This document shows, piece after piece, positions 1 to 64,000 of a stretch of 64,000 bases of DNA. Both the position numbers and the translations under genes were made by a program. A model generated the notes under the pieces. It was not told the DNA's origin. It saw nothing but the letters and a program-made list of their open reading frames with translations, and searched no databases. This stretch comes from Nautilus pompilius (Eukaryota; Mollusca; Cephalopoda; Nautilida; Nautilidae), in NCBI GenBank assembly GCA_018389105.1, contig JACATO010002190.1:1-64000 (forward strand), in the 5' to 3' direction. Position 1 is the stretch's first letter. Every line of letters starts with the position of its first letter.

Positions 1-515
1 AGCAATGATTTCATAGATCAATTCAAGTAACTTCGTTTGCATTATAATTATGATTTAATTTTTCTTTGAAAATAAATATCGCTTTATTTTCAATAATTAT
101 AAATTGCATTCATTTATAAAGAGGATTTATGGAATCACAAAATAAACGCCTGATATCAATCTAACAGTTGCTTCATGAATTTTGTCACTGAGATAAAGTG
201 CAATAAGAGCCGTAAAGCCACATTGCGAAATATTGTATTAGCAAATGTTAATCTAACATTTATTCTCTAATTCTTACAATTTTATTAGTTTTACATTATC
301 TGTGAACGTTTACACATCATGTGTGCTAATTGCATATTTCCATTCAAATTGGTTTTGTATTAACAAAGAAATCCTATTTAGTACATTCATCTTAACTTTA
401 TTACAAAAGAACATGTATTTCAATGAAAATTAATATATTAATTTTTAAGAAAATTGATGTTGCATTTAATTTCAGATTAAGTCACCCTAAACAAATAACT
501 TATCACAGAATAGGT

Positions 516-587
516 TAGCAGAGCGTGGTTTCGATCCACGGACCTCTGGGTTATGGGCCCAGCACGCTACCCCTGCGCCATTCTGCT
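516..587 (-). tRNA. Initiator tRNA-Met (CAT), copy 1, one acceptor mismatch
   Basis: The 72-nt cloverleaf has anticodon CAT, three G-C pairs at the base of the anticodon stem, A1:U72 and the T-loop AUCGAAA. These are eukaryotic initiator hallmarks. Position 7 is A where the other copies have G, so pair 7-66 is A-C. The T stem is perfectly paired. Probably functional or nearly so. Confidence 0.85.
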
Positions 588-1227
588 GACATCAATCCCA
601 TTATTTGCTGCGCTCTTTGCCTTATTTCTATTATAAAAGTAAAAATAAATTCAGGTATTTGCTTCACATTCACAACATCAAATATGCAAATTCATTGATA
701 TGTATAAGAATAGCAATGATTTCATAGATCAATTCAAGTAACTTCGTTTGCAGTATAATTATGATTTACTTTTTCTTTGAAAATAAATAGCGCTTTATTT
801 TCAATAATTATAAATTGCATTCATTTATAAAGAGGTATTATGGAATCACAAAATAAACGACTGATATCAATCTAACATTTGCTTCATGAATTTTGTCACT
901 GAGATAAAGTGCAATAAGAGCCGTAAAGCCACATTGCGAAATATTCGATTAGCAAATGTTAATCTAACATTTATTCTGTAATTCTTACAATTTTATTAGT
1001 TTTACATTATCTGTGAACGTTTACACATCATGTGTGCTAATTACATATTTCCATTCAAATTGGTTTTGTATTAACAAAGAAATCCTATTTAGTACATTCA
1101 TCTTAATCTTTGATACAAAAGAAAATGTATTTCAATGAACAATAATATATTAATTTTTATGAAAATTGATGTTGCATTTAATTTCAGATTAAGTCATCCT
1201 AAACAACTAACTTCTCACAGAACAGGT

Positions 1228-1299
1228 TATCTGAGCGTGGTTTCGATCCATGGATCTCTGGGTTATTGGCCCAGCACGCTACCCCTGCGCCACTCTGCT
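1228..1299 (-). pseudogene. Initiator tRNA-Met-like copy 2 (type B), altered anticodon and acceptor
   Basis: Same 72-nt frame as copy 1, but the acceptor 3' strand reads CTCAGAT, leaving two mismatched pairs. The anticodon loop carries AAT in place of CAT, and one T-stem pair is A-C. It is most likely a decayed copy rather than an isoleucine tRNA, because the body is still initiator-like. Confidence 0.75.
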
Positions 1300-1938
1300 A
1301 ACATCAATCCCATTATTTGCTCCGCTCTTTGCCTTATTTCTTTTATAAAAGTAAAAATAAATTCAGGTATTTGCTTCACATGCACAACATCAAATATGCA
1401 AATTCATTGATATGTATAAGAATAGCAATGATTTCATAGATCAATTCAAGTAACTTCGTTTGCATTATAATTATGATTTACTTTTTCTTTGAAAATAAAT
1501 AGCGCTTTATTTTCAATAATTATAAATTGCATTCATTTATAAAGAGGAATTATGGAATCACAAAATAAACGACTGATATCAATCTAACAGTTGCTTCATG
1601 AATTTTGTCACTGAGATAAAGTGCAATAAGAGCCGTAAAGCCACATTGCGAAATATTGGATTAGCAAATGTTAATCTAACATTTATTCTCTAATTCTTAC
1701 AATTTTATTAGTTTTACATTATCTGTGAACGTTTACACATCATGTGTGCTAATTGCATATTTCCATTCAAATTGGTTTTGTATTAACAAAGAAATCCTAT
1801 TTAGTACATTCATCTTAACTTTATTACAAAAGAACATGTATTTCAATGAAAATTAATATATTAATTTTTAAGAAAATTGATGTTGCATTTAATTTCAGAT
1901 TAAGTCACCCTAAACAAATAACTTATCACAGAATAGGT

Positions 1939-2010
1939 TAGCAGAGCGTGGTTTCGATTTACGGACCTCTGGGTTATGGGCCCAGCACGCTACCCCTGCG
2001 CCACTCTGCT
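1939..2010 (-). tRNA. Initiator tRNA-Met (CAT), copy 3, weakened T stem
   Basis: The acceptor, D arm and anticodon arm match the canonical copy at 4071-4142. The T stem has two inner mismatches because GATCCACG became GATTTACG on the + strand. The anticodon CAT is kept. Function is uncertain. Confidence 0.7.
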
Positions 2011-2649
2011 GACATCAATCCCATTATTTGCTCCGCTCTTTGCCTTATTTCTTTTATAAAAGTAAAAATAAATTCAGGTATTTGCTTCACAAGCACAACA
2101 TCAAATATGCAAATTCATTGATATGTATAAGAATAGCAATGATTTCATAGATCAATTCAAGTAACTTCGTTTACATTATAATTTTGATTTACTTTTTCTT
2201 TGAAAATAAATATCGCTTTATTTTCAATAATTATAAATTGCATTCATTTATAAAGAGGAATTATGGAATCACAAAATAAACGACTGTTATCAATCTAACA
2301 CTTGCTTCATGAATTCTGTCACTGAGATAAAGTGCAATAAGAGCCGTATAGCCACATTGCGAAATATTGGATTAGCAAATGTTAATATAACAATTATTCT
2401 CTAATTCATACAAATTTATTAGTTTTACATTATCTGTGAACGTTTACACATCATGTGTGCTAATTGCATATTTCCATTCAAATTGGTTTTGTATTAACAA
2501 AGAAATCCTATTTAGTACATTCATCTTAACTTTATTACAAAAGAACATGTATTTCAATGTAAAATAATATATTAATTTTTAAGAAAATTGATGTTGCATT
2601 TAATTTCAGATTAAGTCATCCTAAACAAATAACTTCTCACAGAACAGGT

Positions 2650-2721
2650 TATCTGAGCGTGGTTTCGATCCATTGACCTCTGGGTTATGGGGCCAGCAAG
2701 CTACCCCTGCGCCACTCTGCT
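2650..2721 (-). pseudogene. Initiator tRNA-Met-like copy 4 (type B)
   Basis: The acceptor 3' strand carries the same two changes as the other type B copies (CTCAGAT). The anticodon stem has lost a G-C pair, and the D-arm border has changed from CACG to CAAG on the + strand. CAT can still be read in the loop. Likely non-functional. Confidence 0.75.
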
Positions 2722-3359
2722 AACATCAATCCCATTATTTGCTCCGCTCTTTGCCTTATTTCTTTTATAAAAGTAAAAATAAATTCAGGTATTTGCTTCA
2801 CAAGGACAACATCAAATATGCAAATTCATTGATATGTATAAGAATAGCAATGATTTCATAGATCAATTCAAGTAACTTCGTTTGCATTATAATTATGATT
2901 AATTTTTCTTTGAAAATAAATATCGCTTTATTTTCAATAATTATAAATTGCATTCATTTATAAAGAGGAATTATGGAATCACAAAATAAACGACTGATAT
3001 CAATCTAACAGTTGCTTCATGAATTTTGTCACTGAGATAAAGTGCAATAAGAGCCGTAAAGCCACATTGCGAAATATTGTATTAGCAAATGTTAATCTAA
3101 CATTTATTCTCTAATTCTTACAATTTTATTAGTTTTACATTATCTGTGAACGTTTACACATCATGTGTGCTAATTGCATATTTCCATTCAAATTGGTTTT
3201 GTATTAACAAAGAAATCCTATTTAGTACATTCATCTTAACTTTATTACAAAAGAACATGTATTTCAATGAACAATAATATATTAATTTTTATGAAAATTG
3301 ATGTTGCATTTAATTTCAGATTAAGTCATCCTAAACAAATAACTTCTCACAGAACAGGT

Positions 3360-3431
3360 TATCTGAGCGTGGTTTCGATCCATGGATCACTGGGTTATGG
3401 GCCCAGCACGCTACCCCTGCGCCACTCTGCT
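3360..3431 (-). pseudogene. Initiator tRNA-Met-like copy 5 (type B)
   Basis: The anticodon arm with CAT is intact, but the acceptor 3' strand is the type B form CTCAGAT with two mismatches. The variable loop and T stem also carry substitutions. Likely a pseudogene sharing ancestry with copies 2 and 4. Confidence 0.75.
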
Positions 3432-4070
3432 AACATCAATCCCATTATTTGCTCCGCTCTTTGCCTTATTTCTTTTATAAAAGTAAAAATAAATTCAGGT
3501 ATTTGCTTCACAAGCACAACATCAAATATGCAAATTCATTGATATGTATAAGAATAGCAATGATTTCATAGATCAATTCAAGTAACTTCGTTTGCATTAT
3601 AATTATGATTTACTTTTTCTTTGAAATTAAATAGCGCTTTATTTTCAATAATTATAAATTGCATTCATTTATAAAGAGGAATTATGGAATCACAAAATAA
3701 ACGACTGATATCAATCTAACAGTTGCTTCATGAATTTTGTCACTGAGATAAAGTGCAATAAGAGCCGTAAAGCCACATTGCGAAATATTGGATTAGCAAA
3801 TGTTAATCTAACATTTATTCTCTAATTCTTACAATTTTATTAGTTTTACATTATCTGTGAACGTTTACACATCATGTGTGCTAATTGCATATTTCCATTC
3901 AAATTGGTTTTGTATTAACAAAGAAATCCTATTTAGTACATTCATCTTAACTTTGATACAAAAGAAAATGTATTTCAATGTAAAATAATATATTAATTTT
4001 TAAGAAAATTGATGTTGCATTTAATTTCAGATTAAGTCACCCTAAACAAATAACTTATCACAGAATAGGT

Positions 4071-4142
4071 TAGCAGAGCGTGGTTTCGATCCACGGACCT
4101 CTGGGTTATGGGCCCAGCACGCTACCCCTGCGCCACTCTGCT
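4071..4142 (-). tRNA. Initiator tRNA-Met (CAT), copy 6, fully canonical
   Basis: This is the only copy with every stem fully paired: acceptor AGCAGAG with CTCTGCT, anticodon stem with three G-C pairs, T stem CGTGG with CCACG around the loop AUCGAAA, and discriminator A73. The internal A and B boxes are intact. No run of four T follows closely on the minus strand. The first TTTT lies about 60 nt downstream, so the primary transcript would have a long trailer. Confidence 0.95.
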
Positions 4143-4781
4143 GACATCAATCCCATTATTTGCTGCGCTCTTTGCCTTATTTCTATTATAAAAGTAAAAA
4201 TAAATTCAGGTATTTGCTTCACATTCACAACATCAAATATGCAAATTCATTGATATGTATAAGAATAGCAATGATTTCATAGATCAATTCAAGTAACTTC
4301 GTTTGCATTATAATTATTATTTACTTTTTCTTTGAAAATAAATAGCGCTTTATTTTCAATAATTATAAATGGCATTCATTTATAAAGAGGAATTATGGAA
4401 TCACAAAATAAACGACTGTTAACAATCTAACAGTTGCTTCATGAATTCTGTCACTGAGATAAAGTGCAATAAGAGCCGTAAAGCCACATTGCGAAATATT
4501 GTATTAGCAAATGTTAATCTAACATTTATTCTCTAATTCTTACAATTTTATTAGTTTTACATTATCTGTGAACGTTTACACATCATGTGTGCTAATTGCA
4601 TATTTCCATTCAAATTGGTTTTGTATTAACAAAGAAATCCTATTTAGTACATTCATCTTAACTTTGATACAAAAGAAAATGTATTTCAATGTAAAATAAT
4701 ATATTAATTTTTAAGAAAATTAATGTTGCATTTAATATCAGATTAAGTCACCCTAAACAAATAACTTATCACAGAATAGGT

Positions 4782-4853
4782 TAGCAGAGCGTGGTTTCGA
4801 TCCACGGACCTCTGGGTTATGGGCCCAGCACGCTACCCCTGCGCCACTATGCT
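4782..4853 (-). tRNA. Initiator tRNA-Met (CAT), copy 7, one acceptor mismatch
   Basis: Identical to copy 6 except that acceptor position 5 is T rather than G (AGCATAG), which breaks one pair. Anticodon CAT and the T arm are intact. Confidence 0.85.
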
Positions 4854-5488
4854 GACATCAATCCCATTATTTGCTCCGCTCTTTGCCTTATTTCTATTAT
4901 AAAAGTAAAAATAAATTCAGGTATTTGCTTCACATTCACAACATCAAATATGCAAATTCATTGATATGTATAAGAATAGCAATGATTTCATAGATCAATT
5001 CAAGTAACTTCGTTTGCATTATAATTATGATTTACTTTTTCTTTGAAAATAAATAGCGCTTTATTTTCAATAATTATAAATTGCATTCATTTATAGAGAG
5101 GTATTATGGAATCACAAAATAAACGACTGATATCAATCAAACAGTTGCTTCATGAATTTTGTCACTGAGATAAAGTGCAATAAGAGCCTTAAAGCCTCAT
5201 TCAGAAATAGTGGATTCGTAAATTTTAATTTAATATTTATTCTATAAATACTACAATTTTAGTAGTTTTGCGTTATCTGTGAACGTTTACACATCAAGTG
5301 TGCTAATTACATATTTCCTTTCAAATTGGTTTTGTATTAACAATCAAATCCTATTTATTACATTCATCTTAACTTTGATACAAAAGAACATGTATTTCAA
5401 ATAACTAAAATACATCATTATTTTAAAATTATTCTATCCTGATTTTTAGATTAACTCATCTTATACCGTATATTTCTCCCAGAACAGA

Positions 5489-5510
5489 TTTGCTGAGCGT
5501 GGTTTCGATT
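5489..5510 (-). pseudogene. Truncated initiator tRNA-Met relic (eighth unit)
   Basis: Only the tRNA 3' third survives (TGAGCGTGGTTTCGAT on the + strand) before the sequence diverges completely. It marks the right end of the 711-bp array. Confidence 0.75.
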
Positions 5511-5515
5511 TTATG

Positions 5516-6934
5516 TCGTCATGTTATCTTTTGTCTTTTGTATTCTGACTTCTTCTGTTTGATGTAGTCACGTAAATCATGTATTTATCTGTGATAAACT
5601 GTATTATCATTTTCGATATTGTTTTCAATTATTTTTTATTTTATTTATTATTTGGTTGATTATCCTTCCTTTTTTAAAAAAAATGGTTGGTTTTAGGGTT
5701 AGATCTGTTCTTTGATATTTTTAAAATTTTTTTTATTGTTTTAATATTCATTTTTTTGTTTTTTGTTGGTAGATTTTGCATATTTTCTTTTCAGACATAT
5801 TGTTGTGCTACTCTCCCGGTTTCACGTTCAACGCTAAGAATTTATTCTTTTATTGAAAATTTCTTTAATATAATTTCTATATATTTTTTAAATTACGTTT
5901 TATCCGTCTATTTTAGCGTTTCCCTCTTTGCATCATTCCTTTATTCCCGGTATTTTTTCTGAATATTTATGATAGTACAGTGATGTTTCCATTATCTTCC
6001 TTCTGGTTATGGTCCGGCACAGGTCGACTTCGCCAAACATCTGTGATATTGAGCAGCGAAGCTTCTCTCTTCTGCTGCTGGTACATCCGGTTTCTCTCCA
6101 TGTGGTCTCATTGTTTGAAACTGCACGGCCGTATCCATGCTATCAGTAGAACCTACTCGGAAGATTTTTCTTACTATACATCTCGCAAAATTTTAATTCT
6201 TTGGCGGTTTGGGCTTTCAGTTGTACAGATTTTTTAATTATATGCGCTACTCGTTTCAAATGCGTCTTTGTGCACAATCTTTTGTCATTTCCATTATGTG
6301 CATCTGTTTAATCTTCCTGATGTACATTGTATATTCATTAAACACTTATTCCGTTTTGAAGGTCCATGATATAGTTGACTGCCAGTACACGGTAAATATG
6401 GAACTCACAGTTCTAAGTCTAAAGTTCAGTTTAATGTTTGTAGAACAACGCATGCAATATTTAATGTCTCAGAATATCGAATGCCTTACCAGAGCGTGGC
6501 TTCGATGAAGTTATCCTATGCAAATATATTATAGTAATTTTTCATTGCTATTTCTTATAGGCCCATTTTCTCGAGATCCCTTTTTAAGTGGCTATAATTC
6601 GCGTTGATTTCATTGGTTGTTTGATCTGGTGTGGTTTATTCTCCTTTATTCGCTGTTATCTTGGAGAAGAGGAAATATTTTATCGCTTACGTTCATCAGT
6701 CGTTTCTGATTTAATTTCGTGTCCCGATAGTGTGGGAGCTCCTCCTACCTGTCTGTCTCCGTCGCCATTGTTTGTGTTTTTTAAAGCAAAAAAATAACAA
6801 CACCAGACCTGCGAATTTTGGAGAGAATGGTGTGATTCCATCACCCTTATTTTTCTCGCAGGAACTGAGATCCCCCTCCTCCCACTCTTGGGACAGAATG
6901 CTGGCCAGGTACGACAAAGTACACTCTGGGATCC
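5516..6934. other. Intergenic, AT-rich, no gene seen
   Basis: T-rich sequence with only short chance open frames. A possible further tRNA scrap (AGAGCGTGGCTTCGAT) lies at 6491-6506. Nothing else could be recognised. Confidence 0.6.
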
Positions 6935-6940
6935 TTTATT
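6935..6940 (-). terminator. Polyadenylation signal AATAAA for the fucosyltransferase
   Basis: TTTATT on the + strand reads AATAAA on the minus strand, about 90 nt beyond the fucosyltransferase stop codon. Confidence 0.6.
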
Positions 6941-7027
6941 TTACCTAATGTGCGGTAACGTAAACTTAAAACACACGAAAACTAACAACAACTAAAAGCA
7001 CTTAATTTCTTATAATTATTCATCTTG

Positions 7028-8530
7028 TTATGTCCATCTGTCATCCACGCACATCCCTGGTGGGTGCCACCAGTTCTGTAAGTCGTCCACTATCATATTC
7101 GGTCTGCGATCGTCGTGTAGCAGTGCGCACAACCGGCACCAGAATTTTGTGTTAATGAACTCTCCCTTGCCCTTCCAATCAAAGTAAGAATTATACAAGG
7201 TGTCGTTTTTGTCAAGTACGTGTAGGTATGCGGCGAGTTCCTCGGGCGACTCGAAGTCCTCCACGTGAATGTACGATCTTGGTGGCGCGACCTTTCTATA
7301 GTCTTCCTTCCTGGCTCCCATCACAATGGGGATGATATCATTCCTGATAAATAAGCAAAGAATTAAATGAACGCAATTTTTCTAATATATTAAAAGAAAA
7401 GATGAAGAGGTTTCACGATACGGTATTTTACATACTTTGTAAACAAATAAAAGAAGTAAAAATTTTAATTATTTCATCTGTAGCAGAAAGCAAATATGAT
7501 GGGCTACCCGATTTTCTCTCATCTACGCTCGTGCCACTGCGCTTTCTTGCCAGGTTGTCTCCCTTGTAGACGCTGATTGGCGTACGGAAGGAAGAAAGAA
7601 AAGCGTCCCCAAAACAAGTGTACAAAAATCGGGAAACTATGCCAGTGCATGTAACGCAGAGCCCAGGGTGAAGGGGTAGCGAATAGGCCCCAGAATCTCC
7701 CCAAGCTTATTAAAAAATATATGAGAAAATCTGCCGCATTTCTTAATCAAAATGTTTGTATTACTTGGGGATGCCGTTCGTAGCTGCCCAGCTGATCACG
7801 TGATCAGTTTTACGCAGACATCTGCAGAAAATTTCATTTATTCTAATAAATCAGATAAAAAGGTATTTCCAGTATATAAAGACGGTTGCTTGTTGCACGA
7901 TGTAAATATGATTGATGGTGAGAAAACAAACTTTAACCTGGGCAAGTATAATTTTTTTTTTTTAATTTTTAATTCTTGTATTTTAATTTTCGGTTGGAAA
8001 CGAAGTAGTGAATTATGGATCGTACTTGGTGCGCCACGGGAAATATCCTTCAGTAAGGTCACCAAACTGTTTAGAGCAGCCAGGGCTGCTACTGGAAGAT
8101 AAGATTACTAAAGAAAGCTTCCATTTCAAACTGCCTCCTTAGGAGTTTCAGTTTTCTCATCATCATGTTCTCTTGACTTTTGGTTCATCTGTTATCATTA
8201 AGGTGTAGCGATCAAAGCCACACTTTTAACTATAGTGGTTTGTCAAATTATTACGTACACACGGCATCAATGACAGTTTATTTATTTATTGCCTGATCTG
8301 TTTATCTTTGTGAGTATTTAAAAAAAAAAAGTTTCATACTATCCATCGATTTTACAGATTTGCTAGGATACCGTGTAGCAGTTTTTGCTGGTGGCTTTTT
8401 GTACAGTTGTTTATTGATCTCTCTCTGTACTGACGTCATCTCTCTCTCTCTCTGCACTGACGTCACCCCCCTCTCTCTCTCTCTCTCTCCATCTTTCTCT
8501 CTCTCTTTCTCTATGTGTGTGTGTACTGAC

Positions 8531-8577
<47 letters not shown>

Positions 8578-9603
8578 ACGTAATTTTGAGAAAACAAGAG
8601 GCTACATTTTGTTATTTTTAAACCTAAATTAGCCCCGCTTCTGAGAAACATGGCGCGTGATGGAGTTCAGGAGACATACTTACTTTAAGCCGTTGACAAA
8701 AAACTTTTCTGTTATGTAATCCCGGCAGTTCGAGTTCTCAAAAGACAAGTAGAACTTGTAGTCGCGGTTCAGCATGTCGGAACACGCACTTCCGTCATTT
8801 CTGTCGCACTGCAGAGTCCCGCAGGAACCGTACACGTCGACGGCGATGTGTTGCTGGAGCCCTATCGTGTAGTTCATCCGGTTGTTTTCCGACGCGCAGT
8901 TTGACACGAACCAAGCGACTTTTTTCGTTTTCCCCGCAGCGTAGTTTCTTCTTCGAGTCTCCGTCGAGCGTCCGTCGATCTCCGAAGGCACCCACTTGCC
9001 GTACGGAGTCACGATGGTCGAGTCCGTGCGGTAAGTCGCCGTGCAGTTGACGAGTCCCGCGGTGCTCGGTAACTGCACAGAGTTCCTGGGGCTCTCCAGC
9101 ATGTAGTATATCCAGAGCTCGCGCGGCTTCCGGGATAATCCCGGATCTTCGATCATCTGGTTGAACAGGATGGCGTCATAGTCGTAATTTTCTGCCGATT
9201 CGGATGGATCGAAAAGTTGACACTGGTCAACAGCGCACTGCCCTTCGAATACCCTTTGGTTGGGTTTTACGTTCATGGGGCCAAACCCGTCGAAAAGCAT
9301 TATCCGTATTTCAGGGCGGCCTCGACGCGAGTTACTTCCGTTGGTTTTGCGCCTGCGATAAGATTCGGGGATGTAGCGCATCTGGTCCACAATCCGGTCG
9401 TCACCGTCCCGCTCCAGCCAAACAGTTTTGGACGTCCCCCCCGACTGGGCCGCCTCGGGTTCGTTTCCGCAGCTGTGGAGCGGCTCCATCCGAAGGAAGT
9501 GAGCTTCGCCGCGGTGAAGACTCCACGCCATCAGATGGATCAGTGCCATGCAAGCGAAGAAAATGGAAATAATGGTGATGAACACCCGATACATCACATG
9601 CAT
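7028..9603 (-). CDS. Alpha-1,3-fucosyltransferase (GT10), two coding exons
   Basis: Predicted type II Golgi enzyme that moves fucose from GDP-fucose to GlcNAc in glycans. Exon 1 is 9603..8684 and exon 2 is 7343..7028 (stop TAA). The donor GTAAGT at 8683 and the acceptor TTATCAG join in phase 2 and give an unbroken frame of about 411 residues. Residues 6-27 form a signal anchor. A stem follows, then the N-terminal GT10 domain from about residue 98. The hallmark donor-site motif FYLSFENSNCRDYITEKFF spans residues 284-302, and the conserved VMGA-x-KEDY and INTKFW segments lie in exon 2. The length is normal for the family. ATG 9603 was chosen because the longer frame upstream has no ATG; a 5' exon could add residues. 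It resembles the FucT-C-like genes of invertebrates, but acceptor specificity cannot be read from sequence. Confidence 0.92.
8421..8583. repeat. CT microsatellite interspersed with CRE-like TGACGTCA palindromes
   Basis: Within the fucosyltransferase intron, CT runs alternate with TGACGTCA at 8431-8438, 8458-8465 and 8527-8534, and with TGACGTAA at 8576-8583. Each is preceded by TGTAC, TGCAC or TGTGC. TGACGTCA is the consensus CREB/ATF site. Confidence 0.85.
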
Positions 9604-9649
9604 TCTGTCAGGTGGCGCGAGGCTCCGTTTCCGCTTCACTGAACCCACG

Positions 9650-12015
9650 GGGAAACCACTCGGTAAAACACACGGAAACTGAGCTGAGAAGGGATGGAAT
9701 CCACGTGTGCTTGGGGCCAGCTCCTTTCTCTCTGGGCGCAGACCGTGTTCTGCCCGATGATGATATAATGTTCTGTCCTTTCATCTCTTCCCTGTCCAAC
9801 AACAACTTACCTGCCGCGGTTATTACGTCGTACGAAATGATAATCTTTAATCTCGTTTAAATCGATCGGCCAGATATTCAACGGGGCCCCAAAGTAACGG
9901 AACTCAGTCGCCCACTTCGCATGCTGGTAGTTTTAAAAATCTTAACGAAAAATATATTAATAGTTAAAATTAATTAACTACAAGGAATATACAGTTACGA
10001 TAATATGTCTGATGGTAGAAGACAGATGCAAATAGTAGGTTAAGTATACAACTGACGAGGTAGGAGGCTTAGGGACGGACGGAATTTCTTTTCTACAAAG
10101 AGATGTCTAACTTGTTTCTGTATTTTCGTTAAACTTTAGATTGCTGTCTAAAGAAAACGTGGACTTTGTTCGGTTGATAGTGGGGTAATACTGTGAAAAC
10201 TATTCGCGACATAAATGCCGTTAGATCAGTTATCAGAAGACTGCTGCGGTCACAAAACTTGACCTGTACACTGTCGGAAAAATCAGACGGACTAATAATA
10301 ATGAACAAGGTAGCATCCTCTCAATATTACTCGGCTACGGTTAACTATTTGTCGTCGTTGTTTATTCAAGCCTAATCCAGTCCCTTGGATGGTCACAGAA
10401 ACTTAAGAATTCGGATTCTTTCAGGCGTCCTGTCAGTGGTTTTGTGCGCCACCTATCGACGTAGAACGAAAGCGAGAATCCACGGGCACAGGTTAGTATA
10501 TATATATAAGTTTATCTTCAGATTGCTTTAGCTTTATAACATCTGTTTACGTGTTCAGAATCGCTAGAAATATTGTAAACGATTAAGAAAAAGGATTTGT
10601 TGGGGTTTTTTTAGAGATCGAAGCTGTGCGAACACGCAGTTGTGCTTTTTCCACACACCGTGGAAGACGACAGGTGCGCTTTTATCGGCCATGATCAGAC
10701 CTGATAACTGGGTGGGGATTCGTGACAGGAGCATAAAACACGTCACCGTTCTGATAACTTTTGAGGAGAAAAGGTGTACAGTCAGGGAAGATGAAAAAAA
10801 AAAAAAAAAAACCGTCGTCGATTCTTAGCCTAGTTTGACAAAATACGTATTTTTAAAGAAAGTCAGATCTTAAGAGGCTGGTGTTTCTGGTGACAGTAAC
10901 ACAAACAGGTGCTCGGGTACAGCAACTGGTAGAGTTAGAAGCACGAAAGAATTAAGGTTAGATGACTATATACTTTCAAAACTGTTACTTAAACAATTAA
11001 AATTTATCATTTAAGACAATAGTTTTCACGATTAAAGCCTTAGAATTGACGGAAGCTCAATTATTTTTTCCTTTTTCAAAGATTCTGGAATTACTTTTTT
11101 TTTCTAGCGAGAACACAAGAAAACTGTCAGCTGGCTGGCCAGCGCTGTACTGACGAGAACCTAATACACTTTAGTAACAACAGGCCATCACATGAGAGGT
11201 TTTCCAACCTATTCGATCTGAAATAAAGTTCACAGAACCATCCACGCTTAATTCTAAAATCTAGAAGGCGAGCATGGAAAACTAGACCTACCCATCGAAG
11301 ACGGAAGAACACGTGCGTTCAGGAAGCGTGGGGAATCTAACTGACGTCACTGTTTGTCTGCTGTCTGCTGGTTGCCCGGATGTCGTTTGAAGAAACACCG
11401 ATCTAAAGTTCGTGCGCTGACCGGTCGCGCGATGAGATTCGGATCGATCAGGCTGCAAGGGAGATGACCGGGTAAATGCCAAATCAAAATTACTTGGTAG
11501 CCAAAGGGGGTTGACAAGGTAAATGTAAACCAAACTTGATGAAAAAAACAAAGAAATAAATTATGAAACCAGTAAGAATTTAAACAAGTCTTATGAGCTT
11601 TCGGCTCATTGCCCATGGACCCCATTGGGGGCCTAAGGCGCGGACCTCATATTTCCGACTTTTCGAATCTGTATAAGTCAACCAGGGTTGAACCAAGGGG
11701 TCTGTGGCTCACAGTAGCGCTTTGATCATTAGTAACGACCAGTTCGTGTACTGCCCTGTGTTGGCTAGATGTGCGGGCAGTTCAACAGGTTCTAACTATT
11801 GCGTGCTTCGGGAATAAATCAGGTAAAACTGGAGTATGGCACTCTTCGGGTCCAGGGCCAGAAGATGACTTTAAGTGGTTTTCCGTGCCCCGATGACAGC
11901 CGGATGCCAACTGGAACACGCCAGGTTTCTTACCCTGCTCCAGTTGCAGATCGACTCTTATAGGAAGTATTAATTTGTGGATTTTGACGAAAAAGAAAGT
12001 CTGGAAGGTCCAAGA
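9650..12015. other. Intergenic, no gene seen
   Basis: This is the 5' flank of the fucosyltransferase and the 3' flank of STEAP. It contains a 17-A run near 10795 and an isolated TGACGTCA at 11342-11349. The GC-richer stretch around 11590-11960 could be a repeat but was not recognised. Short open frames here have no coding signature. Confidence 0.5.
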
Positions 12016-12021
12016 TTTATT
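12016..12021 (-). terminator. Polyadenylation signal AATAAA for STEAP
   Basis: TTTATT on the + strand is AATAAA on the minus strand, about 190 nt beyond the STEAP stop codon. Confidence 0.6.
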
Positions 12022-12207
12022 TGCTGAGACAAATTTGACATAAGTTTACATTAAAATGACGAGTGGCTGTTAAGAAACAACAAAGCATTTCACTAGATAC
12101 AGTCAGTTCTTGTGGCGGTTTCGCTTTAAAGCATCTTTCAGGGTAAAGTACTGATGTAGAGAAGTGTTTACACGGCGAGACTTAGAAATGCATCCATGAG
12201 GTTTAGT

Positions 12208-13596
12208 TCAGACGTCTTTCATCTGAATCTCCGTATCTCCGGCCCTCTTCCCTCGCAGCCATGGAGACGACGTTTCTCGGCCGTTTCGGATTCGCCACAA
12301 AGGCACGCTGAGGCAGGGAAGGAGGAGAAGGGCCTTCAGGAACAAGACGACCAGTGGCAGGAGGCTCGCCAGGAAAGTGAACGACCTTATCGTGTAGTAG
12401 GCCTCCCGCTTGAACCAGAACGGTCCCCCGTAGAGCAGAACGTGGACAACGGCCATAGCGAAACAAACGTAGCCGAGCATTGACTGGACGAACGCCCACT
12501 CCCGCCAGTTCAGGGCGCTCCCGACGGGCGACAGCGTCGTGATGGCAAGCAGGCACATGACCAGGTAGGAAACGGTGCCGGCTAGCAGGACCGACTCCCC
12601 TATCCAGTTGAACTTGTAGCTGAGGAACACCTCGATCGGCGTCGAGGAATTGACGACGGCCAGTTTCACGGTCTTCGCGCTGTACCAGCTTCGAAAGTTT
12701 CCGGGCATGAGCACGGCGAGCGACATTATCACGTGGGCAGTCGCGAAGAAGAATGCCCAGACTCCAAGCTCCCTTCGGGCCTTCAGCCATTGGTCGAGCC
12801 AGGCAGGAAAGCGTTCGTGTTTGTTGCCAAGCCACAGGTGAAGGAAGGCGGCCAGGAGGCCCGGGAGGTAGCAGCAGGCCAGTATGAACAGCGACGAGGT
12901 GCACACCGCCGGGTTGAGTCGCCTTAATGGCATATTGCTCCACTCGACGTTCGGCCGCCACACGTTCCGCACGATGGCCCACAGGAAGAAGACGGCGAAA
13001 ACGACCCAAGCGAACACTGTCGGGCCCAGCCAACCGGGAAACAGGCGGAGCGGAATGGCTTCGATCTCGCGCGCGGACGCCAGCCCGCCGCAATCGACGG
13101 GATGGAACCCCATGTCCCGTGACAGTTGCATGGCGGCCATCTTAGCCTCGTTGTCGTCGCCGCAGAAGTAGACCTCCTTGCTTCCACCAAAACTTTCGGA
13201 TTCGATCCCCCACGACGACAGCACGTTGAAGCCCTTCACGACGCGTCCGCCAGGAAGGAGTCCTTGCAGAAACGCGGCGTTGGAGACATCAGTTTTCGGA
13301 TCGGGGTTGTTGGAGACGTCGACGATCATCTTCATTGAAAACTGCTCCCTGAACGCTTCCAGAGATTCTCTGAAGGACTTCCGGTGGATGGCAACGACAA
13401 TCAGTTCAGAGAACTGAATGCACTCGCTGATGCTGACAACTTCGGCATTCACTAGTGACTGGTCGATGGATGATAGGTTCCGGTTTACCGGATCCCGACT
13501 TCCTAAAGCCACTTCATAGTTGGACTTCAAAGCTCTCTTTGCTAAAGCTCTCGCGAAGCTCCCGGTACCAATGATTCCGAGCTTCTTATTAGCCAT
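12208..13596 (-). CDS. STEAP4-like: STEAP-family metalloreductase
   Basis: Six-transmembrane ferric/cupric reductase that passes electrons from NADPH through FAD and heme across an endosomal or plasma membrane, supporting iron and copper uptake. The 462-residue frame has the N-terminal F420H2:NADP+ oxidoreductase-like domain with the dinucleotide motif GTGSFA at residues 10-15 and SRDP at 33-36. The STEAP signature IPLRLFPGW is at 181-189. Six membrane segments lie near 194-211, 231-254, 278-296, 333-353, 370-391 and 407-428, with candidate heme ligands H288 and H385. The length matches STEAP2-4. ATG 13596 is preceded by a 3' splice site (TTTTATTTTAG, AG at 13618-13617), so the in-frame codons above it are intron or 5' UTR. 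The coding region is one exon, whereas vertebrate STEAP genes split it. Which STEAP paralogue it represents is not determined. Confidence 0.93.
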   Translation of the reverse strand: MANKKLGIIGTGSFARALAKRALKSNYEVALGSRDPVNRNLSSIDQSLVNAEVVSISECIQFSELIVVAIHRKSFRESLEAFREQFSMKMIVDVSNNPDPKTDVSNAAFLQGLLPGGRVVKGFNVLSSWGIESESFGGSKEVYFCGDDNEAKMAAMQLSRDMGFHPVDCGGLASAREIEAIPLRLFPGWLGPTVFAWVVFAVFFLWAIVRNVWRPNVEWSNMPLRRLNPAVCTSSLFILACCYLPGLLAAFLHLWLGNKHERFPAWLDQWLKARRELGVWAFFFATAHVIMSLAVLMPGNFRSWYSAKTVKLAVVNSSTPIEVFLSYKFNWIGESVLLAGTVSYLVMCLLAITTLSPVGSALNWREWAFVQSMLGYVCFAMAVVHVLLYGGPFWFKREAYYTIRSFTFLASLLPLVVLFLKALLLLPCLSVPLWRIRNGRETSSPWLRGKRAGDTEIQMKDV

Positions 13597-13630
13597 ATTG
13601 CTTCTTTCAAAATCTCCTAAAATAAAATTA
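13597..13630 (-). other. 3' splice site of a 5'-UTR intron of STEAP
   Basis: On the minus strand a T-rich tract ends in TTTTATTTTAG, followed by 20 nt of leader before the ATG. This implies at least one upstream non-coding exon, which was not located. Confidence 0.6.
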
Positions 13631-13744
13631 AAATAAGTATATACAGTAACGAAAATAATTACGTAAACACAGAAGATACACGCAAATAATGGGTACATTA
13701 AACCGAGACACTGTACAGTATAAATACACAACGTATTATTACAG

Positions 13745-14035
13745 AAAATATACTAAAGCAGAATGGATGAATACGTTTAACGGTGCATTAGTATTTAGTA
13801 TGTGAGCCCTTTGCTTTGTATAGAACATCACACCTTGATTTCGTGCTCCCATACAGGTACGACTATGAAATTTGTCCCTAATATCCTGAATCCCTTTCCA
13901 CAATTCATCCAAGGTGCTTGGTTGCTGTTTCTGTGTCTTAATAGCCATATAACCCCATATAGCCTCCGCTGTGTTCTTATCATGCAGGCCAAGGCATCTC
14001 TGGTAGAGTTCCATCAGCCTCTTTACATTCCATAA
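13745..14035 (-). pseudogene. Degenerate Tc1/mariner transposase fragment
   Basis: The minus-strand frame contains IWGYMAIKTQKQQPSTLDEL followed by WKGIQDI, which matches the segment after the third catalytic residue in Tc1-type transposases (usual form NP-I-E-N-LWGYM). The catalytic E position reads A-E-A, the reading frame then loses similarity, and no terminal repeats are seen. It lies between the STEAP leader and the next intergenic stretch. Confidence 0.65.
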
Positions 14036-14039
14036 ATCA

Positions 14040-15748
14040 TGAAATCACAATGGTTGTGGTCATCATCTTGTTGGAAAACGAATCCTCATCCTTCCTGAGG
14101 GAATGGCATGATGGATGAGAACGTGTCTGTTCCTATCGGCAGATCATACGTATATAACAAAGTACGCTGCCTGGTCCCACAACGTACACCAGTGTAGAAT
14201 ACAGATCTTCGGGCTTTCTGCGAGCCCGTATTACAAACAGTCCTTTGTTTACTCGCTCGCGAAAATAACCAAAGAATCGTAATTTGACGTTTCGGAAAAA
14301 TCCCTAAAATTCCCCTATTTTAATTAACCTACTCGTTTGCGTTTAGGGTCAGTTTAACGTTTAATAACAGAGGTGCTTCCTCTTAGAGGCGAGAGTTGCA
14401 ATGAACGGGTGAGAGAGAGTGAAAGTGGAGAAGTTAGAGGTTCGTGAGTGCGTTGCCCGCAGTGACGGGTGGCACTAGACAGACAGAGAGACTGTTGGCA
14501 CGCGGTCATGGTTTTGAGGAAAGGAAGGAGTGTGGAGGACTGCGCAGGTTAAAGAACGATCCCAAACGGGAGACAAGAACGAAAAACAGTCTTACGTTCG
14601 CTTATCTCCGGCAGAGCCTCCATGGTGGCTGGAAGACGCTGTTTTCGGGCCGTCGTCTGTCTGTCTCCTTTAAATCTGTAGTCCGCCCTCTGACCTATTT
14701 TTTTTTATAATTCGACGGCCTGGGTAGAAAAATGTAAAGAATTTAATCTCAGTGTTCCCGGAGAGTGTGCTGCACACGTCCACACAACCAAAAACCCATA
14801 GAGGGGGGGGGGGTAGCCTCAGAGAGTAACTGTTTGCGTTTGTGAGTATAGAGTTTTTTGTTTAGTTTACATATCCGGATAACCCCACCCCACAGAACAT
14901 CTGGGTTATTTCTCGCTCGACACCGGCTTAGAGGAGGAAAGGATTATTTATCAAATGAAAGTCGGGGGTGCGTGTAGATACTCGTATTTTATGTCTGTGG
15001 CGACGAAGCCATCGTAATACTGCATGCACGCACCCGTTTCCCCACAACCGAAAGAAGACGACGGGTGATTTGGCGATGCGTCATCATCTCTACTTCATTC
15101 TCAATCAATAGCATAACGAAAAAGACATGTGTCTCCATGGTATTTACGCGACTTTCAAAGTGAAGGAAGAAAGGCCGCATAAATTCGCCGTAGAGATTAC
15201 CTCTTGGGTTCTCTGAATGAATGGCGACGTCTCCATCAGTGTGACCATTTTAAAGTCGTTTAATTTGCATAACTGATTAATAACTGTGCCGATGATGACA
15301 AACATCGACAGTTTGATGATCCGACTAAAGAGAAGGACAAAGAAAACATGCTTCCATCTAGCATTTAATATACTAATACGAGAGCGATAAGAAAACGGTA
15401 ATTCTGTCCTTTAGAGTAACATCAAGCGATTCTTACTCTTTCAGATGACGACAAGTTTTAACTGTTTTACGGTTTGTTTGTAAATTTATTCCATCGTTGT
15501 CTTGAGCTGCCTTCAAAGATCCTATCTCTCTTTTTTACAAAGTCATTCAAAATGCCAACCCAGTGGTAATACCAGCGTCACCATGGATTACCAGCCTTTC
15601 ATTATTTTTCTTACCTCCCTCTCGCACCCTAAAACAGTTCTTCGATGTATAAATTGACCGTTTGATGATTCATGAATGTTGTGAACTAATGGGATTATTT
15701 TATTTTTCTCATAGTAAAAGGATGTCGTCGTCGTGCTGTATCAGAATT
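14040..15748. other. Intergenic, no gene seen
   Basis: Contains a run of 11 G at about 14803, GA-rich sequence near 14410 and short chance open frames. No recognisable gene, repeat family or RNA was found. Confidence 0.5.
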
Positions 15749-18700
15749 CGATACCATTGTTCTCGCAAAATATGACCCGTTGTATTCACGGGTTAATATC
15801 TTCAGCCATTGTCCTCGCAGAGTTTGGCCTGTTATTCTCACGCGTTACTGTCTTCAGCCATTGTTCTCGTAGAGTTTGGCCTGTTATTCTCACGCGTTAC
15901 TGTCTTCAGCCATTGTTCTCGCAGAGTTTGGCCTGTAATTCTCACGCGTTACTGTCTTCAGCCATTGTTCTCGCAGAGTTTGGCCTGTTATTCTCACGCG
16001 TTACTGTCTTCAGCCATTGTTCTCGCAGAGTTTGGCCTGTTATTCTCACGCGTTACTGTCTTCAGCCATTGTTCTCGCAGAGTTTCTGTTATTCTCACGC
16101 GTTACTGTCTTCAGCCATTGTTCTCGCAGAGTTTGTCTGTTATTCTCACGCGTTACTGTCTTCAGCCATTATTCTCGCAGAGTTTGGCCTGTTATCCTCA
16201 CGCGTTACTGTCTTCAGCCATTGTTCTCGCAGAGTTTGGCCTGTTATTCTCACGCGTTACTGTCTTCAGCCATTGTTCTCGCAGAGTTTGGCCTGTTATT
16301 CTCACGCGCTACTGTCTTCAGCCATTGTTCTCGCAGAGTTTGTCTGTTATTCTCACGCGTTACTGTCTTCAGCCATTGTTCTCGCAGAGTTTGTCTGTTA
16401 TTCTCACGCGTTACTGTCTTCAGCCATTGTTCTCGCAGAGTTTGGCCTGTTATTCTCACGCGTTACTGTCTTCAGCCATTGTTCTCGCAGAGTTTGGCCT
16501 GTTATCCTCACGCGTTACTGTCTTCAGCCATTGTTCTCGCAGAGTTTGTCTGTTATTCTCACGCGTTACTGTCTTCAGCCATTGTTCTCGCAGAGTTTGG
16601 CCTGTTATTCTCACGCGTTACTGTCTTCAGCCATTGTTCTCGCAGAGTTTGTCTGTTATTCTCACGCGTTACTGTCTTCAGCCATTGTTCTCGCAGAGTT
16701 TGGCCTGTTATCCTCACGCGTTACTGTCTTCAGCCATTGTTCTTGCAGAGTTTGCCTGTTATTCTCACGCGTTACTGTCTTCAGCCATTGTTCTTGCAGA
16801 GTTTGTCTGTTATTCTCACGCGTTACTGTCTTCAGCCATTGTTCTTGCAGAGTTTGTCTGTTATTCTCACGCGTTACTGTCTTCAGCCATTGTTCTCGCA
16901 GAGTTTGGCCTGTTATTCTCACGCGTTACTGTCTTCAGCCATTGTTCTCGCAGAGTTTGGCCTGTTATCCTCACGCGTTACTGTCTTCAGCCATTGTTCT
17001 TGCAGAGTTTGGCCTGTTATTCTCACGCGTTACTGTCTTCAGCCATTGTTCTCGCAGAGTTTGGCCTGTTATTCTCACGCGTTACTGTCTTCAGCCATTG
17101 TTCTCGCAGAGTTTGTCTGTTATTCTCACGCGTTACTGTCTTCAGCCATTGTTCTCGCAGAGTTTGGCCTGTTATTCTCACGCGTTACTGTCTTCAGCCA
17201 TTGTTCTTGCAGAGTTTGCCTGTTATTCTCACGCGTTACTGTCTTCAGCCATTGTTCTCGCAGAGTTTGTCTGTTATTCTCACGCGTTACTGTCTTCAGC
17301 CATTGTTCTCGCAGAGTTTGGCCTGTTATTCTCACGCGTTACTGTCTTCAGCCATTGTTCTTGCAGAGTTTGTCTGTTATTCTCACGCGTTACTGTCTTC
17401 AGCCATTGTTCTCGCAGAGTTTGGCCTGTTATCCTCACGCGTTACTGTCTTCAGCCATTGTTCTTGCAGAGTTTGCCTGTTATTCTCACGCGTTACTGTC
17501 TTCAGCCATTGTTCTTGCAGAGTTTGTCTGTTATTCTCACGCGTTACTGTCTTCAGCCATTGTTCTTGCAGAGTTTGTCTGTTATTCTCACGCGTTACTG
17601 TCTTCAGCCATTGTTCTCGTAGAGTTTGGCCTGTTATTCTCACGCGTTACTGTCTTCAGCCATTGTTCTTGCAGAGTTTGTCTGTTATTCTCACGCGTTA
17701 CTGTCTTCAGCCATTGTTCTCGCAGAGTTTGTCTGTTATTCTCACGCGTTACTGTCTTCAGCCATTGTTCTCGCAGAGTTTGTCTGTTATTCTCACGCGT
17801 TACTCTCTTCAGCCATTGTTCTCGCAGAGTTTGGCCTGTTATTCTCACGCGTTACTCTCTTCAGCCATTGTTCTCGCAGAGTTTGGCCTGTAATTCTCAC
17901 GCGTTACTGTCTTCAGCCATTGTTCTCGCAGAGTTTGGCCTGTTATCCTCACGCGTTACTCTCTTCAGCCATTGTTCTTGCAGAGTTTGTCTGTTATTCT
18001 CACGCGTTACTGTCTTCAGCCATTGTTCTCGCAGAGTTTGTCTGTTATTCTCACGCGTTACTGTCTTCAGCCATTGTTCTCGCAGAGTTTGTCTGTTATT
18101 CTCACGCGTTACTCTCTTCAGCCATTGTTCTCGCAGAGTTTGGCCTGTTATCCTCACGCGTTACTCTCTTCAGCCATTGTTCTTGCAGAGTTTGTCTGTT
18201 ATTCTCACGCGTTACTGTCTTCAGCCATTGTTCTCGCAGAGTTTGGCCTGTTATTCTCACGCGTTACTCTCTTCAGCCATTGTTCTCGTAGAGTTTGGCC
18301 TGTTATTCTCACGCGTTACTGTCTTCAGCCATTGTTCTTGCAGAGTTTGTCTGTTATTCTCACGCGTTACTGTCTTCAGCCATTGTTCTCGCAGAGTTTG
18401 TCTGTTATTCTCACGCGTTACTCTCTTCAGCCATTGTTCTTGCAGAGTTTGTCTGTTATTCTCACGCGTTACTGTCTTCAGCCATTGTTCTCGCAGAGTT
18501 TGTGTGTTATTCTCACGCGTTACTCTCTTCAGCCATTGTTCTTGCAGAGTTTGTCTGTTATTCTCACGCGTTACTGTCTTCAGCCATTGTTCTCGCAGAG
18601 TTTGTGTGTTATTCTCACGCGTTACTCTCTTCAGCCATTGTTCTTGCAGAGTTTGTCTGTTATTCTCACGCGTTACTGTCTTCAGCCATTGTTCTCGCAG

Positions 18701-21700
18701 AGTTTGGCCTGTTATCCTCACGCGTTACTCTCTTCAGCCATTGTTCTCGCAGAGTTTGTCTGTTATTCTCACGCGTTACTCTCTTCAGCCATTGTTCTCG
18801 TAGAGTTTGGCCTGTTATTCTCACGCGTTACTGTCTTCAGCCATTGTTCTTGCAGAGTTTGTCTGTTATTCTCACGCGTTACTGTCTTCAGCCATTGTTC
18901 TCGCAGAGTTTGGCCTGTTATCCTCACGCGTTACTCTCTTCAGCCATTGTTCTTGCAGAGTTTGTCTGTTATTCTCACGCGTTACTCTCTTCAGCCATTG
19001 TTCTCGTAGAGTTTGGCCTGTTATTCTCACGCGTTACTGTCTTCAGCCATTGTTCTTGCAGAGTTTGTCTGTTATTCTCACGCGTTACTGTCTTCAGCCA
19101 TTGTTCTCGCAGAGTTTGTCTGTTATTCTCACGCGTTACTCTCTTCAGCCATCGTTCTCGCAGAGTTTGTCTGTTATTCTCACGCGTTACTCTCTTCAGC
19201 CATTGTTCTTGCAGAGTTTGTCTGTTATTCTCACGCGTTACTGTCTTCAGCCATTGTTCTCGCAGAGTTTGGCCTGTTATTCTCACGCGTTACTCTCTTC
19301 AGCCATTGTTCTTGCAGAGTTTGTCTGTTATTCTCACGCGTTACTGTCTTCAGCCATTGTTCTCGCAGAGTTTGGCCTGTTATTCTCACGCGTTACTCTC
19401 TTCAGCCATTGTTCTCGCAGAGTTTGGCCTGTTATTCTCACGCGTTACTCTCTTCAGCCATTGTTCTCGTAGAGTTTGGCCTGTTATTCTCACGCGTTAC
19501 TGTCTTCAGCCATTGTTCTTGCAGAGTTTGTCTGTTATTCTCACGCGTTACTGTCTTCAGCCATTGTTCTCGCAGAGTTTGTCTGTTATTCTCACGCGTT
19601 ACTCTCTTCAGCCATTGTTCTTGCAGAGTTTGTCTGTTATTCTCACGCGTTACTCTCTTCAGCCATTGTTCTTGCAGAGTTTGTCTGTTATTCTCACGCG
19701 TTACTCTCTTCAGCCATTGTTCTTGCAGAGTTTGTCTGTTATTCTCACGCGTTACTCTCTTCAGCCATTGTTCTTGCAGAGTTTGTCTGTTATTCTCACG
19801 CGTTACTGTCTTCAGCCATTGTTCTCGCAGAGTTTGGCCTGTTATTCTCACGCGTTACTCTCTTCAGCCATTGTTCTCGTAGAGTTTGGCCTGTTATTCT
19901 CACGCGTTACTGTCTTCAGCCATTGTTCTTGCAGAGTTTGTCTGTTATTCTCACGCGTTACTCTCTTCAGCCATTGTTCTCGTAGAGTTTGTCTGTTATT
20001 CTCACGCGTTACTCTCTTCAGCCATCGTTCTCGCAGAGTTTGTCTGTTATTCTCACGCGTTACTCTCTTCAGCCATTGTTCTCGCAGAGTTTGTCTGTTA
20101 TTCTCACGCGTTACTCTCTTCAGCCATCGTTCTCGCAGAGTTTGTCTGTTATTCTCACGCGTTACTCTCTTCAGCCATCGTTCTCGCAGAGTTTGTCTGT
20201 TATTCTCACGCGTTACTCTCTTCAGACATTGTTCTCGCAGAGTTTGTCTGTTATTCTCACGTGTTACTCTCTTCAGCCATCGTTCTCGCAGAGTTTGTCT
20301 GTTATTCTCACGCGTTACTCTCTTCAGCCATTGTTCTCGCAGAGTTTGTCTGTTATTCTCACGCGTTACTCTCTTCAGCCATCGTTCTCGCAGAGTTTGT
20401 CTGTTATTCTCACGCGTTACTCTCTTCAGCCATTGTTCTTGCAGAGTTTGTCTGTTATTCTCACGCGTTACTGTCTTCAGCCATTGTTCTCGCAGAGTTT
20501 GGCCTGTTATTCTCACGCGTTACTGTCTTCAGCCATTGTTCTTGCAGAGTTTGTCTGTTATTCTCACGCGTTACTCTCTTCAGCCATTGTTCTCGTAGAG
20601 TTTGTCTGTTATTCTCACGCGTTACTCTCTTCAGCCATCGTTCTCGCAGAGTTTGTCTGTTATTCTCACGCGTTACTCTCTTCAGCCATTGTTCTCGCAG
20701 AGTTTCTGTTATTCTCACGCGTTATTCTCTTCAGCCATCGTTCTCGCAGAGTTTGTCTGTTATTCTCACGCGTTACTATCTTCAGCCATCGTTCTCGCAG
20801 AGTTTGTCTGTTATTCTCACGCGTTACTCTCTTCAGCCATCGTTCTCGCAGAGTTTGTCTGTTATTCTCACGCGTTACTCTCTTCAGCCATTGTTCTTGC
20901 AGAGTTTGTCTGTTATTCTCACGCGTTACTGTCTTCAGCCATTGTTCTCGCAGAGTTTGGCCTGTTATTCTCACGCGTTACTCTCTTCAGCCATTGTTCT
21001 CGCAGAGTTTGGCCTGTTATTCTCACGCGTTACTCTCTTCAGCCATTGTTCTCGTAGAGTTTGGCCTGTTATTCTCACGCGTTACTGTCTTCAGCCATTG
21101 TTCTTGCAGAGTTTGTCTGTTATTCTCACGCGTTACTGTCTTCAGCCATTGTTCTCGCAGAGTTTGTCTGTTATTCTCACGCGTTACTCTCTTCAGCCAT
21201 CGTTCTTCCAGAGTTTGTCTGTTATTCTCACGCGTTACTGTCTTCAGCCATTGTTCTCGCAGAGTTTGTCTGTTATTCTCACGCGTTACTCTCTTCAGCC
21301 ATTGTTCTTGCAGAGTTTGTCTGTTATTCTCACGCGTTACTGTCTTCAGCCATTGTTCTCGCAGAGTTTGGCCTGTTATTCTCACGCGTTACTCTCTTCA
21401 GCCATTGTTCTTGCAGAGTTTGTCTGTTATTCTCTCGCGTTACTCTCTTCAGCCATTGTTCTCGCAGAGTTTGGCCTGTTATTCTCACGCGTTACTCTCT
21501 TCAGCCATTGTTCTCGTAGAGTTTGGCCTGTTATTCTCACGCGTTACTGTCTTCAGCCATTGTTCTCGCAGAGTTTGTCTGTTATTCTCACGCGTTACTC
21601 TCTTCAGCCATTGTTCTTCCAGAGTTTGTCTGTTATTCTCACGCGTTACTGTCTTCAGCCATTGTTCTCGCAGAGTTTGTCTGTTATTCTCACGCGTTAC

Positions 21701-23988
21701 TCTCTTCAGCCATTGTTCTTGCAGAGTTTGTCTGTTATTCTCACGCGTTACTGTCTTCAGCCATTGTTCTCGCAGAGTTTGTCTGTTATTCTCACGCGTT
21801 ACTCTCTTCAGCCATTGTTCTTGCAGAGTTTGTCTGTTATTCTCACGCGTTACTGTCTTCAGCCATTGTTCTCGCAGAGTTTGCCTGTTATTCTCACGCG
21901 TTACTCTCTTCAGCCATTGTTCTCGTAGAGTTTGTCTGTTATTCTCACGCGTTACTGTCTTCAGCCATTGTTCTTGCAGAGTTTGTCTGTTATTCTCACG
22001 CGTTACTCTCTTCAGCCATTGTTCTCGTAGAATTTGTCTGTTATTCTCACGCGTTACTCTCTTCAGCCATCGTTCTCGCAGAGTTTGTCTGTTATTCTCA
22101 CGCGTTACTCTCTTCAGCCATTGTTCTCGCAGAGTTTGTCTGTTATTCTCACGCGTTACTCTCTTCAGCCATCGTTCTCGCAGAGTTTGTCTGTTATTCT
22201 CACGCGTTACTCTCTTCAGCCATCGTTCTCGCAGAGTTTGTCTGTTATTCTCACGCGTTACTCTCTTCAGCCATTGTTCTCGCAGAGTTTGTCTGTTATT
22301 CTCACGCGTTACTCTCTTCAGCCATCGTTCTCGCAGAGTTTGTCTGTTATTCTCACGCGTTACTCTCTTCAGCCATTGTTCTCGCAGAGTTTGTCTGTTA
22401 TTCTCACGCGTTACTCTCTTCAGCCATCGTTCTCGCAGAGTTTGTCTGTTATTCTCACGCGTTACTCTCTTCAGCCATTGTTCTTGCAGAGTTTGTCTGT
22501 TATTCTCACGCGTTACTGTCTTCAGCCATTGTTCTCGCAGAGTTTGGCCTGTTATTCTCACGCGTTACTGTCTTCAGCCATTGTTCTTGCAGAGTTTGTC
22601 TGTTATTCTCACGCGTTACTCTCTTCAGCCATTGTTCTCGTAGAGTTTGTCTGTTATTCTCACGCGTTACTCTCTTCAGCCATCGTTCTCGCAGAGTTTG
22701 TCTGTTATTCTCACGCGTTACTCTCTTCAGCCATTGTTCTCGCAGAGTTTGTCTGTTATTCTCACGTGTTACTCTCTTCAGCCATTGTTCTCGCAGAGTT
22801 TGTCTGTTATTCTCACGCGTTACTCTCTTCAGCCATTGTTCTCGCAGAGTTTGGCCTGTTATTCTCACGCGTTACTCTCTTCAGCCATTGTTCTCGCAGA
22901 GTTTGTCTGTTATTCTCACGCGTTACTCTCTTCAGCCATTGTTCTCGCAGAGTTTGTCTGTTATTCTCACGCGTTACTCTCTTCAGCCATTGTTCTCGCA
23001 GAGTTTGTCTGTTATTCTCACGCGTTACTCTCTTCAGCCATCGTTCTCGCAGAGTTTGTCTGTTATTCTCACGCGTTACTCTCTTCAGCCATCGTTCTTG
23101 CAGAGTTTGTCTGTTATTCTCACGCGTTACTCTCTTCAGCCATTGTTCTTGCAGAGTTTGTCTGTTATTCTCACGCGTTACTGTCTTCAGCCATTGTTCT
23201 TGCAGAGTTTGTCTGTTATTCTCACGCGTTACTCTCTTCAGCCATTGTTCTCGCAGAGTTTCTGTTATTCTCACGCGTTACTGTCTTCAGCCATTGTTCT
23301 CGCAGAGTTTGTCTGTTATTTTCACGCGTTACTGTCTTCAGCCATTGTTCTCGCAGAGTTTGTCTGTTATTCTCACGCGTTACTCTCTTCAGCCATTGTT
23401 CTTGCAGAGTTTGTCTGTTATTCTCACGCGTTACTCTCTTCAGCCATTGTTCTCGTAGAGTTTGTCTGTTATTCTCACGCGTTACTGTCTTCAGCCATTG
23501 TTCTCGCAGAGTTTGTCTGTTATTCTCACGCGTTACTCTCTTCAGCCATTGTTCTTGCAGAGTTTGTCTGTTATTCTCACGCGTTACTGTCTTCAGCCAT
23601 TGTTCTCGCAGAGTTTGTCTGTTATTCTCACGCGTTACTCTCTTCAGCCATTGTTCTCGCAGAGTTTGTCTGTTATTCTCACGCGTTACTCTCTTCAGCC
23701 ATTGTTCTCGCAGAGTTTGTCTGTTATTCTCACGCGTTACTCTCTTCAGCCATTGTTCTCGCAGAGTTTGTCTGTTATTCTCACGCGTTACTGTCTTCAG
23801 CCATTGTTCTCGCAGAGTTTGTCTGTTATTCTCACGCGTTACTCTCTTCAGCCATTGTTCTTGCAGAGTTTGTCTGTTATTCTCACGCGTTACTGTCTTC
23901 AGCCATTGTTCTTGCAGAGTTTGTCTGTTATTCTCACGCGTTACTCTCTTCAGCCATTGTTCTCGCAGAGTTTGTCTGTTATTCTCCT
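15749..23988. repeat. Satellite array, ~160 units of 51/52 bp
   Basis: About 8.2 kb of near-identical head-to-tail units. Each unit has an ACTGTCTTC or ACTCTCTTC start, AGCCATTGTTCT, CGCAGAGTTT, CTGTTATTCTC and an ACGCGT palindrome. Units with GGCCTG are 52 bp, those with GTCTG are 51 bp, and three lacking GT are 49 bp (near 16084, 20704 and 23259). Other variant sites are CTCGCAG/CTTGCAG/CTCGTAG and CATTG/CATCG. The first two units (15749-15850) are divergent and the last ends abruptly at CTGCCCTC. The + strand lacks stop codons in all three frames except in the CTCGTAG variant, so very long open frames occur. They switch relative phase with each 52-bp unit and are not believed to be genes. 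Confidence 0.98.
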
Positions 23989-26754
23989 GCCCTCATACAA
24001 TACGGCTTTCAAATCATTTTTTATACTCTGCGCTCACAGTAAATCACTTATTTATATATATTGTGGTGTGGAAAGTCTACAAAATAAACAGTTGAATACC
24101 TTCGATTGGAAGGAAAAAAAACATACTAGAACCCTTTTATTTGTTGACGCTAGAATGCCTTCATCGCTATTCACTTCCCCCACCTCTCCTCACCTCCTTG
24201 AACCCTGCGGGTGCCCGACATTTGCTGGCCGTAACATTTTATCACTCGCGGTAAACTCTACTGGATCTGTCCTCCTGTCTTTTATGTGAATTAGCTGCTC
24301 TGTTTTAGGCATCTCTGTTGTTCTTCACATCCCTTTATATCCCCTCCAATACAGAGTCCCTGACCCATTTTACAACACTGTTTGAACAGGGTTAACCCCC
24401 CGTCATGTGTATTCAACTCATTATCCCAGTTACCTTTCTAATACTGCCATTTATCGCGTGCAGTTTATGAGTACCAAACGAACCGAAGAACGAGCAAACA
24501 ACAAGAGGAATATTTATTTTTTAGAATCCGTATAATTGGCAATTAGGTGTATTCCTCCTCCCTTTACGCCTTATTAACTGCGGTGATGTTCTCCGATTTT
24601 GCCATAACATTAATTTAAACTCATCTTTTACCTTCCGATGTAAATGATTTGTTATGGTTGGTAACACCCTGCCAACGTGCGGTGCCTCGGTAAACCAGGG
24701 TGGGGCAGTAAGTTCGAACCTCCCCGAGAGCAGAGACAGAGCAGCTTAATTTGTTTGTTTGTTTTTTTAAAAGGTGGGGGAATTGTTTTGTTCTTCATAA
24801 AAATGAATTTACTGATTATTACGTTTAAAAGACATGAGCATCTTTTATATCATGTTTACTTTACTTATTAAACCTCATCTGAGGTACCAAGGTCGCCGAG
24901 TGCTATCATCTTTTCAGTCATTATTATCGTTATTTTCAGTATTATTATTTTGAAATGCTAAGAGCATCTATTCTTTTAATTATTTTTTGTGCATGTATGA
25001 ATTTATTCAGAGAATTTAATTCGTAATAATAATTTTTTAAAAATATATAGGCTAATAACAACAATTTTTGTCACAATATCTGTAGCTTGTTAATTAACCT
25101 TCTGTATACCATCCTGGGGTGTACTGACACCTCGCTGCTACTCAGATCTGTATTACTCAGCACAGGCTGAGCCATAGGGGCTGGGATACACGCACGCACT
25201 ACTTTCGTCGTCAAAGTAATCTATAGTAACGACAAATCCCATATGTCCCCCAGCCCCACGTGTTCTGTACTAGGAGTGCGCTCAGTAGACATACAGCCGG
25301 CTCAACGCATTACCAGGACGACTGCTTCTAAGGTAAAAGCTACCGTGGTATGCGGAAGGTTAAAATCGATGAGAGAGAGAGAGAGAGATTTAGTCACTTT
25401 CCATATTTCATGAGGAATAAAGAGAAGTATAAATGCCATTGATGAGGAATTTGACTGGGTAGACTTCAAACGAAAGTTAGTGACGTCTAAAATATCGTAA
25501 CAAATAGTTTCCTTAATTTAATATATCTTCAGTTCCCAATGTTACTCTAAGAAAGTAGACAGTAAAACAGTTTACCACGCAAAACTGCTGTGTGAAAATA
25601 CAAAATTGTTAATAAGAAATAAAATGGTCGGATGGTTTGGCATTCAGCTAATCGAATATTATTTTTGCCGGAGCTTACACATCAGCAATTAAAATAAGCA
25701 GATTTAATTCTTTCGAGAATATTTTTTTTTTGTTGCGTTCTACCAGTAATCATTAGCAAAGATGAGACTAAATTCTAATTTTAAAAACCCTAAAATGTAA
25801 GCTTACCTGCTTCAGCTGTGATGATGCCATCTCATCTGTAAGAAACAGAAACGAAGGATAATGAAGCAGACAAATAGAAGAGCGAAATGAAAAAAAGAAA
25901 TTCTTGTTCGTTTAAACTAAATTCTGTTTATAATCTAAGCAGAACTCAAATATTCCGCAGTTCAGTATTCTACAAAAACTCTAATTTTAATATAATTTTT
26001 TGTGTACTTACAGCACCATCGTTTGGATACAATGTTCGTACTGTGTACAACAAGAGAAGTGACGCGAGTGAGAGTTGGTTTCGTTGTCCATGGCAATAGA
26101 TGCCAACATGCCAGAAAACGGTGCAGTTATAATTCTGGCCAGTTCATGAGATTACTCCAATTTGTTGCCTTGTTCGTAAATGTGCCATGTCTTGATTTAG
26201 CCACCATCATGAATAAATGTATCGCCGAAATTTACATACATCAGGTATGATGTACGGGTGATCAGTTAATCAGAGTGCGCTATCGCCATACGGAAATCAA
26301 GCAGATTCTGTCTATCCCTGGTCTTGTTACAGGCTATTAGTAACGACATGTTGCCAAAGATCTCGAAATTTCTTGTGGATCTGCAATTTATGCTCGCAGG
26401 TCGAATATAGGTTTGAAGAAGATCTACCGAAGACATTCAGCTCAGGGTCTAATATTGTGTCGGAAGCGTTACAATACGGGTTTCCATCTGGCGTGGTAAA
26501 ATTAATATTCGTCGAAAAACAACGCAGTCTTACGAGATACATTACCGTTTTAAAGAAGCATCTTTGTGGGAACAAGGCATATTGAGATTCAATGCGCATA
26601 TTCTTTAATAAGATGGTTCTACATGTCAAACGTTGTATTACCATGTTCAACTTGTTTTCCTTGGTTCGCCAAATTCGAATAATTTTGTAGCATTTGGATC
26701 GTCAGCTGGCAGTAACCCATCCACCTGCTGCCAATAGGGTGGCATTAAGAGGAG

Positions 26755-26840
26755 ATATTGGGAAAGACTGCACCGGACGCTGATACGAAATCTTATTGAT
26801 TCATTGCCTAACAGGATAGAAGTTCTTCGTTGATGTAAAA
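26755..26840 (+). pseudogene. Possible Tc1-like transposase C-terminal scrap
   Basis: One frame reads LHRTLIRNLIDSLPNRIEVL. It resembles the end of Tc1-type transposases, where a short helix is followed by a S-M/L-P-x-R motif before the stop codon. No catalytic core or inverted repeats are present nearby. Confidence 0.35.
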
Positions 26841-27915
26841 AGTGGCCTGACCAAGTTACGATATAAAGGATTTCACTCCGTAATTTTTCTTTGTTTACCG
26901 CAGCAAACTAGTACATTGTGATAATGACAGGTTTCCAAATTATTACGGCGGGACATGTACATAACTCCATCAGTTTGATCTTTTCTCCTAGAGATAGCCT
27001 TCTGTGAATTTGCTCTTAGGTTATTCTGCCAAGTCATTATATATATATACTTTTTTCCTACCTCTTTTAAATAATTTTCTTTGTGTACACTAATTATTGA
27101 GAATACAGGAAAATCGCTGATTTTACCACGATGCGACACCTGCTGGCCATTTCTAACATATTCATTTATCTTGTGTAGCAGGTATAATTAATTCACTAAC
27201 TGATTAGACTATCGAGCGACCTTAAGTATCGATTAGAAATCGTTTTCCGGTTCATCTGTTGGCAGGAAAGCTAAAGGTATCAGTTCGAATCTTTATTTTC
27301 CCTCTCTCGACGGAAGCTGGTGGCGTCAGGTGTTTTTTTTATTTTTTTTTTTTTGTGTCGTCTATGAAAGGGTTCTGTTTTTATTTCTGCCCTTTCCCAG
27401 GTCTGTTATTGCTGCCCCATCGGAAATTTCCGGGTTTGGAGAGTGTACATGTCCATAAATACCTTCATCCGCGGCTAATACGGACACTTCCCGGTGCTTC
27501 CCAAGAAGTGGCCGCGCTTCGTGGATCATAAATCGAAATGGAAGCATGGTCTATTTGTTAAGTAGGGCTGGAGAAATAAACACGGTGATGTCGACATTAC
27601 AGATAATTAGGTAGGAAATTAACATTTAACACTACAAAATACACTGTGGGAACGATAGCAGATCCTTCGGGGAACTAACGAGCGGACAAGGACACCGCGG
27701 TGATATTTGTACGTTGACAATTTGTTTAACTTGCGATTTTAAAAAAAGGTTGGGTGCTAATTAAGTTAGTTAATGTAGCCGAACTGAAATGTTTAATTAT
27801 GTGATATTGACAATTTTTAAATTGCCCGTTTCTTTTTATCTTTTTTTGTTTGGGATGAGCGGCAGGGTTAAAAGGGGGTTCAGACGTCCCTTTTATAAAG
27901 GTGCGTTACCACGCA

Positions 27916-27950
27916 GACAGACAGACAGACAGAGAGAGAGAGAGAGAAGA
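27916..27950. repeat. (ACAG)n(AG)n microsatellite
   Basis: Four to five ACAG units run directly into an AG run. Confidence 0.9.
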
Positions 27951-28032
27951 CAACAGTTTACATATAAACGACTGATATGGCCATCAGTTTGTTTCTCTCT
28001 GTACTGGTAGCACTGCCGATTTCTGTGGTAAT

Positions 28033-28075
28033 GTATTATTATTATTATTATTAATATTTGTTGTAGTAGTAGTAG
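28033..28075. repeat. (ATT)n and (GTA)n trinucleotide microsatellites
   Basis: Two short trinucleotide runs separated by about 15 bp. Confidence 0.85.
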
Positions 28076-29036
28076 ACCTATTACTTTTAGATTTCAAACA
28101 AGACCTAATCACTGAGGATTTCTGATGCATTGACAGCAGCAGCAAATTATCCGTTACTCGCAGGTAAAAATACTACAAATACAAACTGGGTAGAGATTCG
28201 GCACGGCCAGATATTGTGGTCAGGGAGATGTAGGGATACAACTGACTGATAGTAATAGCGGTAAGCGAATGGATTTTGGTTGGTAAGTGGTGAACATAGA
28301 TTCGTTTAAACAGTTTACTTATATGCATTTCTTTTCCTTAGGAAAATAGATTTGCTTAAGTCGTGATGGGCTCCCTATTTCTAGTCACTGCCCTCTAGCA
28401 GTAACCAAAAGGAACTCCCAGAATTCGTTTAAAAGAAGTGAAGGGATAAATTCGGGTTTTCTGTATTCATCGCTACAAAGTGGTCGGGCACCTGTGGTGA
28501 GCCACCTGATCGCTGGCTGCTGGTTCTGCGCAAGCGTCCCCGAGAAATGCTGACAAATCTGGTAGGAAGCATACACGAGGATTTCCTGCCCTTTCTAAAG
28601 GGTTCACTGGTTCCTTAACGCAATGACCAGATCCAGGCGTCCTTCCTGAAATTCTCTCTCTCTCTCTCTCTCAATTTGTTTATTTGTTTTTCTCTCTTTG
28701 CTTTCTTCCTTCGTGGTGTTTTTTTTTTGTTTTTTTTTTCTGTCAACCTCACCAGAGGTTTGCAGCCCTATTTTCTTTTATTATGATGGAGAGACGGCGC
28801 TCCAGGCCCTCGGATGGATGGCTGTTCCGTAATTTACCCCTTGTAAAAAGGGGGGGTTCATTTATTTGTTTTATTGTAAAAATCCTCCTAAATGATGGCT
28901 GTTGCCTTCCAATGGCATAACTTTATTTTGGAAACCCTTTACTGGTCCATCCGTCTGTTGGACTGGTTACCATTTATTGCACTCACCCGTCATGTCCAGT
29001 AAAATATAACCGTACATGTGGTAATTTACATACCGC

Positions 29037-29077
29037 GGGGCCGGGGCCGGGGCCGGGGTGGGGGGGGTGGTTGGTGG
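29037..29077 (+). repeat. GGGGCC hexanucleotide repeat and G tract
   Basis: Three GGGGCC units are followed by GGGG, then an 8-G run and TGG repeats. This gives more than four G-runs within 41 bp, so G-quadruplex formation is possible on the + strand. Confidence 0.85.
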
Positions 29078-29569
29078 ACATGTAACGCGAAAGATAGGAA
29101 ACAGCGTCGAGGCTAGCGGATTGATAATGGTAGAGGCAACGCCAATACAAAACCTGGTCTTTTGTTTGCTGCCTTCTAAAACGGCTGGACTTATTTCGGA
29201 AATCGCTTTAGGTATTTGTCTGGAATTTAAAACTCAATTTATTTATGTTTTTCTATTTTTCCGTTGCTCTGGAGACGTTGTCAAGGGAGGTAATTACGGG
29301 CAGAAATCTTTTGAAAATGCCCTCCTACTATAAATGAAAATTGTTTATATTTGTTTGAAAGACTGATTCTCAATTGGATGACATTAAGAAGGTGAAATAA
29401 AGAATCATGATTTATGGTCTAAATCATTAACGAGCCAATTACCACCTCAGCCATCGAAGATGTCAGAAATGTTTGTTAAATAAAGAAGCCAGAATTGCAG
29501 ATGTCTTTTTAGTGTAAAGATTTCTGAAACACACACACATCAGTCCCGGCGGCATGGGCCCGCCCCTCA

Positions 29570-29860
29570 ATGTAACAGCCCCCTCATTTTATGCTTAAAT
29601 CTCTCATTGGGCCTATAGCCCCTGCACCAGTTTGTTGGTGCCCAAGTTGGCCTAAAGCTGAGCTGGCTAGTGCCACAGTCCAGTCCTTGTAGCGTGCTCT
29701 GCCCCAGGCGTCGAGGTCCGAGTCTTTTAGCTGCAGGCCCCAATGGCGTTAGCCAATGGGACCAGGGCTCGATTGTGTCAGTCATACTGTGGTAACAGTT
29801 CGAGTTCTGGCCCCTGTCTTTCTATTATGATTTTTCTTATGTTGCTTTAAAAAAATCATT
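29570..29860 (+). repeat. Possible tRNA-derived SINE
   Basis: An A-box-like TGGCGTTAGCCAATGGG lies about 50 bp upstream of a B-box-like AGTTCGAGTTC near 29800. A T-rich and A-rich tail follows. Tentative, since no second copy was compared. Confidence 0.35.
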
Positions 29861-29940
29861 GTGCCCCCGGGTCTGCTCACACACATGCACACACACACAC
29901 ACATACGCGCGCACTATATATGTTTGTTTGTTTTTTTCAG

Positions 29941-32900
29941 TTTTCACACGGTGAGGCTACCGACATAAAATGCGAAGATTACTGTCCACTTTCATCTTCC
30001 TCAGAGCTGCTGGTTTGCGATGTCCATGACAACAACAATATCTGTCGAAAAAATGTTGCATGCCATGGAGAAAGTGACTGTCGGCATTTCCGTACGTGAT
30101 TCGAAATAAAGGTTTCTTTCTTTAAAAAAAAAACTTTAAAAACGCAGGCTTTTAGTTTTTTTAAAAAGTAAAATAAAATCTTTTTCTTTTTTTTGTAAAC
30201 AATGACTATGGTGTGTCTTTAATACAATATCAGGGGAGGTAAGTAAGGTGTTGTTTCTTTGTCCGAGGCTCCTAATGTATCTATACACGCAGTGGCTGAC
30301 ACTAACCTTTAGAAATCAGCCGTTTGTTAATCGATAAGTGAAGCCCGGTCTTTCAATAGAAGACAAGAACTTTGACGTTGTCTTAACGTGAAGAGCGAGC
30401 AGCACACTCTTCCTCGCTCGTTAATCAAGCCCACGTGAAAGACTCAAACCGACGGCCTCGACTTATAATAGGAGTGTTATTCACAATCAAACTCGTTGGT
30501 TTTTGTTTCTTCTCTAATTTCCAAAATAAAATTTACATCAGATGAACCTTTATCGTCTTGTTTGTTTTCTTGCTTATTGTCTAACCCCGCCCCCTTATTT
30601 TTGTTTCTTTTTTAAGTGGGACAGAAAACTAGGGCTGTTTGTGTTCCGGCTCCTGACATCGAGAAAGATTTCGAGAAATCAGGTTTATGCGGAGGTATGA
30701 CAGACCTGTCTTTCTTTGTTTAAACATTTACTTACCTGAAAAGCCTCCCTTTTATATATTAGTAACAATACCCCGCACCACACACGCAAAGTAATTTAGC
30801 TGCTTGTTTTATTTTTGTCCATTTATTTTGCTCATAAGTTTGCCCCTGACACCACCCCTTTCTTTAAAAATGTTAGTTTTTAACCCTTTGCTTAAATCTG
30901 AGCTCCACTAACCTTGCAACCCGCCTAACGAAGTAGGGGCTGTGACTTCCTTATTATTATTATTGTCCTCTATGGCATCCTAACCATTCGTGTTCGGCAC
31001 CACAACTGTATTTAAATAACAGTCCAACACAGGTGCAAGAGTCAGGGCCTCTGGGATACCAAGTGATATAGGAGGTAAGAGTTGGCCAGGTATTTATCAG
31101 TGCCCAAATCATGAATTGGTGAATACTTCTGAAACCAGGGATGATTTCAGAATTTTCATGGATGCCCATTTCAGAGGCTAAAGGAGCTGTGTCTGTAGAA
31201 GTGGGAATTTTTCTACCTTTCAGATTCACCTTTACAGCTTGTTTATATCCCTAAATATTCTAAGTACCATATGGTGGAAGGAGCGAGGTACATTTTAGAT
31301 CTGTCACGTAAAGAGAAACAGATGAATATTCTCTTCTCCATGTGAAAAATCTGAATAACAAAGTTCTTAATTAACTTACATAACAAACTTTTTTTCCATT
31401 TAAAAGACGGCTGTGAAGTTACCCAAAGTCAGGTAGGAGATGGTAAATATCCATGCAAAAACAATTAGCGATTGGTTGTTTGCTTTAAAGCTTGTGGACA
31501 GATTTCGCTAGTTTGTAGTTTAATGAAGATGGATGGGTGTTTTCTTTCTTTCTATTATTCAGACTGTAGTACATCAATGGACTGCAACAAGCATGACCCA
31601 AAGAGCAATGGCAAGACTATTTGTTACAAGAACCAATGCCTGAAGAACATCCCTTGCAAAACCAATGAGCAATGCTCAAGATATAGTACGTATAGTATAT
31701 TCCAGGTTATAGGTGAGGATAATGCAGCTTTAAGAGATTTTTTTTTAAATTTCAAATTGAAACTACGACAGGGTATGCTGTAAAACCTTGTTTTAGACAT
31801 TTATGGGATGAGTTAAAGCTGAAATGCACAGAATGGTAAATCAGACAACCTTCGGGGTTCCATCTTTCGATTGGTCCTTTAAATAAAAGTGGACTGCGGG
31901 CGGATTTCGTCGAGCATCCGTCTACCTGTGATCTGCCTGAAACAGCTCGCGCAAAACCGGTGTAGGGCTAAACCTTTAACCCTTCCACGGCAAAACTCTG
32001 CCAATGAACATTTATCAAATTTCATCCTTTCTCTCGAGTTCGGCAATTCCAACCAAACTTGGTCAGTTCATTTCATTTCCGTGATTTAAGAAAAGCGGAC
32101 TTCATTATTTTCAGCATCTTTCCTGATGGATAAAAATCACCTGGAGAACAGACCTCCGCCAGATGCTTACTAACTCGGTGTATTCGTGTAGCCACAGGGG
32201 ATGTTATTGGTTAATGACAGACGATTATGGCTCCTAGTGAATGTAAATTTAATGAGAGACTTTAAAATGTGTTTGCAGTACCTTCTTCCAGTATGAAACA
32301 TTGGTAAAAAAATTATTCTTTATCAACAGATACTGGTAAAATAGACACTGTATCTTGCCAAGAGGATGTCTGCACCTTCGTTCGTGAGTATCTTCTTTTT
32401 CTGCCGGTGATGTCGCGCTGTTCTTTTGTACGTAACCTCGAAAAATCCACTTTGTCTAGAACCTTATAGTTAGAGTCGCTTCCAGAGGGGGAAGAGTAAA
32501 TTTGTTCCCATGCGATCAGCTGCTGGAACAATCATTGTATACCTGCAGAATTAAGTGTTAAGCATCTGTGGAATGATAACAAGGGAGGTAACTCTTTGTT
32601 TTTGGAAGAATATTGATTCTGTAGTTGAATACAAGTTGAAATTTAGATGATTTGTAGTGTGTGTGTGTGTGTACTTTCAAGTTTAACATCATTTTCGGTT
32701 TTTTAAGAATTTACTTCAGCATAAAAGATTTTCGTGTTAAAATGAAAGGATGGTTGTAAAGGTCATTTCAAAACGTAAAATTGTATTATTGCTACCATTT
32801 CTTTTATGTAATGAGGGACGCCATTTTATGAACCTCCTAAAACAGAGAGAGAGAGAGATTATGTTGTGTTTAGGGAGATCTGTCAAATGTATCATTATAG

Positions 32901-35900
32901 TGCCACACTGACATGGTTGTTGTGAGAGAAGCTTTCACACCTTTGGATTAGCACCTGTTGATGTGACGATAATTTAATGCACATGTCCAGCAAGCATAAT
33001 TGTGTGCGACTGTTGACATATCCGATGAAGGCGCATGATGTCATGGTTACCGTTAAGCTTATGGGCCTGCTGCTTCCATCTTCAGCAGCAAATGGAAAGT
33101 CTAGGTTAGAACTGCTCTGTTTAGTCACAAGGAGGACCCCCCCCAACACACACACACCAACAAACTGGTAAGGAAGGTTAAGAAGAAATGATACTGAGAG
33201 AGGTTTGTCAGAGCACCTGAGACCCCAAAGAAGAATAAACTTGGCCCCTCTGCCTTAGCAGGATGGTACACTCAGCCATCCACTGCCCACGCATCAAAAT
33301 GGACATCATTATCTATGCAGAAAATAATAATAATAATAATAAATATGCAGACCTCACTATTGACTACTATTACTTTGTTTGGCAGAGCCATTATTTTCTT
33401 CTTTTTTGCTGTTTTAAAAATATTTTTTGGCAAAACCTTTGGTATTTTACTCAAGCTAATTATCGCCTTCTTTCTTTCTTTCTTTTTTTTTTTTGGAAAA
33501 ACCTTTAGGTACTCCAAAAACTGGCAGTGAACCCATCCGTAAGTATAACTCTGAAGGAAGGTAGCTGTGATGTTAGTCTTCAAATCTCACTATAAATTAA
33601 GCATAATTCAAATTGAGGACTGGTTCGTTGAAGAATGGCATTTGCCAGACCAACATAAATTATCTGATGCTAAAAGTTAAAGCAGGTACACATGCCTCAC
33701 TGGTTTCTAGTCATCGGTAGTTCTGTAACCAGGAGGGTGTGGCAAGTGGATTGTGGGCCTGTATTAAGTGTACCATGGTTGATAGCATGCATAAGGGATC
33801 TGGCTAGTAAGTAATATTAGTGATGGATCTGAGAAGCCAATACTTTCAGTATAGACAGCTTATTAGAAGTTACGGAAGTTAAGGATTGCTCCTTAATAAT
33901 TTTTTTAGGGTTCTTACTGGCATTCTGAAGTTTTAATAAGTACACATCTTTTATTCAGATATCCATTTAGCAAACCTCTAGCTGTAGAATATCTATGAGG
34001 ATGTAGGTATTAAGCTTTTTGAACCATTTTGGGTTGATTTTTCCAGTCACACAGATCTCTACTCAAGAACTGGATTCCAATCTGAATCAACAGGGTTAAT
34101 GCAAGCAGCTGTTTATAATGACATTGCCCGAACCTTAGTTCCCAGATAAAAAATCACATCTAAGCTTTGATTGTATACTCATGCTGTCACCAACAGACCA
34201 TGTGTTTAGCATAGTTATGCATACACACCAAGTCAGTGGTGTTATGATATACACACGCATCTACTGCCATTGGATGTGTAGAAGTGGCTCCCTGTACGAG
34301 TGCAGCAAGATGTTTCACAAAAACACTCAAATCTCCTGGATTGTTGGAGTGAAAAATGCTGGGCTTTAATGCCTAGACACAGGAAAGGGGGTCACAGAGC
34401 TGTAGATATCTTGTGAAGAACTTGAAAAGGGTTAGAAAGCACACAAAAGGAATAGCTTTTGTTGCATCACAAATAACCTCTTACACAGCAAGCAGGGACG
34501 CATCACTATACATAGCATTTGGTTCCGACCCCTGACCTTCAGGCAGAGCAAGTATTTCAGGACCACAGGCCAACTGCAGCCATGTTTTCACCCCCCAAAT
34601 TTTTAATTTATAAATGAAAAGGAATCACTTTCAACAAGTACCCTCATCTCTGAATTGTTTCTGCCTCATTTTCGCATCCTTGACAAACTGTACCTACCTG
34701 GTCATGATGGCTACAAAGTTGTCATTCACTAATTCACAAAAGGCCATCAACATTTTTAATCATCATTACATACTTCCATTAACCTGGGTATCTGACATTT
34801 TTTTTTTTTTTTTAAAATCTTCTACCACCACTTTTGTTAGTTATAAAATTACTGACATTTGCGCAAGCCTTTTCTGTCACCTGTTCTTAGGCTGGTTGGT
34901 GGTCCATCAGAAGCTCTGATGGGTCAATGGGCACTGACAACAGAAGGTCCCCCACAACCAAAGTTACCTGATTACAAAATAGGATGGGATGTAATGCCTC
35001 ATGTGGACTGACAGCTGGACATTACAAAGTCATGCTCTACAGTGTTAGGAGCCAAACAGACCCATCCTGTCACCAATGAATCATGACACCAAAGGTCCAA
35101 TGTGAGATTGATCAAAACAATGCTGAAAACCTAAAGTCCACACAATACATAAAAGCCACATGGGCATCCTGCAGCATCAGCTTGATGCTACTCTCCCAGA
35201 GTCTTGTTAGAGTTCTTCATCACTGTTCTCTGCACCCAGATGGCTGATGAAATTGCCCGTTTCAGAAAACTCTTAGTTTATAACAGTGAAGATAAAAGCT
35301 TGAAAAGTATGTCGGACACCTCAGTTCCACCAACATCCTGCAACTGTTTTCTACTGATCCCTATGTTTTTCTCAAATTAGATAACAAAAAAATTTGATTT
35401 TTGTTTTTTTTTTTCCAAATTTAGAATGCAAAAGGTCACGCAAGTGCAACAAGAGTAATCCAGAAAAGAAAGGCCGATCTCTGTGTTATAAAGGAACTTG
35501 TCATGACAACATTTTATGTAAACAAAATAGCGATTGCTACAAATATGGTGAGTAGGTTTGATTAAGTTCTTTGAAATAAGACCAGGAAAATTTTAAAGAA
35601 ATTAATTCCAGTTAGAGAGAATCAAATTTGGAAAATTGTGAAGTCCAGCTACTAAGACCAGAGCAGATGTGGCTGATAGCCAGCAGTTTTAACCCATCTC
35701 TAATTTTTCAGCTAGCTTGACAACTGGTGAACTTTGACATTGGGGCTATCAATTCTGCCACCTATTGGGCTTATAACTGTCAGTTGGTACAGTTGATCAA
35801 TAGGCCAATATCTGAATAGTTCTAAATGTCAACAAAATTGTTGTGACATAATGTTTGCGATATGCTTTAGAGACCTTTATTTTAATAGTTGAACTAGTTT

Positions 35901-38900
35901 AAAAAAAACAAACTAGCTGCTTTATTGTGTGGACTTCAGGACTTTTCTGGTTCGGCAATATTCCATTGTGCTGTTGATAAACTGAAGCAAACACCAATCA
36001 CTGTAGTTTAAATTATGCTTTATTTTTCTTTTTCTTCTCCCACCCCTAGCAAAAGCTGATGGTCAAAAAAGAAAACCAACCTGTGAAGAGGGTTTCTGCA
36101 CTGCTAATACAGGTAAGTATTGAAGTGTTGCTGGCATAAATCGTTGAGGGCCCGTGCAAATACTATAAGCCTGACTGGCATATTATGACCCATTCATTTC
36201 CGAACCAAAGCTAGTTAAGACAAATAGTTCAACAGACATTTCTACCCAACCCTCCTCAGTGAAGATCATGGAAGGATTAATATGAAGGCTTTTAAAATTA
36301 CCAAGGTTGAAGAATAAAAAGTGGGGTCTCTGCACTCAACAGAGGCTCCTAAAGATTTCAAGCTTTGTTTTCATCTTATCAAGGATGAATATATATATAT
36401 ATATATATTCCTTCAGTAGCGGGTTGGTTATGCAATTTATTCAATTAGTTTCTTTCCATCCATCTCTCTGGGCAACAGGAACACCTGCATGATCTCGCAA
36501 GGGTTAATGTTATTTGTACTGACCAGACAGTTTAGCTGTGACCCAGTGTTGCCAGAACTCTACTGGATTGGAGTTTTGATGCACCAGAACCCACTAGAGC
36601 TATTCTGATCAGTAGGATGGAGGTGCAAGAGTAACTGTTAACTGAAATCTGCCATAGCATGTCCACCCAGTGCCTGGCACTCAAAGATGGATATTTGTTT
36701 CTCCCTTTATGACTTTCCTTACAAAATAACTTATTAACTATTGTCAAATGACAATAGGGTCATGTTGACTTTACCAGAATTCATAAACAGACTTTAATAA
36801 CTATACTAACTCTAAACTTTACCAGACCAACCTAAAATGTGCAGCCTAGTTTTAAAGACTCAACAGCTTCATCCATTCCACATTTTCCTGGAAACATAGG
36901 TCTACTAATCCAAGGAAACATTCTTAAAATACAACTTACAATTCCCTTTTTTTCCAATTGTCCTTAAACACTCACTATCCCATTAGCATGTACACAAGAA
37001 AATTCATCTGTTAAGAATTTAACCCTTACCACATTAAACAAATTCTCCTCTCACAAGCTGCTTCTTAGCAAAGCACTTGAGCATAAAGAAAATTGGACTT
37101 TTTTATTTTAAATGTTTACAAATATGTTGTTGTTGTTGGTTTTTTTTTTTCCATTGTGTAATTCCTCTTTATAAAATATTATCCATTTTTGTTTTATTCA
37201 GCAGGGCGACAAGAAAAGGGTAAGTATTATCGTTACTTTTATTTGAAGCTACCAGTTAAGAAGCTGTCACACAGACAACATGAAAGTTTGTATTAAATGT
37301 TTTGCACACACACACAAAAAACACACCCTGGTGGTAATAATAAACACTTTTTTTTTTTAACTTATAGAAAGCAAGGGTTAAAAAGACTTAAGCTACCACC
37401 AGCTCATTATAGTGCGCTGTTCTAAGCTGCAGATATAAATCACACAAGGAGTTTAATCTACATTTCAGGATGCAACAGCTCGGAGGACTGCTACAAACGA
37501 AATCCAGAGAAGCCAGCCCTATGTCACAAAAACCAGTGCATGGAAAACATCTCCTGTTCTCAGCATCATGATTGCTACGAGTATGGTAACTAAAACTTTT
37601 TACTTATAGGAAATAGAAAAAACTGCTGTCTGTAATGACAACGTTCTTGGTTAGTCATCGTTATAGACAGCAGTTATTAATTTACTGACATTATATGCTG
37701 AGATCGATTGTTACCACTGAAAGACACTACAGGGCAGGCAGTGGATACAGCCGGTCTAGTATTTCAAACATTTAATGATTATAAAATACTACTCTTCCAT
37801 TTACTTCAAAGAATATAGACTTTCATTATCTTTTTCTTTCTTTTTTTCCGTTTCTTAACTTATCCAGCTGTGGCTGATATTGAGAAAGAGCTATTTCCTT
37901 ATTGCGAGAACAAGATCTGTATTGCCAACATCAGTAAGTATGAAATGATAAAGCAATACCTTTCGTTCTAATGTAACATCTCACAAATACACTACTAGAA
38001 ACAGGTAAATGATATCTAACTCTTACTTTACACTTTGGAGATGTAAGAAAACTTTTGGTTGTGCTGTGACTGATTTCGAATTTGTTTAGCTCTGAACAAA
38101 AAAACATGATGCTATCTTTCTGTATATCCGATTTTAAAACATACCTGCCAATAACAGTTTTGTATCAGGCTGCAAACTAACACAGAAGCCATTTGTCCAA
38201 ATAAACCAGACACCTGTATAGAATTTCTGATATGAAATATGCTTTGAATTTGATCCAGTTGGAGTTGGATAAGTGGATTCAGATGCTGATGATGAATCAA
38301 TCAATCCTGCACCAACAGAGAGATTGGTTTTCTTCATATTCTTGGTGTTTTCCTTGTAAAGTTGCATATAGACTGGGATTTCTATTTTAAAGGCATTGAG
38401 ACAAAGCACACATGAACATTGTAGAAAGACGAATGGATACGAAACAAATTGATACATTTTCATCGCACATAACTCAGCAAGGTTTGCACTGCATTATGGG
38501 GTAATTCAAAATGGCTAACAGCTGTTACTATGGACTTTGTGACTAAAGTTTAAACGATTCATTCTTAATGGACACCTAGATTTTAGGACAAAAAAAAAAG
38601 TCATCAGGTGGATATTTAAATGCAAGAGTAACACTTTAAGGAAAACTGTGGAACATGCAATTATTTTGCTGCTGTATCATTAGAATACATCCATATAAAA
38701 AAACTACTCACTCAGTTAGTTTATTATGAAATTAAAATTGCTCCAGATTTTGTTATGGGAGTGGCCATAATACCTCCCAAAAATAGGATTCATCACTGCC
38801 AAACAAGACCAACATTAGGTTTGATGCACATTTAAGACAAAAAATCTTGACTTAAAATTATCCAGTAATATAATAGACAATACATAACATTCCACTGCTC

Positions 38901-39513
38901 ACCCTAAAACACACACAAACATCAGACTCCCCTCCCAATCTTCATTATATAACAGCGTAAGCTTCATAGTAAGTACTTCACATTTTTTCCCATGTCATCT
39001 AGAGGTTTACTGAAGGAGGTATTGCCAATTTTTAGTATGCCCCAGACGGCATGTACCACTTGCATTAGCACACAAATCTATGGATAAAAGTATACAAACT
39101 TTCTTCACAAAACATTTTGGTGGCTTTCAAATTTTAAAAAGCACGCACATACATTTTTAATGTTAATTTATCAGTGAAAATGTGAAGGACTTGTGGTTAT
39201 TATTTCACAACTAAACTAAGCTTTGAAGATGAAAATCTGCTCATAAATAGAAATGATAATCTGACAATTTATAGTACTGACATTTTGTAATGTTTAGTTT
39301 TTTTTTTCTAGTTCCCACATATACTTTTTTAATTACTGCTTATGGTTTAAGCATGAATATCCTTTCACACAGCCAGCTAGATACTAGTAAAAAATCTCAC
39401 CATTTAGCACTACAATGTTTTTGCATCCATTGATTTTTCTATTTCTAATAATCCTCATCCATAATTTCCATTAATCTATTATTATTATTATTATTATTAC
39501 AGGTGCTGATTAG
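29941..39513 (+). CDS. Modular cysteine-rich, probably secreted protein (5' exon missing)
   Basis: Family not recognised. Visible exons: 29941-30091, 30617-30694, 31407-31442, 31563-31685, 32330-32383, 33509-33538, 35425-35547, 36050-36112, 37202-37219, 37469-37585, 37868-37933 and 39503-39513 (stop TAG). They join to about 289 residues with about 33 cysteines. The gene is four repeats of a three-exon cassette: a long exon with six Cys (C-x5-C-x10-12-C-x4-C-x5-C-x5-C; the first copy is more divergent), a short exon with C-x4-C, and a tiny linker exon of 18-36 nt. All introns inside the series are phase 1, so any cassette or linker can be skipped without a frame change. The first visible exon begins in phase 0, so a signal-peptide exon upstream is expected but was not found. 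The spacing recalls EB/Dickkopf-like disulfide modules, but homology is not claimed. Confidence 0.8.
34500..34585 (-). repeat. Possible tRNA-derived SINE head
   Basis: The minus strand reads like a tRNA body with a B-box-like GGGGTCGGAACC and an upstream A-box-like TGTGGTCCTG. It lies in an intron of the cysteine-rich gene. Low certainty. Confidence 0.3.
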
Positions 39514-39615
39514 GAACTGCAGGACTCATCCAAGTAATTATCAAAACTGTAACTACTGAATATTTGCCTTTACTCAACTGTTTTCGGTGTCTTAAATCTG
39601 TTTTCTTTTTGAGAT

Positions 39616-39621
39616 AATAAA
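39616..39621 (+). terminator. Polyadenylation signal AATAAA of the cysteine-rich gene
   Basis: AATAAA lies about 100 nt after the TAG stop codon, giving a short 3' UTR. Confidence 0.65.
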
Positions 39622-39639
39622 AAGTTAATGCAGAAAACA

Positions 39640-41843
39640 GTTGGCTCTATTCTGCAACTCCTGCCTTCTCTTTCTACAGTGTCTACTGCTTTAGTTCGAG
39701 AAACAATCCGATGTTTATTGATCCACAAGTGTAGAAACAGTATAAAATGTAGGAAATAAATTTTGAAACTACTTCTCGTTTTTTTTTTTTTTTCCAAAAT
39801 CTGCACAGTACAACAGATGCTTAGCACTGCATTCAAATGAAGTATTTTTCAGCAAGACAATGACTATGCTGTTTCTAACCCAATGAACAAAGAAACAAAC
39901 AGTATGTGCAGTGCCCCCTTCTTTTTTTAAGTTTCATTTGTTATACCAGTATTTGGCGGAAACCATTTTGGCAAAAAGATATTAAGGTATGGAGGGGCAT
40001 CAGAGCTACTTAAAGGAAAAAATATTTTTATTATTTTAAAAACACCTTGCATTCAGTGGTAATATAAACATCCATAAGTGCATAAAGGATACTGTCAAAT
40101 GAATGAAAATTCTTTTTTAAATGTTATACTTTTCCTGGTTTTCACATCAGACAATCAGACATTATACAAGGCACACAGCTGAAAACAAAATGATGACTGC
40201 AAGATAATCTTATGCATTGATGTGGCTTATTACTACAAATGCTTGGTAAATATTTTTTTGTTAAAGAAAAATATATACAACATGGAGACCATCTATGATA
40301 AGCAATGATCTGCAATAATCATCACAAGGCTTTAATTTGAAAACCTTTTAAAATCTACTTGACAAAACAGATTCTCCTCCGGTTACTGCCTAGAAACCTC
40401 TCCCCTATACCATATTCACTTACTGCACGAGACTGAAGCCCCGATGGATGTTCTAGTCCAACCTTCCCTGAATGGAATTTAAAAATCTACTCATCAGACA
40501 AAAAAAGAATACTCCTTTTTTGTTTTTCTACTGTATTCCTTTAACCATGGCATTTAAAAGTTGTTTCTGGCCAATTTATCATAATTGTCTGTTGATATTT
40601 TCACAGTGCAGTACACTTATGTTTAATAATAATTATTTCTAAGGCTGCCAAGTGGTAGACTACTGGACTGCTACAGTTGCAAGTCAGAGTTAGACTGATC
40701 CCTGTAGGGATAATCTCATTTTGGAATTATCTCCCTGGCATGATTTCTTCTAGATCTTCATTGCTCTCCTGACATCTACCAATGCTATTAACTCCACTCC
40801 CAAAACGATAACAATATAAATTGAGTTGTCAGAAGATAAACAGAAATATACCTAAATCTTTTTTTAAGTTAGAATTCTTTTCAATGAAAATATGAAAGTT
40901 TGTAACAAGTTTAAAAAATCAATTATCATTAACTATGGCACAGAACAGCAAGTAATAAATATCAAAGACAACTATCTTAAAGCATTTTATTGTTTTAGGA
41001 ATATGATCATTTATGAATTATTTACTTATTACAAATATAAGGTATCATAATATATTTTAAAAGTTACACCAATCATTAAAGAGTTTTGAAAGTATTCTGC
41101 GATTTTCTTTATAAACTTGGTAAGAAACAGTAGTAATAACACACTGTGGTGATAGAAAAGAAATTATGCATATTTTAAATTGTTGAAGCTATCACAGAAA
41201 CAGAAATTACCACGAATACTTTGATGATAAAGTTTGATCAATTTGTATGCCAACCATTCATTTTAATGCAAAATGATTAGCATAAAATCACTAAAATAAA
41301 AGTGAAACAACATGCAGTTCCTGTTCTATTTACTATGAAAGCAGTCCTACATTTTTACCCCCCCCATCACATCACAATAGTTAGCAACTAAAAAACTACT
41401 GTCTCTCTGCCACAACAACAAAACACGTAAAGGAAATACACAATAATTTTACTACATTTTTTGAAATCTTTCCACAATGAATAATAATATAACTTCCTTT
41501 AAGTATCTTTGTCATTCTTTTAATCTGGTCTGTACAATTACTATTCAGTTTTTAGCAATATGTATGAATTCCTGTAACAGAAACCACAGCCAATATTAAC
41601 ATCAGTAATGAAATATACATTCAGTTAATTTACTTGCCAGGATTTCTACTGCAGAAGTCAACTTTGCCAGCATCAGTTATCTAAAATGGCAAAAATAATT
41701 GGAACAAACATCAACACTTTTGGCCGTGATCATCATCAGCTCCATGATAAGGAACAACTTCCAGATGATTTAAGTCACAGTTTTCATCTGGATTCTGACA
41801 TCTCAGACTCCTTTTGAGATTTGCAATTATTTCCAAAAAAATC
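39640..41843. other. Convergent intergenic region and ZRSR2 3' UTR
   Basis: The cysteine-rich gene (+) and ZRSR2 (-) end toward each other here. Candidate ZRSR2 polyadenylation signals on the minus strand are ATTAAA at 41524-41519 and AATAAA at 40991-40986. A tRNA-like repeat lies at 40640-40760. No other gene is visible. Confidence 0.5.
40640..40760 (+). repeat. tRNA-derived SINE-like sequence
   Basis: The segment GGCTGCCAAGTGGTAGACTA resembles a tRNA D arm with an A box. It is followed at tRNA spacing by CAGAGTTAGACTGATCCC, a degraded B box, and then a non-tRNA tail. Confidence 0.45.
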
Positions 41844-44800
41844 TCAAGAATGTGTCAAATATGTTCGATGACTGGATCTAACATTCTTAGATTTATTACA
41901 TTTTTCCTGATGTTCTGAAGAGGAAGAGGAATTTGACCTTTGTTGTTGAAACTTTAATCTAGATGTCCTTGACTTTTTAGATTTCTTGGATCGTGAACCA
42001 AGCGAGCTTGATGAGCCAGAATCTGATCGGTGCCGAGATCTGACTTTTGAATGCTTGGCTGACTTTCTATGGGATCTGACAACTGGTGAGGCACTAGATG
42101 AGGAACTTTTGTGTCTGTGACCAGAGTTATTTGATCGCTTACGAAACCTCGAATGGAATGAGCCAGAGGAGCTGTAAGATGAGGTTGAGTTGTTTCGACC
42201 ACGGATTTTAGCCCTTGATCTTTTACGAGATCTATAGTAAGAGAAGTCGGATGAACTTGAGTCTGATCTGTAGGTTGATTTAGACCTTGAACGTCTCTTC
42301 ATCTTTCTATGAGACTGTGATAGAGAACTACTAGACGAAGAATCTCTACTATTCCTTCGCTGTCTTGCATGATGATGCGCTTTTTGTTTTGACCTCAACC
42401 GTTTTCTTCTTGATTTCCTCTGCACTGATGTCCTTGACCTTGAAAATGATCTATGCCGGCTGTAATACCTGTGCGTTTCAGCAGCCATGTGACTTTTGCC
42501 CTTAACCGAGTCTCTTGAGTGATTGTAGTTTTGATAAGGAAACTTTTCACGATCTCTGTATTGTATCCAAAATTCATTGCCAGGATTATGGAAAACATGC
42601 AGGAAGTTGCAATTCTTTCCTCTGGAGCATTTATGCTTGCTAAATAAACCTTAAAAAAAAAAATGTTTAAAAGATTCATTAAGATAATCATTCATATACT
42701 TTATTCATTTTTTTAAACAATAATATAAGAGAGTTTTTTTAAAAATTTCTTTCTTTTTTCAAATATAAACCACTAAGAGACTGCTCACTAGTGAGAAATC
42801 ATATTTAACCAATCTTTCATTCCTTACCATACTCTGAAAATTCATAAAACTATAGCAGGAAGAGGTAAAACAGAGTCGAATAAAATGACATTTCCATCTA
42901 CATTTATAAATTTGGAAAGCACCAAAGAAAAAACTAAGGCTGACATACCACAGATTGCCCGCTTCCATGATGCAATGTCCACAAACTGGCAGGACAACTG
43001 TTTACCTGCGTAAAACCTCCCATTGAACTTTCTAAAAGCAGCTACAGCATCTTTTTCACTACAAGGAAAATAAAGATGAAAACAGTAGTCATAATATTGC
43101 AGACTCTTAGATTTACAGTACTCATCACAATTACTGCAACACTGGGAAGTGCCAAAAATATGCACCGCTCTAGTCTCACTGTACGTGAACTTTTAAATCT
43201 AGTTATTGTGTCATACAACATTAAGATTTAGAAGACTTCAGATTTTAAATATTCAAACATGTTAATAACAGAAATGGGCAAAAGAGGGGTAAGGCACATA
43301 CACCAACATAAGCAACAATGAAGAAAAAAAAATGTGGGATTGTAAATTACATTGGGACAAATTTTAAGAGAATAAATAAATTTAAAAACCATGCTAAGAA
43401 AACATGTTAATTAAGTTCAACTGATGACTACAGCTTTAAACATAAGGAAATTTATCAAAATTTACTATTTCAGCCAAGACTATTGATGTTCATTAGTTTG
43501 TTATTTCATTACATCTATAGCCACTTGGCAATCATTAAAACAAATTACCATCAACATTCTTCAACAGTTATTAGCTATGAAGAATACACTGCTTTGGTTT
43601 TGTTTTTCATTATTGTTCCTATGTAGTTGAATGTCAGAAGTCCACTTTCCATCATCCAAAAGATTGAGCTTTTATAAAAAAGGTTGACAAACAGACAGAC
43701 AGACAGATAGATATATAGGTGCATCTCAAAAAATTAGAATATCATGGAAGAATTCAATATTTTTTGTCAGTTATTTCAGAAAGTGAAAATTGTATATATT
43801 CTAGACTCATTACATGTAAACTAAAATGTTTCAAGCATTTTTTAATTTTAATTTTGATAATTACGGCCTACAGCTAAAAGAAATAGAAAAAAGGTATCTC
43901 AAAATATTAGAATATTCCATTTGAGTAAATCACTATTTATGCAGTATAAATACCATGAATCTCTCAGTCTGGTTCAGTACACAACCACAATCATGGGGAA
44001 GACTGCTGACTGACAGTTGTCCAGAAAACACTTATTGACACCCTCCACAAAGAGGGTAAGCCACAGAAGGTCATTGCTGAAAGGGCTGGCTGTTCGCAGA
44101 GTGCTGCATCAAAGCATATTCATGGAAAGGAAAAGTGTGGTAGAAAAAGGTGCACAAGCAAGAGGGATGACTGCAGCCTTGAGAGGATTGTCAAGCAAAG
44201 CCAATTCAAGAACTTGGAGGAAGCTTCACAAGGAGTGGACTGAGGCTGGAGTTAGTGCATCAAGAGCCACCACGCACAGATGTGTCCAGGAAATGGGCTA
44301 CAAGTGTCGCATTCCTAGTGTCAAGCCACTCCTGAACCAGAGACAACGTCAGAAGCGTTGTACCTGGGCTAAGGAGAAAAAGAACTGGACCGACTGTTGC
44401 TCAGTGGTCCAAAGTCCTCTTTTCAGATGAAAGTAAATTTTGCATTTCATTTGGAAATCAAGGCCCCACAGTCTGGAGGAAGAGTGTAGAGGCACAGAAT
44501 CCAAGTTGCTTGAAGTCCAGTGTGAAGTTTCCACAGTCAGTGTGATTTGGGGTGTCATGTCATCTGCTGCTGTTGGTACACTGTTTTATCAAGTCCAAAG
44601 TCAACACAACCGTCTACCAGGAGAGTTTAGAGCACTTAATGCTTCTGTCTGCTGATAAGCTTTATGGAGATGTTGATTTCCTTTTCCAGTAGGACTCGGC
44701 ACCTGCCCACAGTGCCAAAACTACTAGTAACTGGTTTGCTGACCATGGTATTACTGTGCTTGATTGGCCAGCCAACTTGCCTGACCTGAACCTCATAGTT

Positions 44801-47800
44801 TCTCTATGGGGTATTGTCAAGAGGAAGATGAGAGACACCAAACCCAACAATACAGACGAGCTGAAGGCCGCTATCAAAGCAACCTGGGCTTCCATAACAC
44901 CTCAGCAGTGCCACAGGCTGATCGCCTCCATGCCACGCTGCATTGATGCAGTGATTCATGCAAAAGGAGCCCTGACCAAGTATTCAGTGCATAAATGAAC
45001 ATAATCCGAATTTCTGAAAAGTTTCTATATTATAAATCCTTTTTTTTTTATTGATCTTATGAAATATTCTAATATTTTGAGATAGTGGATTTTTGATTTT
45101 CATGAGCTGTAAGCCGTAATCATCAAAATTAAAACATAAAAAGGCTTGAAATATTTCACTGTAATGAATCTATAATATATGAAAGTTTCACTGTTTGAAT
45201 TAAATTACGGAAAAAAATGAAATCTTCCACGATATTCTAATTTTTTGAGATGCACCTGTAGATAGATAGATATCAATCACTATTCTTTTTTATTATTCTG
45301 GGCAAACTGGCTAGATAATAAAAACAAAATGATGTTTTAAATGTTAGAATTACAATAAATCTGTCCCCAATTAAAAAAAAAAAAAAAACCCATATCAGAT
45401 CCTGATTTTGCCACAAATGGATCACCTTTAAAAAAAAAAGTTTAATAATATATCAATTTTTCTTGTTCTTGTGATGAGTTTAAGAATTTCTAGAAAATAA
45501 CATACTTACTACTTGTATTGAACATACACATTTCCTCGTAGATGTGGCTCGTAATTGCAGCACACCTTGAACTGGATAACTTTGCCAACTTCTTTAAATT
45601 CTGGCAAGACATCGTTATAGAATTCCTTGAAAATTACATACACTTCGGAATCTTCATATTCAAGGGCTAGATCTAAAACAGAAGAAAGTCTACTATGACT
45701 AAAGATAAAAATCATTTTCTTTCTTCTGTCCCTATAAATGGCACACCTGTAATTTTTTTTCATTTCAGGTCCTAAAATGCGCATTTCCAATTTTAAAAAG
45801 TTTCACAGAAAGGAAGATGCTATCAGACATCAATGCTCACCTAGAAGTGAAGAGCTGCTCTCTTCCTGGTTTGCAGTAAGCTAAAATAAGTTGCACAGTA
45901 TTTTCAGATCTACCCTAGAAATAGGTCATAATACATGACAAATCCAAATTCATCATAAAAATTCTGTCATTTACTTGTGAAAAGAGGTTTATAGATTGAT
46001 CAAAGGAAATTACCCCTCTCAGTTTAAGCAAAAATGTTAACTGAGAATAATTTACTTTAAAAAAGAAGAAAACTAAAATTCAAACTTTTTCTTCAACTAC
46101 TGTACCAATCTTAACATTTAAAATAATTTCTATATGTATCCTTTGCAAATGTTTCTCCATCATCACCACTAAGAAAACCAAAAGTTGCTGAAGTGATGCA
46201 GGAGTAAATGATTAAGTTTCTTCATGATCTCTTGATGTAACTACTGATCAAAAACATTTGATGATTTTACTGAAGCCATTTACTGATAAACATCTATTGG
46301 GCCAAGAAATGATCATAAGAGTGACAAAACAGTAAAATGCTTTATTCATTTTCTAAAATTCTCTTTCTGCTTAAAACAGAGTATCTCTGTCAAACTGGAT
46401 AACAGAAGAGACGACTCAACATTGGAGCAGTTCTGTCCAAATCAGACCAGTTGACATGCAAATAGTTCTCCACTGTCAGGACCAGGATACCCATTCATAG
46501 CCATTTAGAGGGTAATGAGAAAATTCCCAAAGTAATCCAGAAGTGAGAGAAAGCAATCACCAACAGCATTCAAGTCCATATCTTGTTAATGTACCTGTCG
46601 AAAATCTGAGTAGAAATAAAACAAAGTTACTTTTCCGCACACAAACTACACATCACTGTACCTGTGTCGAATTCATCAAAGAGGCCAAGGTCCAACTTGA
46701 AATGAGTGAACATTCCAGGAAACAGCAATGTATCACTGGTCTCAGGTTGTGGGTGAGCACGGGAACAGCTTGATAAATAAAAGAATTGATAAATCAAAAC
46801 AGATTTGACATTAATTTCAAAATAAAAGAAGAAACATTCATCAAACAATTTATATGCACATTTTAAAAAGTGCCAGAGAAGCTAGAACAAAAAAAAAACA
46901 AAGAGCATGCATACATTTCATAATCTTAGGTGGTAAGAAAATGTATGAAAGAACACATTTTCTCATGTTTTAGTAGATTTATAAATCTAAATGGAAAAAA
47001 ATGCTATATTCTTTCTCATCATCATCCAATTAGTGATCCTTTTATTTACTCCTACAGACACAAGTAACACATACAAGTGCATCTCAAAAAATTAGAATAT
47101 CGTGGAAGAGTTCATTTTTTTCCGTAATTTAATTCAAACAGTGACACTTTCATATATTATAGATTCATTACAGTGAAATATTTCAAGCCTTTTTTTGTTT
47201 TAATTCTGATGATTACGGCTTACAGCTCATGAAAATCAAAAATCCACTATCTCAAAATATTAGAATATTTCATAAGATCAATAAAAAAAAAAGGATTTAT
47301 AATATAGAAAATCCGAATTTCTGAAAAGTATGTTCATTTATGCACTGAATACTTGGTCAGGGCTCCTTTTGCATGAATCACTGCATCAATGCAGTGTGGC
47401 ATGGAGGCGATCAGCCTGTGGCACTGCTGAGGTGTTATGGAAGCCCAAGTTGCTTTGATAGCGGCCTTCAGCTCGTCTGTATTGTTGGGTTTGGTGTCTC
47501 TCATCTTCCTCTTGACAATACCCCATAGAGAAACTATGGGGTTCAGGTCAGGCAAGTTGGCTGGCCAATCAAGCACAGTAATACCATGGTCAGCAAACCA
47601 GTTACTAGTAGTTTTGGCACTGTGGGCAGGTGCCGAGTCCTGCTGGAAAAGAAAATCAACATCTCCATAAAGCTTATCAGCAGACAGAAGCATTAAGTGC
47701 TCTAAACTCTCCTGGTAGACAGCTGCGTTGACTTTGGACTTGATAAAACACAGTGGACCAACACCAGCAGATGACATGACACCCCAAATCATCACTGACT

Positions 47801-50800
47801 GTGGAAACTTCACACTGGACTTCAAGCAACTTGGATTCTGTGCCTCTCCACTCTTCCTCCAGACTGTGGGACCTTGATTTCCAAATGAAATGCAAAATTT
47901 ACTTTCATCTGAAAAGAGGACTTTGGACCACTGAGCAACAGTCGGTCCAGTTCTTTTTCTCCTTAGCCCAGGTACAACGCTTCTGACGTTGTCTCTGGTT
48001 CAGGAGTGGCTTGACACTAGGAATGCGACACTAGTAGCCCATTTCCTGGACACATCTGCGCGTGGTGGCTCTTGATGCATTGACTCCAGCCTCAGTCCAC
48101 TCCTTGTGAAGCTTCCTCCAAGTTCTTGAATTGGCTTTGCTTGACAATCCTCTCAAGGCTGCAGTCATCCCTCTTGCTTGTGCACCTTTTTCTACCACAC
48201 TTTTCCTTTCCATGAACATGCTTTGATGCAGCACTCTGCGAACAGCCAGCCCTTTCAGCAATGACCTTCTGTGGCTTACCCTCTTTGTGGAGGGTGTCAA
48301 TAAGTGTTTTCTGGACAACTGTCAGTCAGCAGTCTTCCCCATGATTGTGGTTGTGTACTGAACCAGACTGAGAGATTCATGGTATTTATACTGCATAAAT
48401 AGTGATTTACTCAAATGGAATATTCTAATATTTTTTGAGATACCTTTTTTCTATTTCTTTTAGCTGTAGGCCATAATTATCAAAATTAAAAAAATGCTTG
48501 AAACATTTTAGTTTACATGTAATGAGTCTAGAATATATACAATTTTCACTTTCTGAAATAACTGACAAATAATATTGAATTCTTCCATGATATTCTAATT
48601 TTTTGAGATGCACCTGTATATGAAAATAAATAATTTCTTAAGACTTTTTTGGTGTTGATTATGCACCGGTCTCAAATATGCAGCAGAAACAAAACACCAA
48701 GTTTTCAAAATACTTTAGTGTTCACTAAAAGTATATTCAGTTTTACCAAGTAATAGAATTGAGATAACTTTAAAATATGGAGTTTTTTGTTTGTTTTTTT
48801 TTTACTTTGACAGAACTAAATATATTAGCAGTTTGTTTTTTTAAACTTAGTTTATATCCACATTGAAAATTTTGATTAAGTACAAAAATGATATCAGCAA
48901 AGATGACATTACTAAATGTTAAAATATTCTTTTAGTGTCTGTCTGTCACATTCATGTTTTACATTTAGAAATCAAAAAAGTTAAAAGCATCAACTGTTCC
49001 CAAGTCAGAAAATTGAGAAGTCCAGAGTTTACCTGTAGCCAAACCTGCATACAGCTGTCTTCAAAAAGAAAGGGCATGTCTCCACCTGTCTCTCCCTCCC
49101 GTAGTTCACGGGTGCTAGAGGGTTGTGCCATGAAGGGTTCTATAAAATATGCATCTACAACTTACAGATTTTCTATATAGAACTGGTGCTTCACATTCTT
49201 TGAAAACAATTTAAAACTTTGCATTTATCACTCTTTTTAAATTTTCAAATTGACTTCAGAAACACACCTTCGAAATGATAGCTTCACACAAAAAACATTA
49301 GGGTGATGACTACAGAACTTATTTTTAAATATCAAAATTCCTACTATGACATGGGGTGAACTTTTGCACATAAAACATTAATATAAAGCTCGTTTTTGAT
49401 TTGTGAAAAAAGTTGCCCCAGGCTGCCAAATAAAGATTTTCATTTTATGCTCTAATGGGGCAAATTTCATAAATATTGATGTATTGGCATTCTCATACAA
49501 ATTTATTCATAACTGATACAGTGTTTGGGTCTCTTCTGTTCTTTGCCCTCTACCTAACTCTAGGGTTGCAAGATGCTAAGAAATAGCTATTTTGGTAAAT
49601 CATGTGATTTCTGGGTGAAAGAAAAATCAGCGTACGGAAATTAGAAAACAGTGATGAATTGGCTTTCGTGAGAGGTGGATGTGCGACGTGCGTTTCAGTA
49701 TCGAAAATTTGGTTGTTTATATATTTTATTAACTTGAAAAAATGCATGATATTTAAATTTCTCCTATTTTTAAATTTTACTTTTTATAAAGTTAATAATT
49801 TTATATTATTTTTCCTTTTCATTTTCAGATTAACTCCTATAATAAAGTTTAGTCTAATGGCTGATTTTAAGTCAAGTGATACAATAGACAAAAATGCTAA
49901 AATTTGGGCCAAAAATTTGCCAAGTACGACTAAAAGACATAAAAGAAATTTGCCAAGAATTGAAAATTTCAAAGATTACGTTAGGTTACCTTTAAAAGGA
50001 GATGTTTTAGGATGTTACCATACACTACTTGATAATGAAAAATCAAAACAAAAAAGAGTTTAAATTATTCATGAAGAATTAATTAATCTATGGAAGAAGA
50101 TGAGTTTTTCCATACTCAGTGAGCAGTCAATCATTGCTCATATTAATAAATTAATATTAGAATATGAAAAAAATCAAAATTATCCAAAAGAAGAATTTTA
50201 AAAAAATTTGATACTGTATTTGACATTACAAAGCCAGAAGGACAATGGTTGTGTGAAGAAGACAAGAAACTTTATGAAAAACAGATCGAATCTGAAGGAA
50301 AAACAGGCTACGAAACTCATAAACCAGCTCCAATTTCCTCAAATCATCCATCAAAAAGACAATAAAACTGTGCCACAAGATGATATAAAAGATGACAAAT
50401 CAAGTAGTTCAACCACCAATTCCGATACCAGTTCTAATGAAAGCATCTATGAATCTTCCCCTAAAAGCAAAGCAAAAATTTTCTCTGTCTCTGCCTACCA
50501 AATTAGTTACTGAACTATCACTTTCTACTCATAAAGCATCAAAAGTTTGTTTAAATCTTGCAAAAGAGGGGATAAATCTGCCAACTCCTTCTCAGTCTGG
50601 AATATTCAAACGTATGATTAGATGTGGGGAAGAGCAAAAGTTGAAAAATAAAAAATCTTCTTAGAGAAAGATTACTGCTTGAATTTTGATGGAAAAAAGG
50701 TTACCAGGAGAAAAAGGAAATAGTAAAGCATGGAGAAGAGTATCAAGTTGTATGCCTTCAAAGTCCCACAAAAAAAATTAAATTAGGGGTGGTCAGATGT

Positions 50801-53800
50801 GAAAGTGGTTCAGCCGAAAGTATATTTAAAGGAATTGTTAGTATTCTTGATGACAATGATGCATGGTTAGCATCAAAATGATCATTTGTGATACTACTGC
50901 TGTAAATACTGGCCATATTAAGGGGTTGTAGTTAGAATACAGCAAAAAATGTTACAAATGGGTCTAAATGTACCTCAGTACATAGGTTGCCAACACCACG
51001 TTTTGGACAGAATATTAAAACATGTTCTTGACTTCTATCTTGATAAGCATACCACAGGTCCTAATTTGAATTATAAATTTAAAGATGAAATAACTGAAGG
51101 GTATGTATGAGGTCTTAAAATAATCGTATACAGTTGTGGAAAATCCTGGATGGAGGGATGATTTCAGGTTCCTTTATATTCTATACTTTGCATTTCGACA
51201 CTATAAGGAAAATCGCAAATTACCGAAAATAATTTGGCGATTTCTACCATCATTTTGATAGTGCTCGATGGAATTCCAGAGCAATTTATTCCCTTATTGC
51301 TTATTTTCTGTTACCAAACTGGAGAGCAATACTTGAAAAACCAGTTACTTTCATAGCTTTTGGTTGGCAGGAAGTATGGTTTTCTAACCAAAAATTTAAG
51401 AATGAAATATATGACAAACTCCTGTCAAATATTAAAGAAACTAAGTGCAGAACTGCTGAAAGATGCTTCAAAACTCACAGGTCCCAAGAAAATTCTGTTA
51501 TTGATATACCGCGATCAAATATTATTGCTGAAAGGGGAATTAAACTAATGGAAGAATTAAGGGAAACTTGTAAAATTGATAAGTATTTAAATATAAAATT
51601 TGTTTCAAAAAACAACTTCTAATTATTTTAATAAGTAGTACTGTACGATTTGTTACTTTTAAAAAAAGAAATAAAGTCTTTCTTTGATTATTTTACTTTG
51701 TTTTTAAATCTTTAAATCAAATCACTCTCATGTTTTGGAAAATTAAAAAAAAAACACTATATTAAAAACTTTGTGTCTAACCCTGGGGGAACTTTTTTCA
51801 AAATTCAGAATGATCAGCATATTCTTAATTCGTACCAAAAACTTCGTCAAATCCCACTGCAGGGTAATAACATTTTATTTTGTCATTACCCTAAAAAAAC
51901 ATATATTATAAAATTTAACAGGAACTTGTCATTGTGTAGTCTTTTTGTTTTCAAAGATCTATGTAAATCTACCAAATGTAAGTCTTGTTTTCACCAACTT
52001 GAGGGTTTGTTAAAGATACAGAAAGAAAATACTCCCAGCATTATTCAGAACAGTACCTTGCAGACAAATACAAACAAACCTCAATTTTATTTTTTCTGAC
52101 ATGCCTATCTCCTGTATTTCATGTGGTAACCTCTCATAATTCATTTTCAATGAGAATGAAATTTAAAGCCAAACTTTCAATAAAACTAGCTGCAGCAATT
52201 TTGCCCCCTCCCCATTTCATAAGTGCCCCTTTAAGATTTATTTCTCAGCTGGCTGATGGCTTGTTCTAAGTGAGAGCTACCAGAGTTTTATTATTCATTG
52301 TCGAAGTGCAAGAAATATTTTGCCATACTTTAACAATATTCTAATTGAGACTAAAAAATTGATTATATTTTCTTTCATACATGTATTTTTTAAAAAGTGT
52401 GTGTAGTCCTTAAGAGATCATTCAAAATTATATAATTTTTACCCCCACCACCTTTTTTTTCTAAACTTAAAAATTATGGCATTTAGCAAATGAACCACTC
52501 TCAGAAAACCACTGGTAATTCTTTTCAGTAAACACAGAGAGAGTGAGACCAGAAGAAATGAATAAATTCAGGCATTTTCAAATTTAATTCTCCACCATAA
52601 AGAACCACAACTCTAAACTGGATAGTGCATGGGTTTTGTATGTAATAAAAGTAATGTGTAAATCATCAGCAGAGTAGGTTAGGGTTAGTCATTTAAATTT
52701 GTTGGTTTATCATAATCAACAATTTCTAACCTTAAAAACCTTAAAATCACTACTGAACCAATCTTAATAAAGTCATTAGCAAAGAGAAACTTATGTCCAA
52801 TCAGTATGACTGAGTATAGCTAGGCATTCAACAGAAATAAGTTACATGCGGTTTGATGGAGTAGCAGATTCGTCCTGAAAGGGGAACAAATGAGTTAATA
52901 GTGATCATAAACCAGATTAAATCAGATTTGATCATGGAAATAACTCACTTTAAATTATTAAATCCATGTTTTTTAGAATCAGTAGGGAGTTATATAGGTG
53001 TTCACGGTAAGGCAACAAATGCTTCATAACTTTTTGTTTTTTGACAGATATATATAATAAACACCTTTGAAAATGCATAACTTGCTATTTCAATGATTAT
53101 GGCAAAGAAGTTATGGTTGTTAAACAAAAACAACAAAATCATTGGAATTTTTTTTTTCTTTTTGCACGTTGATCTCAACTGCATAAAGGGTCAATATTAA
53201 AAATTTGGAATAAATAAAAATCAGCTTGTTCATTTGTTCATAATCAGTATTTGAGAGGTCATCACCTGCAGGAAAATAAACTTGACAATCTTGGCACTGC
53301 TCTTCTGAGAAAGTCATCAGGTTTCTACTGTAACTCACATTAAATGTTGCTCCAGATGGCACAGGTTGTGGTGAGACATGGAGCTGCAGGTGCCACTCAT
53401 ACACACATGCTCTGTTGGCCCCAGATCAGACATGAACGACAACAGGAATGCAAACAAACTACAGAAAAGCTCTGGCTATGTTGGGTGTGGCATTATCTTG
53501 CTGCAGGATGTGTGGAAGCAAGGCACAGCCCTGAAGACTTGCAAAATTGCTTCCAAGATTCCACCCCACATGATAATATTCTTCATAAATCTCAACATTC
53601 AGTCTACCTACCAGCAGCATTCATTACTCAAGAATAAAGAGTACACATCTTAAGCAAACCCTTGTCCAGTTAAAGTGCATTCTAATCCAGGAGAGCACAC
53701 ACTATACTCCTCCAAGCCATCATTCAACACAAGAGGGATTAGAAACTATAACACATTTTGCAACAAAGCAAATGGGTAAACTTTATAACATTTTTAGTCA

Positions 53801-56800
53801 CACATTTTCCAAGATGGTTAGTATAATATTTAAATAATTTATCTCTTAACATATGCGCAACCACAGATCTGCAATATATTGGGATGCCAAATGGTTTTAC
53901 TCAAGCAAACATCATTGCAGACATAAATTTCATGACAAACAAGAATCTTGGCTATTGCACACTAATCTTAGATTTTAAAAAAAATTACAGAATCATATAT
54001 CATTATAAAGCAAATATGAACCTAGTAGAAAATGCAACACTTTTCTGTCTTGTTTTTGTTATTTTTTTAATTTTCAACTTTTTCCAGAAACTCAGCTCAT
54101 TGTGAACAACTAAAAATGCTTTTGGGCTGAGCATTAATTTTTTTATAGTAGGATATTTTAACATGCAAACAAGTATAGTCTCTTTCTTTCAAATCCACAT
54201 GCACACATAAAACTTCCCTCCCTCCCACCTCCAAGAAATCCTCAGCTATATGAGAAACAAAGAATGGGAAATTCAAAAATGAACACACCTGAAGAAAAAC
54301 AAACATACGTACCTGTTTCTCATTGGCAGTTGCTTCCCGAAGAAGAGCATCCTACAATAATCATTTACACACACATCTGATTTCAAAGAATCTCTGCTGA
54401 TCAATCCTATTAAGACTCTCAAAAAATGGTTAAGGGTACATTTATGAGTAAAATTTAATATATTTTACATATCATAACAACATTTTCTCATTTCTTCTGT
54501 TCACTTTTTCTATCTTAAAAATCTAAAACTTGAAAAATGTATATACATAAGATTTATTGAAAATATCTTGTAAAATTTCAGCATGACATTATTTTAAAAT
54601 TTTAAGAAGTAAACCAAGACTTCAAAAATCAGAGATGAGTAATCTCTTTGCTATGCCATTATGTATCCAATCAAATGTAAATAAGTGTGCAAGTTGTCTA
54701 TTTCATTTGCCCTCCACACCATTTTATTACTACACGACAACTGCACAAATGAAACTGTGTTCAGCCAGTAGTTTCCAACTAGCATCATTTATAAACAGAC
54801 AAGAGTACCGTTGTCAAATGTAAGTTCAATGCCAATTAAGACCAAATTGCTATGCCTGAAGACTTTATTTCATTGTTACTTTCTATTCAGCTTCTACCAA
54901 AATATTCTTTTTGTTCTAAAACAGAACCACACTTCACACTTAAACAATAACAACAATTTCACAAGAGTTCATAATGGTCATAACTCACATGTTTTCATAC
55001 TGTTGGATTAATGGACCCTTTGTTTTTATGGAATGCTAAAAAATGGTTTTCTGACAGTTACCATAAGTCTGAGTTTTTAGCTGATATACAGCATTAGCAA
55101 TTGTTATTATAAAAGCACAATACAAAAAAAAGAGAAAAAATTACATTAGACAGCCTAGCAGAGAAATGCAAATTAACTAAAATTTAAATGTACAAATTCT
55201 GAAACTTCAGAAAGTGAAATATCATAAATTTTGCTAAAACTAGTAACAAAATTCTGAAAAGAAAAAAAATGTGTTAAATTAAAATAATGATTTTTAGTTA
55301 TCTAACACTCCTAATTCTTGACAACAGTTGTGATATAATACAATACAGTACTGAGCTAAAAATCTTTCTAAAAGAAACACAAAAGATACAGAGTCTCAGA
55401 GCAATCTCCCTTGACCAAAATTCCGACATGTACAAATGTTAAGGAATAAAGATAATAAAGATGTCCCTGTAATAAAATCTTTGCATGGCAGTTAGCAAAT
55501 TTTCTTTTTAGCCCTAAAAAACTACAAGATTTGTTTTCACAAAATTCCTGAAATAAAGATTACTAGCGATATTTTTAATTTAAGGCATTTACTATATAAG
55601 TACCACAGGGACAACCACTACCAACTGAAGGAGCTAAGACGATTGTTTTCAATTTTTTGATTAATAAATAATCCAATGATTTCCATGGTAGGAAGAAAAA
55701 AAAACCACCCTTTATATTTATAACTGACATATACTGTGTGTGTCTGTCATTATTTTCTTTTTTACCTGTATAACTTATTTCCTCATTATGGAAATCTGAA
55801 CAGATATTGTTTTACAAGATAGCAGGGTACTGATTCAAATCTGAATAGCAGCAATTGCTTTAAAATTGAAAAGAAAAAAAATTTTTTTAAGTGTTGTTTT
55901 ATTTCTTTTTCAAATTATTTCCTAACTTGAAAAAATCTAGGAACAACAAAACAATAAATAAAATGTGATCAGGATGTCATCTAGCATAGTAATGACAAAC
56001 ACATTTAATTTTTAAAAAATGGCAATAAGAATTATCCTAGATGCCAAGAAACCAATTTTTTTTTTAAATCAAAGATTCTGTTTAAACAAACAATTGCTTT
56101 TTTTTTTTTTAAATAAACTTCAAGAAAATATCTTTAAAAAAGAAAACAAAAAGGTTTCAATAAAATCATTAACTCTCATTAGTAATCAATCTGAAACACC
56201 ACCAAACCAAATCCATATCACAACAAGATTAGGATATATTCTGGTTAATCTTGTCACCTGTTTCTCTTTCTTCTTATCTACTATTTTTTGTCTAGCTTCC
56301 TCTTCTCTTGCTTCTCTCTTCTGCTGCTCTTCCCATTCTTCACGTATTTTTCTCTGCATTTTCGAAAGAAAAAAAGTAAATTATTTTTTTCTTCTCATAC
56401 TTTCAAATATTGACCAATAATACAGCTTCATCAAAACAGCTTTGTCATAAACCCTAACCGCAGCCATTGGGCGCCCAACCACCATATATCAACCAGTTAC
56501 TTTTTTTATGGTTTATCCTAATTTTTCAATGTACATCAGTTTAAAGAGCCCACATTGAAGACAAAATGTCAATCGCTATTATGAAAACATTGTAAAACCT
56601 GGTTATGGTGTAAACCACTTTTATACTTCAATAACATTAGAAGTATCTACATTCAGACACCTACCCATCAGTTTTCAACATTAGAAAATGAAACATGGAA
56701 GCAGGAAGGAGAGGTTATTGATGTGTGTGTGTGTCCCCCCCTCCCATAAGTCCAGGTCCAGCCAAGCCTGAATGCACAATCATTTTATGTTATTGTCTTC

Positions 56801-59800
56801 AATGTCACCAACATATAACATGAAACTTCTCCACAAATCATGGCAATCACTGGATATTTTTATTAGTGTTACATACCCGCCAACTTTTTAAAATGAAATG
56901 TCATAACCCTTACAGAACTTGGGAAGGGGGGGGCTACAAGATGGCCCCATGCAAAACACTGAGTTAATTAAAACAAAACATCACAAATTCAAGAAAACAA
57001 TAAAGGCCTTTGAGAACAAGCAGAAATTCATTCAAGAAAGTCAGTCAGTCATGTGAGAGCCAACAAGCCTGATTTCACTTCAGTCTTGCCTTTTCTGAAT
57101 TTCTCCAAGAGTCATAAATTACTTTAATGTTACAGACTGCCCAAACAAAATGACTGTAATCAATAGAGTGAGCATCATGCTTTTCATATTTATATCAAAA
57201 TCAACATTTCAAATATGAAATCATGTTGTTGTTATTTTCAAATACCAATTTTTTCAGTGTAAAATTGTAAATCAGAAGGCAGATTAAACTTCTGTAATAA
57301 TCATGGCTGAATTGTAGAAATTGGAAGATACAGGGTTACTTCCTTTGTCTATTTGAAAAGAAGCAGTTTATGAAGGCATATCAAAGTATCATTTCTATCA
57401 AACAGTGACTGCTGATGTTAGTTTCAATAATGAAAACAAGTAAACAAAATTGTAAAGTTACAAATTTCCCTACATTACACTTATAGGGAACATTTAAAAC
57501 CAAGCATAAAATAGTAGCGAATAACTAGTTAGCAAAATTTTTAATGCTTTTTTTTAAGATAAAATATGTAATTTCCATTTTACACAATTTCAAATCCATA
57601 TACTGTAGTTGGATTTATGAACAACCCTATTGGATTCAAATCTACCAGAAAAAAGATTAATTGTTGTTCAAAAATATAACTTGTGCTTACTAATGATATT
57701 AGTGAAAGAAAACAAGAGTGACAGACTGAGAGACTGGTAACTGGAGAACAACAGATTAAGATTTATATTAATACTTTTTAAAAATTATTTTCAAAATTTA
57801 TTTATTTTTTTTTTTAGAATTTTTCTGTGTTGCTGTAGGTTTGTTTATGTATAAACTTGATGTATCATCTATTATAGCATGCAAGAAATTTTTTTTGATT
57901 TTTAATATGTATAAATAACTAGGAACATTAATAATTAGAGTTCTTTATTATGACTTTTGTTAATAACCTGATTAGTAGTAGTAGTGTTTGCACTCTCTCT
58001 TAGAAAGTTGAGTAAATTAATTTGCAAATATTATTTATTTTGTTGAATAAGTGGCAATAAAATTCTCTTATTCGATATGCATATCTTCAAGAGAGATTCA
58101 GATAAATGCAAATAATAGTAATTTGTAAATTAGAGGCATTGACGACGACAAAAAACAAAAACTCTGCAAGTGACCTTTGACAGAATAAATCTGAGATTTT
58201 AAAAGAAAAACAAAAGCTCAATACCTCTATTTCCTCTTTGCGTTTCTTTTCCTGCTCTTCCCATTCTTTCTTCTGTTCCCATTCCTCCTGCGCTTTACGC
58301 TCCCTCGCTTGCCACAGTGCTTGCTGTAACCTATTATACTCTTCCTCCCTCTGACATTCTAATTCCTCTTTCTTTTCCAACCAAGAGACATGCAACTGAT
58401 AACTAGGGGAGTATGCTTGAAGTTTCTCTACTGTTAATAATAAAATAGTCTGTAAAAAATCTGAAACTGAAGTTATCAGACAGCACAATCTGGCTAAAGT
58501 TAAATTAAAACTAAACAAGAACAACAAAATGTACACAATAGGCTAATATTAAAGTTAAAAGAAATACAACAACAACAAAAATTCAGTGGAGAAGCTCAAT
58601 GTAACATGTGGTAGAATTATTTGAAATCTCCTGTGATTCAGAACACGCAAATTAGTCCTCGCTATGTCCTCCTAAGGTGAACCCTCTTCGGTTTAGCATT
58701 TCTCATTCGTGCGTTCCCTGATCTTGAATTAAAATTCTCCGATTAATGTTAATACCAAAAGGGTCGGTCAGGTTATATTTTCATTTGTAAAAACAAAAAT
58801 AAAGATATACATATACACACATGCATGCACACACATACATACATACATGGACCCCAACTCAACAAACACTTGTGTCTCTGATTCTGCAATTACTGGCTTT
58901 GGCTTTTCCACTGACCCTCTGTATCAGCTGATAAGAGCAAAGCAGCCTCCTTACCCCTGCTGATCTGTTCCTCTCTTTCTCGGGCTATGGATTGTCGCTT
59001 AGCACACCGCCTTTCCTTTTTCAACAGAGATCTCCATTTTTTGTGGCTGCAACATTAAATTTTCACTTTTAAAAAAAAAAACAAGAAATGTTATAGCAAA
59101 GGAAACGATTTTCAAAAGGGTCGGGGCGGGTAGACAGGGTCCCCCCCACCGCACCCCCGCCCAAGTCTGTTCATCACAGCAATAAATTAGCGAAACAAGA
59201 GATGACAAATATTTTTTGAAAGATAAAAACACAAAAACAGACAAGAAAGGGAGCTAGTTCTGTAGCAGATCCCTAGAACCCAGGTGAATTGTCAGAATTA
59301 GTCCCCCTCCCCCCCCCACATAACGAATAGATGGAGACTGGTTTCCTCATGTAGAACTTGGGTGTTAGTCACACGGACTCGCCGCGGCCGACTAAAGAGG
59401 TTTGCGGTGCCATCTCCTTGGCTTCAACTGCTGAAGGGGAAAGGGAAAGGTAAAGGTAGGCCAGCCACAAGCTGGAACCATATCTCAAGGTTCCGCAAGA
59501 CAGAGCCAACACCTTGATCTCCAAGCGCCGGCTCATTCCATTCTTCCAGACATCATCTCCATCACTGTGGGGAAAGTGGGGGGGAGGAGGCATTCGTCTT
59601 TCGAGCTGTTTTTTTGTTGTCGAATGGCGATTCCTCGGCCTTAAGCCAGCGAATTCGTGATGGGAGGAGATATGGGAGGGGGTGTCCGCCTGGCGATTCC
59701 TCGGCCTTAAGCCAGCGAATTCGTGATGGGAGGAGATATGGGAGGGAGGGGATAGGGGAGGGGGTGTCCGCCTGGCGATTCCTCGGCCTTAAGCCAGCGA

Positions 59801-60215
59801 ATTCGTGATGGGAGGAGATATGGGAGGGAGGGGATAGGGGAGGGGGTGTCCGCCTGGCGATTCCTCGGTATTAAGCCAGCGAATTCGTGATGGGAGGGAG
59901 GGGATAGGGGAGGGGGTGTCCGCCTGGCGATTCCTCGGCCTTAAGCCAGCGAATTCGTGATGGGAGGGGATATGGGAGGGAGGGGATAGGGGAGGGGGTG
60001 TCCGCCCGGGCGGGGCCTGTACGCCGCGAAACAACATGGCAACCGCGTCGTCCTGATGAGGGAGCCCGCACCCGGAAACCCGAATTACCGATACGCTGAA
60101 GAAAGGGCAGAAAACGGTCACCACCCATTTATAACTACCTTAACTTTGTCGCTTTAGGGTCCGCTCCGCCGACAGCTGTATCCGCCGGTGCATTCGGTCC
60201 CCCGACGTCGACCAT
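41844..60215 (-). CDS. ZRSR2: U2AF35-related splicing factor ZRSR2 (minor spliceosome)
   Basis: Recognises the 3' splice site of U12-type introns, and acts in the nucleus in the U11/U12 pathway. Ten coding exons were reconstructed on the minus strand: 60215-60139, 59046-58955, 58430-58225, 56353-56258, 54351-54313, 49139-49033, 46768-46662, 45672-45510, 43058-42949 and 42649-41844 (stop TGA). All phases agree and the model gives 600 residues. Order: SHKKWRSLLKKE motif near 26-37, a long Glu/Lys/Arg coiled-coil region (about 57-170), CCCH finger 1 (C192, C201, C207, H211), a U2AF-homology RRM (about 242-325) with the NGRFYAG loop, CCCH finger 2 (C332, C340, C346, H350), and an Arg/Ser domain from about 394 to the end. 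Human ZRSR2 is 482 residues, so the RS tail here is longer. Introns hold two Tc1 copies and other relics. The start ATG 60213-60215 was chosen because its exon donor phase fits exon 2. Confidence 0.93.
43691..43715. repeat. (ACAG)n/(GATA)n microsatellite split by a Tc1 insertion
   Basis: ACAG and GATA repeats end at the left TA of the Tc1 copy, and GATA repeats resume at 45261-45273 beyond its right end. Confidence 0.8.
43716..45258 (+). mobile_element. Tc1/mariner (DD34E) element copy A, inactive
   Basis: The element is 1543 bp, bounded by TA at 43714-43715 and 45259-45260. Its ends read (C/T)AGGTGCATCTC and its complement. The terminal inverted repeats are about 200 bp, with a second inner copy of the TATTAGAATAT motif (about 43905 and 45070), the IR/DR layout. 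The transposase start ATG at 43994 meets a 1-nt deletion within seven codons (GAC then TGA). More frameshifts follow near 44220, and a stop interrupts the second catalytic block. The third catalytic motif reads NLIVSLWG where NPIENLWG is usual, so the catalytic Glu is lost. The recognised family is the Tc1 type common in fish and amphibians. It sits in ZRSR2 intron 8. Confidence 0.93.
47074..48616 (-). mobile_element. Tc1/mariner (DD34E) element copy B, inactive
   Basis: Also exactly 1543 bp, flanked by TA at 47072-47073 and 48617-48618, and inverted relative to copy A. The C-terminal half is one open frame of 163 codons ending at 47334. It includes the second catalytic Asp in FQQDSAPAH, but the third motif is NPIVSLWG, lacking the Glu. 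The start region carries the same 1-nt deletion as copy A (ATG at 48343, then TGA). It sits in ZRSR2 intron 6. The two copies are very similar overall. Confidence 0.93.
49600..51680 (+). pseudogene. Decayed hAT-like/DDE transposase relic
   Basis: Frame-shifted pieces on the + strand can be read in order. A start-like segment is at 49856. A KFDTVFDI-type block is near 50200. NFDGKKV lies near 50680, DTTAVNTG at 50890-50913 and GCQHH at 50985-50999. SARWNSRAIYSL is near 51260, and PRSNIIAERGIKL near 51510 before the final stop. The combination of F-D-T/D-T-T...N-T-G, C-x-H-H and A-R-W motifs matches a family of RNase-H-fold transposase-like proteins widespread in invertebrates. The exact superfamily name is inference. 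At least five stops or frameshifts break it. No terminal inverted repeats were identified. It lies in ZRSR2 intron 5, antisense to the gene. Confidence 0.6.
53345..53630 (-). pseudogene. Second Tc1-like transposase relic
   Basis: The minus strand contains LQQDNATPNIARAF, matching the second catalytic Asp block of Tc1 transposases (usual form QDNARPHTAR). Frameshifts and stops follow, then more weakly similar sequence toward 53345. It is distinct from the 1543-bp family and lies in ZRSR2 intron 5. Confidence 0.6.
59625..60006. repeat. Five-unit minisatellite in ZRSR2 intron 1
   Basis: Units start with TGGCGATTCCTCGG at 59625, 59691, 59773, 59855 and 59925, with lengths of 66, 82, 82, 70 and 82 bp. 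Each has a conserved first half (TTAAGCCAGCGAATTCGTGA) and a variable G-rich second half of GGGAGG, GGGATA and GGGGGTGTCCGCC blocks. It lies 130-515 bp downstream of ZRSR2 exon 1. Confidence 0.95.
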
Positions 60216-60640
60216 GTTTTTTTCGGCCCGCGACGCGCGCGCAGAAACCCGTGACGTCGAACGCAACGCAGTTACCTCCCTTCCCTTTTCTCTCCACCAC
60301 CCCCCCCCCCGGCGAAATTTCGACCACAACAAACGAGAGGAGCCACATTGACGAGCGTAGACACGCAGACGGCTGGCGGGTGGAGGAGTCTACGAGGTGT
60401 GTCTCTCTCGCCCTGCCCATTAACGACGCCGATGGTAGCAGCAGAAGGTCGGCCGACTCGCCATGCGTAGCGACACGGTCAGGTAAATCTGTCTGTTTGT
60501 TCTCCTCACCTGGGCAGGTAATCAGACGTTGATGCTGCTCCCCTATCAGCTGACGGACGATCTGCGCACGGCGAGGTTGGGAGGGAACCCCTTGGGTACC
60601 TTTCACCTCCCCCCCCCCCACATCTGGACTCTTAGACTTA
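60006..60640 (-). promoter_or_regulatory. CpG-rich promoter region of ZRSR2
   Basis: The sequence around and upstream of the first coding exon is much richer in GC and CpG than the flanks (for example GACGCGCGCGC near 60232 and TGACGTCG near 60252). No TATA box is evident. The transcription start was not determined. Confidence 0.55.
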
Positions 60641-61988
60641 CCTGGAAACGGAGGAGGAGGACCAAGGTTAATTGTCTGTTCGTTGTGTTTTAAATAGCTA
60701 CACAGGTAATAACCATCCTCTCTTGCGCTGTTGCACGTGGGATTAGTTAAAGGACCACTCTGTTTCCCATCCTTTCTTCATCACTTGGGTCCGTAACTGT
60801 CGCCCACCTCCTGGATCTTTTTCCTTCTGGCTCTCACCTTTCTTTTCTTTCTAATTAAAACAGTGCTTCGGTTATCATATATGTGTGTGTGTCCTGTGTG
60901 TGGGGGGTCGTTATTTCCTGGTAACCCCTACCTACTAAGGTCGTCGTTACTATGATGGTGGGAAAAGGTATTAAATTGTGTTACTATAGCATTGTGTACT
61001 GCTTCCTGAAAGGTAAGTAATTTAAATAAAGTCTACCTACCTTCTATATATATGAACTGCATTATACCGAAGAGTATATAAATATTCCCTCTGTTCTGTA
61101 TCTCTCATATACATGTTAACTACATGGTTTTTTTGTTTATTATTATATAACATCATATCACTGAACAACAGTAGATTGATGTGGTCAGTACTAAAGATGA
61201 TCTGCTAAGTATGTGTATTTTCAGTCTCAGTTGGTAGCACATGCGGATCAGCAACCAGAGATTCCTGGTTCAAACTCCAGTGCTAGCTGTCTACAATATC
61301 AAATCGGAGACACTTAAAACACACATGCATCTTTCACTCTTCTTGTGATAAAAAAATGGGGTACTCTCAGTTTTAAACATTACAGTGAGTTCTGTAGCAA
61401 AACATCAAGTAGAAATGCTGCTGTTTAGACCCCCGCTAGTGAGGCTGCCTTGCCGTAAGAAACGTTTCTACAATTGTTTCAGTCTGTAGGCCATTATTCA
61501 GTGCTCCTATTCCTTGTTGTTATACTTTAATAATGAGATCCACTCTTCCTTTTTTTTGTGAACAGCAGTGGTAATTTTTTGTCATGGTAACCTTTCCTCT
61601 CACAAGTAGATGGAAATCAAATTTTTTTTACACATAATCTTATTGATTCATCTGTTTTAATTTGTGACTGTGGCTACCATGCTATGCCAATTGCTAGGTA
61701 ACAGGTGCTGTAGCCACAAGCCAAGCTATAGATAACTTGTGTAATTATGGGATTCATTTATCTAAAAAGGTTTGTCATTTGACATTTTCCTAAATTCAAG
61801 CATCTCAGCAATTCATGGCTTGGATTTTTTAATTCATGTGACTTCTAAATTCCTCATTTCTATTAATGATTGATTAAGTCCAGTTCTGTGGACATCCGCT
61901 GGCAGTTTTGTTAACTAAGTTCTCTTTTAGGATCTTAAAATCAGTGATTGCACAGCAAGTTCATAACCATGGAATTGAGGTCTAAGCT
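60641..61988. other. Intergenic with one tRNA-like SINE
   Basis: Lies between ZRSR2 and the next minus-strand gene. It contains GT microsatellite scraps, a SINE-like segment at 61228-61310 and a minus-strand AATAAA near 61141-61136 that could serve the gene ending at 61989. Confidence 0.5.
61228..61310 (+). repeat. tRNA-derived SINE head
   Basis: TCTCAGTTGGTAGCAC looks like a tRNA A box and D arm. GGTTCAAACTCC about 30 nt downstream is a good B box inside a short T-arm hairpin. The non-tRNA tail is AT-rich. Confidence 0.5.
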
Positions 61989-62877
61989 TTAGCTGTTGTG
62001 TCCATAACAATTATCCCTTGTAGTGTTGTTGAAAAAAAAAAACCCAGAATTGTTAAAATATAAACATTTGTAGAATGCAATGATTTTAGATATCTCCCTG
62101 AAAACCTTTATTCCTTCTCCTTTCATTGGAAAAAGTTTTATCACATCCTTCGGATATCTGTATACAGGAGCAGAGATGCAGGGCTCGATGCTAGGGGATT
62201 GCAATGTTGCCGACACGAGAAAACCTGAAATAGATCAGTGACCCCACTCTGAGTCCTTAAAATTTTTAACATTTCAATTTTTGAAACATTCTAAGCAACT
62301 GCTTCAAATTAGAAAGACATTATATTCTCTGCTGTTCTACATGTGCAGTAACTGTGGAGGACAAGCCAAAGTTTAAAACTAAAACATTATAATACAGCTT
62401 AAACAGCTGTATTATTGGAAAGGGTACTTAAAAGCTTGCACCTGGAGTATCATCTTCCATACCTGTCATCAACTTTGTCAATGTATAGTTCAATATCCTC
62501 ATGTATAGATATATATCGGGATGAATGTGCTGAAGCAGTTTTCTCCCATACAGCTTCAGAATTAATTCTTGATTAGTCTCGGAGGTGGAGACTGAGGATT
62601 TTGGTTGTTTTGGTACTTCGATAGGTACACTCTTCTGTCTGCTAAAGTCATAGGAAGGGTATCAGGCTCATCATCCTGGCTTCTAGTCTAACTTCTTGCT
62701 GGAATGAATGTGAAGACAGCAAATTTTTGTTGTTCTACTTCAGGATAGCATCAGCAGTTGGTTGGTCACACAGTGTAATAGATGAGAGAATCAGGGTCAG
62801 GACCTGATTGGCTTGCAAGAGGTTGCCAAATTTCACAATGAACTGTCGGACAAGAGTGTCCAAAAACAGAATGAGGT
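61989..62877 (-). CDS. Unrecognised gene, three 3' exons
   Basis: Three minus-strand exons fit by phase: 62877-62739 (enters phase 1, ends phase 2), 62641-62463 (ends phase 1) and 62224-61989 (stop TAA). Together they give about 183 residues. The first exon encodes a leucine-rich helical stretch (LVRQFIVKFGNLLQANQVLT) and the second reads LYGRKLLQHIHPDIYLYMRI. The third has PSIEPCISAPVYRYPKDVIK and then a lower-complexity tail, so it may in fact splice earlier, for example after GEGIK. The pattern suggests a helical-repeat protein, but no family is recognised. A possible further upstream exon at about 63175-63050 would join in phase through a weak donor. Confidence 0.45.
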
Positions 62878-63095
62878 CTGGGGTATTCCTTCAGAGTCTG
62901 CCTGCCACATTGTCTCAGATCATGGGATGTAAGCCATATTACCTCTGTTTTTATAAAAATTTTTTTTTTTTAACACTGTCAAACTCACTCTCTCCATCCC
63001 TGACAACAGATAATAGAGACTTAATGTGGGTTACCATTTTAAAAACCTTTGGCAACATCCAGAGTGGATTCTTTCAATTCTTGCTTTGGCTCCAG

Positions 63096-63853
63096 GTGCA
63101 ACCAAAGCAGTGAAGAACTGTCTGGAAGAAGCAAGCTATGGTAGCTATACAGTTTATGAGTCCATGTGCCTCATAAGCTGTATATCTGTTCCAGCCAGAT
63201 TTCTGAGAGGTTGTGCAATCGAGGCAGTTTTGTAAAGGCTCATACATTCATCATGTTTTGTTCTCAGTCTTGTTTCATCTCACCAAATAATTTGAATTTT
63301 ATTCCTCTGTCTTGCTCTTACTTACATTTACCTCGAGTATGGTATTTTCTAATTGCCTGTTGGAAACTTCCACAAAGTACTAGGTTTAGGTCATTGGCGA
63401 TAAAACTGATTCGGGTGATTTCTCATTAAACAGCGCAGCACATCTTGACTGGTATTCTGTCATATTACCAGCTCTGTCCTTGATCTTTGATCAGCAGAGT
63501 TGTGTGTCCATGTCAGCTATAGTCAAGAATTCATTGATATCTTGGTGTGCTGCCTTGCTTACACACAGGATAAAATTCGAGCAGGTTTTTTTTTTTTTTT
63601 CATCTGTTAACGTATTAGCGTGACTAATTGTTTCCAGTTATTGCTGTCCTTTGCACTGAAGATCATGGCAAGACCCAGCAGTCTTGACCTTCTTTACTTC
63701 CTGTGCAATGGTGTTCTGGATAAACTACTTGATGCACAGACATTTACATTTGTTCAAGTGGCTTTCTGTCCTGTCACCGGCATTAGCCCCTCCAAATTGA
63801 GCAGCACCCTGAAGTTCTTTTTGCTGAAGCTGCAGTCAGATGCCAGTCCTTAG
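63096..63853 (+). CDS. Unrecognised + strand exons, competing with the minus-strand model
   Basis: Three segments are open and phase-compatible: 63096-63231 (acceptor after a good pyrimidine tract, ends phase 2), 63434-63584 (ends phase 0) and 63638-63853 (stop TAG). The joined product of about 167 residues is hydrophobic and helical, for example VYESMCLISCISVPARFL and SSLDLLYFLCNGVLDKLL. No 5' exon was firmly linked, one donor (GTTTTT) is poor, and the first exon overlaps a possible minus-strand exon. It could be the end of a real helical-repeat gene or a chance reading. Confidence 0.3.
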
Positions 63854-64000
63854 CCAGGTGCTTTTCTCACCTCCACTTTACAGAAAACTAAGAGAATGAA
63901 GTTAACTGACAAGTAGTGCAGCCTCGTCTATCAACTCCGTTGGTATTACTGGAATGCAAAACATGGGTTGAACAAACTTGCTCTGAGATTTGTTTTTTTT

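Follow-up and report, generated by a model that had tools for sequence, protein, structure and literature searches.

The 64,000-base stretch of Nautilus pompilius DNA analysed here (the window) carries a plus-strand gene in which the reading frame is open, the splice sites and intron phases are consistent, three cassettes of cysteine-rich exons are homologous and the Cys gaps within each of these cassettes show a two-fold periodicity. The reading that its product is a secreted series of tandem four-Cys mini-domains, each folded as a helix and a hairpin, which serves as a multivalent binder and whose gene grew as phase 1-1 blocks of exons were duplicated, has in our judgement about an even chance of being correct.

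Gene model and exon chain

The window is part of a 283127-base contig (C2088) of a genome assembled at 727.6 Mb in 2558 contigs. The plus-strand chain extends from 27977 to 39513 and comprises 13 exons that, as a closed model, give 309 codons including the stop; of the 308 encoded residues 32 are Cys, and each of the 12 introns has GT-AG borders. The initial annotation had described phase 1 introns throughout, which is true between the cassette exons and for eleven introns in all, but the first intron of the model is phase 0. It had also missed the candidate signal-peptide exon that heads the following list.

27977..28027, plus strand: candidate signal-peptide exon, MAISLFLSVLVALPISV; donor gtaatg, phase 0, matching the phase-0 acceptor at 29941
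29941..30091, plus strand: cassette 1 six-Cys exon, diverged; phase 0 in, phase 1 out
30617..30694, plus strand: cassette 1 two-Cys exon, C-x15-C; phase 1-1
31033..31074, plus strand: candidate linker exon A, 42 nt, without Cys; phase 1-1; used in the 308-residue model
31407..31442, plus strand: candidate linker exon B, 36 nt, one Cys; phase 1-1; outside the 308-residue model
31563..31685, plus strand: cassette 2 six-Cys exon, 123 nt; phase 1-1; profile and pattern matches
32330..32383, plus strand: cassette 2 C-x4-C exon, 54 nt (exon model)
33509..33538, plus strand: linker exon, 30 nt, between cassettes 2 and 3 (exon model)
35425..35547, plus strand: cassette 3 six-Cys exon, 123 nt; profile and pattern matches
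36050..36112, plus strand: cassette 3 C-x4-C exon, 63 nt (exon model)
37202..37219, plus strand: linker exon, 18 nt, between cassettes 3 and 4 (exon model)
37469..37585, plus strand: cassette 4 six-Cys exon, 117 nt; profile and pattern matches
37868..37933, plus strand: cassette 4 C-x4-C exon, 66 nt (exon model)
39503..39513, plus strand: last coding exon, TAG at its end (exon model)
39616..39621, plus strand: poly(A) signal AATAAA, read directly from the sequence

When hydrophobicity and donor score are roughly added up, the exon at 27977-28027 ranks third of 65 upstream phase-0 ATG-to-GT candidates, the top combined rank going to 26146-26244, and it is the most hydrophobic among the 15 candidates listed. 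With this hydrophobic candidate as its first exon, the protein is likely secreted. Between cassettes 1 and 2, linkers A and B appear to be the two main choices, A having a strong donor and a poor pyrimidine tract (7/17) and B a better tract (13/17). The 36-nt linker first annotated is thus one of two candidates, while those of 30 and 18 nt stand. By a rough score, the donor after 30091, which ends the six-Cys exon of cassette 1, is the weakest of the 12, and some other donors are also poor. Such donors, together with the uncertainty of the signal exon and first linker, would fit a decaying or unexpressed gene or a wrongly joined exon chain. Against this, the frame is open throughout, Cys and phases are retained among six-Cys exons that are mutually 40-53% identical, and the interval 28100-39500 contains, at a minimum length of 30, only one inverted pair and five families of direct repeats, which are 30-35 nt long and for the most part T-rich, making this explanation extremely unlikely.

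Cassettes and the repeat within them

The initial annotation proposed four copies of a three-exon cassette, and for cassettes 2-4 this holds. When 2540 six-frame fragments were searched with profiles built from the six-Cys exons, one exon being left out in turn, cassettes 2, 3 and 4 were recovered at E 5.8e-11, 3.3e-14 and 5.4e-11, so that at the level of their translated exons these cassettes are clearly homologous. Their six-Cys exons have the lengths (123, 123 and 117 nt) and the near-constant spacing first reported, and they have diverged while keeping exon sizes and phases, again as reported. In the six frames of the window the six-Cys pattern, searched with a middle gap of 8-16, occurs three times, always at the exons of cassettes 2-4, and never in 100 local shuffles. 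Three occurrences were counted for the four-Cys pattern too, compared with a mean of 0.28 and a maximum of 2 in shuffles.

Cassette 1 is only weakly similar. It matches the profile of cassettes 2-4 together at E 0.036 and the leave-one-out profiles at E 0.13, 0.088 and 0.068, and an unrelated fragment (E 0.016) outscored it when cassette 2 was absent from the profile. Its position, exon order and phase support its being a fourth copy, whereas its Cys gaps (3-10-8-5-5-11-15) speak against this, and its small exon is C-x15-C rather than the C-x4-C annotated for the set and present in the 54-, 63- and 66-nt exons of cassettes 2-4. On this evidence cassette 1 may be a distant relative of the other three.

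The cassettes share no intron DNA at a minimum length of 30, and their duplication is therefore probably old. Class 1-1 modules are typical of exon-shuffled extracellular proteins (PMC8001218), and the gene would have grown by the duplication of blocks of phase 1-1 exons. Own-genome searches that scored the best candidates only returned four matches at E <=0.001 for cassette 4 (6 candidates, 6 scored) and two at E <=10 for cassette 1 (2 candidates, 2 scored), all of them within the gene. In the remainder of the contig (64001-283127, 219127 bases) the best profile matches had E 0.57, 0.63 and 0.24, and the bare four-Cys pattern was present in 5 of 11744 fragments (a raw count), none of which ranked in the top eight for any profile. 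Viral contigs yielded 28 pattern stretches for one profile (A2), with no relative among them.

The three-exon cassette had been taken as the basic unit, but the cassette is itself a pair. The Cys gaps are 5-12-4-5-5-12-4 in cassette 2, 5-12-4-5-5-14-4 in cassette 3 and 5-10-4-5-5-15-4 in cassette 4, and because of this two-fold periodicity each can be read as two repeats of ~30 residues, C-x5-C-x(10-15)-C-x4-C, with a five-residue spacer between them. When the six half-repeats are aligned, the four Cys are the only invariant columns. A profile of the first halves scores the second halves of cassettes 2, 3 and 4 at 3.8, 5.4 and 4.1 bits, values reached by 261, 101 and 147 per 4000 shuffles in which Cys were held fixed, which suggests that the two halves of a cassette are homologous. 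For the halves of cassette 1, 418 and 2040 per 4000 shuffles score as well in the same test, giving little or no support to its division into two half-repeats. By sequence, then, the protein has six clear repeats and two diverged ones in cassette 1.

The intron after the six-Cys exon interrupts the second repeat at a point between Cys 2 and Cys 3 of that repeat. If the fold proposed below holds, the gene would be a clear example of growth by the addition of phase 1-1 exon blocks with borders out of register with the structural repeat. The position of the intron also bears on the earlier proposal that exon skipping could generate many isoforms: the frame is indeed retained, but loss of a single Cys exon splits the second repeat and leaves half of it, which weakens the proposal, and we reject such skipping as a likely source of useful isoforms. 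Loss of a linker exon, or of a cassette in its entirety, would not damage the repeats, and isoforms made in that way are possible.

Family comparisons and predicted fold

Neither the protein nor its cassettes gave a match above threshold in Pfam, NCBIfam or PDB, in line with the earlier description of what looks like a modular secreted protein of unknown family. NCBIfam, a library oriented to prokaryotes, gave no match at all. EGF, EB, WAP and Kunitz domains were unlisted by Pfam at E 10, a listing from which the HMMER filters discard most matches with E above ~0.1, and we set these families aside.

The strongest family resemblance lies below the cut-off. Pfam Nodulin_late (PF07127) matched the 201 residues of cassettes 2-4 at 23.3 bits (E 8.3e-5; cut-off 30.4), the 308-residue model at 14.9 bits, and cassettes 2, 3 and 4 singly at 17.6, 18.5 and 13.4 bits. 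None of nine Cys-fixed shuffles matched this family at E <=10, and three of the nine matched other families at E 0.15-0.44. The resemblance thus seems to exceed Cys spacing, with the proviso that a single likeness scores repeatedly in a tandem array. A weaker likeness is to DUF7107 (PF23416), at 11.3 and 11.1 bits for cassettes 2 and 4 against a cut-off of 24.6; it is unlisted for cassette 3, and a literature search for DUF7107 found no paper. Cassette 3 has weak Pfam lines to PIF3 (E 0.038) and Toxin_6 (E 0.27). The PDB match 1d2l, a lipoprotein-receptor repeat (E 0.019), has an alignment that bridges cassettes 3 and 4 and was judged a coincidence of Cys; further rows were to NCR13 (7th8, E 0.33), acetate kinase (E 0.89) and 1wfe (E 5). 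Exact Cys-spacing strings, when used in a literature search, led to NCR and zinc-finger matches.

Structure prediction, which the initial annotation had proposed, gave AlphaFold models for two six-Cys exons, that of cassette 4 (mean pLDDT 75.0) and that of cassette 2 (70.1), and in both a helix at residues 4-10 is followed by a hairpin. In the CS-alpha-beta fold of defensins and scorpion toxins, a C-x3-C lies in the helix and a C-x1-C in the strand, unlike the C-x5-C and C-x4-C found here. The four-Cys NCR peptides are defined by C-x5-C-xn-C-x4-C (PMC10673856), a pattern carried by all six half-repeats of cassettes 2-4 and by neither of the two in cassette 1. The structure described for NCR13 has a helix up to C10 and a hairpin at 20-24/27-31, and its isoform PFV1 pairs C4-C23 and C10-C28 (PMC11637438). 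The protein studied here shares with these peptides a likely signal peptide and, in the models, a helix then a hairpin in the order of NCR13. It differs from them in that NCR peptides are short, single-domain and from plants, whereas this is a 308-residue animal protein of six clear and two diverged units.

Judged by profile and predicted structure, plant NCR (late nodulin) peptides are the best, if sub-threshold, resemblance of the module, whether by common ancestry or because the same small fold arose twice. Each ~30-residue unit would then consist of a short helix containing C-x5-C and a beta hairpin containing C-x4-C, and its disulphides would join Cys 1-3 and 2-4 within the unit, as in one NCR13 isoform; the models and spacing lend both proposals moderate support. 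If the fold holds, the four-Cys helix-hairpin frame of plant symbiosis peptides has a second, animal setting. We consider it unlikely that the likeness goes as far as a domain family of animals, so far undescribed, that has the fold of NCR peptides, strings six to eight units together in a secreted protein and forms a multi-headed counterpart of the peptides by which legumes control bacteria.

Possible function and genomic surroundings

To speak of an undescribed system, as was done initially, is too strong, since tandem Cys-rich architecture has been described in the secreted cysteine-rich repeat proteins, or SCREPs (PMC6262176). The architecture is already known, and what looks new is a repeat unit that the family libraries used do not recognise. 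Like SCREPs, the present protein is probably secreted, and cassettes 2-4 are purely tandem homologous Cys-rich repeats. The difference is that SCREP denotes an architecture and no single fold, and that Kazal, ICK, Kunitz, WAP and thyroglobulin domains, folds which that source names, are unlisted by Pfam for this protein. A SCREP-like multi-domain effector of venom or saliva, binding ion channels or enzymes of prey, would have a fitting architecture (PMC6262176). The Toxin_6 line points the same way, as do two scorpion peptides that Foldseek matched weakly (E 5.6 and 7.0). These matches are at chance level, however, and the own-genome searches with cassettes 4 and 1 gave no paralogue, so that we regard such a role as very unlikely.

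A second comparison is with the avian eggshell membrane protein CREMP, where paired four-Cys modules of the pattern C-X4-C-X5-C-X8-C-X6 form a 59-residue repeat (PMC3068167). The likeness lies in the pairing, which in both cases makes an eight-Cys unit of ~60 residues. It raises the possibility of a disulphide cross-linked structural matrix protein of egg capsule, mucus or cuticle; cuttlefish egg-case proteins are likewise Cys-rich and network-forming (PMC4500399), and 32 Cys in 308 residues would suit such a network. The gaps nonetheless differ (4-5-8-6 in CREMP versus 5-(10-15)-4-5 here), there are merely four cassettes, and an even number of Cys per cassette suggests pairing inside modules, so that a matrix role is possible but somewhat doubtful.

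Repeats joined by short linkers, with seven dibasic positions, might also belong to a precursor that is cleaved at basic sites to release separate Cys-rich peptides. All seven positions lie inside modules and none in the three modelled linkers, and we give this little credence.

Our preferred reading remains a secreted string in which four-Cys mini-domains follow one another in tandem, a pair in each cassette. Locked by disulphides, the units would form a protease-resistant extracellular binder in which repetition provides avidity; the array may thus be a multivalent protein of defence or of a secretion fluid, the latter two being the roles that we tentatively consider most likely. The near-neutral charge of the protein (pI 7.9) counts against simple membrane lysis.

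The minus-strand neighbours are a GT10 fucosyltransferase and a reductase that combines an F420_oxidored with a Ferric_reduct domain (Pfam), an architecture that we take to be that of STEAP, and together they are compatible with an animal. Also on the minus strand, 516-4853 holds tandem tRNA-like genes, of which Rfam finds six, ~711 bases or double that distance apart, and ARAGORN five, namely four Met(CAT) and one Ile(AAT). A minisatellite at 15786-23986 has a 51-base unit repeated 160 times with 95% matches and several open frames, and is strongly T-rich on the plus strand. Minus-strand open frames at 41844-58542 contain SR-rich and charged stretches and presumably resemble a U2AF35-related splicing factor; one piece of them, 42842-43192, had no Pfam match. 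By eye, fragments resembling Tc1-type transposases are located on opposite strands at 47334-47999 and 44014-44430.
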